The notes under the pieces: model-generated
What the model was told of the DNA's origin: nothing
Database searches by the model: none
What the model saw: only the letters and a program-made list of their open reading frames with translations
Assembly (NCBI RefSeq): GCF_004795835.1
Contig: NZ_CP039249.1
Location: 2,331,001 to 2,395,000, forward strand
DNA: 64,000 nucleotides
Direction: 5' to 3'
Source of the DNA: Sphingomonas sp. PAMC26645
GTDB lineage: Bacteria; Pseudomonadota; Alphaproteobacteria; Sphingomonadales; Sphingomonadaceae
Part shown: positions 1 to 64,000 of the stretch, piece after piece
Layout: every line of letters begins with the position of its first letter
How positions within the stretch are numbered: position 1 is the stretch's first letter
Made by a program: the position numbers and the translations under genes

Positions 1-1038
1 GCTCGAGACAGGCTGTTGCTGCGCGCTATCGGCAGTCCCGACCCTTATGGTCAGCAGATCGATGGTATGGGCGGCGGAAGCTCGAGTACCAGCAAGGCTG
101 CGCTCGTCAGCAGGAGTGCCCGCCCCGGGTACGACCTGGACTATTACTCGGCTGCGCTACCCATCGATGCCGCGTTCGTGGACTGGAGCGGCAATTGCGG
201 TAACCTCGCAGCGGCGGTGGCCCCGTTCGCGTTCCATCGCGGCATGTTGGAGGTGCCCCGCGACGGCATCGCTCCCATCCGCATCTGGCAGGTCAATACG
301 GCAAGGCTGATCGTGGCGCACGTTCCGTTCCGCGGTGGTCTGGTAAAGGAGCATGGCGACTTCATTCTGGACGGCGTTGCATTCCCCGCGACCGAAATTC
401 GACTGGACTTCGAAAGCGGACCAGATGCGCCTGATCTCTTTCCGACAGGGTCTCCGACAAGTGTCATCGAGTGGTCGGGCGGGGTACCCTTCGAAGCAAC
501 GTTGATAGATGCCGGAAGCCCGACGATCTTGGTCCACGCAGACGCTCTGGGGCTGACTGGCGTGGAGACCGCGGCGGAGGTGAACGCCAATCCGGAACTG
601 CTTGCTAAAGCCGAGCAGATGCGAGCTCATGCCGCGGTTCGCCTGGGCTTTGCCGCAACCCCTGAGGAGGTTACCGCGCGGTATCGGCAGAGCCCCAAGC
701 TGGCGTACGTCAATCGCGCTCGGAATTATGTCACGGCCAGCGGAACGCACGTGGACGAGGCCTCGATCGACTTGGTGGCGCGTACATTCTCCATGGGCAA
801 GCTTCACCACGCCATGACGGGGACAGGGACGGTGGCAATCGCAGCTGCGGCGGCGGTTCCAAATACCATTGTGAGCAGGGTCACCGGCGTTCGCAGCATG
901 GTGCGCATAGGCCACGCCTCCGGATCTGTTCCGGTTGGCGCCGAGTCCGAAAACGAAGACGGCTGGCGGATCAGACGTACCTCGTTCAGCAGATCCGCTC
1001 GCATATTGATGGACGGTACAGTGTTCATTCCTGTCTAG
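1..1038 (+). CDS. PrpF-family isomerase (5' end cut by the window)
   Basis: This is the C-terminal ~345 residues of a PrpF-family protein. The family includes 2-methylaconitate cis-trans isomerase and 4-oxalomesaconate tautomerase, cytoplasmic enzymes that shift double bonds in tricarboxylates. The reading frame is open from base 1, and the TTG at 16 is not the true start, because the residues before it already fit the family (ARDRLLLRAIGSPDPYG). Family motifs seen are IGSPDPYGQQIDGMGG, the following SSTSK, VDWSGNCGN and the C-terminal VRIGHASG stretch. Members are about 390 residues, so roughly 45 residues lie outside the window. The substrate cannot be told from this fragment. The neighbouring LysR gene is convergent, so the operon partners lie to the left. 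Confidence 0.88.
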   Translation, partial: ARDRLLLRAIGSPDPYGQQIDGMGGGSSSTSKAALVSRSARPGYDLDYYSAALPIDAAFVDWSGNCGNLAAAVAPFAFHRGMLEVPRDGIAPIRIWQVNTARLIVAHVPFRGGLVKEHGDFILDGVAFPATEIRLDFESGPDAPDLFPTGSPTSVIEWSGGVPFEATLIDAGSPTILVHADALGLTGVETAAEVNANPELLAKAEQMRAHAAVRLGFAATPEEVTARYRQSPKLAYVNRARNYVTASGTHVDEASIDLVARTFSMGKLHHAMTGTGTVAIAAAAAVPNTIVSRVTGVRSMVRIGHASGSVPVGAESENEDGWRIRRTSFSRSARILMDGTVFIPV

Positions 1039-1069
1039 GCACCGGGCCTTGAGGGGCAATCGAAGAGCC

Positions 1070-1195
1070 ATGAAACCGATATTGCATGAGGGCGCCTCCG
1101 AGATTGCCCTACACAACTACGAACGTCTGAAATTGAAGGCGATGGAGGCACTAGAACGGCGACCTATGGGTCTCGTTGGACACAAGCTGAGTTAA
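1070..1195 (+). CDS. small ORF, 41 aa, unknown
   Basis: A short ORF begins 32 bases after the PrpF-like stop with ATG at 1070 and ends at TAA 1193-1195. A GA-rich stretch (CGAAGAG) precedes the ATG at short spacing. The peptide is basic and amphipathic (NYERLKLKAMEALERRP). I recognise no family. It may be a real small gene cotranscribed with the isomerase, a remnant of a longer gene, or chance. Confidence 0.25.
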   Translation: MKPILHEGASEIALHNYERLKLKAMEALERRPMGLVGHKLS

Positions 1196-1248
1196 CGAGG
1201 CGGCGTTCCGATCCGCGTTTTGAGTTCGGTTCGTATAATCAGATATCG

Positions 1249-2154
1249 TTAGCCAAGCGGTTTCAGCTTAGCCGCTATGGTAAGCAATGCGCGCAAACCC
1301 GCGGGCACTTGTCGCCGTCCGGAGTAATAGAGGTAGAAGCCTGGCCCCATCGTCGCCCAGTCGGTCAGCACGAGGCGGAGACGGCCATCGGCGACATGCT
1401 CGGCAAACAGGGCCTCAAGACCAAATGTCAGACCCGCACCGTGCAGTGCCATCGCCAATGTCGAGCGACTATCGTCAGCGGTCATGGCGCTTTTGATGGG
1501 CACGTCGAAGTCGCCGTCCGGCCCCTCGAACTCCCAGCGGTAGATGCTGTCGTCGCCGAGCCGAACGCCCAGGCAGCGGTGATGCTTCAGTTCGTCTGGG
1601 TGCGTCGGCGTGCCACGCTCCTCCAGATAACCGGGAGATGCGGCAACCACCCATCTGAGGTCGGCTGAAAGACGCTGCGCGATCATGTCTTCGGGTACGG
1701 TGCCGCCATAGCGCACGCCTGCGTCGAACCCTTCGCCGACGACATCGACGATACGGTTGCTGGAGACGAGATCCACTTCGATACCGGGGTGACGGCGAGC
1801 CAGTTCGGCGAGCACGGGGCCTAGGACCAACGTTACCGCATCGACCACGGCATTGATGCGGATCTTGCCGCCAGGATTGGCACGAAGCTGATCCAGGTTT
1901 TCGAGTGCGGAGCCGATGTCGGCAAATGACCCGGAGACCGACTGCTCGAGCGTCTTGCCGGCCGACGTCAACGTCACGGACCGGTTCGTCCGGTTGATCA
2001 GTCGGACGCCAGCGCGGGCTTCGAAATTCTTCAGTGCATGGCTCACCGCGGAGGCGGACACGCCAAGCTCAAGACCGGCCCGACGGAAATTCCGGTGCCG
2101 CGCGATCGCCAAGAAATAGGCGAGGTCGGTGAGGTTGGTTCGGGTGACGAGCAT
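1249..2154 (-). CDS. LysR-family transcriptional regulator
   Basis: A DNA-binding regulator of about 301 residues. An N-terminal winged helix-turn-helix (residues ~5-65: FLAIARHRNFRRAG, then ASAVSHALKNFEARAGVRLINR) is followed by a periplasmic-binding-protein-like effector domain. I start at the ATG at 2154 (MLVTRTNLTDL), because LysR proteins normally have only a few residues before the first helix; an in-frame start at 2193 would add 13 residues. It diverges from the molybdenum aldehyde oxidoreductase operon, with its start 118 bases from that of the Fe-S subunit. By the usual LysR arrangement it probably regulates that operon in response to a substrate or product. The effector is unknown. 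Confidence 0.9.
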   Translation of the reverse strand: MLVTRTNLTDLAYFLAIARHRNFRRAGLELGVSASAVSHALKNFEARAGVRLINRTNRSVTLTSAGKTLEQSVSGSFADIGSALENLDQLRANPGGKIRINAVVDAVTLVLGPVLAELARRHPGIEVDLVSSNRIVDVVGEGFDAGVRYGGTVPEDMIAQRLSADLRWVVAASPGYLEERGTPTHPDELKHHRCLGVRLGDDSIYRWEFEGPDGDFDVPIKSAMTADDSRSTLAMALHGAGLTFGLEALFAEHVADGRLRLVLTDWATMGPGFYLYYSGRRQVPAGLRALLTIAAKLKPLG

Positions 2155-2258
2155 CTTGCGATGTTGAAGCAGATTCATCCTTGCATCAACCACCGTGGCG
2201 GTAACCGTCTCCGTGCAAAAGCGTTTAATAGGCCTGATCGGCGCCCCTTGGCGCGCCC

Positions 2259-2266
2259 AAGGAGGA
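2259..2266 (+). promoter_or_regulatory. strong Shine-Dalgarno fixing the Fe-S subunit start
   Basis: AAGGAGGA lies seven bases before the ATG at 2273. This marks 2273 as the start rather than the in-frame ATG at 2195, and leaves the Tat-like N-terminus at residues 8-28. Confidence 0.7.
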
Positions 2267-2272
2267 TCGCCG

Positions 2273-2905
2273 ATGGCCAGCGAGAGTTTTCAATTGTCAC
2301 GACGGGAGATGCTGAGGAGCGCCGCTACTACGGCAGCAGCATCCGCCATCGTGAGTGAAACGGCCGACGCCGCGCCGCCGGTGCAAGCCCTACCGACGTA
2401 CGAGGTCGCTTTGACCGTGAACGGCAAGCCCTGTGCGCTGACGCTCGACCCGCGGACGACGCTGCTCGATGCGTTGCGCGAACATCTGCACCTGACTGGT
2501 ACCAAGAAGGGCTGCGACCACGGGCAGTGCGGGGCCTGCACGGTCATGGTCAACGACGAGCGGATCAACGCCTGTCTCAGCCTCGCGGTCCAGCATGACG
2601 GCGATGCCGTGATCACGATCGAGGGGCTCGGCACGCCCGAGCACCTGCATCCGATGCAGGCCGCCTTCGTGAAGCGTGACGGATATCAGTGCGGTTACTG
2701 CACCCCGGGGCAGATCTGTTCCGCGGTCTCCGTGCTGCAGGAAATCCGGCGTGGCGTTCCCAGCCATGCGCAGGTCGATCTGATGGCAGCGCCGCAACCG
2801 ACTGGCGCCGAAATGCGCGAGCGGATGAGCGGCAACATCTGCCGCTGTGGTGCCTATTCCAACATCGTTGAGGCGATGGCCGACGTTGCAGGAGCCAGCG
2901 CATGA
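2273..2905 (+). CDS. paoA: aldehyde oxidoreductase, 2Fe-2S subunit (PaoA/YagT-like)
   Basis: The electron-transfer subunit of a xanthine-oxidase-family molybdenum enzyme, 210 residues. The N-terminus carries a twin-arginine-like export signal ([12 protein letters not shown], residues 9-20), as in the periplasmic E. coli PaoABC aldehyde oxidoreductase. The plant-type ferredoxin domain has cysteines 81, 86, 89 and 101 ([10 protein letters not shown]). The second, all-helical domain has cysteines 140, 143, 190 and 192 ([13 protein letters not shown]). Together these bind two 2Fe-2S clusters. The stop overlaps the start of the FAD subunit by four bases. Family and architecture are secure; that the substrate is an aldehyde is inferred from resemblance to PaoABC. 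Confidence 0.9.
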
Positions 2906-3852
2906 GAAGCTTTACCTACGAGCGGGCACGGACGCCTGCGGACGCGGCACGTATCGTCGCAAGCCATCCCGGCGCGCGATTCCTGGCCGGCGGTACCAAC
3001 CTGCTCGATCTGATGAAGCTTGAGATCGAGACGCCGACTCATCTGGTCGACGTGCAGGACCTTAAGCTCGACCGGATCGAACCGACCGACGTTGGCGGGC
3101 TGCGGATCGGTGCGTTCGTCAGCAACACAGCGCTTGCTAGCGACGAGCGGGTGCGGCGGGATTACGGCGTCCTCAGCCGCGCAATCGTCGCAGGTGCCTC
3201 GGGCCAGCTACGCAACAAGGCGACGACCGCGGGCAATCTGCTCCAGCGGACGCGGTGCCCGTATTTCTACGACACCAACCAGCCCTGCAACAAGCGCAAG
3301 CCAGGGTCGGGCTGCGCTGCGATCGGCGGCTATTCGCGCCAGCTTGCCGTCATCGGATCGAGCGACGCGTGCATCGCAACCTATCCAGGCGACATGGCGG
3401 TTGCGATGCGCGTGCTCGATGCCACGGTCGAGACGGTGAGGGCGGACGGCAAGACGCGATCCATCCCGATCGGCAGCTTCCATACGCTGCCGGGCAACAC
3501 GCCCGAACGCGAGAACGTGCTCGATCACGGCGAACTCGTCACCGCGGTGACGTTGCCCGCGCCAGTCGGTGGTACGCATGTCTACCGCAAGGTGCGCGAC
3601 CGGGCGTCCTATGCGTTTGCACTCGTTTCGGTCGCCGCCATCGTCCAGCGCGACGGCAACGGACGCGCAGCGTTCGGTGGTGTCGCCCATCGGCCTTGGC
3701 GCGTGGAGGCTGCGGAGGCAGCGATGCCGAGTGGCGCGGTCGAAATGTCGAAAGCCGTCTTTGCCGGCGCGCGGCCGACCGACGACAACGCATTCAAGAT
3801 CCCACTCGCGACGCGCACCCTCGCGGCGGTCATTTCAGAGGTGAAGTCATGA
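2902..3852 (+). CDS. paoB: aldehyde oxidoreductase, FAD subunit with 4Fe-4S site (PaoB/YagS-like)
   Basis: The FAD-binding subunit of the molybdenum hydroxylase, 316 residues. FAD contacts are suggested by [13 protein letters not shown] (residues 27-39) and by the [14 protein letters not shown] stretch near 107-120. It carries four cysteines at 119, 129, 138 and 157, in the insertion that holds a 4Fe-4S cluster in E. coli PaoB. This separates it from ordinary xanthine dehydrogenase FAD subunits. The ATG overlaps the upstream stop, and its own TGA overlaps the next ATG at 3849, so the three subunits are translationally coupled. Electrons should pass from the Mo site through the 2Fe-2S clusters to this FAD. 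Confidence 0.9.
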
Positions 3853-6059
3853 TCTTCGACACACCCGCAGGCGCCAATCCGACCGACCGGATGAAGGTGC
3901 TCGGCAAGCCACTCGATCGCTACGAAGGGCATCTGAAAACCACCGGCACCGCGACCTATGCTTATGAATGGCAGGATGTCGCGCCCGGATTTGCGTACGG
4001 TTACATCCTGGGCGCGGCGATCGCCAAGGGCCGGATCACCACGATCGATACGCGCGATGCCGAACGTGCGCCCGGCGTGGTCGGTATCGTTACGTACCTC
4101 AACGCCGGCAAGTCCGGGGTCGGAAAGTTCTACGTCCAGAAGATGCTCGCCGCGCCGGAGGTCGACCACTATCATCAGCCGGTAGCCGTCGTCGTTGCGG
4201 AGACCTTCGAACAGGCTCGTGCGGCAGCGGCGCTGGTGCGGGTCGACTATCAGCGGACGGCGGGGCGGTTCGATCTAGCCGCGCAGAACGCCACCGCGCC
4301 GGTTCCGCCGGAGGGCGAGTTTGGCGGCCCCAACGAGAAGCAGGTCGGCGATTTCGCCAAGGCGTTCGCCGCGGCACCGGTCAAGGTCGACGAGACCTAT
4401 ACCGTGCCCGACCAAGCACATGCGATGATGGAGCCGCATGCCTCGATCGCGAAGTGGGACGGCGACCGCGTGACGTGCTGGACGTCGATCCAGCAGATGA
4501 ACTGGGGAACGCGCGACCTCGGGCTAATTCTCGGTATTCCCAAGCAGAACGTCCACCTGATCTCTCCCTACATCGGTGGCGGCTTCGGCGGTAAGGGGAC
4601 CGTGCAGGTCGATCTGGCGCTGGCGGCGATCGCGGCACGAATGGTCAAGCGCCCGGTGAAGATCGCGCTGCAACGTCCGATCATGTTCAACACCACGATC
4701 CACCGGCCCAGGACGATCCAGCGTGTGCAGCTGGGGGCGGGCGATGACGGGCGGCTGACCGCGATCGGTCATGACAGCCTGTCGGGCAACCTCGTCGGTG
4801 GGCGGACCGAGCCTACCGTCACCTCGACGCGGACGCTGTATGCGGGTGCGAACCGGCTGACCCGGATGCGGCTGGCCACGCTCGACCTCGCCGAGGGCAA
4901 CGCGATGCGGGCGCCCGGCGAAGCCCCTGGCCTGATGGCACTGGAAGTGGCGATGGACGAGCTGGCAGAAAAGCTGAAGATCGATCCGATCGAGCTTCGC
5001 GTGGTGAACGACACGCAGGTCGATCCCGAAAATCCGAACAAGCCTTTCTCGACCCGAGCCTTCGTCCGTTGCCTGCGGGAGGGCGCCGAACGCTTCGGAT
5101 GGGACAAGCGCCAGAGCAAGCCCGGCGCGGTCCGCGAAGGGCAATGGCTGATCGGTATCGGAATGGCAGGGGCGATCCGCGGCGGCAAGATCGCCAAGGC
5201 CGGCGCGCGGGCCCGGCTCGATCGGCACGGCGTCGTGACGATCGAAACCGACATGACGGATATCGGCACCGGCAGCTACACCGTCGTCCAGCAGACTGCG
5301 GCCGAGATGATGGGCGTCACGCCCGACCGGATCGTGGTCAAGCTCGGCGATTCCACCTTCCCGGAAACGCCGGGATCGGGCGGGCAGCAGGGCGCGCCTT
5401 CCGTGACGGCGGGCGTCTACGCGGCGTGTATGAAGCTTCGCGAAACCGTCGCCCAGCGACTCGGCTTCAACACCGCCGACGTCGACTTCGCGGACGGCCA
5501 GGTGCGCAGCGGCAACCGTTCGGTGAAGCTCGCCGACGCGGCAAAAGACGGCGACCTCGTGGTCGAGGACCTGATGGAGTTCGCCAAGCTCGCCGATCAG
5601 TTCCAGCAGCAGACGTTCGCGGCGCATTTCGCCGAGGTTGCGGTCGACGCCTATACCGGCGAGGTCCGGGTGCGGCGCATGCTTGCGGTCTGCGCCGCAG
5701 GACGCATCCTCAACGCCAAGACCGCGCGCAGCCAGGTGATCGGCGGCATGGTGATGGGCGTCGGTGCGGCGCTGATGGAGGAGATGGCGATCGACAAGCG
5801 CTTCGGCTTCTTCGTGAATCACGATCTCGCCGGCTATGAGGTGCCGGTCCACGCCGACATCCCGCATCTCGACGCCTTCTTCATCGACGAGGTCGATCCG
5901 ACGATCTCGCCGGTAAAGGCCAAGGGCGTCGGCGAGCTGGGTCTGACCGGGGTCGCGCCAGCGGTCGCCAACGCGATCTACAACGCGACCGGCGTCCGCG
6001 TGCGCGAGTATCCGATCACGCTCGACAAGCATCTCGACGCGCTGCCGGCGCTGACGTGA
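3849..6059 (+). CDS. paoC: aldehyde oxidoreductase, molybdopterin-binding subunit (PaoC/YagR-like)
   Basis: The catalytic subunit, 736 residues, close to the ~732 of E. coli PaoC. The frame is open far upstream, but the ATG at 3849 overlaps the paoB-like stop (ATGA) and gives the family N-terminus ([20 protein letters not shown]). Recognisable are [10 protein letters not shown] and the C-terminal [10 protein letters not shown] near residue 690, whose glutamate is the catalytic base in this superfamily. In PaoABC the cofactor is molybdopterin cytosine dinucleotide and the complex folds before Tat export. No PaoD/XdhC-like cofactor-insertion chaperone is encoded in this window, so it must lie elsewhere. 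Confidence 0.92.
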
Positions 6060-6577
6060 TCGCCCGACCAACGCTGGCACGCGCAGCATTCCTGATCCAG
6101 TTCGGCATCCTGCTAGCGCTGATGTTGTCCGTCAGCTCTGTTCAAGCACAAAGAGGAAGTTTCGACATGACCATCGCACGCAAGACGGAAATGAAGACCG
6201 TCGACGGACCGGAGGACTATTTCACCGGCAAAGTCACGATCACCGGCCAGTTTCAGCGCGACGAACCGTCCCGTGTTTCCGGCGCCATCGTCCATTTCGA
6301 GCCTGGCGCCCGCACTGCCTGGCACAAGCACCCCGCCGGCCAGACGTTGATCGTGACCGAGGGCGTCGGCTGGACGCAGATCGCGGATGGCCCGAAGCTG
6401 GAGTTCAATGCGGGCGACATCCTGTGGTGCCCCGCTGAGCACAAGCACTGGCACGGCGCAACACCGCACCAAGGCATGACTCATGTCGCCATCCAGGAGT
6501 CGGTCGACGGCTCGCCCGTGACCTGGATGGAGAAGGTGACGGACGACGAATATCTCGCGCCGCTTGGGTCTGAATGA
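6056..6577 (+). CDS. cupin-domain protein, possibly exported
   Basis: A single-domain cupin of 173 residues. Metal-site residues are visible in TAWHKHPAGQTLIV (two histidines) and in HKHWHGATP, with the second cupin motif following. It resembles the small cupin group that includes (R)-mandelonitrile lyase-like proteins. Two starts are plausible. GTG 6056 overlaps the paoC-like stop and gives a convincing signal peptide (ILLALMLSVSSVQAQ). ATG 6168 follows AAAGAGGAAG and gives a cytoplasmic 136-residue protein. I give the longer form because the extra residues look like a genuine export signal and the Mo enzyme is also predicted periplasmic. The reaction is unknown. Confidence 0.8.
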   Translation: MIARPTLARAAFLIQFGILLALMLSVSSVQAQRGSFDMTIARKTEMKTVDGPEDYFTGKVTITGQFQRDEPSRVSGAIVHFEPGARTAWHKHPAGQTLIVTEGVGWTQIADGPKLEFNAGDILWCPAEHKHWHGATPHQGMTHVAIQESVDGSPVTWMEKVTDDEYLAPLGSE

Positions 6578-6617
6578 TCGACCGCCGTACGCATAACCGA
6601 AACTAGGAAGTCACTTC

Positions 6618-7373
6618 ATGTCCACTACCCATCGCTTCTCCGACAAGGTCGCATTTGTCACCGGCGCGGCTAGCGGCATCGGCCGCGCTACGGCTGTTGC
6701 GTTCGCAACCGAGGGCGCCCGTGTCGCGATCCTCGATCTTACCGAAGATGCGCTTGCCGAAACCGCCGATGCCGTCAGGAATGCGGGCGCACAGGTGCTG
6801 GTCATCGCTTGCGACGTGTCCAAGCCGGAACAGGTCGAGGCGGCGATCCGTCAGGTCGTCGAGACCTTCGGTCGGCTCGACATCGCCTTCAACAATGCCG
6901 GCGTCGAGAACAAGGCCGCACCCGTCGCCGAGATCGCGCTCGATGAGTGGGACCGCATCCTCGACATCAACCTTCGCGGCACGTTCGTGTGCATGAAGCA
7001 CGAACTGGCACAGATGGTCCGGCAAGGTAGGGGCGTGATCGTCAACACGTCGTCGGGTGCCGGCGTCCGGGGTGTGGCGGGCGGTGCTTCCTATGCTGCC
7101 TCCAAGCACGCCATCATCGGCCTGACGAAATCGGCTGCGCTCGACTATGCCAAGCAGAATATTCGCGTGAACGCGATTCTGCCGGGCAACATCGAGACGC
7201 CGATGATGGATCGCTTTACCAACGGTGATATCCAGAAGGCCATTGATCTCGAGCCGGTCGGTCGCCTGGGCAAGCCCGAGGAAATCGCCGACGCTGTTCT
7301 CTGGATGAGCGCAGACCTAGGAGGATTTGTTACCGGTGCCGCCATCTCCGTGGATGGCGGCTGGTCGCTGTAA
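6618..7373 (+). CDS. SDR-family NAD(P)-dependent oxidoreductase
   Basis: A classical short-chain dehydrogenase/reductase of 251 residues. It has the nucleotide-binding TGAASGIG (15-22), NNAG (92-95), the catalytic serine in NTSSGAG (about 145) and YAASK (Tyr159, Lys163). Aspartate 40 at the end of the second strand (ILDL) favours NAD over NADP by the usual rule. It lies 40 bases after the cupin gene on the same strand, with GGAAG before the ATG, and is probably the last gene of the aldehyde oxidoreductase operon. A likely task is oxidising an alcohol to the aldehyde used by the Mo enzyme, but the substrate is inferred only from position. Confidence 0.88.
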   Translation: MSTTHRFSDKVAFVTGAASGIGRATAVAFATEGARVAILDLTEDALAETADAVRNAGAQVLVIACDVSKPEQVEAAIRQVVETFGRLDIAFNNAGVENKAAPVAEIALDEWDRILDINLRGTFVCMKHELAQMVRQGRGVIVNTSSGAGVRGVAGGASYAASKHAIIGLTKSAALDYAKQNIRVNAILPGNIETPMMDRFTNGDIQKAIDLEPVGRLGKPEEIADAVLWMSADLGGFVTGAAISVDGGWSL

Positions 7374-7385
7374 CTACGCGATCAT

Positions 7386-7421
7386 CCATTCACTCGCCGC
7401 CTTACAGGGGCGACTGAATGG
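7386..7421 (+). terminator. hairpin after the SDR gene, possible terminator
   Basis: Arms 7386-7398 (CCATTCACTCGCC) and 7409-7421 (GGCGACTGAATGG) pair with one mismatch around a 10-base loop, 12 bases after the SDR stop. No T-run follows, so it may be a Rho-assisted or 3'-stabilising hairpin. Confidence 0.45.
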
Positions 7422-7722
7422 AGCAGGGTCGCGAATGGAAATTGGACGAACGGATGAAGGGAAAGGGCGCAGACAAAGCTCCGAGTATCCGGGTATAGGT
7501 CGACTCGTCGTCGATTCCGGTCAGCGACACTCATCTCGTTGCGCCGGACCGAATGCTGCTGCAAGGCCGGCGGAGCCGGGCAAAGTCGCCGACCGCCCCG
7601 TGCACCGACACGAGCGGCATCATACCCCCGCCGCACACGCTAACCGTATGTAAACGAACACGCGCTACAATCTCGCTGATCCTCAGGGACGAATGTCCCT
7701 GAAAGAGAAAACGAGGGAGGCG
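7422..7722. other. noncoding stretch between the SDR and aspartic-protease genes
   Basis: About 300 bases without a convincing gene. It holds the leader of the downstream gene, including a perfect 8-bp hairpin at 7683-7702 (TCAGGGAC, GAAT, GTCCCTGA) just upstream of the Shine-Dalgarno GAGGGAGG. Confidence 0.5.
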
Positions 7723-8505
7723 ATGGCCACCAGAGTAACTGTCCACGCTGCGGCAATCGCGCTCGCGCTCACCGCGACACCCGCCGCCGCTCAGGTCCGC
7801 GTCGAGATCGGGGGACAGATCCAGGATGTCCCCGCAAACACCGTGCGCACCGTTACCACGGTCAACGGACGTACGCGCGTTGGCGATGCGGCATGGCAGG
7901 GGGGCGTGGGGACGCCTGGCATGGCGACGATCACCACCACCGAGACCACGGACGAGGACGGCGACGGTCACGTGCTGTCGCGTACCGTCGTCACCTGCAT
8001 CGAGCCACAGCGCACGACGGTCGCCGTCGTGGCGTATGCACCGCCACCCGTACCCCACATCGAGATCGACCCGGCCGACCTCGACGATCCGGTCGCGCTT
8101 GGGACGCCACGCGTCCTGCGGATCAATCGCGATTCTTGGGGCGGGCACTTCGTCGCGTCTATGATGATTAACGGCGTGCCCATCCGTGCGATCATCGATA
8201 CCGGCGGCGCATATAGCGTCCTCTCGGCCGAAGACGCGCGCGAGACCGGTGCCGACCGTGCCGTGCAGCGCGAGGAGGTGGCGGTCGGCATTGGCGGTTA
8301 CACCCGGGTCGGCGTCGCTCGCGTCGCGTCGGTCGAGATCGGCGGACAGAGCCTCGGCCGTATGACGATGCGTATCGGCCAGCCCGGCATCCCCTACACG
8401 CTGCTCGGACAGCCCGAGATCGCTCGGTTGGGACGCGTCACGATCGAGGACGGCGTGATGACGATCACCCCGCGCGGGATGCCGACGCAAGTAGCCATGC
8501 GCTAG
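7723..8505 (+). CDS. exported retropepsin-like aspartic protease family protein
   Basis: A protein of 260 residues from ATG 7723, chosen because GAGGGAGG precedes it and a clear signal peptide follows (AAIALALTATPAAAQ). An in-frame ATG at 7693 lies inside a hairpin and is less likely. The C-terminal half (from about residue 140) has the single-chain retropepsin fold signature: hydrophobic strand, then IIDTGGAYSVLS with the catalytic aspartate at 159. A glycine-rich second half follows (VASVEIGG, LGQPEIARLG). Retropepsins act as homodimers, each chain giving one aspartate. The region before residue 130 is unique to this protein. The target is unknown; the location should be periplasmic. Confidence 0.82.
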   Translation: MATRVTVHAAAIALALTATPAAAQVRVEIGGQIQDVPANTVRTVTTVNGRTRVGDAAWQGGVGTPGMATITTTETTDEDGDGHVLSRTVVTCIEPQRTTVAVVAYAPPPVPHIEIDPADLDDPVALGTPRVLRINRDSWGGHFVASMMINGVPIRAIIDTGGAYSVLSAEDARETGADRAVQREEVAVGIGGYTRVGVARVASVEIGGQSLGRMTMRIGQPGIPYTLLGQPEIARLGRVTIEDGVMTITPRGMPTQVAMR

Positions 8506-8511
8506 TCCGGC

Positions 8512-8547
8512 CAGGGGAAGGCAAGTTTGCAATGCACTGGTCCCCTG
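8512..8547. terminator. hairpin between convergent genes
   Basis: CAGGGGA (8512-8518) and TCCCCTG (8541-8547) form a 7-bp stem in the gap between the convergent protease and PLP-enzyme genes. It has no T-run, so support is modest. Confidence 0.3.
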
Positions 8548-8661
8548 TCGCCTGTCTCGAGGCGTGTCGGTCAAGACCGGGATGATAGATCAGGTCTCGC
8601 TGATCAGCGCGGTAGAGGTGATGGCGATAAAGTCGCCTGTTCAGTGCTCACCATTAGGGTG

Positions 8662-9918
8662 CTAAACCGGTAGCCGGCCGAGAGCCGCTGCCAATGCGTC
8701 CATGTCTGCCATCGTGTTGAACAGGGCAGGTGTCACTCGCACGCATGATCCTGCTGCAGGACCGTCACGGTGAACGGTGAAGATGCCGAACCGATCTAGC
8801 AAGGTCTTCGCGATCGCCACGTTATCCACCGAACTCGTCTTTCCGGCGACGCGGAAGGCGGTTATGCCGCCGTGCAGCACAGGGTCGTCAGGGGTCAGTA
8901 CCTCGATTCCAGGGATCGCGCGGGCTTGCGCGACCCATCGATCGCGAAGCGCAGCGAGGCGGTTGGCGCGGCGCTTGCTGCCGATCTTCTCCTGAAACGC
9001 CAGCGCGGCGGGCACCGTCAGCGGCGCGGCGAAATCTACCGTGCCGGTATGGATGCGCGCGTTTATGGTGTCGCGGTCGGTCGCAGGATTGGCGGGATCG
9101 CGGTCGATCGCCGATAGCGCGGACCGTCGGATATGGATCGCGCCGACGCCAAGGGGCGCGCCCAGCCACTTGTGGCAATTGATCCCGACATAGTCGCAGT
9201 CGAGATCGGCCAGTGTCATGTCGAGCTGGCACCAGCTGTGGGCCGCGTCGACGATCGTGGCGATTCCCCGCGCGCGAGCCATCGCCGCGATCTCGCGCAC
9301 CGGCAGGACCAGCCCGGTACGGTGGCTCAGATGGGTCAGCAGGATCAGCTTCAGCCGCGGATTGGCCTCCATCGCGGCGGCATAGGCGTCGATCAGCGAC
9401 TGGCGCGTCGCCGGTTGGGGAAGCGCGATCTTCACGACCGACACGCCGCGTCGTGACTTCAGGCTGTCCATGCACGCTTGCATGCTGTCGTAATCGAGAT
9501 CCGCGTAGAGCACGGCGTCGCCAGGCGTCAGCGCGTTGTATCCCAGGATCAGCGCCTTCAGCGCCTCGGTCGCGTTGCGCGTGAAAGCGACCTCGTCCGC
9601 CGGGACTTGGAGCGTGGCGGCCAGCGCATCGCGTGCCGCCATCCAGTCCTTCACCATGCCGCGCCGGGTGTAATAGCTCGTGTCGCGGTTGACCCGTTCG
9701 AGATTGCTTTCATAGGCTTGAAGGACGGGGCGCGCCATCATGCCCCAATTGCCGTTTTCGAGATGAATCACCGCGAGCGTCGGGTCGTATTGCGCCGCCA
9801 CCTCTTTCCAGAACGCCGTGTCGTCGGTCGCCGACGGGGATAGAGCCGCCCCCGCCGGAGCCGCCGTCATGGCGGCAGCTCCGGTCAAGAACAGCCGGCG
9901 ATCGATCGGCGTCGTCAT
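8662..9918 (-). CDS. Tat-exported class-V aminotransferase-fold PLP enzyme
   Basis: A fold-type I PLP enzyme of 418 residues, class V group (isopenicillin-N epimerase / cysteine desulfurase-like). The N-terminus IDRRLFLTGAAAMTAAPAGA is a twin-arginine signal, so the folded holoenzyme is predicted to act in the periplasm. The aspartate that binds the pyridine nitrogen is in VDAAHS (224), and the Schiff-base lysine is K250 in NCHKWLGAPLG. It is coupled to the preceding receptor gene: the ATG overlaps its stop (TGATG at 9918). Epimerase, lyase or aminotransferase activity cannot be told apart here. A substrate imported by the receptor is a reasonable inference. Confidence 0.88.
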   Translation of the reverse strand: MTTPIDRRLFLTGAAAMTAAPAGAALSPSATDDTAFWKEVAAQYDPTLAVIHLENGNWGMMARPVLQAYESNLERVNRDTSYYTRRGMVKDWMAARDALAATLQVPADEVAFTRNATEALKALILGYNALTPGDAVLYADLDYDSMQACMDSLKSRRGVSVVKIALPQPATRQSLIDAYAAAMEANPRLKLILLTHLSHRTGLVLPVREIAAMARARGIATIVDAAHSWCQLDMTLADLDCDYVGINCHKWLGAPLGVGAIHIRRSALSAIDRDPANPATDRDTINARIHTGTVDFAAPLTVPAALAFQEKIGSKRRANRLAALRDRWVAQARAIPGIEVLTPDDPVLHGGITAFRVAGKTSSVDNVAIAKTLLDRFGIFTVHRDGPAAGSCVRVTPALFNTMADMDALAAALGRLPV

Positions 9919-12296
9919 CAGAAGCTCATTCCCACCCGTACGTAATATTGGCCGCCATCGGTATCGTAGGGCGCATTGCGCGAATATATCAGGCCGCGGA
10001 CAGCTTGGTTGGTGGCTTCGGCGGGATAGGTGTTGGCGACGTTCTCCGCACCGACCCGCAGCGTGAAATGATCGTCGAACTTGTAGGCGGCTGACACGTC
10101 GAACAACGCGATCGAGCCGAAGCGCTGGGACAGTTCGCCCGTCGCGTTGCCGGTGACGTCGGTCCAGGCGCCGTAATACCGTGCCCGTGCGAGCAGCGCG
10201 ACCGGGCCGATATCGTAGCCGAGCGTTGCGGTTCCATTATGCTTGGGCAGCCGCTCCTCGAAGATCCGTCGCTGGGTTTCGTTGGGAATTGCGGCGCTCG
10301 TGCCGCTGCGGACTTTCGTCTGGTTGTAATTGTAGGCCAGGCTCAAATTTGCACGGCCCGGCCCGACGCGGTGGCCATAGCCGATCACCGCATCGATGCC
10401 GCGCGTGCGGGTATCGAAGTCGTTCGTGAAGTAGCTGACCGCAGTGAAACGCTGCAGATTGGCGAAGCTGGCCGGGACCGCGAAGGTGCGGGACTGGCTG
10501 AACCGGTTGTCGACGTCGATCTGGTAGATATCGACGCTGGCGGTCAGGCCGAAGCGGCTCTGGAAGGTCAGTCCGGCGGTCGCGGTCTTCGATGTTTCGG
10601 GAGTCAGCGGGCGAGCGCCGAGGGCGATCGCGAGTGGATCGCTGGGCGATAGCCTGCCCTGGTTGAATACCTGGAGCGTGGTGGTGTCGAGACCCTGAGT
10701 GGTCTGCGACGTGTTGAGCTGGGCAGGCGTGGGCGCGCGGAAGCCAGTCGAATACGTGCCGCGCGCGGCAATGCCCTTGATCGGCTCGAACCGAGCGGAA
10801 AGCTTGTAATTGAAGGTGTCGCCGAATTCCGAAAAGTCTTCGTACCGGCCTGCCGCACCGAGCGTCACCATATCGACCGGCTGCCATTCGAGATCGAGGT
10901 AGCCGGCGTAGCTCGTCTGGTCGAACGTGCCGGCCAGGCTTGGGCTGAAACCCGGAAAGCCGTTGGAATTGGGCGCGAGGCCGGTCGCCGCGCCTGCGCC
11001 GATCGCGTAGGATGCCGGATCGCCCGCCGACACCTGGTAGGTTTCGCGACGGCGTTCTGCACCGAACGCGACATTGACCGGCGCCGCCGTGCCGACCGGC
11101 AGGCGATAGACGAAATCGGCGTTCAGGTTGAATTCGCGCTGTTCGAGGCGGCCGAGATAGAAGCTGGTCGGGCTCGCCGGCCCGAGCGACGCGTTGAGGC
11201 TCTCGTTGAGCGTATAATCGATCCGGCTGCGTCCAAAGGCGGCGCTCAGATCATAGCTGAACCGGTCGCTCAGATCGCCGCGCAGACCGGTATCGCCCTG
11301 ATAGTCACTATAGGTCGTGCCGAAACGCGGCGAGAAACCGACCGGATAGACGCTCTTGAACGAAAAGCCGGGAAAAGCCGAACTCGCGCCATAGACGCTG
11401 CTGGTGCCCGCAGGGTTGCGCCAGTTGAAGTCGGTCACGCCTTCGCCACTTTGCGCGGTGCCGAAGACGTAGAATTGGGCGGCATCGCTAAAGGCATAGT
11501 TCGCGTCGAGCGCGCCGCGAATACGCTCCTCGTCGGGCTGGCCCCAGCGTTGCACTGGATTGGGCACGACCAAGGTAGGATTCGCCGCCTGGAACGCGAT
11601 CGCGTCGGGCCGCTGGCGCGTGCGTGAGGTCGCTTCGCTGTGGTCGTATTCGCCGGTGACGACGATCGTGCCGCGGTCGCCGAGAGCGATGCCGCCGCGT
11701 GCGCCGGTCTGATATTCCTTGCCGTCGCCCTTATAATATTGGGAGAACTGGCCGAACGCATCCATCCCGGCGGTGTCGTCGAGGATGATGTTGACCACCC
11801 CGGCGATCGCGTCCGAGCCATATTGCGCGGACGCGCCGTCGCGCAGCACCTCGATCCGCTTGATCGCGAGCGATGGGATGCCCGCCAGATCGGGCGCTTG
11901 CGCGCCCCGCGTGCCGAGCAGGGCTGAACGGTGATATCGCTTGCCGTTGATCAGCACGAGCGTCTGATCGGCGGAGAGACCGCGCAGGGTGGCGGGGCGC
12001 ACGAAGGCCTGCCCGTCCGCGGCGGGCAGACGCTGGACGTTGAACGAGGGCAGCAACTGCGCCAGCGTATCGGAGAGATCGCCCGAAACGCTCGAGCGTA
12101 CCGCGTCGCCGGACAGGACGTCGACGGGGGCGAGCGTATCGAATTGCGTGCGCGATCGGTCGCGCGTGCCGGTGACGACGATCTGGTTCTCGTCGTTCGG
12201 CTGGGACGCGTTCGCGGGAAGGTCCTGCGCGGTCTGAGCGAGCGCAGGCGTGCCTGCGAGCAGCGCGACGAGCGCGCTGCTGGTGATGAATTTCAT
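9918..12296 (-). CDS. TonB-dependent outer-membrane receptor
   Basis: A gated beta-barrel importer of 792 residues. It has a signal peptide (ALVALLAGTPALAQ) and a plug domain from about residue 45 with ADQTLVLINGKRYH and IKRIEVLRDGASAQYGSDAIAGVVN, the latter typical of TonB-dependent receptors. A long barrel ends in the aromatic SF that marks outer-membrane proteins. It is the first gene of a two-gene leftward operon with the Tat-exported PLP enzyme. The ligand is not evident; the linked enzyme hints at an amino acid, peptide or amine-bearing compound rather than iron, but that is inference. A group II intron begins 186 bases before its start codon. Confidence 0.93.
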   Translation of the reverse strand: MKFITSSALVALLAGTPALAQTAQDLPANASQPNDENQIVVTGTRDRSRTQFDTLAPVDVLSGDAVRSSVSGDLSDTLAQLLPSFNVQRLPAADGQAFVRPATLRGLSADQTLVLINGKRYHRSALLGTRGAQAPDLAGIPSLAIKRIEVLRDGASAQYGSDAIAGVVNIILDDTAGMDAFGQFSQYYKGDGKEYQTGARGGIALGDRGTIVVTGEYDHSEATSRTRQRPDAIAFQAANPTLVVPNPVQRWGQPDEERIRGALDANYAFSDAAQFYVFGTAQSGEGVTDFNWRNPAGTSSVYGASSAFPGFSFKSVYPVGFSPRFGTTYSDYQGDTGLRGDLSDRFSYDLSAAFGRSRIDYTLNESLNASLGPASPTSFYLGRLEQREFNLNADFVYRLPVGTAAPVNVAFGAERRRETYQVSAGDPASYAIGAGAATGLAPNSNGFPGFSPSLAGTFDQTSYAGYLDLEWQPVDMVTLGAAGRYEDFSEFGDTFNYKLSARFEPIKGIAARGTYSTGFRAPTPAQLNTSQTTQGLDTTTLQVFNQGRLSPSDPLAIALGARPLTPETSKTATAGLTFQSRFGLTASVDIYQIDVDNRFSQSRTFAVPASFANLQRFTAVSYFTNDFDTRTRGIDAVIGYGHRVGPGRANLSLAYNYNQTKVRSGTSAAIPNETQRRIFEERLPKHNGTATLGYDIGPVALLARARYYGAWTDVTGNATGELSQRFGSIALFDVSAAYKFDDHFTLRVGAENVANTYPAEATNQAVRGLIYSRNAPYDTDGGQYYVRVGMSF

Positions 12297-12911
12297 GATG
12301 CCCCTAGAGGTTGCCGGTTTTGTTCCACCGGTTCGAGGGGCAGCTAGCCCGTGCGTTTTTCGTGGTGATGACGGAACAGCGGCACTTCGATGACACTGCG
12401 CCAGAACGAGTTACGGAGGATTTGAGGTAGATGAGAGGCTGAAGGTGGGGACGGGGAGGGCGCACGAACGTCCGGTTGTGGGGTGCGCCGTGCAAAGGCG
12501 GCGTTTTCTAGTGGGTGCGAGTCCCACCCGGCTAAGAGCTCCAGCCGGAAGCAACCGGGGCAGGCATGGAGGTAACGAAGTGTTTGAAGCCCCCGGATGA
12601 CGGTCACGTAGGTGACCGTGCGAGTGTGCAGGCCGCAACGTGAGTGAACGCTGAGCAAGCCTCGAAAAGGACGATGTGCAGGCCGACCCGACACCCATTT
12701 CGGGGAAGGCTGATACAGACGGGCGAGTTTGAGCGACGTTTGGAGCTCGTCTGCTGCACCGGGGTAATGGCGGCAGCATGTACACAAGGAAAGCGCACGC
12801 AACACGGGAAGCCCCATCACGTGCTCAGGGATGAGCAACCGGACGCCTGTGAGGGATGGGACGGGCGCGATGGGGTGGCGGAGAGGCCCGTAGTACCGTG
12901 GAAACCGAGTA

Positions 12912-14306
12912 ATGTCGGTGGAGGGAAGGGGCCTTGGTTCAAGGCAAACGCAGCAAGTGGTGAGGGACAGGGGATTGGGAAACCTATCAACTCCGAAAAG
13001 CGTCCGGGACCTGCAGATGGCGTTACATGCGAAAGCTAAGGCGGAAGCCGGTTATCGGTTCTACGCGCTGTACGACAAGATCAGCCGCGACGACATTCTG
13101 GCTCATGCCTACGCCAAGTGCCGCTCTAACAAGGGCGCACCCGGGGTAGACGGTCAGGACTTCGCGGATATCGAAGCGTATGGCGTCGAGCGGTGGCTGG
13201 CAGAACTGGCGCTTGCGCTCAGAGAGAAGACGTACCGACCGGAGCCGATCAGACGGGTCCATATACCGAAAGCCAACGGCAAACTCAGGCCGCTGGGCAT
13301 ATCCACCGTGCGGGATCGGGTCTGCATGACAGCAGCGATGCTGGTGTTGGAACCGATCTTCGAAGCCGACCTTCCACCAGAGATCTACGCCTATCGTGCT
13401 GGGCGCAACGCCCAGCAGGCCGTGGTCGAGGTAGAAGACCAACTGTATCACGGACGTCCCGATGTCGTGGACGCCGACCTCGCCGACTACTTCGGCAGCA
13501 TTCCCCATCCCGAACTGATGAAGTCTGTGGCACGCCGGATCGTCGATCCACGCGTGTTGCACCTGGTCAGGTTGTGGCTGAATTGTGCTGTTGAAGAGAC
13601 CGACGATAAAGGTCGGAAGACGCGAACGACGGCGGCCCGGGATCAGCGATGTGGCATCCCGCAAGGCTCACCCATCTCACCACTGTTGGCAAATCTATAC
13701 ATGCGCCGGTTCGTGCTGGGATGGCGGAAGCTCGGCCTTGGGCAACGTCTTGGTGCTCGGCTCGTCACCTACGCCGACGACCTCGTCATCCTGTGTCAGA
13801 AGGGCAATGCGGAAGCTGCGCTCGACCAAATGCGCAGGCTGATGGGCAAGCTGAAGCTGACGGTGAACGAGGAAAAGACTCGCATCTGCAAGGTGCCGGA
13901 CGAGACGTTCGACTTTCTGGGCTATACCTTCGGGCGGATGTACTCGGCGAAGACGGGGCGAGCCTATATGGGCCATCGGCCGTCCAAGAAGAGCATCAAA
14001 CGGGCCGTGGACACCGTCCACGCGCTCACCGAACGACGGTCTACATGGCAGGATCCCACAGTGCTGGTAGCCAAGATCAACCGGGCGCTGCGCGGATGGG
14101 CCAACTACTTTTCGGTTGGTACCACGAGCAAGGCGTATCGGGCGATCGACAGCTATACAGTGGTGCGGCTGCGTCGGTGGTTTCGGCGCAAGCACGGGAA
14201 AGCCGGCAAGAGGGCGGGAGCCTATCTACCCCAGCACCTCTACGAGCAGTACGGGCTCGTGCGGCTTACCCAGCTTGGTCGGGGCGCGCCGTGGGCGAAG
14301 GCGTGA
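12912..14306 (+). CDS. ltrA: group II intron reverse transcriptase/maturase
   Basis: The intron-encoded protein, 464 residues. It helps the intron fold and splice and copies it into DNA at new sites. RT motifs run from about residue 55 to 340: [10 protein letters not shown] (76-85), [13 protein letters not shown] (118-130), [30 protein letters not shown] and the catalytic YADD at 287-290. The thumb/X (maturase) domain follows, with GWANYFSVG. No HNH endonuclease domain follows the C-terminus, which ends in APWAKA, so it should use a primer other than an endonuclease-made nick. ATG 12912 is given; residues from about 25 ([11 protein letters not shown]) already look family-like, so the exact start is uncertain. 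Confidence 0.93.
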
Positions 14307-14318
14307 TGCTTTGTCCGA

Positions 14319-14352
14319 GAGCCGGATGCAGGGAGATCCGCATGTCCGGTTC
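14319..14352 (+). ncRNA. group II intron domain V
   Basis: A 34-nt hairpin downstream of the maturase stop. The lower stem GAGCCGGATG pairs with CATGTCCGGTTC and holds the catalytic AGC-type triad near its base. A GC-rich upper stem is capped by a GAGA-type loop. This is the most conserved part of the ribozyme core. Confidence 0.85.
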
Positions 14353-14476
14353 GATGAGCAGGGAGTGGAAACGGGTCGTCTGGTGAGCCCCACAGGCGAA
14401 CCGCACGATACCGCGCCACTTCCTGACTCTACTCTGCTAACTTCGCGCTGCCGGGTGACGCCCCTAATAACAAGAG

Positions 14477-14496
14477 TCCCTGTCCCGGGGCAGGGA
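14477..14496 (+). promoter_or_regulatory. hairpin in the leader of the SMR gene
   Basis: TCCCTGTC and GGCAGGGA form an 8-bp stem (one G-T pair) around CCGG, about 43 bases before the SMR start codon. No guanidine riboswitch consensus could be matched, so only a structured leader is claimed. Confidence 0.3.
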
Positions 14497-14538
14497 GCGT
14501 CGCAAATTGGCCGCATTTCGTGTGCTAGCGGGTCGTGC

Positions 14539-14868
14539 ATGAACTATCTCATGCTCGCAATCGCGATCGTCTCCGAGGTTTGTGCTACGACTGCAATGAA
14601 GCAGTCGCATGGTTTCACCCGCATGCCTTGGACCGTCGTTACGGTGGTCGGCTACGGTATTGCCTTCTACTTCCTCTCACTGACCCTCCGTACGATCCCG
14701 ACGGGCGTTGCATACGCTATTTGGTCGGGCGCCGGCATTGTTCTCATTTCGACGGCTGCATGGGCATTCCAGGGTCAAAAGCTCGACACCGCTGCTATCA
14801 TTGGCATGGGCTTGATCGTCGCCGGTGTCATTGTCATGAACGTGTTTTCCAACGCGTCGGGCCACTGA
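14539..14868 (+). CDS. small multidrug resistance (SMR) efflux transporter, EmrE-like
   Basis: A four-helix inner-membrane antiporter of 109 residues. It works as a dimer and exchanges protons for cationic compounds. The essential glutamate is at residue 13 (SEVCATTAMKQS), equivalent to Glu14 of EmrE. The signature PTGVAYAIWSGAGIVLIS matches EmrE almost residue for residue, and the C-terminal helix (IIGMGLIVAGVIVMN) is typical. The open frame extends back into the intron, but the start at 14539 gives the exact family length. The Shine-Dalgarno is weak. It resembles EmrE-type exporters of quaternary ammonium compounds more than SugE/Gdx guanidinium exporters, judged by sequence similarity only. 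Confidence 0.93.
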   Translation: MNYLMLAIAIVSEVCATTAMKQSHGFTRMPWTVVTVVGYGIAFYFLSLTLRTIPTGVAYAIWSGAGIVLISTAAWAFQGQKLDTAAIIGMGLIVAGVIVMNVFSNASGH

Positions 14869-15250
14869 AGCGGGCCGCGGCTTTCCTCTCGTTTCTAGCC
14901 CTGCCGCCAGTTGACCCGGCCGCCGCAAGCTGCGGTCCAACCGGACGACCAACTTGCTGAGACGGAAAGGGCGTTCGAAAGACCGAGTATCGGTCTGGCG
15001 AGTAACAAGCGATACCGCCGCGAATATCACCGCGCGACCGCCTCCGCATGTCTGGAAGGGCGTGAGCACACCGGCGGTCCGACTGAGGCCGTCTACTGCG
15101 ACAGATGCGTTTCCAGAATGGCTGCGAATAGATTTGCCCCCCGATAGCGTCGAGTGCGCAAAGACCGAGCGTGCGACTATCGGGGAACCAGCGAACCTAT
15201 CACAGGTTGCCCTGGGTACAAGGCGTCGCGATTTTGCGGGAAGGTATCCG
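14869..15250. other. noncoding stretch between the SMR and CYTH-CHAD genes
   Basis: About 380 bases without a supported gene. The frame of the CYTH-CHAD gene is open through most of it, but codon content and the downstream GTG start argue against translation. A 9-bp hairpin (CCCCGATAG at 15139-15147 and CTATCGGGG at 15177-15185) lies in the probable leader. Confidence 0.45.
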
Positions 15251-16711
15251 GTGGCACAGGAAGTTGAACTGAAGTTGGTATTGGACGCCGCCGCGGCCGA
15301 TGCCTTTGCAGGGGGCGACCTGTTCGATGTCCCGGCGAGTACGCGGCAAATGCACGCTGTCTATTTCGACACACCCGATCTAGCGCTTTCGCAAGGTGGC
15401 GTCTCGTTGCGCATCCGCCAGTCCGGCGACACGCTGACACAGACGATCAAGGTCGCGGACGCAAAGGCGGCGGGGCTCTTCGCGCGCTCCGAATGGGAAA
15501 TCGAGGTGGCCGATATGAATCCGGTCGTTGACGACCGGACGCCCATTCCCACGCTGCTCGGCGACGAGGCAGGCACCGTCACTTCGATCTTCACGGTCGC
15601 GGTCGAGCGCCTGACGTGGATGGTCGACTGCGGCGAGGCGTCGATCGAACTGGTGTTGGATCGTGGGTACGTCGCCGCGGGTGACCGCCAGTCGCCGGTC
15701 TGCGAGATCGAGCTGGAGTTGAAGCGGGGAGAGCCCGCCGCCTTGTTTGCGCTGGCCAAGACGATAGCGGCGGAGTTTCCGGTCCGCCTGGGCGTCGTGA
15801 CCAAGTCCGAGCGCGGCTACGACCTGCTTCGTCCCGCATCCAAGGCGTTCAAGGCGGAGAAGGTCGCGTTGAGCCGGACTGCATCCGCAGCGGACGCTTT
15901 CGAGGCAGTCGTAGGCTCGTGCATACGTCAGTACCGCCTGAACGAAACTGTTCTGCTCGACCAAGCCGACGCCGAGGCCCTGCATCAGGCTCGCGTGTCG
16001 TTGCGTCGGCTGCGGTCCGCATTGTCGATCTTCCAGTCGTTGCTCGCCGGCGACGAAGTGCCGCATTTCCAGAGCGAATTGCGCTGGCTGAGCTCGTTGC
16101 TGGGCGAAGCGCGCGACTTAGACGTGTTGCTGGCGAGGGCGAAGCCCGGCGTCGCATTGTTTCAGGAACTCGAGCGGGCTCGCAATGCTGCCTATGCTAC
16201 GGTCGGCACCGCGTTGGGCTCGGACCGGGTTCGGGCGCTGATGCTCGATCTGACGGAGTGGCTGGTGTGCGGGGCATGGCGCACCGCGCCGTCAATGCGC
16301 GATGCTCGGGACGCGCCAGCAAGACAGTTCGCGGCGGAGACTCTTCACGCGCTGAGGCGGCGCGTCCGCAAGCGTGGTAAGTCCCTTGCCTCCCAGACGG
16401 ACGAGGAGCGGCATGAAGTCCGCAAGGGCGCCAAACGGCTACGCTATGGCGCGGAGTTTCTCGGTTCCCTATTCCCGAGCCAGAAGCGTGCACGTCGCTA
16501 CGGGAAGTTCGTTAAATCACTGGAGAAGCTGCAGGATCAGCTCGGCGCGCTGAACGATATGGCGACGGCGCCATCGGTTCTGGGCCGGCTGGGCTTGCGG
16601 GACGATCCCGATGCCAAAAGACTAATGGCGCATCGAAAAAAATCGAATATCATCGATGCCGCGGCTGGAGCGTACGCCGATCTCCTCGATCGCAAGACTT
16701 TCTGGGGTTAG
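15251..16711 (+). CDS. CYTH-CHAD domain protein
   Basis: A two-domain protein of 486 residues. The N-terminal CYTH domain (about 1-205) opens with the EVELK signature (residues 4-8). It has alternating charged strands that line a tunnel for triphosphates (SLRIRQSGD, SEWEIEV, CEIELELKRG). The C-terminal CHAD domain (about 215-485) is helical and rich in His, Arg and Lys (LHQARVSLRRLRSAL, RHEVRKGAKRLRYGAEFL), a known polyphosphate-binding fold. The fusion is usually linked to inorganic polyphosphate or triphosphatase activity. The GTG at 15251 is chosen because GGGAAGG precedes it and the protein then begins at the CYTH motif. No partner gene is visible. Confidence 0.9.
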   Translation: MAQEVELKLVLDAAAADAFAGGDLFDVPASTRQMHAVYFDTPDLALSQGGVSLRIRQSGDTLTQTIKVADAKAAGLFARSEWEIEVADMNPVVDDRTPIPTLLGDEAGTVTSIFTVAVERLTWMVDCGEASIELVLDRGYVAAGDRQSPVCEIELELKRGEPAALFALAKTIAAEFPVRLGVVTKSERGYDLLRPASKAFKAEKVALSRTASAADAFEAVVGSCIRQYRLNETVLLDQADAEALHQARVSLRRLRSALSIFQSLLAGDEVPHFQSELRWLSSLLGEARDLDVLLARAKPGVALFQELERARNAAYATVGTALGSDRVRALMLDLTEWLVCGAWRTAPSMRDARDAPARQFAAETLHALRRRVRKRGKSLASQTDEERHEVRKGAKRLRYGAEFLGSLFPSQKRARRYGKFVKSLEKLQDQLGALNDMATAPSVLGRLGLRDDPDAKRLMAHRKKSNIIDAAAGAYADLLDRKTFWG

Positions 16712-16924
16712 GGCGGGAGGATAAGCGCCCGGTCGACCGATCGAGCGTGGGCCGGATCGGTTGATCGCCCTTGGTAAGTCCAATGATAGGCAGCACCGGT
16801 CAGGCCGTTCGACATAGCTGCCGGCGTAGAGGCTAGATTGTCGTGCATCCGCGAAGATGACGTTGCCTTCCACTACCCACTGCTTCGGGGTTGTCCTAGA
16901 GTTCATTGGACGAGGGGGGCGGAA

Positions 16925-17617
16925 ATGCTGCGACAATTTGGCAAAGAAATATGGACGGCGGACGGGCCAAGTGTTTCCGTCGCTGGCTTCGTCTTTCCGA
17001 CGCGGACGATCGTTATACGGCTGTCCGATGCCTCTTTATTCGTTTGGTCGCCCATAGCACTATCCAGTGAACTCAAAATCGCGATTGATGGCCTTGGGCC
17101 GGTCCGTCACATCGTCGCTCCCAACACGTTGCATCATATGTTCGTTGGCGAGTGGCAAAGCGCATACCCGGCAGCAAAGTCATATGCCGTGCCGGCGTTG
17201 CGCGCCAAACGGCCGGACTTGAAGTGGGATCATGACCTGAAGGACGCACCTGCCAAGGAATGGTCGGGTGAGGTCGATCAGATCATGGTGGAGGGAAACA
17301 GTATCACGACGGAAGTCGTCTTCTTCCACCGCCAAAGCCGAACGGCGATCTTCACTGACCTGATCCAGCACTTTGAGCCCGGTTGGTTCAGAGGATGGCG
17401 ATCCATCGTTGCAAAGCTCGATTTGCTTACCGCGACCGCGCCAACCGTTCCCCGGAAATTCCGAATGTCGTTTCGCAATCGGGAGATCGCGCGAACTTCG
17501 GTGCAACGCATTATAGCATGGCCGACTTTGGGAGTACTGACAGCTCATTGTGCACCGATTACGCATGACGGTCGCGACGCGATTACCCATGCTTTTGAAT
17601 GGTTGCTCCGAAAATAA
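16925..17617 (+). CDS. DUF4336 domain-containing protein
   Basis: A protein of 230 residues that fits the DUF4336 family, a metallo-beta-lactamase-like fold of unknown function. Seen are the N-terminal EIWTADGP, the strand-loop IVAPNTLHHMFVGEW with two adjacent histidines, the conserved WDHDLKDAP, FTDLIQHFEPGWF, and HCAPITHDGRD near the C-terminus. The ATG at 16925 follows GAGGGGGGC; the frame is open back to 16838 but those residues are not family-like. No signal peptide. It stands alone, with a decayed hydrolase immediately downstream. Confidence 0.72.
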   Translation: MLRQFGKEIWTADGPSVSVAGFVFPTRTIVIRLSDASLFVWSPIALSSELKIAIDGLGPVRHIVAPNTLHHMFVGEWQSAYPAAKSYAVPALRAKRPDLKWDHDLKDAPAKEWSGEVDQIMVEGNSITTEVVFFHRQSRTAIFTDLIQHFEPGWFRGWRSIVAKLDLLTATAPTVPRKFRMSFRNREIARTSVQRIIAWPTLGVLTAHCAPITHDGRDAITHAFEWLLRK

Positions 17618-17639
17618 CGCGCGTTCACGGTCCCGGTCC

Positions 17640-18279
17640 CTGCAAACACGCTTGGCCCTGACGCCTGTCATAGCAAATACGGCGAAGTAATCGTCCTGAT
17701 TGCAGGACTTGGCACCCAGATGATCCGCTGGACCACCCCGTTCTGCGCCGAACTCGTAGCTCTCGGCTACCGGGTGGTGCGCTTCCACAATCGGGACGCC
17801 GGGGATTCAACGCATCTCGACTCGCACCCGGCCGTGGATTTCGGCGCGCTGGCTGCAGCGCTTCAGGCGGGGCAACGCCCCGAGGCGCCGTACACGCTCT
17901 ACGACATGGCGGCGGACGCGGTCGGACTAATGGACGCGCTGGGGATCGGGCGAGCGCACATCGTCGGACGGTCTATGGGCGGCATGATCGCTCAGATCAT
18001 GGCCAGCGAACACAAAGATCGCGTCTTATCGCGCGCACTTCGATCATGTCGAGCACGGGCAATCCAGCACTCCCGAAGGCTGCGCCGGATGCGATGGCGA
18101 TGATGATGCAACCGATGCCCCATCCTTCCTCCGATCGACCCGGTTTCCTGTCGCGAAGTTCAGCCTTTGCCAGACGCATCGCCGGCACAGGCTACGCTTT
18201 CGACGAGGGCGCTCACCGTGCGCTGGTTTTGGAAGAGCTCGACCGTGGTTATGATCTCGCCGGACAGATCGTGCGCTGA
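17640..18279 (+). pseudogene. decayed alpha/beta hydrolase
   Basis: Remains of an alpha/beta-fold hydrolase. One frame gives VLIAGLGTQMIRW (17693-17731), VVRFHNRDAGDSTHLD and the nucleophile elbow HIVGRSMGGMIAQIMASEH (about 17960-18015), where the catalytic serine is intact. After DRVLS the similarity continues in another frame at 18046 (MSSTGNPALPKAAPDAMAM), so a frameshift lies near 18030. The second part stops at about 18279 without the normal C-terminal half and catalytic histidine region. The 5' end has no start codon in the right place. It overlaps no intact gene and appears nonfunctional. Confidence 0.7.
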
Positions 18280-18426
18280 TCTTTCATCTCGATAGCCCCA
18301 CGCGGGAAAGCCGAGCGGCAAACTTCGTTTTACTACAAGAATGGATTGGCGTCCGAGTTAAGTTGCGTCGAGCCTCCCCTGTGGAAAGCATGACGACAAG
18401 TGTGACGGTGATTGGCCTTCAATCAG

Positions 18427-20442
18427 CTAGGACTTGGCTGGATTGAGCCTGGCTGATGATCCTGTCTGCGTCCTCTTCGCGGAGCCAACCGGCGGCGCGC
18501 TGTAGCGCCGCGGCCGCGCGGACTTTCGCGACGAAACCGGCGTGATCGCCGTAACGCTCTGCAAGGGACAAGCGAGGGTCCCCGAGCGCCACCCGCTCGG
18601 CCCGCGTCTTGGCGAACGGGATGAATCCCCGAAGAACCCGCATCTGCCGCCTTTGCCGAATCCAGCGGACTGAACGTTCCAGCCTAGATAGGTCCCGATC
18701 GGCACCTGTAGCTGGACGGAGGGCACACCGGCGGTCTCGTTACCGTCCGCATCGACCCGGGGGACGCGCGACGGTATCGTCCCGCGGATCGCCGGTGGCT
18801 GGCGCGTGATTTGGCCGCTCACGTCGCGATACCGAAATCCTTCTCCCATGTCGTAGTCGATAAAGGCGTTCAGCTTGCCATCCGGACTGGGTGCTCCGGG
18901 CCAGGAAGGAAATCCGATCGCCGCGGCGTTCGCCTCGACGAGATCGCCCCCGGCCAATGTCGGGTAACGGCTGGGGGGCGGGGTGGTGCCGTCGCGCACC
19001 CAGGCGACAAGCATCGTCTGGGCCGCACGCAGGCTGTCCATCGAAGGGTTTGGATTGCCCGGCAATGCGCAGATTGGTAACTTGGGATCGCCACCGAGCG
19101 GAAAGCCCCCGGTCCAGGATCCGCCATGCGTGGTCGCCGGGAAGTAATAGCGTCGAACGTTGGCCGGCAGCGGGAGATCGGTCGAGGCGGCGGTGCCGAT
19201 CAGCCCTGGCGACATGCGCAATCCCCAGAACTCGGCCGAGCCGAACGTCTCGATCACCTTGGGGCAGGTCCTGCTCGCGGTGCAGCGGTCGAGCAGGCTG
19301 CTGACGCCCCGGCCGCGGGCGACATCATCGTAGCGGCTCCACCACAGCGTGCCTTCGCTCCCAGGCTCGTACAGCGTCGCGGCACCGCCAGGCACGGCGA
19401 AGCGCAGGTTCAACGGCACCTGGCGCGCGGCGATGTTGGGATTGACCCCGTCGAACACGCGGCGCCCATTCTCGTCCGCGTTGAAGCCCAGATTGACGAA
19501 GCTCTTCAGGAAATTGCCGGATTGCGACGTACCGCTGGCCACCGTCCAGCGAATGCGTCCGGCCGGGTTGGCATTGCCCGTATCGTCCGGCTTGCCGCTG
19601 CGCAGATAGGCGACAAGGTCACGGGTCGCGGCAAAACCGATCCCCTGGACGAGTGGATCCTTGCCCTCGTAGATCAGCGTATAGGCGTAGGCAGCGTCGA
19701 ACCCGTCTCGCACGCAGAGTTTCGCCGGATCGGGCTTGCCTGGGAAGGGCGTCGTCGCACAATCGGCAAAGGCCCAGTCCCCGGGCTTCACGTCCACGGG
19801 CGGTGCCAGATCGGCGGTTTGGCGGAACAGCCGTGCCTTCGTCGTATCGAGTGTCACGGGCACTGGCCGCGCAGTCGGTTTGCCGATGCTGCCGGTGATC
19901 GCAATTGACCGCGCACCGGCAGGCATATCAGTGAAGCGGGCGAGGACGGGACCTGTCAGCGGCTTTCCGTTCTTGCCATGAGCGACCGGGACACTGGCGG
20001 TCTGGACATCCGGCCCGGGCGGAAGGTCGCCTTGCCAACCACTGGTGACCCGGACGTATCCGTCTGCATCTGCACCGATCTGCGAACCGCCGCGATTGGG
20101 TACGTCGTAGAACAATACCCCGGCGGCACGCGATCGATCGACGGGTCTGGCGATCGCGAACGTCGCCGAATACCGGACGCGTCCCTTCGCATCGCGGGGC
20201 GCGCCGTCGATATCGGTAATGACGTGATTGTGCGCATCCGCAGGATCGAGCGCGCCGAAGAACCGACCCCGCACGATCTCATACGGTATCGGCAGCGTCG
20301 AGGCAGGCGCGGTGCCGACTGGAGCCGGCGTGATGCTGTCGACCTGTATCCGCACCAGGCGCGCAGGGGCAGGGACCGCTAGCGCCGCAAGCGCAGGCGT
20401 TGCGAGAAGCACAAAGGACCGGCGCATTCGCGTCTCTTTCAT
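18427..20442 (-). CDS. exported alpha/beta hydrolase-domain protein, frameshifted near its C-terminus
   Basis: A protein of 671 residues as read, resembling the large secreted 'alpha/beta hydrolase domain' family. It has a signal peptide (LLATPALAALAVPAPA), the substrate-domain stretch YDVPNRGG, the nucleophile region SGTSQSGNFLKSFVNLGFN and PATTHGGSW. The last ~60 residues are out of frame. At 18627-18630 a run of four G (minus strand) replaces an expected five, after which the family-like tail (GFIPFAKTRAERV onward) continues in another frame to about 18419. The start codon overlaps the stop of the AtuA-C-like gene, making it the last gene of the four-gene operon. It may be an esterase; the substrate is unknown. 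Confidence 0.75.
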   Translation of the reverse strand: MKETRMRRSFVLLATPALAALAVPAPARLVRIQVDSITPAPVGTAPASTLPIPYEIVRGRFFGALDPADAHNHVITDIDGAPRDAKGRVRYSATFAIARPVDRSRAAGVLFYDVPNRGGSQIGADADGYVRVTSGWQGDLPPGPDVQTASVPVAHGKNGKPLTGPVLARFTDMPAGARSIAITGSIGKPTARPVPVTLDTTKARLFRQTADLAPPVDVKPGDWAFADCATTPFPGKPDPAKLCVRDGFDAAYAYTLIYEGKDPLVQGIGFAATRDLVAYLRSGKPDDTGNANPAGRIRWTVASGTSQSGNFLKSFVNLGFNADENGRRVFDGVNPNIAARQVPLNLRFAVPGGAATLYEPGSEGTLWWSRYDDVARGRGVSSLLDRCTASRTCPKVIETFGSAEFWGLRMSPGLIGTAASTDLPLPANVRRYYFPATTHGGSWTGGFPLGGDPKLPICALPGNPNPSMDSLRAAQTMLVAWVRDGTTPPPSRYPTLAGGDLVEANAAAIGFPSWPGAPSPDGKLNAFIDYDMGEGFRYRDVSGQITRQPPAIRGTIPSRVPRVDADGNETAGVPSVQLQVPIGTYLGWNVQSAGFGKGGRCGFFGDSSRSPRRGPSGWRSGTLACPLQSVTAITPVSSRKSARPRRYSAPPVGSAKRTQTGSSARLNPAKS

Positions 20443-20747
20443 TGAGGATCGATTGCGAGATCGAGCAGCTGTGCGCCGAGCGTCTTGCCGTGCGCGTCGA
20501 GTGCCAGCGACCGTGTGACGCCCCCACGCAGCGCACCCTCGAGCACGAAGTTGAGCGCGCCGAGGCCGGGCAATTCGAACCGCGTGATCCGGCGCACCGA
20601 AAGGTCGGCCAGATGCGCGACGACGCGCTCTTCGGTCACGGCGCTGGCCAGCAGCGCGAAGTCTTCGCTGCGATAGGCGATGACTGCAATCTGGGAAATG
20701 TCGCCTTTGTCGCCGGTGCGAACATGGGCGAGGTCGCGCAGGATCAT
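20439..20747 (-). CDS. AtuA C-terminal-like small protein
   Basis: A 102-residue protein that matches the separate C-terminal module found after AtuA-type proteins. It begins LRDLAHVRTGDKGDISQIAVIAY, with the conserved RxGDKGD stretch, and ends with a short beta-rich region. The ATG at 20747 lies one base beyond the stop of the larger AtuA-like gene; an in-frame extension to 20852 would only overlap that gene. Its own stop overlaps the start of the exported hydrolase gene. AtuA and its relatives occur in acyclic terpene and related acid degradation clusters, but their reaction is not established. Confidence 0.85.
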   Translation of the reverse strand: MILRDLAHVRTGDKGDISQIAVIAYRSEDFALLASAVTEERVVAHLADLSVRRITRFELPGLGALNFVLEGALRGGVTRSLALDAHGKTLGAQLLDLAIDPQ

Positions 20748-20748
20748 G

Positions 20749-22092
20749 TCAGGCGACCTCGTACTGGACCGAAGGGACGATCTGCGTCCGGTCCAACAAG
20801 GTCGACGCGACCGCGAGCACCTCGCGGACGCTGGACACGGCGCCTCCGCCACCGAACGGACCGTTCGTATATAGCGCCTCGACTTCGGCGCCGATCCGTT
20901 CGGCGGCGGTGCGGGTCGGCGTCCGTCCGGCCACCCGAACGCGCACCTCGCGGGGCTCCGGCCCGTCCGACTGTCCCGTCCGGTCGATGGCGTTCAGTCC
21001 GATCAGTTCGCAGCGGAGATCCGATATCGGCACGCCGGTCATCTGCAGGCGCTCGCGTACGACGTCCAACGCCAGTTGTCCTCGCGCTACGGCACCCGGG
21101 CCGGCGTAGGAGATCTGACCTTCGCCGACGAAGCCGTCTTCGTATCCGATCGAAACCTTGACCGTATCCGGCCTCGGTCGACCGGTGCCGCCACGCACGT
21201 GTACGCGATCGGGTGCCGTCAGCTCGAAGGACACGCCGGTGAAGTCGGCGACGACGTCCGCCTGTAGATACCCGGCCGGATCGAGGATCTCGTACAATAA
21301 CTGCTCCTTGCAGGTGGCACAGGTCAGGCAGCCGCCGGATCCGTCGACCTTGCCCAGGACCGCGCTGCCGTCCTCCGACACATCCGCCAAAGGAAAGCCG
21401 AGCCGCGCGAGATCGGGCACGTCCTTGACGCCCGGATCGGCGAAATAGCCGCCGGTCACCTGGCCCGCGCATTCGAGCAGATGACCCACGACGGTACCGC
21501 GGCCAAGCCTTTCCCAATCGTCCATCGCCCACCCGAATTCGTGGATGAGCGGTCCGAGGAACAGCGCTGGATCGCCGACCCGTCCGGTGATGACGACATC
21601 GGCGCCGCCCGCCAGCGCTTCGACGATGCCGCTTGCGCCCAGATACGCGTTTGCGGAGACGATCGCGTCGCCCAGATCGCCACTGCGGCCGGGCCGGTCG
21701 ATCAACGGGAAATCGCCTGCGCGAATGACATCCAGGACGTCGTCGCCCGTGACTGCTGCCGTCCGCAGTCCGGTCAGGCCCAGCTCGCGGGCGATCCGCG
21801 TGACCAGGCGTGCGGCACCGATCGGATTGGCGGCGCCCATATTGGTCACGATCCGAACGCCGCGGGCATGCGCAGCGGGTAGGACGGCGCGCATGCGGTC
21901 CTCGAGCAACGGATCGAACCCGGCATCGGGATTTGTCCGACGCGCGGCTTGGGCGAGCGCAATCGTGCGCTCCGCCAGGCATTCGAACGCCAGATAGTCG
22001 AGGGCACCGTGTTCGACCAGTTCGAGCGCCGGCTCGATCCGATCACCGGAAAACCCGGCGCCCGTGCCGATGCGGATGGTTCGACCGGTCAT
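20749..22092 (-). CDS. AtuA-like family protein (DUF1446)
   Basis: A cytoplasmic protein of 447 residues belonging to the acyclic-terpene-utilisation AtuA-like family. Seen are the N-terminal [47 protein letters not shown] and, in the middle, [23 protein letters not shown]. The stop is one base before the small C-terminal partner gene, and the start overlaps the CitMHS stop (ATGA at 22089-22092). Split full-length plus C-terminal partners are common for this family. The coupled carrier suggests the operon handles an organic acid; the specific compound is not evident. Confidence 0.88.
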
Positions 22093-23402
22093 AACGAGAA
22101 TATTCCAAAAGCAACGGCAGTCAGCGTCATCACGATCGATGCGGCAAACAGCCAGGGGATCGCGAAACGCTGATGCGCGCCGAGTTCTACGCCGCTCAGC
22201 CCGGCGACGAGGAACGTGGCCGGGGTCAACGGGCTGACGGGAAAACCCGTCGTCATCTGGCCTAGTAAAGCGGCCTGCGCGACCTGGACCGCGGGTACGC
22301 CGAAATGCCCGGCGACCTCGGCAATCACTGGCAGCACTCCGAAATAGAAGCTGTCGGGGTCGAAAAGCAAGCTGAGCGGCATGGCGATCATGCCAAGCAG
22401 AACCGGGATACGCGGCCCGATCGCATCGGGGACGTGCGAGACGGATGCCTGGGCCAAGGCCTTGATCATGCCCGATCCCGTCATGATGCCGGTAAAGGCG
22501 CCCGCTGCGAACAGGATGCCGGCCATCATCAGTGCGGCGCGAGCGTGCGCATCGATCCGCTCGCGCTGTTGCGCTGCCGAAGGATAGTTGATGATCAGCG
22601 CCAGTGCCGTGCCCGCCATGAACACGACCACGGGTTCGATCAGCCCGGTGATCATCGTCGCCACGACCACCAGCGTGATCGCGACGTTGACGATGAAAAG
22701 CCGCGGCCGTCGGAGTGCCAGCTCGGCGTCACTGTGACTCGGCGTGACACCGAGAGGTGCCGGAATCTCGGCATTCGCGGCATGGTCGCCGAGGCCAAGC
22801 CGCCGTTCCTCGCGCACGCCCAGCCACCAGGAGACGACGAAGACGAAGACGAGGCCGACGACCTGAACCCCGATCATCGGCGTGAAGATGGTCGCGACAG
22901 GCAGCTTCAGCGCTGCCCCGGCGCGCAACGTCGGACCGGTCCAGGGCAGGAAGTTGACGCCGGCGGCCATCGATGCGGTGCAGGCCAGTACGCGACGATC
23001 CATGCCGAGCCGGTCGTACAAGGGACGCAACGCCGGGATGGTGATCAGGAAGCACACGGCGCCTGAGCCATCGAGATGGATCAGGAGCGCCAGCAACGCC
23101 GTACCGACCGTGATACGCGAAGGGCGTTCGCCGACCATGCGCAGGACGGCATTGACCAGCGGCGCCAGCAGTCCGGCATCGGTCATGATCCCGAAGAACA
23201 GGATCGCGAAGACGAACATGCCGGCGACCGGGGCGATCTTGGCAAGGCCATCGACGATGTAGCCGGGGATGCCGGGCGCTACGCCGGCTGCGATCGCGCC
23301 CGCGATCGGGATCAGGATCAACGCAGCCAGCGGCGATACCCGGTTGGACAGGATGACGGCGAGCAGCGACAGGATGGTCGCTGCGGCGACAAAAGCCAGT
23401 AT
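22089..23402 (-). CDS. CitMHS-family divalent-metal citrate-type carrier
   Basis: An inner-membrane carrier of the CitMHS family (citrate-Mg2+/H+ or related organic-acid symport), with about 11-12 hydrophobic segments. Family features include [17 protein letters not shown], the [18 protein letters not shown] stretch and [18 protein letters not shown]. The first canonical start in frame is TTG 23321, which would cut off the first membrane helix. The residues before it ([18 protein letters not shown]) are typical of the family N-terminus, and GGGAGGGG sits before ATC-ATA-CTG at 23405-23397. I therefore extend to the ATA at 23402 as the most likely coding extent; the initiation codon is uncertain. 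First gene of the AtuA-type operon. Confidence 0.85.
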
Positions 23403-23633
23403 GATCCCCTCCCGTATCTGTTCGGTGTCTACGGATAGATATTGCCCCGCAAAGACCTATTCATCAATTACCATTATCTTATAGATCTATCAGCTAAAGC
23501 TATCGTCTCTTGCGGGAGGGGTGAGCGGTGTTGCAAACCGGAGCGTGACGGAAACGGCTCCTCGCCATCCGCGAGTACGCATACGATACGCCCCTCTCCG
23601 GTATCCGGCGATGTCATCAGTAGACGCCGCGGG

Positions 23634-25901
23634 TCAGCGCGACGCAGCACTTCCAAGCGGATGCCACGCGGCGGGTAGAGACCGTGCGTCGAGCGAAACG
23701 GTAACGGGCTGCCCAAGCGCATCGGACGCTCCACCCAGCATCACGCGATAGGTACCTTTGGCAATCCGCCAACTGCGGGTGGTCTCATCGAAGTTGGCAA
23801 GGAGGCGGGGGTCTATCGTCACGGTGACGTTGGTCGTAGCCGACGGCGCCAGCATGACCGCGGCGAATCCGCCCAGCCGCTTGGGAGCTTCCCAGCCCTC
23901 GCCAGCGACATAGATCTGCGGAACGGCCTTGCCCGCGACCTTGCCCGTGTTGCGAACGGTGAAGCTGGCTCGCAAGCCCGCGCCGTCCTTGGCCACGCGC
24001 AAATTCCCGTACTCGAAGCTGGTATAGGACAGGCCGTGACCGAAGGCGAAGGCCGGGCGTAACGCCTGCCGGTCGAGCCATTTATAGCCGACCGCCGCGC
24101 CCTCGGTATAGCGGACGTCGCCCGGTGTCGGCACGGCGGGACGAGGCAGTTGCGCCAACTCCGCAGGGAAGCTGATCGGCAAGTGACCCGAAGGATTGGT
24201 ACGGCCGAACAACACGTCGGAGATCGCCGTGCCCCCCGCCGTTCCGGGAAACCATGCGGCGACGATGCCGGCGACGTCGTCGCGCCACGGCGTCAGCACC
24301 GCGCCACCCGACTCGAGCACCACGACCGTGTGCGGGTTGGCGGCTGCGACGCTCTGGATCAGGGCGTCCTGACCATCGGGCAGGGCGAGCGACACGTCGA
24401 AAGCCTCACCGGCCCATTGCATCGCGAACACGATCGCCACCTCGGCACCACGTGCCTGCTCCACTGCGGCACGCGGGTCGCCGCCATCGACGAAAATGAT
24501 CCGCGCATTGGGCGCCTGACGCCGGATCGCCTCGAGCGGCGACGACGGATAATACATGACCGGCCCGGGCCAGTAGGTCGGCGCGATACCGGGCACCGCA
24601 TTGCCGCCCTTGGGATAGACGAGCGACGATCCGCCGCCGGCCAAGACGCCCTTGTCGGCATGACCACCGATCACGACGATCGACTTGATCGTCGACGACA
24701 GCGGCAGAATGGCATTCTGGTTCTTGAGCAGCACCAGGCTCTGCGCCGCGGCCTGTCCCGTCACCGCGGCGTGATCGGCGAGCATCGCGTCGGGCAGGTC
24801 GAGCGGCGCCGCGGTGATCGGGTGGTCGAACAGCCCCTTGTCGAACATCGCGTGCAGGATATGCCCGACCATGCGATCGACCTGCGCGTCCTTGACTGTG
24901 CCGGCGGCGAGCGCCGCGTCCAGATTGGCGCCGAAATACGGTTCCTTGTCGAACGGATAGCCGGATTGCTGATCCAGCCCGGCGGCGATGGCCGGACCGG
25001 TCGAGTGCGTCCCGCCCCAATCCGACATCACATAGCCCTGCCAGTTCCAGTCGCGGCGCAGCACCTCGCCGAGCAGCCAGGGATTCTCGCACGAAAACGG
25101 GCCGTTGACGCGATTATAGGCGCACATCACCGACCCGGGATTGGCCTCCTCGATCGCGAACTGAAAGGCGAGCAGGTCCGACATGCGTGCAGCCGCCCGG
25201 TCGATCACGGCATTGCCTGCGTTGCGATCGGTTTCCTGATCGTTGATCGCGTAATGCTTGATCGTCGAGATCACGTGGTTCGACTGGATGCCGTTGATCT
25301 GCGCGGCCACCATCGTTCCGGCCAGCAACGGGTCCTCGCCGCCATATTCGAAGTTGCGGCCGTTGCGCGGTTCGCGGGTCAGGTTGACGCCGCCGGCGAG
25401 CAGCACGTTGAACCCCGAGGCACGCGCTTCCGCGCCGATCATAGCGCCGCCCCGCCGAGCGAGTGCGATGTCCCATGTCGCTGCGATCGCGAGGTTGGAG
25501 GGGAGGGCGGTCCGTTCGCGCTTGCGGGGCGCACCGCCCTGGCTTGCCACGCCGATCCCGGCATCCGCCTGCCATTGTGGCGGAATCCCCAGCCGCGGCA
25601 CGCCGGGCACATAGCCGGCCGATCCGTTGCGCGCTTCCGCTGGCGCCTTGAACTTTTTGGGTGGGAAATCGGTCGCGAAATATCCCATGACCATCAGCTG
25701 CTTTTCCGCGCGAGTCATCTGCGGCAACAACAGCGCGACGCGGCGCGCCGGGGTAATCGACGCGTTCATCCACGGATGCGCGCTGGTCGAGGCGGATGGT
25801 GCCGCGGCCGGTGCCTGGCCGACCACCGGGGTGCTCGACAGCATAAGTGCGGCGATAACGGCGCCGGTGCGTAGCGTCCTGCCGGTACGTGGTTCGCTCA
25901 T
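23634..25901 (-). CDS. exported GH3 beta-glucosidase-type enzyme (first GH3)
   Basis: A glycoside hydrolase family 3 enzyme of 755 residues with a signal peptide (VIAALMLSSTPVVGQ). The (beta/alpha)8 domain holds ISTIKHYAINDQETDR and the nucleophile aspartate in GYVMSDWGGTHS. The alpha/beta sandwich domain (from about residue 390: LVLLKNQNAILPL) and a C-terminal fibronectin-III-like domain (FGHGLSYTSFEYG onward) complete the usual architecture. Retaining GH3 enzymes cut beta-linked glucose, xylose or similar units; specificity cannot be read. It diverges from a TonB-dependent receptor 360 bases away, suggesting periplasmic processing of the receptor's cargo. Related to the GH3 at 36139-38406 but clearly distinct. 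Confidence 0.93.
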   Translation of the reverse strand: MSEPRTGRTLRTGAVIAALMLSSTPVVGQAPAAAPSASTSAHPWMNASITPARRVALLLPQMTRAEKQLMVMGYFATDFPPKKFKAPAEARNGSAGYVPGVPRLGIPPQWQADAGIGVASQGGAPRKRERTALPSNLAIAATWDIALARRGGAMIGAEARASGFNVLLAGGVNLTREPRNGRNFEYGGEDPLLAGTMVAAQINGIQSNHVISTIKHYAINDQETDRNAGNAVIDRAAARMSDLLAFQFAIEEANPGSVMCAYNRVNGPFSCENPWLLGEVLRRDWNWQGYVMSDWGGTHSTGPAIAAGLDQQSGYPFDKEPYFGANLDAALAAGTVKDAQVDRMVGHILHAMFDKGLFDHPITAAPLDLPDAMLADHAAVTGQAAAQSLVLLKNQNAILPLSSTIKSIVVIGGHADKGVLAGGGSSLVYPKGGNAVPGIAPTYWPGPVMYYPSSPLEAIRRQAPNARIIFVDGGDPRAAVEQARGAEVAIVFAMQWAGEAFDVSLALPDGQDALIQSVAAANPHTVVVLESGGAVLTPWRDDVAGIVAAWFPGTAGGTAISDVLFGRTNPSGHLPISFPAELAQLPRPAVPTPGDVRYTEGAAVGYKWLDRQALRPAFAFGHGLSYTSFEYGNLRVAKDGAGLRASFTVRNTGKVAGKAVPQIYVAGEGWEAPKRLGGFAAVMLAPSATTNVTVTIDPRLLANFDETTRSWRIAKGTYRVMLGGASDALGQPVTVSLDARSLPAAWHPLGSAASR

Positions 25902-26261
25902 GGTTGGCCTCCCCCTGTGTTCGGCTGATCATGGTACAGCCGCGCGGCGATCCTGAATCGGACACCTGTCCCCCTCAACAAGAAGGATCAAACCCGCGAC
26001 GTCCAACAGAAAAAAGTGATCGCTCGATCCATCTTCGTCATAGATGCCAAGCAAGTATCTATGTCGGGGATGAATAGGTCGATCGGAAAATTATATTTTT
26101 CTATTGGCTTGGCGCGCCGCATGCAGAGGCATCGACTGTCGATCCGACGCGACACATCACCCATGCTGGTCTGCCGGCATGACTCGACGTCCCGCAGCGC
26201 GAACGAACGGTTGGTTTAGCACGGGGCGGATTAACGACCCCGGCAAACAAGGGGGGATGTC
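25902..26261. other. divergent promoter region, GH3 and receptor
   Basis: 360 noncoding bases between divergent genes. It holds an AT-rich block (about 26085-26105, TTATATTTTT) suited to a promoter and a GTGATCGCTCGAT site at 26016-26028, which recurs upstream of the receptor at 31502-33787. Good Shine-Dalgarno sequences face both genes. Confidence 0.5.
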
Positions 26262-29237
26262 ATGAATCCGAACATACGCCTGGTCCACCGCGGCGCCAGC
26301 ATACTCGCACTGGTCATCGCCACGCAGGCGGCGCCGGCGTTAGGGCAGCAGGCCACCAGCGGATCGACCGAAGCGACGCAGGCGACCAGCGACGTGCCCG
26401 TGGCGCCGGCACAGGCGACTGCCGCCGATCAGGCCGACGCGACCACCGGCGCGAAGGTCACCACCGCCGAACAGCCAGCGGCCGAGAGCGCCGCGGAGGT
26501 CGCGAGCGAAAAAGACATCATCGTCACCGGCACCAACATCTCCGGCGTCAAGCCGGTCGGATCGCAGACGTTGGCGATCGATCGATCGCAGGTGCTCGCC
26601 ACCGGCTACACCAACGTCAACGACGTGCTGCAGACGCTGCCGCAGGTACAGAACAACCCCAATTCAGGCGGCTCCGGCCCGGTCTACAGGCAGGGCGGCA
26701 CGTCCGGCTACGGTGGCAATTCGACACAGGGCAACGCGATCAATCTGCGCGGGCTCGGCACCTCGGCGACGCTGACGCTGGTGGATGGCCGCCGCGTCGT
26801 GCCGAGTGGTGCCGCCAGCACGTTCACAGAATCCATCCAGATCCCGGTCGCCGCGCTGGAGAGGATCGAGGTGGTCAGCGACGGCAATTCCGCGATCTAC
26901 GGTTCCGACGCGGTATCCGGCGTGATCAACTATGTGTTGCGCAAGCGGTTCGACGGGCTCGAAGTCTCCGGTCGCGACAGTGTCGATCGCTATCACAACA
27001 CCTGGGGTGTCTCGGTGACCGGCGGGAAGAGCTGGGATACGGGCAATATCATCCTGACCTACGATCACGAGGATCGTCGTCCGTTCGTCAACGGTCGGTC
27101 GAAATTCCTGCGGCGCGATCTCAGCTCGCTCGGGGGTATCGACTCTCGCGCTAACAACGCCAACCTCGGTGTCACCAGCCCGGCGCTGATCGTCGGCGGC
27201 AACGGCGTCCCGTACAGCTATTTTACGGTGGCACCCGACGCGCGTCCCGGCGTCGCGTTCGGACAACTGACCCCGGGCGCCGCCCTTGCCGACCAATCCG
27301 ACTACACCGATTTCCTGCCGCGACAGAAACGCGATCAGGCGGCTTTGTTCTTCAACCAGGAACTGGCACCGTCGATCTCGGTCTACCTCGAATCCTTCTA
27401 CACCAAGCGCCAGACATCGAGCCGCAGCTATGGCAACTCGCGCGTCGGCAACAACCTGCTCGTCTGTCAGGGCAGTCCCTATTACATCAGCGGCGCGCCG
27501 GCCTCGGCGTCGGCCGCCAACGCCGATTGCGGCGGTGGGCTCGCCCAGACGGTGGCAGTCAACCCGATCACGTTCTTCGGCGGCCCGTCGGTCACCAAGA
27601 ACCCGACCGAGACGATCAGCGTGACCGGCGGCGTCACCGGTCACCTGCCCAATCGGTGGAACATCGATACCTATTTCACCTACGCGCACGATACGACCTG
27701 CGGCATCTGCAATTTCGACAACAACGCCAATGGTGCCGCGCTGGCATCGCAGATCACGGCGGGAGCGATCAATCCGTACCAGTCGACGCCGCTGACTGCC
27801 GGGCAATATGGAAGCTTCCTGGGCACCAACACGCAGTTCTCGTACAACACGTTCATCGATTCCGTGGTCAAGGTCGATGGTCCGCTATTCTCGCTGCCCG
27901 GCGGCGAGGTGCGCACGGCGATCGGCGGAGAGCTCGCCTACAACCGCCAGCACCTGCTGAACGGCAGCAACAACGCGTTCGAGCAGGACCGCACCAACAA
28001 CAATTTTGCGGTCACCAACGACAGTACGACGCATCGCAGCACCGCCAGCGTGTTCGCCGAGCTGTTCGTGCCGCTGGTCGGCGAGGACATGAACGTTCCG
28101 CTCGTGCAGGCGCTGAACATCGACGCGGCCGTACGCTACGACAATTATTCCGATTTCGGGGGCACGACCAATCCCAAGATCGGCGCGACCTGGACCGTGA
28201 ACGATTTCCTCTCGGTCCGCGGGTCCTGGGGCACGTCATTCCGCGCCCCGGCACTGACCGATACCAATCCCGAAAACTATTCGTCGGCGGTGATCGGTCT
28301 GCCGTTCGCCAACGCATCGGGGCGGAACGATATCGCGCTGTTATACCCGGGGTTCAGCAGCACCTATCTGTTGCTGGGTGCCAATCGGAATTTGCGACCG
28401 GAGACCGCCAAGACCTGGTCGGCGGGTTTCGACGTCAAGCCGGTGGGATCGGGTTTCCGGTTCTCCGGGACCTATTACAAGACGCGCTATGCCAACCAGA
28501 TCGTCGGCCAGAATGTCGGACTGTTCCTATCGAGCCCGCAGAATGCGGCGCTATATAGCCCGTACATCACGCCGGTGAACAATCCGGCGAATTGCGTGAA
28601 CGGCAGTCCCGCGACCTATGATCCGGTACTGGCGAATTTCATCGCCGCCAATCCCGCGCTCTACAATACGCCCGTGCTCAGCGCCTGCACGGTCGGGGTC
28701 ATCCTGGATGCACGCAGCGCCAATGCCGCGACTACCTCGCAGGATGGGCTGGACTTCCAGACCTCCTACCAGTTCGATACCGGGATCGGAAAATGGAATG
28801 TGGGCGTAAGCGTCACCAAGATCCTGAACCAGTCGCTGCAACAGGTCTCCGGTGGTGCGAAGCAGGATGTGCTCGACACCTATTATTACCCGGTGAGCCT
28901 GCGTGGCCGTGGCCAATTGGGCTGGACGCTGGGGCGGGTCGGGGTCAACGCCTTCCTGAACTATACCGGATCCTACGACAACACGATCCCGATCACCGGC
29001 CGGCCGCAAACCAAGGTGCCGTCATGGAAGACGCTGGACGTCGGCATCACCTATTCGGTACCCCGGTCGAGCGGCGTGCTGGGTGGCGTCCGCTTGAGCG
29101 CCAATTTCCAGAACGTGACGAACGAGGATCCCCCGCTGGTACTGACGCAGGCGGGCAACAACTACGGAGCCTATGATCCGTCCAACGCCAACATCTTCGG
29201 ACGTATCGCCACGTTCCAACTGACAAAGGCCTTCTGA
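26262..29237 (+). CDS. TonB-dependent receptor, large, carbohydrate-locus type
   Basis: An outer-membrane receptor of 991 residues. A signal peptide is followed by an Ala/Thr/Gln-rich spacer (to about residue 85). The plug starts at EKDIIVTGTNISG, with NAINLRGLGTSATLTLVDGRR and the conserved IEVVSDGNSAIYGSDAVSGVINY. The barrel ends in LTKAF, with the expected terminal phenylalanine. GGGGGGATGTC precedes the ATG. Large receptors of this form beside GH3 and esterase genes usually import oligosaccharides or glycosylated plant compounds. It is followed by a carboxylesterase 47 bases away on the same strand. Confidence 0.94.
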   Translation: MNPNIRLVHRGASILALVIATQAAPALGQQATSGSTEATQATSDVPVAPAQATAADQADATTGAKVTTAEQPAAESAAEVASEKDIIVTGTNISGVKPVGSQTLAIDRSQVLATGYTNVNDVLQTLPQVQNNPNSGGSGPVYRQGGTSGYGGNSTQGNAINLRGLGTSATLTLVDGRRVVPSGAASTFTESIQIPVAALERIEVVSDGNSAIYGSDAVSGVINYVLRKRFDGLEVSGRDSVDRYHNTWGVSVTGGKSWDTGNIILTYDHEDRRPFVNGRSKFLRRDLSSLGGIDSRANNANLGVTSPALIVGGNGVPYSYFTVAPDARPGVAFGQLTPGAALADQSDYTDFLPRQKRDQAALFFNQELAPSISVYLESFYTKRQTSSRSYGNSRVGNNLLVCQGSPYYISGAPASASAANADCGGGLAQTVAVNPITFFGGPSVTKNPTETISVTGGVTGHLPNRWNIDTYFTYAHDTTCGICNFDNNANGAALASQITAGAINPYQSTPLTAGQYGSFLGTNTQFSYNTFIDSVVKVDGPLFSLPGGEVRTAIGGELAYNRQHLLNGSNNAFEQDRTNNNFAVTNDSTTHRSTASVFAELFVPLVGEDMNVPLVQALNIDAAVRYDNYSDFGGTTNPKIGATWTVNDFLSVRGSWGTSFRAPALTDTNPENYSSAVIGLPFANASGRNDIALLYPGFSSTYLLLGANRNLRPETAKTWSAGFDVKPVGSGFRFSGTYYKTRYANQIVGQNVGLFLSSPQNAALYSPYITPVNNPANCVNGSPATYDPVLANFIAANPALYNTPVLSACTVGVILDARSANAATTSQDGLDFQTSYQFDTGIGKWNVGVSVTKILNQSLQQVSGGAKQDVLDTYYYPVSLRGRGQLGWTLGRVGVNAFLNYTGSYDNTIPITGRPQTKVPSWKTLDVGITYSVPRSSGVLGGVRLSANFQNVTNEDPPLVLTQAGNNYGAYDPSNANIFGRIATFQLTKAF

Positions 29238-29284
29238 TCCGGTCATCCTGGCCATATTCCTGCTCGTTCGGAGATTTACCGCTC

Positions 29285-30955
29285 ATGATTGCACACCGCC
29301 TATTGCTAACTGCCGCCATCGTCGCCTTGACGAGCCCAGTCGTCGCGACCGCCCAAACCAGTGCCAATGTCGTCGCCACCGACCGCGGCGAAGTCCGCGG
29401 CGCGAGCGCCGACGGCGTTGCCAGCTGGAAGGGTATCCCCTTCGCCGCCGCCCCGGTCGGAGCGCTGCGCTGGCGCGCCCCTCAGCCAGCTGCGGCGTGG
29501 AAAGGCGTGAAGGACGCGACCGCCTACTCGCACGACTGCATGCAGGTCCCGTTCCCCAGCGACGCCGCACCGCTCGGGACGCAGCCCGCCGAGGATTGCC
29601 TGTACGCCAATGTCTGGAAGCCGGCGGCGGCGAGCGCGTCGGCCAAGCTGCCGGTGATCGTATGGATCTACGGCGGCGGTTTCGTGAATGGCGGCGCGTC
29701 ACCGCCGACCTATTCCGGTGCCAACCTCGCCAAGCAGGGCGTGGTGTTCGTCAGCTTCAACTACCGTGTCGGCCGGTTCGGCACGTTCGCATTGCCGCCG
29801 CTTACCCGGCAGAATGCCGATGATGGCATGCTCGGCAATTACGGCATCATGGACCAGATCGCGGCGTTGAAATGGGTCCGCGCCAACATCGCGTCGTTCG
29901 GCGGCGATCCGGCGAACGTGATGATCATCGGCGAAAGCGCCGGCGGTATGTCGGTGCACATGCTCAACACCTCGCCGCTGGCCCGCGGCCTGTTCAGCAA
30001 GGCCTTCGTGATGTCGGGTGGCAATGGCCAGTCGGACAAGCGCACGCTCGCCGACGTCGAGCAGATCGGTGCCAATTTCGCGCGGTCGAAGAACATCGAT
30101 CCGGCCGCGCCCGACGCGCTTGCCAAGTTGCGCGCTCTGAGCGCCGAGGAGGTTACCGACGGACTCAGCATGATGCAGATGTTCCGCCCGAAGGCGGGCC
30201 CGCCGACTAATACCGGTCCGTTCGTCGACGGCAAGGTCGTCGTCGATCTGGGCGGCGCCTATGCCGCGAACCGCTTCGCGCGCGTGCCGACGGTGATCGG
30301 CGCGACCAGCGCCGACATGGGGGGCAAGTCGGGCTTCATGATCGCCGGCGCGCGCGAGGCGTCGGCAGCGATCGCCGGCAAGGGCGTACCGGTCTGGGAG
30401 TATCGCTTCTCCTACGTCGCGGATTCGGTCGGTCAGCCCGGCGCGCAGCATGCCACGGACATCCCGTTCTTCTTCGATACCACGCAGGTGAAGTATGGCG
30501 ACAAGACCACCGCCAAGGACATCGCGGTCGGCAAGACGATCAGCGGTTATGTCGTCAACTTCGCCAAGACCGGGAATCCGAACGGAAGCGGCCTGCCGTC
30601 CTGGCCCGCCTACACCGCCACCGGCGACCAGCTGATGGATTTCGGTGCGGACGGCAAGGCTGTGGCGCAGAAGGATCCGTGGGGCGCCGATATCGAAGCC
30701 GGCAAGGCGCGGTTGGCCAGTGCGCAGGCCTCGGGGCACTACACCTCGATCACCACGCCGCTCGGCAAGATGCTCGACGACCCCGCGGCGAAGGCGGTGC
30801 TCGAACGCCAGATTCCCGACGTGATCAAGAGCGAACAGATCGGCATGGCACGCGGCGTGACGCTCGAGGCACTGCAATCCTACATCCCCTCACTGACCGA
30901 TGCCAAGCTGAAGGCGATCGACGCCGATCTGGCCAAGGTGTCGATGCGTCCGTGA
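29285..30955 (+). CDS. exported type-B carboxylesterase
   Basis: A carboxylesterase/lipase of 556 residues with a signal peptide (LLLTAAIVALTSPVVATAQ), so periplasmic. Motifs are PVIVWIYGGGFVNGG (oxyanion hole), EDCLYANVWKP, the nucleophile elbow IIGESAGGMSVHML (serine about residue 220) and NYGIMDQIAALKWVRANI. The family hydrolyses esters of many organic acids; cutting acyl or aryl side chains from plant glycosides would fit the neighbouring GH3 enzymes, but this is inference. Probably cotranscribed with the receptor upstream. A perfect 13-bp hairpin follows the stop and likely ends the transcript. Confidence 0.92.
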   Translation: MIAHRLLLTAAIVALTSPVVATAQTSANVVATDRGEVRGASADGVASWKGIPFAAAPVGALRWRAPQPAAAWKGVKDATAYSHDCMQVPFPSDAAPLGTQPAEDCLYANVWKPAAASASAKLPVIVWIYGGGFVNGGASPPTYSGANLAKQGVVFVSFNYRVGRFGTFALPPLTRQNADDGMLGNYGIMDQIAALKWVRANIASFGGDPANVMIIGESAGGMSVHMLNTSPLARGLFSKAFVMSGGNGQSDKRTLADVEQIGANFARSKNIDPAAPDALAKLRALSAEEVTDGLSMMQMFRPKAGPPTNTGPFVDGKVVVDLGGAYAANRFARVPTVIGATSADMGGKSGFMIAGAREASAAIAGKGVPVWEYRFSYVADSVGQPGAQHATDIPFFFDTTQVKYGDKTTAKDIAVGKTISGYVVNFAKTGNPNGSGLPSWPAYTATGDQLMDFGADGKAVAQKDPWGADIEAGKARLASAQASGHYTSITTPLGKMLDDPAAKAVLERQIPDVIKSEQIGMARGVTLEALQSYIPSLTDAKLKAIDADLAKVSMRP

Positions 30956-30961
30956 GTTATG

Positions 30962-31000
30962 GGCATGGTCGACGTGCCATACAGGCGCGTCGACCATGCC
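30962..31000 (+). terminator. 13-bp hairpin terminator after the carboxylesterase
   Basis: GGCATGGTCGACG (30962-30974) and CGTCGACCATGCC (30988-31000) are a perfect 13-bp inverted repeat around a 13-base loop, seven bases past the stop. There is no T-run, but the position fits termination or 3'-end protection. Confidence 0.6.
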
Positions 31001-31117
31001 TAGACCTTGGACGTGACCGTGATGCGTTGGGCATGCGGCCACGTTGGGAACGTCGCCGGTGGTTGAGTTCAAGTAACGCCAGCGGCGCGACCAATGTCGG
31101 TCGGGCGGCCAGTGATA

Positions 31118-31494
31118 TTATCCGGCCCTCACCGGCGTCAACCATAGAAAGCGCGCAGCGTTGTTGTAGAGGATATCGCGCTTCTGCTCGCGCGACAGAT
31201 AGTCTGCGTTCTGGATTATGCCGACCGAATAGCGCATCAAGCCCGGCCAGATGAGTTCGTCGGTCCCGAACATGACGCGATCCTCGCACCCTGCATCGAC
31301 CAACCGCTCGATGTACCGGTCGACCTCCTTCAGCGGATAGCTCGAGACCCAGGCGGCACGCTCTCCGCAGTCGTCGTGCTCGGCTGCGCCTGCCAGATCG
31401 ACAGGCTCATGCTAGGCAAGGCGCCAGTCAGCACGACCGCCGCCGCTATCGCCGCCACGACGGCAGGCACTGGGCGGCGGCGGATGCTCGGCAT
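31118..31494 (-). pseudogene. internally deleted amidohydrolase remnant
   Basis: The 5' part begins at ATG 31494, eight bases after the receptor stop. It encodes a hydrophobic export-type N-terminus (MPSIRRRPVPAVVAAIAAA) and runs out of frame by 31330. A different frame then encodes the C-terminal end of an amidohydrolase-2-type protein: YPLKEVDRYIERLVDAG, then RVMFGTDELIWPG, and NADYLSREQKRDILYNNAARF up to TAA at 31118. That aspartate is the last metal-site residue of the family. The middle ~200 residues with the other metal ligands are missing. A deletion has therefore fused the two ends, and the gene cannot be active. Confidence 0.72.
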
Positions 31495-31501
31495 GACGGG
31501 T

Positions 31502-33787
31502 CTAGAACCGGAAGCCGGTTCGCACGCCATAGGTGCGCGGGTCCTGCAACGTCACGCCGCTATAGGCGCCCGACGACGCGCCCGACACCACGAGGCTGTT
31601 CTCGAGGTTGCGCACGAAGCCCTGTAGATACCAGCGTTCGCCCGCTGCGTTGTAGGTAAGCGACAGGTCGGTCTTGGTGAAGCTCGGCTGGCGAAACTGG
31701 TTGAGCGTCCCCAGCGCCGACAGGTAATAGCTGTCGCTCAGTCGCGTCCGCGCCGACACCTGGATGTTCGCGCCGCCGGCGAGCGGGACGGTCTGCGTGA
31801 TCCCGGCGGTCACCGTCCATTCGGGCGACCGATCGAGCTTCCTGCCGGCAAAGCTGACGGCAGGGGTCGGGAAGAAGTTCGTATAGCGCGCGTTCAGCCA
31901 TGATGCCGACGCATCGAAGCGCGTGTTCGGGCCGGGGTTCACCACGGTCTCCAGCTCGACTCCGTCGACCTTGGCCTGGCCGGCGTTGGTGGTCACCTGG
32001 CAAGGGCCGCCGCAGATCGTCGAGAGCTGGCTCAACTGGATGCCCGCGAAATCATAGTGGAAGCCCGACAGGTTCACCCGCAGCACGTTGCCCGCCAGAT
32101 GCGTCTTGATGCCGCCCTCATAGGAGGTGATCGTCTCCGGGTTATAATAGAGTGCGGTTGCGCTCAGCGTACAGCCCGCGCCGGTTCCGGCTTCGCAGCC
32201 ATCGTTGAACCCGCCCGCCTTGTAGCCGGTCGAGACGACCGCGTAGAGCAGGCTGCGCGAGTTCAGGTCGTAGTCGACGCCACCGCGATAGGTGACTTTC
32301 GAAAACGTCCTCGCCGCATTGTTGACCGTGCTCGTATCCCGTGCGCCGGTGCAGGCGACCGCGCCGCAGATGACGGTCGCCCCGATCCGCGCCTTCTCGT
32401 CGTGCGAATAGCGGACCCCGCCGGTCACGCGAAACCGGTCGGTCAGCTTCAGCGTCGCCTGGCCGAAGCCCGCCAGCGATTCCGATTTCACATAGCGCTG
32501 CGGAAAGCCGAAGACATAGCCGGGCGCGCCCGGCGTCGCGTTGAGCAGGCCGAAGATGTAGTAATTCTGGAACCCGGTCTCGTGGAAATAATAGCCACCA
32601 GCCTGGATCGAGAGTGGTCCGAGGTCGGTCGAGAGACGCAGTTCCTGGCTGTTCTGCTTGTACGCCGCATCGTCGCGCGACGGGAATACGGTGGCACCGG
32701 TACCGGGCGTCAGGCTCAAATCCTCGCGACGCTCGAACTTCCGGTAGGATCCGAGATAGTTGAGCGTCACTCCGCCAAAGTCATAGCTGAAATCGGCCAG
32801 CACGCCGTAGACGTCGTTGTCGCGACCGAGCTTGGTCGTATACGGCGCGACCACGGTACGCTGTGCCGTCTTCCCCGAGACCGGATTATAGACGGGGTCG
32901 ACCCCGACGGTGTTGAACCCGGTGTAGAAATTGCTCGTCAGGACGCTGTTCACGGTCTGCCCGCCGACATGCGAATAGTCGCCGATGATCAGCAGCTTGG
33001 CCGGGCCGCTCGACCAGGAGGCGGACAAGCGCCCAGACACGTTGTCGCGGAACGGGCTGAGGTCGGTACGGACTCGCGGCCCGGACTCGAGGAAGCTGTC
33101 GCGGCGATCGTAGTTGAACGCCGCGCGGACGGCGATCGAACTGGAGATCGGCACGTTGATCATGCCGGTCAGCAGGCGGCTGTCGTAATTGCCGTAGCTC
33201 GCGTCGACCGACGCTTCGAACCGGTCGACCGGATGGTTGGTGATGACGTTGACGAGGCCGGCGGTCGTGTTGCGGCCGAACAACGTACCCTGTGGACCGC
33301 GCAGCACCTCGACGCGGGCGATGTCGTAGAAGCTCACTTCCTGCGTCTGCGGTCGCGCGATGTAGATGCCGTCGGTCATGAAAGCTGCCGACGGATCGCC
33401 CTTTTCGGTGCCATCCGTGCTCGTGATGCCGCGGATCGTGATCTGCAGGCCGTTGCCCCGATCGATCGAAAGGTTCGGCACCTGCTCGCCCAGCGTGGTC
33501 GGATTGGTGATGCCTGCGGACAACAGTGCCGTGCCAGTGATCGCGGTCAGCGCGATCGGGGTCTTGGATGCGAGGGATTCATTACGGTTGGCGGTGACGA
33601 CGATATCGCCTTCGGATGCCTGCAACGCGCTGTTCGATTCCGCCTCGGTGGCGGAGGCCGGAGCTTCGCCGACCCGTTGCACGCTTTGGTCGGGAAGCGT
33701 CGACGGCGGTCCGATCTGCTGCGCTGCGACCGGTGTCGCAAAGACCGCGAACGCGGAAACCCCACATGCCAACAAACGCTTGCTCAT
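31502..33787 (-). CDS. TonB-dependent receptor, second of the GH3 region
   Basis: An outer-membrane receptor of 761 residues with a clear signal peptide (VSAFAVFATPVAAQ). The TonB-box-like segment is GDIVVTANRNES, and the plug carries ITIRGITSTDG and IARVEVLRGPQGTLFGRNTTAGLVNVI. The C-terminus is GFRF. The plug resembles the FecA/FpvA-like 'Oar-free' group with RGPQGTLFGRN often seen in sphingomonads. It was probably the first gene of an operon with the now broken amidohydrolase, which suggests an aromatic acid or lactone ligand as one possibility. A GH3 gene lies upstream in the same direction, separated by 343 bases with its own promoter-like sequences. Confidence 0.93.
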   Translation of the reverse strand: MSKRLLACGVSAFAVFATPVAAQQIGPPSTLPDQSVQRVGEAPASATEAESNSALQASEGDIVVTANRNESLASKTPIALTAITGTALLSAGITNPTTLGEQVPNLSIDRGNGLQITIRGITSTDGTEKGDPSAAFMTDGIYIARPQTQEVSFYDIARVEVLRGPQGTLFGRNTTAGLVNVITNHPVDRFEASVDASYGNYDSRLLTGMINVPISSSIAVRAAFNYDRRDSFLESGPRVRTDLSPFRDNVSGRLSASWSSGPAKLLIIGDYSHVGGQTVNSVLTSNFYTGFNTVGVDPVYNPVSGKTAQRTVVAPYTTKLGRDNDVYGVLADFSYDFGGVTLNYLGSYRKFERREDLSLTPGTGATVFPSRDDAAYKQNSQELRLSTDLGPLSIQAGGYYFHETGFQNYYIFGLLNATPGAPGYVFGFPQRYVKSESLAGFGQATLKLTDRFRVTGGVRYSHDEKARIGATVICGAVACTGARDTSTVNNAARTFSKVTYRGGVDYDLNSRSLLYAVVSTGYKAGGFNDGCEAGTGAGCTLSATALYYNPETITSYEGGIKTHLAGNVLRVNLSGFHYDFAGIQLSQLSTICGGPCQVTTNAGQAKVDGVELETVVNPGPNTRFDASASWLNARYTNFFPTPAVSFAGRKLDRSPEWTVTAGITQTVPLAGGANIQVSARTRLSDSYYLSALGTLNQFRQPSFTKTDLSLTYNAAGERWYLQGFVRNLENSLVVSGASSGAYSGVTLQDPRTYGVRTGFRF

Positions 33788-34130
33788 CGTCTTCCCCTCC
33801 TATCGCCCCACCTGTCCGCCGTTCGTTTTCGAATGGTCGGAACGGTCGAGCGTCTCCGTCTCGTGTTCTTGAGAGAGCGTGATCGACGATTAATCTCGAT
33901 CAGTAAAATACAAGTTTGTGATCGATCGATACAATGCCGTTATGCTCGTGGAGAGGTTTGGTCGGGTCTACGTCGTCCGTGCATGATCTCGTCATGAACA
34001 ACGCCGATAGATCGCGTTCACCGTCAGGCCTTCCAGGCAACGCTCACGCGACGTCCCAAGTGCTCGTTGGGACCTAGCCTGACGTCGATGCGGCTTAGAA
34101 AGCTTGTCCCGGCAGGCGTGTCGGCGTCGA
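33788..34130. other. upstream region of the receptor, with repeated palindromic sites
   Basis: 343 noncoding bases. GTGATCGACGAT (33879-33890) and GTGATCGATCGAT (33918-33930) repeat a motif also found near the receptor at 26262. The block TGATCGAC-GATTAATC-TCGATCA (33880-33902) is palindromic apart from one extra base. These look like regulator sites for the leftward receptor gene. Confidence 0.45.
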
Positions 34131-36142
34131 TCATCGCCTGAGGCGCACCGCACCCATGATCCCGGCAACAACGGCATAGAGTGGCTTGGCGGAATCGTCT
34201 GGTACCGCCGGATCTTGCGCGCTGACGGCAGCCATCGACGATGGCAGTTCGAACGGCAGCCGGCCCGACGCGCTAGCGCGCCCGGTCAGCACATCCATCA
34301 ACGCGGCGTCGCTCACTCCGAAATTGGCGAGTAGCACCGCCGCCTTGTCGCGAACATTGGTCAGGATCGCCGGCCGATCGAGATAGACCGAGACGATCGT
34401 CGGGACATGCGCGCTGGCCGTCTTCAACGCCTCGTAGCCGGCGTCGCCGTTGCGAAAGTCGAGCCGGCCTTCCTTCTGACGGCTGCCGAAGAAGTTGTTC
34501 GGGTGGAGCATCTCGCTCGGCGCTTCCAGGCGGATGATCGCGACGTCTGCATCCTCCGGGCGGGCGGCGACGGTAAAGCCCTTCGCGGTCACCGCGTCGG
34601 GTGAAAGTCCGTAGACGAAGACCCTGCGCTTGCCCGTGAGGGGCAGGACGCCCGACCGGTTCTCCAGGAGGACCTGCGACCTTCGCTGTGCCGCGTCCGC
34701 CAAGCGCTGATGCTCGGGACGCGCGGCGAAACGTTCGGCTGCGGCGGGATCGACATAGGGATCGTCGAACAGCCCTTGTTCGAACTTGGCGATCATGATC
34801 CGCCGAACGGAGTCGTCGATCCGCGCTTCCGCGATGCGACCCGCCCGCACAGCGGCGATGATCGCCGCGGGCTTGTCGACGCCGCCAAACTGGTCGAGCC
34901 CGGCGATGATGCCCTTTTCGAAGCGTTGCGCCTCGCTCAGCGTCTCGACGCCCCACGGCATCGCAATGTCTCTTACGCCTTGCGGTTTGTCGGGCGCGCG
35001 GCATCCGGGACCGCAATCGTTGGTAATCGCCCAGTCCGACAGGATGATGCCGCGATAGCCTTTCGTGCCGCGCAACAGCCCGGTCAGCAGCTGGCGGTTG
35101 AAGCCTGCGCCGACCTGTTCGAGCGGGGCACCGTCGACCGTCACGCCCTGGAGGATCGGATAGGTCGGCATGACGCCTGCGACGTTCGCCTTAAACGCGC
35201 CGTCGAACGCGGCGACGTGCTCGGCGAAACTGCGATCGTCCAGGCGCGCGATGCGGCCATAATAGTTATGCGCATCGAACCCGTTCGGCTCCGCGCCATA
35301 GCCGACCCAGTGCTTGACGATCGCCATCACGCCGTCGCGCGCGACACCGTTCGGGCCGTGCTGGAAACCCTCGACATAGGCCGCGACGAGCGGCGAGACG
35401 AGCGCCGGGTTGGAGCCGAACGTGCCCGTCATCCGCGACCAGCGCGGTTCGGTGGCGAGGTCGGCCTGCGGCGACAGCGCCTCGTGGATCCCGACCGCAC
35501 GATATTCCTGCCGCGCTATATCCGCGAACGCGCGCACGACCGAGGGATCGCCGATCGCGCCGAAGCCGAGCGGATCGGGCCATTGCGAAAGCCCTTCGAT
35601 TGCGCGCTAGCACCCAGCACATATTGGAAATGGTTGCGCGGATCGGTGCTGATCGTCACCGGAATGCCGAGCCGCGAGTCCTCGCCGAGCAGCTGGACCG
35701 CGTTGTTCGCTTCGGCGAAACGGCGCGGGGGCAACGCCAGCCGGGTGATGAAGCTGGTGATACCGCGCTGCCCGATCATCTCACCAACGCGCCTCAGGTC
35801 GTAACCGTCGGCTGAGACGCCGATCGACGCATTGGCGCCGCTGCCCGCGCCCGGCAGCGAAGCGTGCATCATCGTGCCCGCCTTTTCCTCCAGCGTCATG
35901 CGACGGACCAGATCGTCGGTCCTGCGCTCGGGCGATAGTCGCCAATCCTCGTACGGATCGAGCCGTCCGTTACGATCGAGGTCGCGATACTGGCTGCCCT
36001 CGACCGTCAGCATCGGGCCCTTGCGGCTCTGGACGTGCGGATCGGCGGCGGCGGGTTGGGCCAGCAAGGCGACCGCCGGGAGCGCCGCGCCGATCAACCA
36101 GCGCGACGACGACGACGACGGCGACGACGACCGCACGGTCAT
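34131..36142 (-). pseudogene. GH3 family hydrolase, split by a one-base frameshift (second GH3)
   Basis: Two overlapping frames together encode one GH3 enzyme of about 670 residues. The first runs from ATG 36142 (signal peptide WLIGAALPAVALLAQPAAA) through RMTLEEKAGTMMHASLPG to IPVTISTDPRNHF. The second continues SQWPDPLGFGAIGDPSVVRAF, KHWVGYGAEPNGFDAHNY, the nucleophile aspartate in GIILSDWAITNDC and a C-terminal sandwich domain to 34131. The shift is at 35588-35590, where three T (minus strand) stand where four are needed to read KGFSQWPDP. The start overlaps the stop of the upstream GH3 (ATGA). It is either a recent inactivation or a sequencing error in a short run. Confidence 0.82.
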
Positions 36143-38406
36143 GGCTTGATGGCCTGCGCCGCCACTTGCATCGTGCCCGACAGGACCGCGTCGCCCGCCT
36201 GGCGGCCGACCGTGATCGGCACGGCACCGGCCGCGACCGACCAGCCGGGCCGTGCCGTGTCGTAGCGCGCGATCAGGCGCGGATCGATCGTGACGCTGAC
36301 CTGCTTGGTTTCGCCGGGTTGCAGCATGACGCGCTGGAATCCGACCAGCCTGTGCATCTGCCCGGCGGGCGCGGCATAGACCTGCGGGACGTCCGCGCCC
36401 GCGCGCTTGCCGGTGTTGGTAACCGAGAAGCTGATCGCGTCGCCAACGACCTTGAGGTCGCGATAGGCGAACTTGGTGTACGAGAGGCCGTGACCGAACG
36501 CGAAGAGCGGGGCGGCACCCTTGCGCTGATACCAGCGATAGCCGACGTCCGCGCCCTCGGGATACTCGACCGGGAACGAGGGTACGCCACCGGTCAGGTC
36601 GACCGTACTCAGGTCGAGCGTCGTCACCTTGGGCTTGGCGGCGTTGCGCGCGTCCGCTGCCTTCACGAGCGCCAGGCCGGGGATCGTCGGGCGTGGCGCC
36701 TGCGCGGCGTTGGCGGGGAACGTGACGGGCAGACGGCCCGACGGGTTCACGTCGCCGACCAGGATCGATGCGATCGCCTCGCCGCCCTTCTGGCCGGGAT
36801 ACCACGCTTCCAGGATCGCGCCGACGCGACCTGCCCATGGCATCGTCACGGGGCCGCCGGTCTCCAGCACGACCACGGTCTTCGCATTGGCGGCGGCGAC
36901 CGCGTCGATCAGCGCGTTCTGCGTCCCCGGCAGGTCGAGCGTTTCTACGTCCTGCGCTTCGGTGCGCCACTGCTCGCCGAACACGATCGCGATATCGGCC
37001 GCGCGGGCGGCGGCGGCGGCGGCCCTGACGTCGTTGCCGTCGAGATAGGTCACCTGAGCCTGAGGAAGGCGCGCCTTGATCGCCGCGAGCGGCGACGACG
37101 CGTGATAGGTAATCTTGATGAAGCTGCTGAGCGGCCCGCCGCCGGGCATCGGCAGTTCGAGCGGCACGCCGCCGACCGAACGGACCTGCGACGATCCGCC
37201 GCCCGACAGCACGCCGACATCGGCATGGCCACCGATCACAACTATCGTCTTGGCGGTCGCGGCCAGCGGCAACAGGTCGCGGTCGTTCTTGAGCAGGACG
37301 ATCCCCGCCTCGGCCGTCGCCTGCGCGACTTTCGCGTTGGCGGCGTAGTCGATCGGCTGCGGGGTTGCCGGGGTCGGCCGATCGACCAGCTCATGCGCGA
37401 TCATCGTCCGCAGGATCCGGCGGACCATGTCGTCCAGTCGCGCAGCCGGGACGGTGCCGGCGGCGACCGCGGCCTTCAGCGGCGCACCAAAGAACACCTG
37501 CTTGTCGAGTTCCTGGCCCGATTCCTGGTCGAGTCCTGCGGTTGCCGCCTTGACAGTCGAGTGCACCGCGCCCCAGTCCGACATCACCCAGCCGGTATAG
37601 CCCCAGTCCTTCTTCAGGACGGTGTTCAGCAGGAAGTCGTTCTCGCAGGCATAATGCCCGTTCACCTGGTTGTAGCCGCACATCACCGAACCGGGTTTGC
37701 CGGCTTCGATCGCCATCTCGAACGCCAGCAGGTCGCTCTCGCGCATCGGCGCTTCGGCCATCTTCGCGTCGAGCACGTTGCGGCCGCTCTCCTGCGCGTT
37801 CAGCGCGTAGTGCTTGATCGTCGAGACGATGCCGTTCGACTGGATGCCCTTGATCGCCGCGCCGGCCATCACGCCGGTCAGCAGCACGTCCTCGCTCAGA
37901 TATTCGAAATTGCGGCCGTTCCACGGATCGCGGACCAGGTTGGCGCCGCCCGCTAGCAGCACGTTGAAGCCCTTCGCGCGGGATTCGCTGCCGATCATGC
38001 GCCCACCGGCCTCGGCGATGGTCGGATCGAAGGTGGATGCGGTCAGCAGGCTGCCGGGGAGGGCGGTTGCGACATCGCCCTTGCGCATCTCGCCGCCGTT
38101 CGCGACGCCGAGACTCGCGTCGCTCTCGTACAGATCGGGAATACCGAGCCGCGGAACACCCGGAACATGCCCCGCGCCGGTCCGCGTCTCGTTCGGATTG
38201 CCCCTCTTCAGCGCCGATCCGAACGTCCCGTTGACCATCGCAATTTTCTCGTCGAGCGTCATCTGCGCGAGGATCAGCGCGGAGCGTTCGTCGGGCGTGC
38301 GGCTTGCGTCCATCCACGCCTTTGCCGGGGCGGTCTGCGCTGCCATCGGTACGCTCGTCATGAGCGCCGCTGCAGCCACGCTGGCCTGCCAGATCGTTCT
38401 CGTCAT
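36139..38406 (-). CDS. exported GH3 beta-glucosidase-type enzyme (third GH3)
   Basis: A GH3 enzyme of 755 residues, with the start taken at 38406 where GGGAGAGG precedes the ATG and a signal peptide follows (AAAALMTSVPMAAQ). The frame upstream to 38481 is not family-like. Present are VSTIKHYALNAQESGR, the nucleophile in GWVMSDWGAVHST, the sandwich domain (GIVLLKNDRDLLPLA) and a C-terminal FnIII-like domain (FGHGLSYTKFAYR). First gene of a coupled pair with the frameshifted GH3. It diverges from a LysR gene whose start is 134 bases away, a likely regulator. Periplasmic cleavage of beta-glycosides is the probable role. Confidence 0.93.
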   Translation of the reverse strand: MTRTIWQASVAAAALMTSVPMAAQTAPAKAWMDASRTPDERSALILAQMTLDEKIAMVNGTFGSALKRGNPNETRTGAGHVPGVPRLGIPDLYESDASLGVANGGEMRKGDVATALPGSLLTASTFDPTIAEAGGRMIGSESRAKGFNVLLAGGANLVRDPWNGRNFEYLSEDVLLTGVMAGAAIKGIQSNGIVSTIKHYALNAQESGRNVLDAKMAEAPMRESDLLAFEMAIEAGKPGSVMCGYNQVNGHYACENDFLLNTVLKKDWGYTGWVMSDWGAVHSTVKAATAGLDQESGQELDKQVFFGAPLKAAVAAGTVPAARLDDMVRRILRTMIAHELVDRPTPATPQPIDYAANAKVAQATAEAGIVLLKNDRDLLPLAATAKTIVVIGGHADVGVLSGGGSSQVRSVGGVPLELPMPGGGPLSSFIKITYHASSPLAAIKARLPQAQVTYLDGNDVRAAAAAARAADIAIVFGEQWRTEAQDVETLDLPGTQNALIDAVAAANAKTVVVLETGGPVTMPWAGRVGAILEAWYPGQKGGEAIASILVGDVNPSGRLPVTFPANAAQAPRPTIPGLALVKAADARNAAKPKVTTLDLSTVDLTGGVPSFPVEYPEGADVGYRWYQRKGAAPLFAFGHGLSYTKFAYRDLKVVGDAISFSVTNTGKRAGADVPQVYAAPAGQMHRLVGFQRVMLQPGETKQVSVTIDPRLIARYDTARPGWSVAAGAVPITVGRQAGDAVLSGTMQVAAQAIKP

Positions 38407-38483
38407 ATGCCTCTCCCGCTTTTTTCTCGCTTGCACCCTTATCGAAGGCGCGCGATGATTTAAGAAATAGAGATTACGCATAG

Positions 38484-38502
38484 ATCAATTCGTATTTGTG
38501 AT
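38484..38502. promoter_or_regulatory. candidate LysR-type binding site
   Basis: ATCA-N11-TGAT, an inverted repeat with the spacing typical of LysR (T-N11-A) sites, lies between the divergent GH3 and LysR start codons. It is a single eye-found site with no second copy. Confidence 0.35.
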
Positions 38503-38539
38503 TGCTCGCGACCAACGCCGTATCGATGAAGAGGTCAGC

Positions 38540-39472
38540 ATGTCGAAGTCTCCCAGCATGTCTAGCCTTCGACTGTTCATGCAGATCGCGCATAATCTGA
38601 GCTTCAGCGAGACCGCGCGGATGACGAACGTCTCGCAACCTGCACTCAGCCGTACGATCCGCCTGCTCGAAGAGACGCTGGACGTCCGCCTGTTCGACCG
38701 GAATTCTCGCAACGTCACCTTGACGACGGCGGGGGAGACTCTTCTGCCGATCGTCGAGCGTCTAACCGCGGACTTCGACCACGCATTTACCTCGGTGCGT
38801 CAAAATTTCGCTGGAGAGCGAGGCCGCGTGGTCGTCGGTGCGCTGCCGTCGGTCGCGGCGGGGGCACTCCCCGGCATGATCGCGGGTTTCCAGGCAATTT
38901 ACCCATTGGTCGAGATCATCCTGCACGATCATCTCTCGGGTACGCTCTATCAGGAAATGCAGGATCGACAGATCGATCTCGCCATCACGACGCCGCCCGA
39001 CGAGGACAATTTCCAGTTCGAACCGTTACTCGAAGACGATTACGTGCTGGTCTGCCGTACCGGCCATGCAGTCGATCTGCCCGGTACGGCCGACTGGTCG
39101 ATCTTCGCGGAAAATCCGTTCATCGCGATGGCGGCGCGGAGCAGCGTCCGTGCCCTGACCGATACGGCCTTCATCAAGGCGGCCGTCAGCGTGAAGCCAC
39201 TGTACGAATGTACGCAACTTGCGACGATGGGCGGGTTGCTCGCGGCCGGTCTCGGGATCAGCGCGCTACCCCAATCGACGCTCGCCATGCTGGGGCAGGT
39301 TACGCTCGTCTCCCGTCCGCTGACGGCTCCTATGATTAGCCGGACGATCGGCATGGCGTGGCTCGCCGATCGCACTTTGCCGCCAGCCGCGTCGGCATTC
39401 CTCCAGCATGTTCTGGCCCGTTGGCCACGTCTCACGGTGAGTTTGGCTAGCTCTAACGATCCAAAGAGCTGA
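38540..39472 (+). CDS. LysR-family transcriptional regulator
   Basis: A regulator of 310 residues. The winged helix-turn-helix (about 6-65) reads LRLFMQIAHNLSFSETARMTNVSQPALSRTIRLLEETLDVRLFDR. The effector-binding domain follows (VVVGALPSVAAGALPGMIAGF). The ATG at 38540 is chosen for GAAGAGG five bases before it and normal LysR N-terminal length; 38498 is possible. The cofactor pocket resembles LysR proteins that sense aromatic or acidic metabolites, which cannot be refined. It probably controls the divergent GH3 pair and perhaps the nearby receptors. Confidence 0.9.
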   Translation: MSKSPSMSSLRLFMQIAHNLSFSETARMTNVSQPALSRTIRLLEETLDVRLFDRNSRNVTLTTAGETLLPIVERLTADFDHAFTSVRQNFAGERGRVVVGALPSVAAGALPGMIAGFQAIYPLVEIILHDHLSGTLYQEMQDRQIDLAITTPPDEDNFQFEPLLEDDYVLVCRTGHAVDLPGTADWSIFAENPFIAMAARSSVRALTDTAFIKAAVSVKPLYECTQLATMGGLLAAGLGISALPQSTLAMLGQVTLVSRPLTAPMISRTIGMAWLADRTLPPAASAFLQHVLARWPRLTVSLASSNDPKS

Positions 39473-40016
39473 TCTGGTAAATCGTGGATACCAGTAGAAT
39501 ACTCTGTGAGTCCGTAGTGTATTCTGCCTCGTCGAGTATCCTCGGCTGATGGTAGTTTGGAGGCCGCCTTACTTGACAACAGTTTCGCTGGCGATCCGCC
39601 GACCGAGCGTCTGAAGTTGGGCAACAAGGCAAGGTGGCGAAATATCCGCTTCTGGGTCCAAACCCCCGAGGCGAGGAACCCGACCGATCCGGCGCTCTCG
39701 TCGTCGGACATCATCGCAGCATTGGCCTCGGACGCAAAGTATCCAGGGTTCTTCGTCAACCGCTATCCCGCGCAGGCCAGTTTGCCAGCAAGCGAGCGGT
39801 CAACGCTTCGAGCCAACCCTTGGAGACGGCACAGGAAGCGTCGCCGCTCGCACGAGATCGAATAGCGCGACATGGTTCACTTCAAGCGGCGGTCGGGAGG
39901 CGGGCGGTTGCGTTCCGCGAGCGGTCGGCGATCGCGCCAGATTTGGCAGACTACCTAGACGCGCACGCCAGGAATGGCGCGACGCCGACCTTCGGGGATA
40001 CTGTCACCGCACCCGA
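39473..40016. other. 544-base stretch with no recognised gene
   Basis: Several short frames are open (for example 39557-39865 on the plus strand), but none gives a family I know, a good ribosome site or a convincing codon pattern. An AT-rich 7-bp inverted repeat (AGAATAC at 39496-39502, GTATTCT at 39519-39525) lies just after the LysR stop. The stretch may be a decayed gene or insertion remnant. Confidence 0.4.
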
Positions 40017-40811
40017 TTACTTCGGCTTCATGAACTTCAGTGTCATTCGGTCGCTCTCGCCAATGGCAGCGTAACGCGCGCGATCGTGATCACCGTCCGC
40101 GAAGCCCGGCGGCAGTGTCCACACCCCCTTGGGGTAGTCGTGCGTATCCTTGGAATTGGAATTAATCGCGCTCTCGCCGGCGAGCCTGAAGCCGGCTTTG
40201 GTCGCATAGGCGAGGACGGACGAACGCTTCATGTAACCGCTGCGCGCCTCCTCGATCGTACCGGACGCCTCGGGCAAGTGATGCTCGACGACGCCCAGCG
40301 TGCCGCCCGGTTTCAGCATGGCGAACATCTGATCGAAGGCCGCCTGCGTCCGGTCGGTCGCACCGAAGCGCCAATTATGGACGTTGCGGAAGGTCAGGAC
40401 GACGTCCGCGCTGCCCGCTGGCACCGAGGTCGCGCCCGGTCCGGCCGGGAATGTCGCGAATCTCACGGAGCCGTACGCAGACGGCGCTGCGGACTGTTTG
40501 GCCTTGACGGCAGCAAGCCCTTTGTCGTCCGGCCCGGCCGCATACAGCGTCCCATGCGCTGCCAGATACGGACCGAGGATTTCCGTGTACCACCCCCCGC
40601 TCGGCCAAATTTCGACCACGGTGTCCGTGGGTTTCACCCCGAAGAAGCGCAGCGTCTCGACGGGGTGGCGATAGCGATCGCGCGCGACGTTGGCAGGTGA
40701 GCGCGTTGACGCCTTTACCGCTGCCATCAGGGCAGGCGACGATGCCGGCCGAGCGGCAGCGACGGAGCCGGCGGTAAGCACCAAGGCGAGGAGGGCAGGG
40801 CCAGAACGCAT
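40017..40811 (-). CDS. exported methyltransferase-like protein
   Basis: A protein of 264 residues with a class I SAM-methyltransferase-like core. The start at 40811 gives a signal peptide (ALLALVLTAGSVAAA) and follows AAAGG; a longer frame to 40931 is not supported. The core has RYRHPVETLRFFGV, then TVVEIWPSGGWYTEILGPYL, where the usual DLGCGTG is replaced by EIWPSGG. Later come VVLTFRNVHNW and LKPGGTLGVVEHH. SAM is not known in the periplasm, so an exported methyltransferase fold is puzzling; such proteins are common in proteobacteria, but their function is unknown to me. It appears monocistronic. Confidence 0.82.
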   Translation of the reverse strand: MRSGPALLALVLTAGSVAAARPASSPALMAAVKASTRSPANVARDRYRHPVETLRFFGVKPTDTVVEIWPSGGWYTEILGPYLAAHGTLYAAGPDDKGLAAVKAKQSAAPSAYGSVRFATFPAGPGATSVPAGSADVVLTFRNVHNWRFGATDRTQAAFDQMFAMLKPGGTLGVVEHHLPEASGTIEEARSGYMKRSSVLAYATKAGFRLAGESAINSNSKDTHDYPKGVWTLPPGFADGDHDRARYAAIGESDRMTLKFMKPK

Positions 40812-41154
40812 AACGTACCTTTCGCGAGGGAGGTGCAGTGTTACCCGATCATGGCGCGCAACAGAAGTCCGCTTTCTGGTACCCTCAAGACCATACGCAG
40901 AGATTTCTCGCCAAGAGTTCCAGGGCGTCAACTGTGTTTAATCACGGCAATAGGCTGCTATCAGGATTCAAATCGTAATGCTTACGCGGCGAAAGTCGGG
41001 CGGATCGAAGTGCGCTCCGAATGACCGGAGATGGGCCATTACTGCCGATAGGTCTGTCACGATACGCGATTTGCGCTGAATGGTATTCGTGCCGATACAA
41101 TCAATCGTTATAATGGGCTCGCACTGTACGTAACTGCTTCTTTTGCTAGGCGGC
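40812..41154. other. noncoding stretch upstream of the methyltransferase-like gene
   Basis: About 340 bases with no supported gene. A TATAAT hexamer occurs at 41109-41114 on the plus strand, but no ORF or convincing -35 goes with it. The leftward promoter of the methyltransferase-like gene should lie in the right-hand part of the 40820-41000 block. Confidence 0.4.
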
Positions 41155-42762
41155 TCAAGCCACGTATTTGATTGCGAAGTGAATGGGTACGCTGATCATG
41201 AACCCAAGATTCTCGCCGTCCATTGTCACCAATTCCCCCGAACTGGCCTCCAACAGCGATCGAGCAATCGCGAGACCAAGACCGGTCCCACCCTTGTCCC
41301 GCTTGGTAGTAAAGAACGGCTCGAACAATCGTGCCCGGTCTGCAAGAGACGCGCCGTGACCGTCATCGACGACTAGGAGTTTCAGGGAGGTATCCTCGAC
41401 AAGCATACGGATCGTCACCGATCGGGCGTTTGCCTGTCGGCTGTTTTCCAACAATGTTACGAGAACGGCCTCCAACGTCGCCGCTGGCACACGGACCATG
41501 GGTAGGGCGGAGTCACAGACAAATTCGATCGCGAAACTCGCCGTTCTCCAGGAATTGGCGACCCTCGTGACAACTTCCCCGGCGTTGATGCTAGCGTCTT
41601 CCGGTTCCGCCATGTCGGCACGAGCCAAGTCCAGCAGTCGCGTTACCAAAAGGGTCAGCCGGCGCGCGTCGGCTTCAGCATTCGCCAGGAAGCGGTAGCG
41701 ATCTTCCGCGACCATATCGGGGTGATCCTGAAGCAATTCTACCGCGCCGCGGATGCCGGCGAGCGGGGTCTTGAACTCGTGGCTGACCGCGTGGGCGAAG
41801 TCGCGCAGATAGCGCGAGCGACGCTCGATCGCCGCCGCCATCACCGCGAAATCGGCGTAGAGGCCCTGGATCTCGATCGCCGCGGTCGGTGGCGGATTGG
41901 GGACGCGACCGCGGCCGCTCGCGACGGCGCGCGTCGCCGCGCCGAGCTGTTCGATCGGGCGCGTGACGCCGCGGGAGATGATGCCGCTCAGCACCACGAG
42001 CAACCCGAAGATCGCAGCGATCCCCAACGCTATCTTGCCGCGGTCTTCGTACAATCCCCGGAACAGCGCACGGGCCGAGCGCGACAGCAGGAGCACGCCG
42101 ACCACGCGGTCGCCGACGATGATCGGGCGCGCGTAATGGACGCGGATCGCTGCTGCTCGGGACAGCCATTCGAAACGGTACGTCGCGCGGTATGCTCCGT
42201 TGCGGCGGAGCACGGTCGTGGCGCGCCCAGCAAGTGCGGCGGCAACTTCGGGGAGTGCGGCGTAGCTGCCGATGGCCGAACTCCCGGCGACGATGCTGCC
42301 GTTGCGATCGAGAAGGATGATCGAGGCGAAAGTGGTGGCCCGCGTCGCGTCCATGATCGGCGAAAGGAGCGCGGCGGCGACCACCGCGTCGGGCGATGGT
42401 CTAGGGCCAGCCGCGACCGGGGGCCGCTCCGCACCGATCGGCGTCGTGCTGAGGTCGATGCCGGATGCGGGCGCCTGCACGTAGGGGTTGTCGTCGCCTG
42501 CAACCTCGTGATGCGCGACACGACCGAGGGGTGCGGCAGGCCAGAGCGCCGCAGCGGTCGCGGACAGCGCCACACCCTGCGCGATCAGCTCGGCCTCGGT
42601 CTGGCGAACGAGCGTGTTCTCGTAGACACGCAGGAACACCGCGCCGAACCCGGGTAGCGCGGCGACCAGAAACAGCGTCGCGAACAGGATCGTCCGTAAG
42701 CGCATCCGGGGCCAGTGGCGTTTCGCGCAGTCCTTGATCCTGCCGATCACGAAGTCATGCAC
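41155..42762 (-). CDS. membrane sensor histidine kinase
   Basis: A two-component sensor of 535 residues. Transmembrane helices at about 24-44 and 243-263 flank a ~195-residue periplasmic sensor domain. A HAMP-like linker follows, then the dimerisation helix with the phospho-accepting His328 in HAVSHEFKTPLAGI. The ATPase domain has an N-box (LLENSRQAN), a G1 box (VVDDGHG) and a G2 box (GGTGLGLAIARS). The start overlaps the end of the response regulator gene, and the three genes here form one coupled operon led by a DUF4173 membrane protein. The signal is unknown. Confidence 0.92.
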   Translation of the reverse strand: MHDFVIGRIKDCAKRHWPRMRLRTILFATLFLVAALPGFGAVFLRVYENTLVRQTEAELIAQGVALSATAAALWPAAPLGRVAHHEVAGDDNPYVQAPASGIDLSTTPIGAERPPVAAGPRPSPDAVVAAALLSPIMDATRATTFASIILLDRNGSIVAGSSAIGSYAALPEVAAALAGRATTVLRRNGAYRATYRFEWLSRAAAIRVHYARPIIVGDRVVGVLLLSRSARALFRGLYEDRGKIALGIAAIFGLLVVLSGIISRGVTRPIEQLGAATRAVASGRGRVPNPPPTAAIEIQGLYADFAVMAAAIERRSRYLRDFAHAVSHEFKTPLAGIRGAVELLQDHPDMVAEDRYRFLANAEADARRLTLLVTRLLDLARADMAEPEDASINAGEVVTRVANSWRTASFAIEFVCDSALPMVRVPAATLEAVLVTLLENSRQANARSVTIRMLVEDTSLKLLVVDDGHGASLADRARLFEPFFTTKRDKGGTGLGLAIARSLLEASSGELVTMDGENLGFMISVPIHFAIKYVA

Positions 42763-43469
42763 GATCCGAGGCGATAGCCGATCCCCGCGCGCGTCTCGAT
42801 CAGGTCGTCGGCACCGGCCTTCGCGAACTTGCCGCGCAGGTTGCGGATGTGGCTGTCGATCGTCCGGTCGGTGACCGCGAAACCGGGGCCATGCAGCCGG
42901 TCGATGATCGCGTCGCGGCTAAACACCCGACCCGGCATGGACGCGAGCAGCCGCAGGATCTGGAACTCGGTAACGGTCAGCGCGATCTCGACCTCGTTCC
43001 AGAGCGCGCGCCAGCCTTCCAGATCGAGCCGCAACCGGCCATGCGAGAGGTCGCGCCCGTCCTCGATGTTCGGCGCCCGCGCGGACGTGCGGCGCAGGAT
43101 CGCCATGACCCGCGCTACTACCTCGCGCGGCGAAAACGGCTTCACCACATAATCGTCGGCGCCGAGTTCGATGCCGAGCACCCGGTCGATCTCGTCGTCG
43201 CGGCTCGACAGGAAAAGGATCGGTATGTCCGCCCCGCCCTCTCCGCCGCGAAGCCGTCGACATACCTCCAGTCCGTCCATCCGCGGCATGTTGATGTCGA
43301 GCACGACAAGGTCGGGCGCATGCGTCTCGACAAGCGCAAGCGCGGCTTCGCCGTCCGCCGCCTCGATCGCGCTGAGTCCGGCCTTGTCGAACGCGAACAC
43401 GAGCAGTTGGCGAATATGAGGATCGTCGTCGACGACCAGGATAGTGCGGGGCATCGGGCATAGGATCAT
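42747..43469 (-). CDS. OmpR/PhoB-family response regulator
   Basis: A regulator of 240 residues. The receiver domain has the acidic pocket VVDDD, the phospho-accepting Asp58 in VVLDINMPRMDG and Lys110 in YVVKPFSP. The C-terminal winged helix is of the OmpR type (LTVTEFQILRLLAS, then TDRTIDSHIRNLRGKF and ETRAGIGYRL). The start at 43469 overlaps the DUF4173 stop (ATGA); MPRTILV at 43454 is an alternative. The frame is open far upstream to 43751, but that is out-of-frame DUF4173 coding sequence. Partner of the overlapping histidine kinase. Confidence 0.94.
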   Translation of the reverse strand: MILCPMPRTILVVDDDPHIRQLLVFAFDKAGLSAIEAADGEAALALVETHAPDLVVLDINMPRMDGLEVCRRLRGGEGGADIPILFLSSRDDEIDRVLGIELGADDYVVKPFSPREVVARVMAILRRTSARAPNIEDGRDLSHGRLRLDLEGWRALWNEVEIALTVTEFQILRLLASMPGRVFSRDAIIDRLHGPGFAVTDRTIDSHIRNLRGKFAKAGADDLIETRAGIGYRLGSCMTS

Positions 43470-45082
43470 TGTTGCGCGCCCGGCGTCAACGGCTTTGGTG
43501 CTGGCGCTGTAGGTGAAGGTGGCAGCGGTGCAGACGTCTTCGACGCCTGAATGGGTAGCGGCGCCAACGTCTCCTCGACCATTGGGGGCGGCAGGATCAG
43601 CCCGTCGCAGCTTCGTCCGTCCGGCGCGGACCGCAAACGCGGCGCCTTGGTGCCGAACATCGCCCGGACGGTCGCAAGCCGTCTCGCATTGCGCGGCGTC
43701 CAGCGACGCCAATAGGCTTGCCCGTCCGCGGTTTCGACCTGACTTTCCCACCGCAGATACGCCAGCCGGTCGCGCAGACCGGGCTGTTTCGCGTGCTGCT
43801 CCAGCATCGCCAGCGAGACCAGCGACGATGACCCGAGCCGCGCCATATAACAGAGGTCTAGCGGCGGTCCCGCCTTACCTCTGACGAGTGTCGTGCGGAC
43901 ATTCCAAGCCGCGGCGGTCGCACCAAGATCGACGACGCTCGCCCCCACCAACACCGTAACCGCGGCCAGGGCATTGGCGTTGATCAGCCACGATGCTGAC
44001 TTGCCTGCCAGCAATCGCCAGCCGATCAGCGCCAGCCCCGTCGCTACCAGCCCCATCCAAGCAAGCGCGGACAGTCGCAATACCGTCATCCCGTAGGCGT
44101 CGACATAATCGAGCGTTCGCAATGCACTCGACGCCACCAGCAGCAGGTTCTGCACGATCCACACCATCACGAGCCGCCGCACCAGCGGGCTCGCCGCGGC
44201 AGCACTGCCCGGACGTAATGCCAGCAGCACGAACACAGCGGCGAGCAATGCGGTCACGATCAACGAATACGCACCACGATGCGCATAGTCCGCCATCGTC
44301 ACGCCCGCAGGCAATCCTGCGCCGCTCCACAGGAACACGATGTCGAGCGCATTCTCGACTGCGAAAATCACATTGAACGTCACAAGCGACAGGATCAGCG
44401 TCGCCACCCCCGGCTCGAACGCCGTGCCGATCGAGCGTTCGCCGATCTGCGTTGCCCGCGTCGTGCGCCGACTTGGCCGCAAGCTTGCCCAGATCGTAAT
44501 CAGCACACAGAGCCCGAACACCGTCCGCCATGTCACTGCCCACGGATCCGGCAGCACGATCCGCGAAAATGCCTGACCGATCAGCGGATTGGCGTTCGCG
44601 AACAGCCCAAGGAAAACCACACCGCCTACCGAGGGCAACGCGACGACAGCCCCGATTGCGCGGAAGCCGCCGGAGGACGTCCCTCGACGCTGGCGGACCA
44701 TCGACAGCCGCGCAGCATCCTTCAACGGCGCAACGACGGCAGACATCGCGTGCCAGCCAAGCCTGCGCGCCCAGGCGAGTGCATCGTCGAACCCGTGACG
44801 CGGCAGGAGTGCGGCAAGCGATAGCGCGGTCCAGAACAGAACCCAGCCGAGGACACTTGGATCGTCGACGAGCACCGCCGCCAATCCGGCGCCGGCAATC
44901 AACGCCGGTCGCGCCAATCCGTCATGCCAGATCGCCCGTCGCGTCAGCAACAGGGCGGTGATCCAGGCGAACGCGAACCCGCCAACAACCGCGCCATTGC
45001 CATCGTCGATCAGTATTTCCGCCAGCACGATCAGCGCGAGAGCAGCGCCGGCCTTGGCCATCAGTTTTCCATTGCGGTTCAT
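43466..45082 (-). CDS. DUF4173-type integral membrane protein
   Basis: A membrane protein of 538 residues with roughly ten or more hydrophobic segments and a soluble C-terminal region of about 130 residues. It fits the DUF4153/DUF4173 group. The most diagnostic stretch is DYAHRGAYSLIVTALLAAVFVLLAL, broken here by the conserved HRGAY, with LVTFNVIFAVENALDIVFLW before it. The C-terminus is proline-rich. It leads a three-gene operon with the response regulator and kinase, joined by an ATGA overlap. A role in sensing or envelope function with that system is implied by the coupling, not shown. Confidence 0.85.
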   Translation of the reverse strand: MNRNGKLMAKAGAALALIVLAEILIDDGNGAVVGGFAFAWITALLLTRRAIWHDGLARPALIAGAGLAAVLVDDPSVLGWVLFWTALSLAALLPRHGFDDALAWARRLGWHAMSAVVAPLKDAARLSMVRQRRGTSSGGFRAIGAVVALPSVGGVVFLGLFANANPLIGQAFSRIVLPDPWAVTWRTVFGLCVLITIWASLRPSRRTTRATQIGERSIGTAFEPGVATLILSLVTFNVIFAVENALDIVFLWSGAGLPAGVTMADYAHRGAYSLIVTALLAAVFVLLALRPGSAAAASPLVRRLVMVWIVQNLLLVASSALRTLDYVDAYGMTVLRLSALAWMGLVATGLALIGWRLLAGKSASWLINANALAAVTVLVGASVVDLGATAAAWNVRTTLVRGKAGPPLDLCYMARLGSSSLVSLAMLEQHAKQPGLRDRLAYLRWESQVETADGQAYWRRWTPRNARRLATVRAMFGTKAPRLRSAPDGRSCDGLILPPPMVEETLAPLPIQASKTSAPLPPSPTAPAPKPLTPGAQQ

Positions 45083-45384
45083 CTTCGCACTCCCCGATTG
45101 TCGTGGATCGGCTTTGCCGCGGTCCCGTGAGCGTCGGATCGCGAGGTCCGTGTGCGGTCCGTTCGCTTGTCGTGCAGATCCTGTGCAGAGGATGAATCCA
45201 AACCCGGCCGGTTTCCCTCAACCTGCGTTGCGAATGCCTCGGCACAGGGCTGGCCTCGCCTTGGGGGGTATCGACACATGGCGTGCAAAGACCGGATCGG
45301 CCGGCGTTTCGTAACGAAGCGTTGTCGTCTGTCCGTTACCCGTTCGCCGATGCAGAACCGGATTCCTCACCAGCGCTACGGCCT
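45083..45384. other. divergent intergenic region, DUF4173 operon and yqiJ-like gene
   Basis: 302 bases between divergent genes. The yqiJ-like frame is open to 45283, but those residues do not look like a protein start. No clear operator was seen. Confidence 0.4.
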
Positions 45385-46005
45385 ATGTTCGTGATCTTCC
45401 TGACGCCGGCTTACGCGCCGTTCGCGATCGCGTTCGTCGTGATGATCGGGATCGGGCTGATCGAGGCGATCGGCCTTGGGCTCGGCCATCTCGATCTCCA
45501 CGCGGACGTCCATGCCGAAGCCGATAGCGGCGGCGTGCTCGACTGGCTCGGGCTCGGCCATGAACTGCCGATCCTGATCTGGCTCACCTCTTTGCTCGGC
45601 TGCTTCACGCTTTCAGGGATTGCCATTCAGCAGGGCGCGACCGCGCTGGCCGGCGCCCCGCTGCACTGGGGCCTCGCCTCGGGCGGCGCATTAATCGCCG
45701 GCAGCCTGCTCAACACGCTCGCCGCCAACGGCCTCGCCCGGATCATGCCCGGCTTCGAGACCAGCGTGATCTCGACCGACGACTTCCTGCGGCGCCGCGG
45801 TACGATCCTAGAAGGCACCGCCCGCCGCGGATCGCCGGCCCGCGCAAAGATCGTCGACCAGCACGGGCAGGCGCATTTCATCATGGTCGAGCCGCACGAC
45901 GACATCGACACGATCGCCGCCGGCGAGACCGCGCTCATCGTCCGCCGCGATGGCAAACTCTTCTACGCACTGCCCGAAGCCAACGCGCTTCTGCGGTCGA
46001 TCTAA
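45385..46005 (+). CDS. YqiJ-like OB-fold membrane protein (flotillin partner)
   Basis: A membrane protein of 206 residues. Hydrophobic segments at about 8-30, 62-85 and 92-115 are followed by a soluble C-terminal domain of the OB-fold type (RRGTILEGTARRGSPARAKIVD and beyond). This is the architecture of YqiJ/NfeD-related proteins that pair with flotillins. The ATG at 45385 gives a protein that begins with its first membrane helix; no strong Shine-Dalgarno is visible. It is followed 25 bases later by a flotillin gene, the usual partner order. Confidence 0.8.
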   Translation: MFVIFLTPAYAPFAIAFVVMIGIGLIEAIGLGLGHLDLHADVHAEADSGGVLDWLGLGHELPILIWLTSLLGCFTLSGIAIQQGATALAGAPLHWGLASGGALIAGSLLNTLAANGLARIMPGFETSVISTDDFLRRRGTILEGTARRGSPARAKIVDQHGQAHFIMVEPHDDIDTIAAGETALIVRRDGKLFYALPEANALLRSI

Positions 46006-46030
46006 CCAACGCATAACCGGGGAGGGTTTC

Positions 46031-47767
46031 ATGCCCGCACAGCTTCTGAACGTCCTGATCTACGCCGGCATCGTGCTGTTCGCATTGGTGGTGATCGGCA
46101 TCATCCTGACCCGGCTGTACCGCCGCGCGACCAAGGACGTGGCGCTGATCCGTACCGGCTTCGGCGGCGAGAAGGTCGTGCTCAACGGCGGCATCATGGT
46201 CATCCCGGTGCTCCACGAATTGATGCAGGTACGCCTGACGACCGTAAAACTGGAAGTCTCACGCCTTAACAAGGACGCGCTGATCACGCTCGACAAGCTG
46301 CGCGTCGACGTCGTCGGGCTGTTCCACATCAAGGTGAAACCCGACGCGGAGTCGATCGCCGCCGCGGCACAGACGCTCGGCGATTCGGTCAACAGCCCCG
46401 ATGCGGTGAAGTCGCTGCTCGACGGCAAGCTCGTCTCGGCGCTGCGCTCGGTTGCTGCGACGATGACGATGGAGCACCTCCACGCCAACCGCGCCGACTT
46501 CATCCAGAAGGTGCAGGAGGCGCTGATGACCGATCTGGACATGAACGGCTTCCAGCTCGAGTCCGTCAGCATCACGCATTTCGACCAGACCGCGTTCGAG
46601 CATTTCAACGAGAATAACGCGTTCGATGCCGAGGGCCTGACCGTGCTCACGCGGACGATCGAGGAGCGCAAGAAGATCCGCAACGACATCGTCGCCACCA
46701 ACCGCGTCGAGATCGAGCAGCGTAACCTGGATGCGAACAACCAGTCGCTCGAGATCGCGCAGGCTGCCGAACAGGCGCGCCTGACGCAGGAGCAGACGCT
46801 GTCCGCCCGGCGTGCCGAGCAGGCGACCGCGATCGCCACCGCCGAAGCGGAGCAGACCCGTCTCGCCGAGATCGCGCGCATCACCGCCAGCCAGGCGCAG
46901 ACCGTTGCGCAGACCGAGGCCGACAAGGTGATCCAGACCGCGACCATCGCCCGCGACGGTGCGATTCAGACCGCGACGATCGAGCGCGACCGCACCATCG
47001 AAATCGCGCGTATAACGACCGCCGTGCAGACCGCGCAGAAGTCAGAGGAGGAATCGACCGCCACAGCCGCCGCCAATGAGGCTCGTGCGCTCGCCGTCCG
47101 CGCCGAGGAAAGCGTTGCCACCGCCAAGGCAACCGAGATTGCCAACCGCAACAAGAACGTCGCCGTGATCGCCGCCACCCAGCGCGCGCAGGAAGAGGCC
47201 GTCGGCATCACCGTCGCCGCGACCGCCGAGAAGGAGGCCGCAGAGGCACGCGCCAGTGCCCTGCGGACCGAAGCGACCGCCGAAGCCGATGCCGAGAAGG
47301 CCCGTGCGGAAGGTCGCGAGGCAGCGTTCAAGGTCGACGCGGCAGGTCAGGCATCGCTCAACGAGGCGACCAACCTGCTGAGTGACGCACAGACCGCGCT
47401 GCTGATCCGCCGCGCGATGCTTGAAGCCCTGCCCGCGATCATCGCTGCGGCCAGCAAGCCAATGGAGAATATTGACAAGATCAGCATCCTCGATGCCCGA
47501 GGACTGCATGGCGACGGGAGCAGCGACGGCGCGGCCGGCGGCGGTCAGGGCAATCTCGCCGACGCCGCGGTCGCCGCGGCGATGCGCTACCGCGTCGGCG
47601 GCCCACTGATCGATGGGCTGATGGCGGAACTCGGCATGACCGGCAGTTCGTTGAACGGTATGCTCGCCGGGAGCGGCGGGGATGCAGTGCATGCCCGAAC
47701 CACCTCCACCGATACTCACAAACAGCCCGCTGCACTCAACGGCGGATCGGGCAACCCTCCGGCTTGA
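46031..47767 (+). CDS. flotillin (YqiK-like, SPFH domain)
   Basis: A membrane-anchored scaffold protein of 578 residues, with the start at 46031 after GGGGAGGG. The N-terminal helix (LLNVLIYAGIVLFALVVIGI) anchors it. The SPFH/prohibitin domain follows (ALIRTGFGGEKVVLNGG to about residue 225). A long Ala/Glu-rich coiled coil spans about 225-460 (EEVGITVAATAEKEAAEARA-type repeats). A glycine-rich tail ends the protein. Flotillins organise membrane microdomains and oligomerise through the coiled coil. Its partner is the YqiJ-like gene directly upstream. What it scaffolds here is unknown. Confidence 0.92.
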   Translation: MPAQLLNVLIYAGIVLFALVVIGIILTRLYRRATKDVALIRTGFGGEKVVLNGGIMVIPVLHELMQVRLTTVKLEVSRLNKDALITLDKLRVDVVGLFHIKVKPDAESIAAAAQTLGDSVNSPDAVKSLLDGKLVSALRSVAATMTMEHLHANRADFIQKVQEALMTDLDMNGFQLESVSITHFDQTAFEHFNENNAFDAEGLTVLTRTIEERKKIRNDIVATNRVEIEQRNLDANNQSLEIAQAAEQARLTQEQTLSARRAEQATAIATAEAEQTRLAEIARITASQAQTVAQTEADKVIQTATIARDGAIQTATIERDRTIEIARITTAVQTAQKSEEESTATAAANEARALAVRAEESVATAKATEIANRNKNVAVIAATQRAQEEAVGITVAATAEKEAAEARASALRTEATAEADAEKARAEGREAAFKVDAAGQASLNEATNLLSDAQTALLIRRAMLEALPAIIAAASKPMENIDKISILDARGLHGDGSSDGAAGGGQGNLADAAVAAAMRYRVGGPLIDGLMAELGMTGSSLNGMLAGSGGDAVHARTTSTDTHKQPAALNGGSGNPPA

Positions 47768-48218
47768 TCGTGTATATGCGATCGCACGACCCCTCGAAAT
47801 CGATCTACGCGCCGCTCGGTCGGCAATGGATTTCAAGCACGAGAATTTTTGGGCGAGGCGGCATATCCGGTCGCAACGCGCCGTCCCCGCTAACTACGTG
47901 CTTTAGCTATCGTTCGCTGGCAACGGCGGTCCACGGAGCGTCGATCACTCGACCTATGGGTCTTCTCGACTAGGGGGCTACCGAGTAATCTTTCAAACCT
48001 GGCTCGCGACCACGACATAGTCTGGTGGTCGAGCGAGCATACCGTAAGCGCCGCCACGCGATCCCAAGCGATTGCATAGCCGCCGGGGGACAATGAGACC
48101 GTCGTGACGTGCTCTAAGGACGCTGCCGTTGCCGGCGTTCTCCATGTGTGGGACGTTGAAACCTCCGCTTCCCACCTCCTCGAGACGCCGGCAGTGCAGG
48201 GCGAACTGCAAATCGATA
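47768..48218. other. 451-base stretch with no recognised gene
   Basis: It lies between convergent flotillin and GH31 genes. Short frames exist on both strands (for example 47890-48093 minus) but none resembles a known protein or has a good ribosome site. It may hold decayed sequence. Confidence 0.4.
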
Positions 48219-50747
48219 TTACCGCAGGGAGATGGTTTTCAGCGCTTGTCCAATCGCCACTTGCCGTCCCTCCAAGTGTACAGTGCCGGCAATATTCATC
48301 GATGGAATGACCAAGGTCGACGTTCCGGCGGCTGCGTCTTGAGCGACACTGGTCTGCCTACCCTTCATCCTGGCAGTGCCGGCGCCGTCCCAACCATGGA
48401 CGGTGATCGCGATCCTCTTCCACCACGGCTTGAAGCTACCCTCGGGTTTGGCGAAGTCGATCGACAGGCCGGTGGGGGTGATCGTGCAGCGCACCGTCTG
48501 GCGGAAATAGCCGCGGCGGGTGTACGCCAGCGTGCGGCCATCGTCCTCGTAGAGGGTGCCAACGCAATCCGCGCCGGGATAGACGTCGAGCCGCAGCGGG
48601 CCGTTCGGGGTTTCGCTTGTGCTCTGGACCAAGGGCTGGCGGGGCAGGATCGTGCCGGCGCGGACGAACACGGGCAGGCGATCGAGGCGCGGTGTTTCTG
48701 TCACGCGATCGCCTAGCGTCCGCGCGGTCGGCACGGCTTGCGTCGCAGACTGGATCGGGCCGGCGGCGGCAGGCTCGGGCGTGCCAACGCGCTGGCCGGT
48801 CCAATAGTCGTACCAGCCGCCAGCGGGCAGGCACACGTCGTAGGTCTGCGGCGACTCCGGCTTGGGCGGGGGTGCGATCAGCAGCGACTTGCCGAGTGTG
48901 AACGCCATCGACTGATCGCACGACGCGGTCGCGGCGGCCGGGTAGTCGTAGAAGACCGGGCGCATGATCGGATCGCCGAAGCGCGCGTTCTGGTCCGCCA
49001 GCGCGTAGAAATACGGCATCAGGCGATAACGCTCCTCGATGAAGCGGCGGCGGATCGCGAGATGGTCGGGGCCGTCGACCCAGGGTTCCACGCGAGGTGT
49101 GCCGGTCGCCGAATGGTTGCGGAACACCGGCGTGAACGCGCCGATCTCGGTCCAGCGCGTGAGCAGGTCGGGGCTCGGGCCGCCCGCAAAGCCGCTGACG
49201 TCGGCGGCGCTGTAGCCGAAGCCGGACAGGCCGAGGTTGATGATCTGCTGTACCGACAGCTTGAGGTGATCCCAGGTCGCGCTGTTGTCGCCGGTCCAGG
49301 TGACCGCATAACGCTGCCCGCCAGCATAGCTCGCGCGCGTCATCACGAACGGGCGTTCGTCGGGACGCAGTTTGAGCAGGCCGTCATATGTCGCGCGCGT
49401 GTTGAGCATGCCATAGACGTTGTGCGCCTCGCGGTGATCGGTGATGCGCGCCGCGAAATCGTCACTGTCGATACGGTGACGGGTGTCGAGCGGCATCGTC
49501 TTGGTCGGCGTTTCGAAGATCGCTGGCTCGTTCATGTCGTTCCAGAACCCTGCGATTCCGGCGTCGAGGAAGCCCTTGTACTGCGTGCCCCACCAGGTCC
49601 GTGCGGCGGTCTTGGTGAAGTCGGGGAATACCGAAGGGCCAGGCCAGACCGGCGCGACATACGGGGTGCCATCGGCGTTCTTGATGAACGCGTCGGCCTC
49701 CATCCCGCTCTGGTAGGGCGCGTAACCCTGCTCGACCGCGGCGATGTGGAGATCGGTGATCGCGACCAGCTTTATGCCGTCCGCCTTCATCTCGGTGGCG
49801 AGCTTGGGTAGGTCGGGGAAGGTCTTGGCGTCGGTGGTGAAGGGGCGGTTGCGATCCTGATAGCCGATGTCGAGCCAGATGACGTCGGTCGGCACCCGGT
49901 CGCTGCGCAGGCGCGCGGCGATCTGGCGGACCTCGTCGGCGCTGCCATAGCTGTAGCGCGACTGTTGATAGCCGAGCGCCCATTTCGGGGCGAGCGGCGC
50001 GTGGCCGGTCAGGTCGGCATAACGGCGCGTGACCTCGGCCACAGATGGTCCGGCGATGAAATAATAGTCGATCGGGCCGTCGGGGCCGCCGAACGAGAGC
50101 GTCTCGGCGTCGCGGTGGCCGAAGTCGAACCAGGTGCGATAGGTGTTGTCGAGCAGGATGCCGTAGCTGCCACCGGCTCCGCCGCTGCCGATGAAAAACG
50201 GGATAGACTTGTAGATCGGATCGTCCGCACTGCTGAACCCGAACGCGTCGGTGTTCCAGTCCACGAAGCCGTGGCCGCGGCGGTCGAGCCCCTGAGTCTT
50301 GTCGCCGAGGCCGTAGAAATGCTCGGCGATCGGCAGCGTCTTCGCGATCGTGAACGCCTTGCCGTCGGTCGTGACGGGGGCGGCATCGGCGGAGATGACC
50401 TTTCCGTCGAGCGTCTCGAAGGTAATCGCGCCGCCGGCACCGATCCGTACGCGGACGCTGGCGGTGGTGAAACCGTCGGGGGCTGCGCTCACCTTGGCGG
50501 TCTGCTTGCGGGTCGCCGCCGTCACCGCCCAGCTCGCATCCTCGGCGAACGCGCCGTTCTTGGCGACGCGCACGCGGACGAGGCCGTCGGTCATCGCGGT
50601 GATCCGCATGGTCGTCGCGCCTGCACGAACCTCGACGCCGTCATTGCGCGGGGCGAGCGTAGGGGCGGCGAGCGTGGTCGTCTGCGCCTGGACGGGTGCG
50701 CTGCAGATGGCGGCGGTGGCGGCGAGCAGGAGGGCGATGCGTTTCAT
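48219..50747 (-). CDS. exported GH31 alpha-glucosidase
   Basis: A glycoside hydrolase family 31 enzyme of 842 residues. The start at 50747 overlaps the halogenase B stop and gives a signal peptide (IALLLAATAAICSAPVQAQ), so it is periplasmic. After an N-terminal beta domain, the (beta/alpha)8 barrel has WALGYQQSRYSYGS, TDVIWLDIGYQD, the nucleophile aspartate in GFWNDMNEPAIF and the acid/base aspartate in VTWTGDNSATWDHL. C-terminal beta domains follow. The family removes alpha-linked glucose from the non-reducing ends of maltodextrins. Last gene of the maltodextrin operon. Confidence 0.94.
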   Translation of the reverse strand: MKRIALLLAATAAICSAPVQAQTTTLAAPTLAPRNDGVEVRAGATTMRITAMTDGLVRVRVAKNGAFAEDASWAVTAATRKQTAKVSAAPDGFTTASVRVRIGAGGAITFETLDGKVISADAAPVTTDGKAFTIAKTLPIAEHFYGLGDKTQGLDRRGHGFVDWNTDAFGFSSADDPIYKSIPFFIGSGGAGGSYGILLDNTYRTWFDFGHRDAETLSFGGPDGPIDYYFIAGPSVAEVTRRYADLTGHAPLAPKWALGYQQSRYSYGSADEVRQIAARLRSDRVPTDVIWLDIGYQDRNRPFTTDAKTFPDLPKLATEMKADGIKLVAITDLHIAAVEQGYAPYQSGMEADAFIKNADGTPYVAPVWPGPSVFPDFTKTAARTWWGTQYKGFLDAGIAGFWNDMNEPAIFETPTKTMPLDTRHRIDSDDFAARITDHREAHNVYGMLNTRATYDGLLKLRPDERPFVMTRASYAGGQRYAVTWTGDNSATWDHLKLSVQQIINLGLSGFGYSAADVSGFAGGPSPDLLTRWTEIGAFTPVFRNHSATGTPRVEPWVDGPDHLAIRRRFIEERYRLMPYFYALADQNARFGDPIMRPVFYDYPAAATASCDQSMAFTLGKSLLIAPPPKPESPQTYDVCLPAGGWYDYWTGQRVGTPEPAAAGPIQSATQAVPTARTLGDRVTETPRLDRLPVFVRAGTILPRQPLVQSTSETPNGPLRLDVYPGADCVGTLYEDDGRTLAYTRRGYFRQTVRCTITPTGLSIDFAKPEGSFKPWWKRIAITVHGWDGAGTARMKGRQTSVAQDAAAGTSTLVIPSMNIAGTVHLEGRQVAIGQALKTISLR

Positions 50748-52276
50748 ACGTGATCCTTGTGGTCCGCGGCGGCGCGGAGGCGAGAGGCGTGCGACCCGAA
50801 ATTCGATGCGCAACGGGTCAGGAAATCGTCGATCTTCGGCAGGTCGATGGGATCGATATCGGCGCCGGGTGGGATCAGCCGCGCGGCATCGGGAAAGGTG
50901 CCGTAGCCTGCGAACAGGCAGTGCCAGCTGATCGCCGAATAATAGCGGCCGAGCCCGGCGCGATCGATCGCCGCGACCATGTCCGCGCCGGTGAACCAGG
51001 TGGACATCAGCATCTTGAGATCACCGGACAGGGCGTCCACGCCGCGCGCTTCTGCCCAATAGCCGGTCGGATCGTCGTGGCGCTGGTTGAGCCGGTAATG
51101 CGCGACGATGTAATCGCGGACGCCGTCGTAGCGCGCGGCGATGCGCGTGTTGAATGCGGTGCGGACGGCGTCGGCCGCGCCGTCTTGGTCGACCATGTCG
51201 AGGAACGCTTCGACGGTGGCGATCACCAGATGCAGTGCAGTTGCTTCGAGCGGTTCGAGGAAGCCTTGCGCGAGCCCAACCGCGAGTGCGTTGTGCGACC
51301 AGCTGTCGCGGACGCGGCCGACGCGCATCCTGAGGTGGCGCGCTTCGCCGGCCTCGGCGCCGATATGCGCGCGCAGTTCCGCTTCCGCCTGTGTTTCGGT
51401 CAGGTGGCGGCTCGAGTAGACATAGCCGTTGCCGATGCGGCTGGTCAGCGGGATGTGCCACGCCCAGCCGGCCGACAGCGCGGTCGCGCGCGTTTGGCTA
51501 GGGATCGGTGCTCCGGGGGCATGCGCGGTCGGCATCACCACCGCGCGGTCGTTGAACAGCGCGTTGGCGTAGCTGACGAACGGCATTTCGAGCGCGCTGA
51601 AGATCGTGCTGCGAAACCCACTGGCATCGACGAAGAAATCGCCTGCGATACGCTCGCCGTCGGTATCGATCAGTGCGGTGATGTCACCGGTTGAGGCAGT
51701 CTCGACGCTGACGATACGGCGCTGGAGATGGACGACGCCCAGCGTTTCGGTCGCGTGCGCGGCGAGGAAGGCGCCGACCTTGTACGCGTCGAAATGATAG
51801 CCGTAGCTGACCTCGAAGGGGAAGTTTGCGGCAGGCTGCGGCGCGGAGTTCGCAGCGGCGAGGCGGGCAGGGAGCAGGAACTGGTCGGGGTGCGCGTCGA
51901 CGTCGCGGCCGGTGCGTCGGGCCCGCGTGTTGTAGAAGAATTGCGGCGCGGTGTGCCCGTCGAGCGCGGTGGGGAAGGGGTGGAAATAGCGCTCATACCC
52001 CTCGCGGTCCGACCAGCCTTCGAACCCGATCCCGAGCTTGTAGGTCGCATCGCACGCCGGCATCCACTCCGCCTCTGCGATGCCAAGCGTGTCGAAGAAA
52101 TGCTTCAACTGCGGCGTCGACCCTTCGCCGACGCCGACGATGCCGATCTCCGGGCTTTCGACCAGAGTCACGCGGACGCCGCGATCCCGCCAGCGATGCG
52201 CGATTAGGCACGCGGTCATCCACCCGGCGGTGCCCCCGCCGAGGATGACGATATGCTGGCCAAGCCCGTCGATCAC
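50744..52276 (-). CDS. flavin-dependent tryptophan halogenase family protein (halogenase B)
   Basis: A 510-residue member of the tryptophan halogenase family, which needs FADH2 from a separate flavin reductase. FAD-binding GGGTAGW is at 13-19. Catalytic Lys80 (ATYKLGI) corresponds to Lys79 of PrnA. The halogenase signature WxWxIP is at 271-276 (WAWHIP), and Glu344 (LEPLEAT) corresponds to Glu346 of PrnA. All key residues for chlorination or bromination are intact. It has no signal peptide and is cytoplasmic. It sits between the GH13 and GH31 alpha-glucosidase genes, with stop/start overlaps on both sides. The natural substrate of halogenases in sugar operons is unknown; free tryptophan is not assured. 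Confidence 0.93.
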   Translation of the reverse strand: MIDGLGQHIVILGGGTAGWMTACLIAHRWRDRGVRVTLVESPEIGIVGVGEGSTPQLKHFFDTLGIAEAEWMPACDATYKLGIGFEGWSDREGYERYFHPFPTALDGHTAPQFFYNTRARRTGRDVDAHPDQFLLPARLAAANSAPQPAANFPFEVSYGYHFDAYKVGAFLAAHATETLGVVHLQRRIVSVETASTGDITALIDTDGERIAGDFFVDASGFRSTIFSALEMPFVSYANALFNDRAVVMPTAHAPGAPIPSQTRATALSAGWAWHIPLTSRIGNGYVYSSRHLTETQAEAELRAHIGAEAGEARHLRMRVGRVRDSWSHNALAVGLAQGFLEPLEATALHLVIATVEAFLDMVDQDGAADAVRTAFNTRIAARYDGVRDYIVAHYRLNQRHDDPTGYWAEARGVDALSGDLKMLMSTWFTGADMVAAIDRAGLGRYYSAISWHCLFAGYGTFPDAARLIPPGADIDPIDLPKIDDFLTRCASNFGSHASRLRAAADHKDHV

Positions 52277-53886
52277 CGTCGCAGGACCAGCCCGGACAGC
52301 GGCGGCAGCGTCGTCGTGTCGGCGCCATCGGTCGCGAACAGCATGTCGCCGTCAGTGGCAATGCCGGTCGGCCATTCGCGCGCTTCGTCGCCGAGATTGA
52401 ACACGCAGAGCAGCAACTCGCCATCGGACTGCCGCTCGAACGCGATTACCGCATCGTCGCTGTGCACGATCTGCAGGCTGCCGAGCCGCAACGCCGAATG
52501 CGCTTTCCGCGCGGCGATCAGCGCCCGCGTCCAATGCAGCAGCGAGGTCGCGTCCGCTTCCTGCGCGTCAACCGCGATCGCGCGGTGATCTTCCCCGAAC
52601 GGGAGCCACGGCTCGGTGCTGCCGAACCCGAGATCGGGCGCCGCGCCGATCCACGGCATCGGCGTACGTGCGCCGTCTCGCGACAAGGTCAGCGGCCAGT
52701 TCGCGATCGCCTCAGGATCGAGCAGGTCGTCGAACGCGATGTCGACCTGCGTCAAGCCAAGCTCCTCGCCCTGATACAGGAAGATGTTGCCGCGCAACGC
52801 AACGAGCAGCAGGATCTTCATCCGCGCGAACGCGTCGCGCTGGTCGGGGGTGGTCCAGCGCGACACCGCGCGCGGCGCGTCGTGGTTCTCGAACGCCCAG
52901 CTCGGCCAGCCGAGACCCGGCGTATCGGGCCAGTTGCCGACCGCATCGACGATCAGCTCGGGCGTCAGCCGATCCGCATACAGGAAGTCGAACCCGTACG
53001 CGCTGTTGAGCCGGCCGTTGCCGCCGGTAAACAGCTTCATCTCGCGGTCGCTGTCGTCGCCGCCGACTTCGGCGACGGTGAACCCGGCACCATATTCGTC
53101 GAGCAGCGCGCGGATCCGCTCGATGAAACCGACGATATCCGGATGGCTCTGGTTGTGCAGCTTCTGCTGAAAATCGAACGACCGCGTCCGCGCGCGATTG
53201 GTCGCGGGCGCGGGTGGATTGTCGGTCAGCGCCGGGTCGTGCATCGCGAAGTTGATCGCATCGAGGCGGAAGCCATCGACGCCGCGATCGAGCCAGAACC
53301 GCGCGGTCGCGATCAACTCGTCCTGCACCGCGGGGTTGTGCCCGTTGAGCTGCGGCTGGTCCTTGAGGAAATTGTGCATGTAATATTGCCCGCGCCTGGC
53401 ATCCCAGGTCCAGGCGGGGCCGCCGAACACCGACTGCCAGTTCGACGGCGGCGTGCCGTCGGGCTTCGCATCCGCCCAGACATACCAGTCCGCCTTGTCG
53501 CCGCTGCGCGAGGCACGGCTCCGGCGGAACCAGTCATGCTCCTCCGAAGTGTGCGAATAGACCTGATCGACGATGATCTTCAGCCCGAGCGCATGTGCGC
53601 GCGCGATCAGCGCGTCGAAATCGGCGAGCGTGCCGAAGATCGGATCGACGTCGCGGTAATCCGATACGTCGTAGCCGAAATCCTTCATCGGCGACGTGAA
53701 GAACGGCGACAGCCACACCGCGTCGACGCCGAGGCTGGCGACATAGTCGAGATGCGCGGTGATGCCCGGCAGGTCGCCGATCCCGTCGTCGTTCGAGTCC
53801 GCGAAACTCCGGGGATAGATCTGGTAGATCGTCGCGCCCTTCCACCAAGGGTGGTCGGCAACGGACTCAGGTAATCGTGCAGGCAT
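52273..53886 (-). CDS. GH13 alpha-glucosidase, cytoplasmic
   Basis: A GH13 enzyme of 537 residues resembling oligo-1,6-glucosidase/alpha-glucosidase. The start at 53886 overlaps the amylase stop. It has GATIYQIYPRSFADSNDDGIGDL at the N-terminus (split: IYQIYPRSF, DGIGDLPGI), YDVSDYRDVDP, the nucleophile aspartate in DGFRLDAINF, the acid/base glutamate in FTVAEVGGDD and the third carboxylate in FENHDAPR. There is no signal peptide, so it should act on maltose or maltodextrins delivered by the MFS carrier. Stop and start overlaps couple it to the amylase and halogenase B genes. Confidence 0.94.
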   Translation of the reverse strand: MPARLPESVADHPWWKGATIYQIYPRSFADSNDDGIGDLPGITAHLDYVASLGVDAVWLSPFFTSPMKDFGYDVSDYRDVDPIFGTLADFDALIARAHALGLKIIVDQVYSHTSEEHDWFRRSRASRSGDKADWYVWADAKPDGTPPSNWQSVFGGPAWTWDARRGQYYMHNFLKDQPQLNGHNPAVQDELIATARFWLDRGVDGFRLDAINFAMHDPALTDNPPAPATNRARTRSFDFQQKLHNQSHPDIVGFIERIRALLDEYGAGFTVAEVGGDDSDREMKLFTGGNGRLNSAYGFDFLYADRLTPELIVDAVGNWPDTPGLGWPSWAFENHDAPRAVSRWTTPDQRDAFARMKILLLVALRGNIFLYQGEELGLTQVDIAFDDLLDPEAIANWPLTLSRDGARTPMPWIGAAPDLGFGSTEPWLPFGEDHRAIAVDAQEADATSLLHWTRALIAARKAHSALRLGSLQIVHSDDAVIAFERQSDGELLLCVFNLGDEAREWPTGIATDGDMLFATDGADTTTLPPLSGLVLRR

Positions 53887-55688
53887 CAACGAGTCTCCGC
53901 GGCGCAAACGGCATAGCCGAACGCGGGCAGGGTTAGTGTGACACTGCCGGGGGCGGCAGCGCGGGCTGCGCATGTGCCGGCGAGCGTAGTGAAGCGCGTG
54001 GAACCGGTCTCGACCTGCACCGCCTGCGTGATTGGCTTGGCCGACGTGTTGAACGCGAGCAGGGTTTCCGCACCCGTCGTCGGATCGAAGCGCGAAACCG
54101 CAAGTAGACCCGGCGCTTCGCTACGGCTGCGGATGACCGTCCGGCCCCGCGTGAGCGCCGGATGCGTGACGCGCACCTTCGCCAGTTCGGCGATTTGGCG
54201 GAACAGCGGATTGGTCTCGCCGAAGCTTTCGGTCGCGGTCGTCTTGGTCGTGCCGAGCAGGCGGTTGTCGTTTGAGATCGCAACCTTCGACGCGAACATG
54301 TCCTCGCGCGCGTCCTGATCGTTGCCATCGCCGACGAAGCCCTGCTCGTCGCCCGAATAGATCGTCGGCACGCCGCGCAACGTCAGCAGCATCGCGTTCG
54401 ACAGCAGCACGCGCTTCAGCACCTCGTCGTCGGACGCCTGCGGGAACGCCTTCCGCACGAACGTGGCGAACCGCCCGTCGTCGTGGTTGCCCGTGAAGGT
54501 CGGCAGGATTGCCGCGGTGTCGACGCCCTTCGCATACAGCACGTCGCCGTCGAGCAACGCCTCGAACGCATCGGTGCCGCGCGTGCCCGCGACCGTCTCG
54601 ACCACCGCCTGGCGGAACGCGAAGTCGAGCACCGCGGGTAGCTTGTCGACGATCGTGTGCTGCGCGAGCACCGCGGGGCGGACCTCGTGATCGGAGACTT
54701 CGCCGAAGATGTGGAAGTTCAGGATGCCGTTCGCCTGCGCGCGCGTCAGCATCGCCGGCACGAACTGCGCCCAGAATTCGGGGTTCACGTGGCGCGCGGT
54801 GTCGATGCGGAAGCCGTCGACCTTGAACCGGTCGATCCACGATCCGAAGATGTCGATCATCCCGCTCACGACGCGCGGGTTTTCCGTCATGATGTCGTCG
54901 AGCCCCGAGAAATCGCCCAACGTCGAGCTCTCGTTCATGAAAGTCGTGTCGCCGCGATTATGGTAATAGATCGGGTCATTGAGCCACGCCGGCAACTTCA
55001 CATTGCGCTCGGCGGCGGGCACGTACGGCGTGTAGGCATAGGTCGTGTCGGTCAGCCTCGCGAAGTTCGCCGCGGTCTGGACACCGTCTCCGACGAAACC
55101 GGGATTGATCGCCTTGCCGCCGACACCGCCCTTGCGCTGGTACGGATAGGTCGCGCGATCGCGGTACGGGCAGGGCATGCCGACCGCGCATTCGCGGTAC
55201 TGGATCACGTCTGCGGTGTGGTTGATGATGATGTCCATATACACCTTCATCCCGCGCTTGTGGGCGGCATCGACGAAGGCGGTCATGTCGGCATTGGTGC
55301 CGAGATGCGGGTCGACCTGCGTGAAGTCGGTGATCCAGTATCCGTGATAGCCCGCGGATTCGTGGCCCGGCGAACCCTGCACCGCCTTGTTCTTGAAGAT
55401 CGGCCCGAGCCATATCGCGGTCGCGCCGAGATGCTGGATATAGTCGAGCCGCTTGGTCAGGCCCTTCAGGTCGCCGCCGTGATAGAAGCCCTTCGCGGTC
55501 GGATCATAGCCGGTCTTCAGCCGGTCGCCGCCGATCCCGCCGCGGTCATTGCTCGGGTCGGCATTCTCGAACCGGTCGGGCAGGACGAAATAGATCACCT
55601 CGTCCTGCGGCGCACGCGCGCGGTAGTCGACGGGCGGCACGGCGGCCGCGCCGGACAGCGCGAGCAGGATGGCAGTGGCGATGCTCAT
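53886..55688 (-). CDS. exported GH13 alpha-amylase / cyclomaltodextrinase-type enzyme
   Basis: A GH13 enzyme of 600 residues with a short signal peptide (MSIATAILLALSGAAAVPPV), so periplasmic. The catalytic domain shows VIYFVLPDRFENADPSND, FYHGGDLKGLTKRLDYIQHL, DIIINHTADV, the nucleophile in DGFRIDTARHVN, the acid/base glutamate in HIFGEVSD and the third carboxylate in FTGNHDDGRF. A C-terminal beta domain follows. Start 55688 overlaps the halogenase A stop (ATGA). It would cut imported maltodextrins or cyclodextrins into short products for the MFS carrier and the GH31 enzyme. Confidence 0.93.
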   Translation of the reverse strand: MSIATAILLALSGAAAVPPVDYRARAPQDEVIYFVLPDRFENADPSNDRGGIGGDRLKTGYDPTAKGFYHGGDLKGLTKRLDYIQHLGATAIWLGPIFKNKAVQGSPGHESAGYHGYWITDFTQVDPHLGTNADMTAFVDAAHKRGMKVYMDIIINHTADVIQYRECAVGMPCPYRDRATYPYQRKGGVGGKAINPGFVGDGVQTAANFARLTDTTYAYTPYVPAAERNVKLPAWLNDPIYYHNRGDTTFMNESSTLGDFSGLDDIMTENPRVVSGMIDIFGSWIDRFKVDGFRIDTARHVNPEFWAQFVPAMLTRAQANGILNFHIFGEVSDHEVRPAVLAQHTIVDKLPAVLDFAFRQAVVETVAGTRGTDAFEALLDGDVLYAKGVDTAAILPTFTGNHDDGRFATFVRKAFPQASDDEVLKRVLLSNAMLLTLRGVPTIYSGDEQGFVGDGNDQDAREDMFASKVAISNDNRLLGTTKTTATESFGETNPLFRQIAELAKVRVTHPALTRGRTVIRSRSEAPGLLAVSRFDPTTGAETLLAFNTSAKPITQAVQVETGSTRFTTLAGTCAARAAAPGSVTLTLPAFGYAVCAAETR

Positions 55689-57199
55689 GCGCCGAGCCCT
55701 GCCGGTGACGCGCAATGCTGCGCGACGAACGCGGCGTGGTCCTGCATCTGGCCCGCTTCGCGCGCGTTGAGCTTGTCGATCGTGTCCATGAATTCCCCCA
55801 GGTCGCTCGTCGATATCGCGTCGGCCAGCGGGTGGTGGCCCGCCGGCATGATGCCTTGTCCCGCCAGCACCTGAAGCCAGCCAACTTCGGTGAACAGCTC
55901 CTCATGCTCGCGGACGATGTGTCCGTTGCCGCGCCACAGGTCGATCTTCGCGGCGAGCGTGTCGGGGACGGCCATGTCGCGGCACTCGCGCCAGAACGGC
56001 GTGTCGTCGCGCGCCGTCGCCTTGTAGTGGAGGATGATGAAGTCGCGGATGCGTTCGTATTCGAAGTCGCTCTGCCGGTTGAACTCGGTGCGGTCGGCGT
56101 CGGCGATGACGCGGCCAGGCAATAGCTTCAGCAATCGCGAGATCGCCGACTGGATCAGGTGGATGCTGGTGGATTCGAGCGGTTCCATGAACCCCGCGGC
56201 GAGCCCGAGCCCGACGACGTTGCGGTTCCACATCCGCTTGCGGCGGCCGGTGCGGAACGCGATCGTCCGCGGATCGGCCATCGCCGGCGTGTCGAGCCCC
56301 GCCAGCAAGGTCGCGGTCGCCTCGTCCTCGCTCATGTGCGCGCTGGAGAAGACGACGCCGTTGCCCGTGCGGTGCTGCAACGGGATTCGCCACTGCCAGC
56401 CGGCGGGATGCGCGGTCGAGCGCGTGTAGGGCGTGAACTTATTGCTTCGCGCAGACGGCACCGCGATCGCGCGATCACACGGCAGCCAGCGCGTCCAGTC
56501 CTCGTACCCGGTGCCGAGCGCCTCCTCGATCAACAGCCCGCGAAACCCGGTGCAGTCGATATACAGGTCGGCGTCGACGGTGGTGCCGTTCTCCAGCACG
56601 AGGCCGGAGACGTCGCCGCTCTCGCCGTCGCGCGTGACGCGGACGATCTTGCCTTCGATCCGGTTGACGCCGCGCGTTTCCGAATAGCGCCGCAGGTAGC
56701 GCGCGTAGAGCCCCGCATCGAAATGATAGGCGTACGGCATCGACGGCAGCGTCCGCGCGGTACGAGCCGGCCCCCGCTGCATCCGCTCGGCAAGTGCCGC
56801 GTGCGTATTCAGCGAATAGGCGCCGAGCTCGCCGGCCAGCCCGAGCGATCGCGCGCGCAGCCAATATTGGTGGAAGGGCAGCAAGCCGACGTCGCGACCG
56901 ACATCGCCGAACGCGTGCATGTAGCGATGGCCGGGCTTGAACCAGTCGACGAACTCGATGCCGAGCTTGAACGTGCCGCCGGTCGCGCGGAGGAACGCGT
57001 CCTCGTCGAGACCGAGTGCGTCGTTGAACAAATGAATCTGCGGGATCGTCGCCTCGCCCACCCCGACCGTGCCGATCTCGTCGGACTCGATCAGGTCGAT
57101 CTCGTATCCCGTCTCCAGGAACCGAGCGAAGGTCGCCGCTGCCATCCAGCCGGCTGTACCGCCACCGGCGATCACGATACGCAAAGGGTGATTGGCCAT
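55685..57199 (-). CDS. flavin-dependent tryptophan halogenase family protein (halogenase A)
   Basis: A 504-residue member of the tryptophan halogenase family, cytoplasmic. FAD-binding GGGTAGW is at 12-18, GVGEATIP at 46-53, and catalytic Lys78 is in TFKLGI. The WxWxIP signature is at 268-273 (WQWRIP), and Glu342 is in MEPLEST. The start at 57199 (MANHPLRIVIAGGG) puts the FAD motif where the family expects it; the frame is open to 57283, across a strong hairpin, and the longer N-terminus is not family-like. It differs strongly from halogenase B and is therefore not a recent duplicate. It lies between the receptor and alpha-amylase genes. No flavin reductase gene is in the window. Confidence 0.92.
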   Translation of the reverse strand: MANHPLRIVIAGGGTAGWMAAATFARFLETGYEIDLIESDEIGTVGVGEATIPQIHLFNDALGLDEDAFLRATGGTFKLGIEFVDWFKPGHRYMHAFGDVGRDVGLLPFHQYWLRARSLGLAGELGAYSLNTHAALAERMQRGPARTARTLPSMPYAYHFDAGLYARYLRRYSETRGVNRIEGKIVRVTRDGESGDVSGLVLENGTTVDADLYIDCTGFRGLLIEEALGTGYEDWTRWLPCDRAIAVPSARSNKFTPYTRSTAHPAGWQWRIPLQHRTGNGVVFSSAHMSEDEATATLLAGLDTPAMADPRTIAFRTGRRKRMWNRNVVGLGLAAGFMEPLESTSIHLIQSAISRLLKLLPGRVIADADRTEFNRQSDFEYERIRDFIILHYKATARDDTPFWRECRDMAVPDTLAAKIDLWRGNGHIVREHEELFTEVGWLQVLAGQGIMPAGHHPLADAISTSDLGEFMDTIDKLNAREAGQMQDHAAFVAQHCASPAGLGA

Positions 57200-57250
57200 C
57201 GTCCGCGTCCCCGCTTCGAAACCGTCAGGTGCCGCCATCGCGGGGCAAAT

Positions 57251-57274
57251 GCGGGGCGGCGTCAACCGCCCCGC
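57251..57274 (-). terminator. 9-bp GC hairpin between receptor and halogenase A
   Basis: GCGGGGCGG (57251-57259) and CCGCCCCGC (57266-57274) pair perfectly around a six-base loop, nine bases after the receptor stop. In the transcript the hairpin is followed by ATTTG, not a full U-run, so it is better seen as an attenuator or mRNA-stabilising element that lets the receptor be made in excess over the downstream enzymes. Confidence 0.55.
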
Positions 57275-57282
57275 CATCGACA

Positions 57283-60234
57283 TCAGAACTTGTAGGTGAT
57301 GCCGACATAGTAGTCGCGACCATAGCGCTGGTAGTCGATCACCTGGCGCGGGTCGTCGTTCTGGTAGGTCACGAACGGCCGGTCGGTCAGGTTCTTCGCC
57401 TGCGCCAGGATCGCGAAGTTCGCAAGCGGACCGCTCTGGAACTCATAGCCGATCTGCGCATCCAGGATGCCCTCGGACCGTGCCGTGCGATAGGTCGGGT
57501 TGGCCGATAGGCCAGCGACTTCGGCGAGGAAGCTGGAGCGATAGCGATAGTTCGCGCGCGCCTGGAAGCCCCATTTCTCGAAGTAGATCGTGCCGCTGCC
57601 GGTCCACTTGGACAGGCCGGGCAGGGTGATCGCCTCGGTCGGGTTGCTGCCGTACTTGATCGTCGACTGCGTGTAGTTGCCGCTCGCGAAGATGCCGAAG
57701 CCATCGAGCGCCGACGTGATCGCCTTGAACGGCAGCGACACCGTACCTTCGACGCCCAGCACTTCGCCGCGACCGGTGTTGGCGGGCGACGAGACGTTGC
57801 CGATCGTCTGGCCCGCCGCGATCACCTGCGCCTGCTGCGCCGCGGTCAGCGCCGGCAGCAACGCCGAGAAGTCGTAGGGCAGCGAGTTGTTCGGATCGAC
57901 GAAGTCGGTCAGATGCTTGAAATACCCCGACAACGCGACATAGCCGCCCCCGTTGAAATACTTCTCGAACGACAGATCGATGTTGGTCGACTGGTATGGC
58001 TTCAGATTGACGTTGCCACCGGTCGACGTGAACACCGGGAACAGCCCGGCGGGCGTCTGGCCGATGTTGGTCAGGTTGATCGCCACGTCCTGCGTGACAC
58101 GCTCCTGGTCGAGACGCGGACGGACCATCGTCTGCGAGGCGCCGACCTTGACGAAGCCCAGCGGGATCAGTTCGACCGACATCGTCGCCGAGGGCAGGAA
58201 GTTCGTGTATTTCAGCGACTGCTTCACGGGTGCGATCGTCACTGCGCCGCCGACGACGCTGGCGATCTGGCCGGTCGAGCTCTGGTCCGAATGCACCACC
58301 TGCGCACCGATCGATCCCTTGAGCGGCTTGTCGCCGACCAGGCCGTCGATCGTGACCTTGGCATAGCCGGTCCAGACCTTCTCGAGCACGACATTGTCGC
58401 GCACCAGCGCGGACGGACGGCCATCGAACGCCGCGTTGAGCGAGTTGTTGTAGAGATACAGCGGATCGAGCGTCAGCATCTGCGGGATGCCGAGATAATC
58501 GAGCGCCACGTTCTTGCCGAGCAATGCCTCGCTGGGAACGTTGCCGCTCAGTGGCGAGCCACTCGCGACGGTGCAGTTGGTGCCACCGCCGGTCGGGCAG
58601 AGGAAGTACGACGTGTACGCGCTGGTCTTCTTGCGCTGGCTGTAGTTGCCGCCGGCTTCCCAGCCCTTGACGACGCTGTCGGAGAACTCGCCGTTCAGGC
58701 TCGCGCGGAGCGACTTCAGATCATCCTTGAAGCTTGGCCGGTTGAGGAAGCCCGACTGGACGACCTGCTGCGTGCCGTTGTTGCCCCAGCCCTGCGGATC
58801 GGTCAGCTTGAAGATGTTGGTGTTGGTGTAATCGAGCGTCGGCGAGAAGGTGTAGGTGCCGTTGCCGTTCTGCTTGACGGTGACTGTGTCCGCCGCGCCG
58901 CTCTTGGCGAAGCCGGTACCGGTGTTGGTCTCGAGCAGGAAGTCGGTGCGCTTCGCACGGCTCCAGCTCGCATCGACGTTGAGGTGAACCGACTCGGTCA
59001 GCTTGAGGTCGTTGTTCCAGCCGAGCGAGAAATTGTCCGCCTTGCGCTGGTTATAGTCGTTACGCTGCACCGCGAAGACGTTGCCGAACGTCGCGCTGGT
59101 CGCGAAGCCGTCGGCAATTGTCACGCCGGTAGCGGTCGTTCCGCCAGGCGAGGTCGGTGTCGTCAACTGACCAGCCAGCGGGAACTCGATGCCGCGCAGG
59201 ATCTGCGTTTCCTCGAAGTGCGAATACAGCGCATCGAACGTCGAATGGAAGCTGTCGGACGGCTGCCACTCGATCGTGGCGACGCCGCCATAGCGCTTCA
59301 GCCCGTTCGACTGGACGTACGGCTTGGCGCCGTTGAGCAGGAACGGGCTGGTCGCGGTGCCGGCGCCGCTATAGCCCCACGCGTTGTAGCGCTCGTCCTG
59401 CGACGGCGTCTGCGTCGCCGACACGCCGATCGCGATGCCGAGCGTGTCGTTGGCGAACTTGTCGACATAGGTCGCCGACGCGCGATAGCCGTAGCGATCG
59501 CCATCCGGGTTGAGCTTGTCGATGCCGTTCATCTGCGCCCGCGCGCTGACCGCGATGATGCGGTGCGCCTGGTCGAGCGGACGCAGCATGCGCAGGTCGA
59601 CCGTACCGGCGACGCCTGCGGCGATCAGCGACGCGTCGGCCGACTTGTAGACGTTGACGGTCTTGAAGAATTCCGACGGGTACTGGTCGAACTCGACGCC
59701 GCGGTTGTCGCCGGTCGTCACCTGTTCGCGGCCGTTGAGCAGCGTGGTCGAGAAATCGGGGCCGAGGCCGCGGATCGACAGGCGCTGGTCGCGGCCTTCG
59801 AGACGCTGCGCGGTCACGCCGGGCAGGCGAGCGAGCGAGTCCGCGATCGACACGTCGGGCAGCTTGCCGACGTCTTCGGCCGAGATCGAATCGACGATCA
59901 GGACCGACTGGCGCTTGATCTTCGCGGAGGATTCCAGGCCGGCGCGGATACCGGTGACGACGATCTCGTCACCGCCAGCGGCATCGGCCTGGGCTGTGGT
60001 TGGCACGGCATCGGCGGGCTGAGGCGTCGGCGCGGCGACGGTCGGGACCGCGTCGATCTGCGCTGGTGCAGTCGGATTGGCATTTGCCGTGCCCGGCGTC
60101 GCTTGCGCGAACACAGCCTGACCCGGCAGCATCAGAGCAGCGGCAAGCGCGGTCGCGCTGACTTGCAGTGCGAGGCGGCTATGCGCGGAAATGCCGGACG
60201 CGACGCGCAGGCGGCACGGAATAGACTGGCTCAT
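57283..60234 (-). CDS. TonB-dependent receptor of the maltodextrin locus
   Basis: An outer-membrane receptor of 983 residues, first gene of the leftward maltodextrin operon. AAGGGG lies before the ATG. A signal peptide (LAAALMLPGQAVFAQ) is followed by a Pro/Ala-rich spacer, then GGDEIVVTGIRAGLESS and the plug, with DQRLSIRGLGPDFSTTLLNGRE and FFKTVNVYKSADASLIAAGVAGTVD. The barrel ends in GITYKF. This form resembles the Caulobacter maltodextrin receptor group (MalA-like), which works without a SusD partner; none is seen here. The gene order with GH13, GH31, LacI and MFS genes supports maltodextrin as ligand. Confidence 0.93.
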   Translation of the reverse strand: MSQSIPCRLRVASGISAHSRLALQVSATALAAALMLPGQAVFAQATPGTANANPTAPAQIDAVPTVAAPTPQPADAVPTTAQADAAGGDEIVVTGIRAGLESSAKIKRQSVLIVDSISAEDVGKLPDVSIADSLARLPGVTAQRLEGRDQRLSIRGLGPDFSTTLLNGREQVTTGDNRGVEFDQYPSEFFKTVNVYKSADASLIAAGVAGTVDLRMLRPLDQAHRIIAVSARAQMNGIDKLNPDGDRYGYRASATYVDKFANDTLGIAIGVSATQTPSQDERYNAWGYSGAGTATSPFLLNGAKPYVQSNGLKRYGGVATIEWQPSDSFHSTFDALYSHFEETQILRGIEFPLAGQLTTPTSPGGTTATGVTIADGFATSATFGNVFAVQRNDYNQRKADNFSLGWNNDLKLTESVHLNVDASWSRAKRTDFLLETNTGTGFAKSGAADTVTVKQNGNGTYTFSPTLDYTNTNIFKLTDPQGWGNNGTQQVVQSGFLNRPSFKDDLKSLRASLNGEFSDSVVKGWEAGGNYSQRKKTSAYTSYFLCPTGGGTNCTVASGSPLSGNVPSEALLGKNVALDYLGIPQMLTLDPLYLYNNSLNAAFDGRPSALVRDNVVLEKVWTGYAKVTIDGLVGDKPLKGSIGAQVVHSDQSSTGQIASVVGGAVTIAPVKQSLKYTNFLPSATMSVELIPLGFVKVGASQTMVRPRLDQERVTQDVAINLTNIGQTPAGLFPVFTSTGGNVNLKPYQSTNIDLSFEKYFNGGGYVALSGYFKHLTDFVDPNNSLPYDFSALLPALTAAQQAQVIAAGQTIGNVSSPANTGRGEVLGVEGTVSLPFKAITSALDGFGIFASGNYTQSTIKYGSNPTEAITLPGLSKWTGSGTIYFEKWGFQARANYRYRSSFLAEVAGLSANPTYRTARSEGILDAQIGYEFQSGPLANFAILAQAKNLTDRPFVTYQNDDPRQVIDYQRYGRDYYVGITYKF

Positions 60235-60363
60235 GAAATCCCCTTCAGGCGAGATTAATCCCGCGCATCCTCAATTGCTTGTTTTGGTATCCCCGACGTC
60301 GTGCTGACGCGTCGGGTGTCGCAACACGGCTATATTTCGGGTGGAGGCGTTGCAAAAGGGACG

Positions 60364-60377
60364 GGCATACGTATTCA
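60364..60377. promoter_or_regulatory. candidate LacI-family operator, receptor/LacI region
   Basis: GGCATACGTATTCA contains the perfect palindrome ATACGTAT (60367-60374), with the central CpG typical of LacI-family operators. It lies between the divergent receptor and LacI genes, and a related site occurs upstream of the MFS gene. Confidence 0.5.
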
Positions 60378-60446
60378 CTGTTTCATGCAAACCGTGTCTC
60401 TTCAGGACCACGCCCGCCCACAGTGGCGCGGGCAAGGGCGCTGACG

Positions 60447-61535
60447 ATGGGTCGCCGCCCGACATCGTTCGACATCGCGCAACTGGCCGGCGTGTCGCAG
60501 CCGACGGTGTCGCGGGCGTTGCGCGGATCGAAGTCGGTCAACGCGCAGACCCGCCAGCGGATCGAGGCGATCGCGCGCAGCCTGCACTACGCGGTCGACA
60601 AGCACGCCTCGTCGCTACGAAGCCAGTCGGCGAACACACTGGCGCTGCTGTTCTTCGAGGAGCCGGCCGAGGACGAGTCGACGATCAACCCGTTCTTCCT
60701 GTCGATGCTGGGCTCGATCACGCACGCTTGTGCCCGCGCCGGCTACGACCTGCTGATCTCGTTCCAGCAATTGTCGGGCGACTGGCACGTCGATTACCAG
60801 GACAGCCGCAAGGCCGACGGCATCATCCTGCTCGGCTACGGCGATTACGAAGCCTACCGGGCGCGTCTCGATCACCTGACCGAACAGGGTACCAAGGTGG
60901 TGCGCTGGGGCGCGGTCGGGACCGGGCCCGCCGGGATCACGGTCGGCTCGGACAACCGCGGCGGCGGCGAGGCGGCCACCGCGCACCTGATTGCGCGCGG
61001 CCGACGGCGGATCGCGTTCCTGGGCGCCGCGGACGGGCGGTATCCCGAACTGGAGGACCGGTATCGGGGATATCTCGACGCGTTGGCGGCTGCGGGGCTG
61101 ACGGCGGACGCCGCATTGCAGGTCGATGCAATCACCACCGAAGACGCCGGACAGGACGCGATCGCCGAACTCGCGCGCCGCGGCGCCGACTATGACGCCA
61201 TTTTCGCGGCTAGCGACAGCATCGCGATCGGCGCGATGCGCGCGCTGGCGGCCGCAGGGCGACCGATCCCGGACGACGTCGCGATCGTCGGCTTCGACGA
61301 TATCGCCTCGGCGCAACTCACCAACCCGCCGCTGACGACCGTGACGCAGGACGCGCGCCGGGCAGGGGAGGCGCTGGTACGGACGTTGCTGGCGAAACTG
61401 CGCGGCGAAGTGTCCGACGACTCGCCCTTGCCGACCCGACTGGTGATCCGCGCGAGCAGCGGGGCATGGCCCAGCACGATCCTCCCCCGCCAGGGGGAGG
61501 TGGCAGGCGTCAGCCTGACGGAGGGGGCGGCATGA
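60447..61535 (+). CDS. LacI-family transcriptional repressor of the maltodextrin locus
   Basis: A repressor of 362 residues. The N-terminal helix-turn-helix (SFDIAQLAGVSQPTVSRALRG, read in two parts: DIAQLAGVSQ, PTVSRALRG) is followed by the hinge helix (DKHASSLRSQSANTLA) and a periplasmic-binding-protein-like sugar-binding core to about residue 340. ATG 60447 puts the HTH at residues ~7-26, as in the family; the upstream open frame to 60279 is noncoding. The last ~20 residues come from an inverted-repeat element (see 61478-61605). It should repress both divergent operons in the absence of a maltose-type sugar. Confidence 0.92.
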   Translation: MGRRPTSFDIAQLAGVSQPTVSRALRGSKSVNAQTRQRIEAIARSLHYAVDKHASSLRSQSANTLALLFFEEPAEDESTINPFFLSMLGSITHACARAGYDLLISFQQLSGDWHVDYQDSRKADGIILLGYGDYEAYRARLDHLTEQGTKVVRWGAVGTGPAGITVGSDNRGGGEAATAHLIARGRRRIAFLGAADGRYPELEDRYRGYLDALAAAGLTADAALQVDAITTEDAGQDAIAELARRGADYDAIFAASDSIAIGAMRALAAAGRPIPDDVAIVGFDDIASAQLTNPPLTTVTQDARRAGEALVRTLLAKLRGEVSDDSPLPTRLVIRASSGAWPSTILPRQGEVAGVSLTEGAA

Positions 61536-61605
61536 GCAACCGCTGTTGCGCAACCTCCCCCTCCGTCACCTGCGGCGCCACCTCCCCCTGGCGGGGGAGG
61601 ATCGC
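61478..61605. repeat. long inverted repeat (REP-like pair) between convergent genes
   Basis: Two copies of a GC-rich repeat face each other. The left copy starts CGATCCTCCCCC at 61478 and ends GACGGAGGGGG near 61527. The right copy, inverted, spans about 61553-61605. About 28 bases at the outer ends are identical, the middle differs, and the inner GACGGAGGGGG is again shared. The element forms a large hairpin, serves as a likely two-way terminator for the LacI and DUF6445 genes and encodes the LacI C-terminus. Similar CCTCCCCCGCCAGGGGGAGG repeats are common in sphingomonads. Confidence 0.8.
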
Positions 61606-61621
61606 GTGTAAGGGCGGCCGC

Positions 61622-62302
61622 TCAGTCGTCGAACAGGAACAGATTGAGCGTCAGCCGCCCGGACAGCGGCTCCGAACTCAGCACCACCTCAGGCGGCAGA
61701 TACGCACAGTGCAGCGTATTTCCCGCATAGATCAGCGCGCGGTTGAAGCGCGCCGGCTGGACCGCGATGCGTTCGTACAATGCCGTGTCGCCGGCGATGT
61801 AGGACGCCTCGGGCATGCCGTGCGCCTGCACGCCCGCCTCCAGCTCTGCCCTGAACCGATCGAGCCGCGACGCATCGACGGTCTCGAACGCCGTCGATCG
61901 CTGGCGGTAGAACGCAGTGCCGCCCTGTTCGCCATGGCCGAGGAATAGCAGCACGGCGATCCGCCCCCGCTCGACGCCGTCGAAATGCGGCAATCGCTGG
62001 ATCGGCGCAAGATCGCCAGGCGCCGTGGTAACGAGCGAATAATAGGCTTCGGATACCGCCAGCGCCGGATCGAGCTCAAAATGCTCCGCCAACAATGGCG
62101 CGATCCGGCGTCGCATCGTCTCGGCGAGGCGCGGCGGCACCTCGGCGCGGACGCCGGGATAATGCGGGCCGATCGGTGCCATCCGCAGGCTCGCCGCATC
62201 CTCGCGCAGTGCGTCCGGGTCGGGCCAGAAATCATCGATCACGATCAGCGGGCGCTGTTCCTCCCCCTGGAGGTGAAGCGTGGTTTTCGGCGTTTGGGTC
62301 AT
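61622..62302 (-). CDS. DUF6445 protein, 2OG-Fe(II) oxygenase-like
   Basis: A cytoplasmic protein of 226 residues that appears to belong to the DUF6445 group. IVIDDFWPDPDALRE begins the domain. RLPHFDGVERGRIAVLLFLG has the His-x-Asp pair of 2-oxoglutarate/Fe(II) oxygenases, and a distal histidine and arginine lie in NTLHCAYLPPE and LSGRLTLNLFLFDD. The start at 62302 follows AAGG; longer frames exist to 62392. It diverges from the MFS gene. Such proteins accompany halogenase-receptor loci in related bacteria, as far as I recall. Oxygenase activity is inferred from the motif only. Confidence 0.75.
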   Translation of the reverse strand: MTQTPKTTLHLQGEEQRPLIVIDDFWPDPDALREDAASLRMAPIGPHYPGVRAEVPPRLAETMRRRIAPLLAEHFELDPALAVSEAYYSLVTTAPGDLAPIQRLPHFDGVERGRIAVLLFLGHGEQGGTAFYRQRSTAFETVDASRLDRFRAELEAGVQAHGMPEASYIAGDTALYERIAVQPARFNRALIYAGNTLHCAYLPPEVVLSSEPLSGRLTLNLFLFDD

Positions 62303-62344
62303 ACCGGCCTTCATGCGGTGTGGCGGCGCGGCGGGGCAAGGTAT

Positions 62345-62358
62345 TCGTATGCATAGTT
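62345..62358. promoter_or_regulatory. candidate LacI-family operator, DUF6445/MFS region
   Basis: The minus strand reads GCATACGAATAC, matching 10 of 12 bases of GCATACGTATTC from the receptor/LacI region. It lies between divergent DUF6445 and MFS start codons. Confidence 0.42.
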
Positions 62359-62438
62359 GTTTTGCCGGTCGCTTGGGGTCAAGCCGGTCCATCAGATCGC
62401 CACGCAGACAAGTGGCGACCGATCAGGAGAGCCGCGTT

Positions 62439-63938
62439 TTGACCGAGAAACCAGTCCAGGGCTTTGCCGGCCTGTGGAACATCAGCTTCGGCTTTTTCGG
62501 GATCCAGATCGGCTTCGCGCTACAGAACGCCAATATGAGCCGGATCTTCCAGACGCTTGGCGGATCGCTCGACGATCTCTCCTATCTATGGGTCGCGGCA
62601 CCGCTGACCGGTCTGCTCGTCCAGCCGATCATCGGCCACTACAGCGATCGCACCTGGACACGTTTCGGCCGCCGCCGTCCGTATTTCTTCGCCGGTGCCG
62701 TCCTCGCAGCGCTCGCGCTGTTCGTGATGCCCGAGGCGAAGATGCTGTGGCTCGCCGCGCTGACGCTGTGGGTGCTCGACGCCTCGGTCAACGTGTCGAT
62801 GGAGCCGTTCCGCGCGTTCGTCGGCGACATGCTGCGCAAGGACCAGCACACTGCGGGCTATGCGCTCCAGACCGCGTTCATCGGCACGGGCGCAGTCGTC
62901 GGCTCGATCTTTCCGTTCGCGCTCGCGCATCTCGGCGTGTCGGGCGATGCGCTGGCGGGTGTTCCCGACACCGTGCGCTACAGCTTCTGGTTCGGCGGCG
63001 CGGCATTGCTGCTCGCAGTCCTGTGGACGGTCGGCAACACGCGCGAATACAGCCCCGAACAGATGGCATCGTTCGCTGAATCCGACCGTGACGAGGCGCA
63101 CAGCGTTCCGGTCCGCGCGCTTGCCAGTCGCGGCTTCGCGACCAGCATCGCCTGGATCGTCGCCGGCATAGCGGTCGTGGTCGCGGTGCCCGAACTGGCG
63201 TTGCAGAAAGAAGTGTACCTGCTCGGCGGCCTGCTCGTAGCCTATGGCGGCGCCAGCCTCGCGGCCATACTCCTCGCGCGTGGCGGCAATGTCGACAACG
63301 CGCTGAGCCAGATCGTCGGCGACTTTGCCGCGATGCCCAGCGTCATGAAGCGCCTGGCGCTCGTCCAGTTCTTCAGCTGGTCCGCGCTGTTCATCATGTG
63401 GATCTTCACCACGCCCGTCGTCGCCCAGTACATGTACGGGTCGAGCGACGCGACGAGCGCCGCCTACAATGCGGGCAGCGATTGGGTCGGTGTGCTGTTC
63501 GCAGTCTACAATGCCGTCGCCGCGCTGGTCGCGTTACTGATACTGCCGCGGTTGGCCAGACGGATCGGCCGGGTCAAAACGCATATCGCCTGCCTGCTGT
63601 GCGGTGCCGCGGGGTTTGCGAGCTTCCTCGTGGTGCGCGATCCGACGATGCTGATCGTCAGCGAAGTCGGCGTCGGGATTGCCTGGGCGTCGATCCTCGC
63701 CATGCCCTACGCGATCCTCGCCTCCAGCCTGCCGCAAGCCAAGCTCGGTATCTACATGGGGTTGTTCAACATCTTCATCGTTCTTCCGCAGCTGCTGGTT
63801 GCCACGCTGATGGGATCGGTGCTGAAGGCATTCTTCCCGACCGAACCGATCTGGACGATGGCATTCGCCGCCATCGTGATGATTCTCGCAGCCCTCGCGA
63901 TGCTGCGCGTCCCCGAGATTCCCGATAAGTTCTCCTGA
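62439..63938 (+). CDS. MFS sugar (maltose-type) transporter
   Basis: An inner-membrane carrier of 499 residues with about 12 hydrophobic segments. It belongs to the MFS group that includes maltose/sucrose carriers (SLC45-like): GLWNISFGFFGIQIGFALQNANMSRIFQ at the start (split: GLWNISFGFFG, GFALQNANMSRIFQ), the loop motif GHYSDRTWTRFGRRRPYF and PFRAFVGDMLRK. The start is taken as TTG 62439, with AGGAGA nine bases upstream; the longer frame to 62280 crosses the divergent promoter region. It would move maltose or small maltodextrins from periplasm to cytoplasm for the GH13 alpha-glucosidase. Confidence 0.92.
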   Translation: MTEKPVQGFAGLWNISFGFFGIQIGFALQNANMSRIFQTLGGSLDDLSYLWVAAPLTGLLVQPIIGHYSDRTWTRFGRRRPYFFAGAVLAALALFVMPEAKMLWLAALTLWVLDASVNVSMEPFRAFVGDMLRKDQHTAGYALQTAFIGTGAVVGSIFPFALAHLGVSGDALAGVPDTVRYSFWFGGAALLLAVLWTVGNTREYSPEQMASFAESDRDEAHSVPVRALASRGFATSIAWIVAGIAVVVAVPELALQKEVYLLGGLLVAYGGASLAAILLARGGNVDNALSQIVGDFAAMPSVMKRLALVQFFSWSALFIMWIFTTPVVAQYMYGSSDATSAAYNAGSDWVGVLFAVYNAVAALVALLILPRLARRIGRVKTHIACLLCGAAGFASFLVVRDPTMLIVSEVGVGIAWASILAMPYAILASSLPQAKLGIYMGLFNIFIVLPQLLVATLMGSVLKAFFPTEPIWTMAFAAIVMILAALAMLRVPEIPDKFS

Positions 63939-64000
63939 TGCGAGAAGCAGCAAACCGGCGCTGGACGGCTAGAGAAGGGGCCGCGCGATGTGGGCGACGT
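63939..64000. other. last 62 bases, no gene assigned
   Basis: Too short to judge; the next gene, if any, begins outside the window. Confidence 0.3.

Follow-up and report, generated by a model that had tools for sequence, protein, structure and literature searches.

A maltodextrin operon of Sphingomonas carries two unlike flavin-dependent halogenases, one tied to the TonB-dependent receptor and one to the hydrolase block

The window analyzed here is a 64,000-nucleotide stretch of Sphingomonas sp. PAMC26645 (contig NZ_CP039249.1). It contains an operon in the order TBDR–halA–GH13a–GH13b–halB–GH31, where TBDR denotes the TonB-dependent receptor, together with LacI, DUF6445 and MFS genes (Table 1). 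Stop and start codons overlap at four junctions, which we read from the sequence as ATGA (halA/GH13a), TGATG (GH13a/GH13b), GTGA (GH13b/halB) and ATGA (halB/GH31), in agreement with an earlier note on this DNA that described the halogenase genes as joined to the GH13 and GH31 genes by such overlaps. HalA has two alternative starts: at 57283, where the upstream ATG gives a TGATG junction with the TBDR gene, or at Met29 (57199), which leaves a gap of ~84 bases. The latter is the end point of the span considered in the earlier note (50744..57199), which omits the receptor (57283–60234), LacI, DUF6445 and MFS genes, all of them relevant.

Table 1. Genes of the operon and its surroundings, in window coordinates.
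Feature	Position	Strand	Remarks
GH31 alpha-glucosidase-type enzyme	48219..50813	-	Pfam GH31; likely start ATG at 50747
HalB, flavin-dependent halogenase of a separate lineage, EPLEA signature	50744..52276	-	GTG start
GH13b, alpha-amylase-family enzyme	52273..53973	-	Pfam Alpha-amylase, 389.8 bits; likely start 53886
GH13a, alpha-amylase-family enzyme	53886..55715	-	Pfam Alpha-amylase, 211.9 bits; likely start 55688
HalA, BrvH/Xcc4156-type flavin-dependent halogenase	55685..57283	-	PF04820, 645.6 bits
MalA-type TonB-dependent receptor, first gene of the operon	57283..60234	-	Pfam Plug; TIGR01782, 511.7 bits, above cut-off
LacI-family regulator, divergent	60279..61535	+	Pfam LacI, Peripla_BP_3; longest ORF, true start may be internal
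DUF6445 protein	61622..62392	-	Pfam DUF6445; HxD...H...R pattern
MFS sugar-type transporter	62280..63938	+	Pfam MFS_1, MFS_2; start may be internal

The locus combines a TIGR01782 receptor, alpha-glucan hydrolases, a LacI regulator and an MFS transporter, a gene content shared with the CUT loci, including MalA of Caulobacter, and its putative role is receptor-dependent maltodextrin uptake. A term search of the CUT paper (PMC1790865) did not find the word "halogenase" in its main text, a difference from the Sphingomonas locus. By eye, the N-termini of GH31 and GH13a resemble signal peptides. GH13b has none by the same inspection and is likely a cytosolic alpha-glucosidase. The operon is one for the uptake and digestion of starch fragments that bears two unlike, intact-looking halogenases. 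Among the nine locus proteins scanned with Pfam, no biosynthesis gene was recognized and no flavin reductase, so that a housekeeping enzyme would have to supply FADH2. The tight junctions leave little space for a precursor peptide gene inside the operon, although one could lie farther away. In the neighboring DUF6445 protein, PHfD, LH and GRLTlN are conserved across 35 sequences, an HxD...H...R arrangement that we take to resemble Fe(II)/2-oxoglutarate oxygenases.

Enzymes of the halogenase family combine reduced flavin, O2 and halide into hypohalous acid, which passes by way of a catalytic lysine to an electron-rich aromatic ring. HalA and HalB score far above the Pfam Trp_halogenase cut-off of 21 bits (645.6 and 398.7 bits, respectively), and both contain GGGTAGW, the catalytic Lys, the Glu and WxWxIP, confirming the motifs listed in the earlier note. 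These features are kept across their clades: Lys, Glu and WxWxIP in 76/76 HalA-clade sequences, and in the HalB clade Lys in 82/83 (one gap) and Glu and WxWxIP in 83/83. The GxGxxG columns are likewise kept in both clades, bar one gapped HalB-clade sequence. A His and a Phe at positions that we assign as adjoining the PrnA-type indole site are present in 76/76 HalA-clade and, each, in 82/83 HalB-clade sequences. An AlphaFold2 model of HalA (pLDDT 89.6, below 50 for residues 1–29 of the longer form) shows the halogenase fold spanning the whole chain, with TM scores of 0.87–0.90 (query length) to 6y1w, 9luq and 6frl. The fold also covers the entire HalB chain. In a search for the loop by which free-tryptophan halogenases (PrnA, RebH and PyrH class) hold the amino and carboxyl groups of Trp, the HMMER alignment of HalA to PrnA (4z44) ended at residue 444 of the PrnA chain, and the last 118 residues of HalB searched alone gave no halogenase match. 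Compared with 14 close loci (10 for GH13a and LacI in the same run, and a single doubtful match for the MFS gene), dN/dS is 0.078 for halA and 0.120 for halB, and both genes are under purifying selection. Low dN/dS and intact motifs rule out pseudogenes. Taken together, HalA and HalB are very probably two real halogenases, and their sequences predict halide-dependent halogenation of an aromatic acceptor for both.

HalA is of the BrvH/Xcc4156 type, its closest relatives by sequence and structure. It is 46–48% identical to BrvH (6frl), Xcc4156 (6y1w) and the Pseudoalteromonas L11 halogenase (9luq), shares the whole-chain fold and all motifs with them, and has the Ser after the catalytic Glu typical of this group (EPLES in BrvH and 9luq, EPIES in Xcc4156). 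HalB, which is only 29–33% identical to the same three proteins in structural alignments, reads EPLEA. It lacks the Ser that marks BrvH/Xcc4156-type indole halogenases, differs in this from the EPLES of four aligned structures, and belongs to a clade in which the residue is Ala in 83/83 sequences. Its best solved relatives are only 32–34% identical; the tryptophan 5- and 6-halogenases PyrH, SttH and AbeH stand at 33–34% and differ in their setting, as no secondary-metabolite cluster was recognized around HalB. The locus also differs from that of the lanthipeptide tryptophan halogenase MibH (5uao), since no lanthipeptide gene was recognized among the nine scanned proteins. The earlier note had suggested a phylogeny of such halogenases: in a 192-sequence tree, built without BrvH and Xcc4156 themselves, HalA and HalB fall into different clades, which rules out a recent duplication. 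By sequence, HalB is a separate halogenase lineage.

The pair recurs well beyond this genome. HalA is present in 64 of the 80 HalB loci from named genomes (the best 80 of 175 relatives), and in 60/69 when only those longer than 18 kb are counted. The loci with both genes come from Sphingomonadales, Parvularcula-type and gammaproteobacterial genomes, and the pairing is old. Recurrence at this frequency, together with low dN/dS, makes the observation more than chance, and the proposal that the two unlike copies probably differ in their roles, with conservation across loci of the maltodextrin type, holds up. A HalB search at E 1e-110 across 289 genomes sampling the class evenly, with at most five candidates scored per genome in the matches listed, matched one genome, the Sphingomonas source genome itself. 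The partners also occur apart. In three genomes (G002, G017 and G023), HalA lies in a receptor locus without a HalB-clade match, the best HalB-query E-values being 1.8e-79 to 9.8e-81 against 1e-143 or better for HalB orthologues. Three Pseudoalteromonas genomes have HalB and a best HalA match of just 35–36% identity. Some HalB relatives lie outside sugar loci: in L060 and L080, from two genomes of Lysobacter type, the gene comes after those for a POT peptide transporter and an amidohydrolase.

The two halogenases keep different company, and this is the new observation: HalA is tied to the receptor by gene order and co-divergence, and HalB to GH13b and the hydrolase block. HalA lies directly downstream of the TBDR gene, on the same strand and within 300 bp, in 63/64 loci, whereas HalB is within 300 bp of it in 5/68. 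Partial distance correlations over 28 thinned loci out of 47 gave a median of 0.54 for TBDR–HalA (5–95% 0.32 to 0.68), 0.09 for TBDR–HalB, 0.42 for GH13b–HalB and 0.21 for HalA–HalB, and a separate mirror-tree run on the same 47 loci agrees. Co-transfer of neighboring genes can also cause co-divergence. In an adjacency control on 16 thinned loci, LacI, on the receptor's other side, gave -0.04 versus 0.82 for HalA. A second control left TBDR–HalA uncertain (0.45, -0.13 to 0.80) and gave an equally strong HalA–DUF6445 value (0.46, 0.16 to 0.69). The two controls cover few loci, and their distances are collinear (TBDR–GH13b about -0.5).

The association with receptors extends beyond maltodextrin. 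In three genomes, 26/29 halogenase genes have a TIGR01782 (TonB-Xanth-Caul) receptor gene within 6 kb, compared with a mean of 1.5 under rotation. The receptor-linked halogenases adjoin varied hydrolases (GH3/GH5, GH3/SASA and GH13), so the link is to the receptors and not to maltodextrin as such. We would refine the tie to sugar uptake drawn in the earlier note: it is a tie to TonB-dependent receptors at large, with HalA alone going with the maltodextrin receptor and HalB keeping to the hydrolase block. The gene group is abundant in these genomes, with 11 family members in the Sphingomonas source genome, and in other receptor loci degenerate paralogues share clusters with intact ones. SapC, Cupin_8 or DUF6445 genes lie near 18/30 halogenase-linked receptors versus 1/50 others, counts uncorrected for kinship; 8 of these 18 are orthologues of the Sphingomonas locus. 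Conversely, MalA-type receptors with GH13, LacI and MFS genes occur without a halogenase in the stretch fetched (L178 and L183, with L181 similar), so a locus of this kind seems able to do without halogenases.

We also considered the receptor itself as the halogenation target. Comparison of 68 MalA-type receptors with a halogenase and five without, one of the latter at a contig end, revealed no aromatic column (W, Y, F or H) kept with the halogenase and lost without it, which leaves this candidate unsupported. Only three of 211 conserved columns (I, Q and L) were lost in most of the five. In a comparison of 38 receptors, one plug column was aromatic in 14/14 linked versus 6/24 unlinked receptors and a Trp column was kept in 11/14 versus 3/24; the receptor tree separates the two groups, so we read these differences as kinship.

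We tentatively favor, at somewhat below even confidence, a peptide or protein acceptor and a division of labor between a receptor arm and a hydrolase arm; an aromatic residue of a peptide or protein is our leading guess for the acceptor. HalA and HalB would then be active FADH2-dependent halogenases from distinct lineages, each with a job of its own in a shared sugar operon, and both presumably cytosolic, as neither has a signal peptide by eye. HalA would serve the receptor by halogenating (probably brominating, by analogy) an indole or another aromatic side chain in a peptide or protein that is produced or taken up together with it; HalB would serve the hydrolase and uptake arm with a second acceptor, and the DUF6445, SapC or JmjC-type companions would act on the same acceptor class. 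According to the BrvH and Xcc4156 papers, neither enzyme accepts free Trp and a peptide acceptor has been proposed (PMC5945002, PMC7336383). The BrvH paper adds that indole is perhaps not the natural substrate and that a second halogenase gene, 42.7% identical, lies beside that of BrvH (PMC5945002). "TonB" is absent from the main text of both (PMC5945002, PMC7336383), which thus give no receptor setting, and we found no open-licence paper that connects such halogenases with loci for maltodextrin or TonB receptors.

A rather unlikely alternative is that both enzymes halogenate small free aromatics such as indole, indole-acetate or phenolics, as a defense or signal when carbohydrate is found. 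BrvH and Xcc4156, the nearest characterized relatives, do act on free indole in vitro, yet the reported activity of BrvH on it is low (2.5 mU/mg). The recipient sugar would not matter on this account, in keeping with 11 family members that adjoin receptors with different hydrolases; however, it would not predict HalA–receptor co-divergence, and the scan recognized no biosynthesis gene. It appears still less likely, indeed improbable, that the substrates are compounds that enter alongside the sugar, by way of the receptor or of uptake systems, for instance aromatic glycosides or peptides, and are to be detoxified or used. The receptor association and the POT transporter and amidohydrolase near HalB relatives would suit such substrates, but maltodextrin has no aromatic group, like enzymes adjoin receptors with differing hydrolase sets, and halogenation would be an unusual opening step for catabolism.

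Uncoupled reduced-flavin chemistry is known within the halogenase family, and, with the invariant Ala after the catalytic Glu in HalB, it would fit a loss of halogenation, leaving flavin oxidases or monooxygenases that produce, for example, H2O2 or hypohalite near the receptor. We regard this as very unlikely, as Lys, Glu and both Trp, needless for a plain oxidase, are kept nearly without exception. Least likely of all, in our judgment, is a single heteromeric enzyme. The frequent pairing in long HalB loci speaks for it, and clusters of degenerate and intact paralogues make hetero-oligomers conceivable; the partial co-divergence of the two proteins is nevertheless weak, and the genomes with HalA alone, or with HalB and no close HalA relative, speak against an obligate form of the heteromer raised in the earlier note.

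Returning to the peptide or protein acceptor, a broader and decidedly speculative extension, which we think unlikely, is that alpha- and gammaproteobacterial TonB-dependent receptors have a dedicated modifying system. In it, HalA-type enzymes would be matched to the receptor and HalB-type enzymes to hydrolases and uptake, catalytically dead paralogues might act as partners at other receptor loci, and oxygenases of the 2-oxoglutarate/JmjC type (DUF6445, Cupin_8 and perhaps SapC) would join in, so that a protein or peptide linked to the receptor becomes halogenated and hydroxylated on its side chains. We know of no precedent for receptor-linked protein halogenation in bacteria; if it occurs, it would represent a novel type of protein modification there. 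The locus offers a narrow setting for an acceptor search, with two lineages whose differing genomic partners make their natural targets easier to seek and with natural contrasts among loci that have HalA alone, HalB alone, the pair or no halogenase.

The host genome is a single contig of 4.28 Mb, and the operon of interest begins with a MalA-type TonB-dependent receptor (TBDR) gene. The receptor gene is followed by HalA, a BrvH/Xcc4156-type flavin-dependent halogenase, and, beyond two α-amylase-family genes, by HalB, a second halogenase of a separate lineage with an EPLEA signature. Four junctions of the operon overlap (halA/GH13a ATGA, GH13a/GH13b TGATG, GH13b/halB GTGA and halB/GH31 ATGA), and what the earlier note says about the sequence is correct.

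Features of the window operon and of halogenase-family members with a replaced catalytic Lys, mostly with the Glu replaced too, in other loci (L-numbers)
Feature	Location	Coordinates	Strand	Remark
TBDR	window	57283-60234	-	operon gene 1
HalA	window	55685-57283 or 57199	-	operon gene 2; two possible starts
GH13a	window	53886-55715	-	operon gene 3
GH13b	window	52273-53973	-	operon gene 4
HalB	window	50744-52276	-	operon gene 5
GH31	window	48219-50813	-	operon gene 6
LacI and MFS gene	window		+	opposite to operon
DUF6445	window	61622-62392	-	operon's strand
Lys-replaced member	L009	9563-10996		
Lys-replaced member	L010	12223-13800		
Lys-replaced member	L162	~3071	-	
Lys-replaced member	L236	~16982	-	

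HalA and HalB are intact, selected, paired and differently partnered. Against 14 close loci, dN/dS was 0.078 for halA and 0.120 for halB, with the remaining locus genes between 0.085 (LacI, 10 loci) and 0.151 (receptor). HalB is 89–95% identical to sequences of Sphingomonas sp. strains, S. faeni, S. albertensis and S. aurantiaca. GH13a was not seen in four close loci (L016, L021, L024, L034), which retain both halogenases. On a metagenome contig (L061, 10001-11497), the HalB reading contains two stop codons, reflecting either a sequencing error or a broken gene.

Among the best 80 of 175 HalB relatives, surveyed in named genomes, HalA was found in 64 loci; among the 69 that exceed 18 kb it is present in 60, and seven of the 16 loci lacking HalA are stretches of 18 kb or less. 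Within this set, Sphingomonadaceae, Erythrobacter-type bacteria, Parvularcula and Marinicaulis carry the pair, as do Gammaproteobacteria such as Arenicella. Two loci, L043 and L052, have a GH97 gene separating GH13b from HalB, and GH31 was not seen in either. In Pseudoalteromonas (L082, L085, L087), the HalB locus also contains a receptor gene together with GH13 and MFS genes, plus a GH15 gene in L082, and the best HalA match in these genomes reaches only 35–36% identity. Three other genomes (G002, G017, G023) carry HalA in a receptor locus and no HalB-clade match; HalA and HalB are therefore separable.

HalA lies within 300 bp downstream of the receptor, on the same strand, in 63 of 64 loci, and HalB within 300 bp of it in 5 of 68, downstream in three of those. 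In four rearranged loci (L046, L067, L076, L078), the receptor and HalA genes remain linked on the same strand, with the GH13 genes beyond the receptor on the opposite one. Partial distance correlations, calculated from 47 loci with all five proteins (28 after thinning), were 0.55 for TBDR–HalA, 0.10 for TBDR–HalB, 0.21 for HalA–HalB and 0.42 for GH13b–HalB in the thinned set. As a neighbourhood control, LacI, which flanks the other side of the receptor, gave a median of −0.04 with the receptor versus 0.82 for HalA (16 thinned loci). When DUF6445 served as the control (14 loci), the values were 0.08 versus 0.45 for HalA, the range of the latter including zero, and HalA–DUF6445 reached 0.46. 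Since LacI is transcribed in the opposite direction, receptor and HalA could still have been transferred as a block. These distances suggest co-divergence of receptor and HalA, which is no proof of interaction.

The association of halogenases with such receptors extends beyond this locus. Three complete genomes contain 29 genes of the Trp_halogenase family PF04820 (11 in the window's genome) and 39 TIGR01782-type receptors; 26 of these halogenase-family genes have a receptor within 6 kb, against an average of 1.5 and at most 14 in 2000 rotations. When 38 receptors were aligned, the 14 counted as halogenase-linked clustered in one part of the tree, and in a tree of 175 receptors, linkage is present in some members and absent from others within several clades. 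Nearby hydrolases vary (GH3 and GH5 in L009, GH3 and SASA in L011, GH13 in L012). Within the stretches fetched, L178, L181 and L183 carry MalA-type receptors with GH13, LacI and/or MFS genes and no halogenase, and are natural halogenase-free comparisons.

We also examined 18 genomes of the same genus, from which 80 receptor regions were picked by likeness to the window receptor; two pairs of regions overlap (L176/L201, L189/L240) and eight regions are truncated. A halogenase lies within 6 kb in 30; SapC, Cupin_8 or DUF6445 occurs near 18 of these 30, eight of the 18 being orthologues of the window locus (L165-L172), versus 1 of the 50 other receptors (Fisher P 4e-9, uncorrected for kinship). 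Across 35 sequences, DUF6445 conserves an HxD...H...R pattern, which we take to be that of Fe(II)/2-oxoglutarate oxygenases, suggesting a putative enzyme of this class. On an Opitutia contig (L084, 9245-11509), a small 2OG-FeII_Oxy_3 gene precedes a HalB relative.

Four loci (L009, L010, L162, L236) hold three or four halogenase-family genes, with one member each in a distinct clade whose catalytic Lys is replaced in 4/4 and Glu in 3/4. These members share a cluster with intact halogenases near a TonB receptor, and two that were tested score 231 and 288 bits against Pfam; they could be scaffold or regulatory subunits in their own loci. No such dead paralogue accompanies the window's pair. Locus L010 (G000 C1 1587336-1593107) contains four consecutive halogenase-family genes oriented divergently to a single TonB receptor gene; a Cupin_8 gene is close by. 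A HalB sister group (L160, L161, L184, L186, L188, L189, L199, L011) has WxWxIG for WxWxIP, retains the Ala after Glu as in HalB, and has SapC in six of eight loci. Outside sugar loci, genes for a POT peptide transporter and an amidohydrolase immediately precede HalB relatives (L060, 6954-11482; L080, 5400-10008), an arrangement common to two Lysobacter-type genomes whose amidohydrolases are 73% identical.

In this family, FADH2, O2 and halide yield hypohalous acid, which is passed via the Lys to an aromatic ring. According to two published studies, free Trp is not halogenated by either BrvH or Xcc4156, indole is perhaps not the natural substrate of BrvH, and a peptide acceptor has been proposed on the strength of an active site similar to that of MibH. 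HalA may halogenate an aromatic residue of a receptor-tied peptide or protein, and HalB would act on a different acceptor that is associated with the hydrolases or with uptake. Counting against this reading, no aromatic column specific to halogenase presence was found among the MalA-type receptors compared, and same-type receptors without a halogenase exist. A transposon screen of Sphingomonas sp. LM7 on glucose medium reported 250 mutants with altered colony morphology, among them a single hit in which a gene for a Trp halogenase carried the insertion (PMC11340318).

We found no description of a division into receptor-linked and hydrolase-linked halogenases in the open-licence papers searched. 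The enzyme class of HalA and HalB is already known, and HalB is, as far as solved structures go, an uncharacterised lineage; the paired halogenases are real, old, conserved and unexplained.
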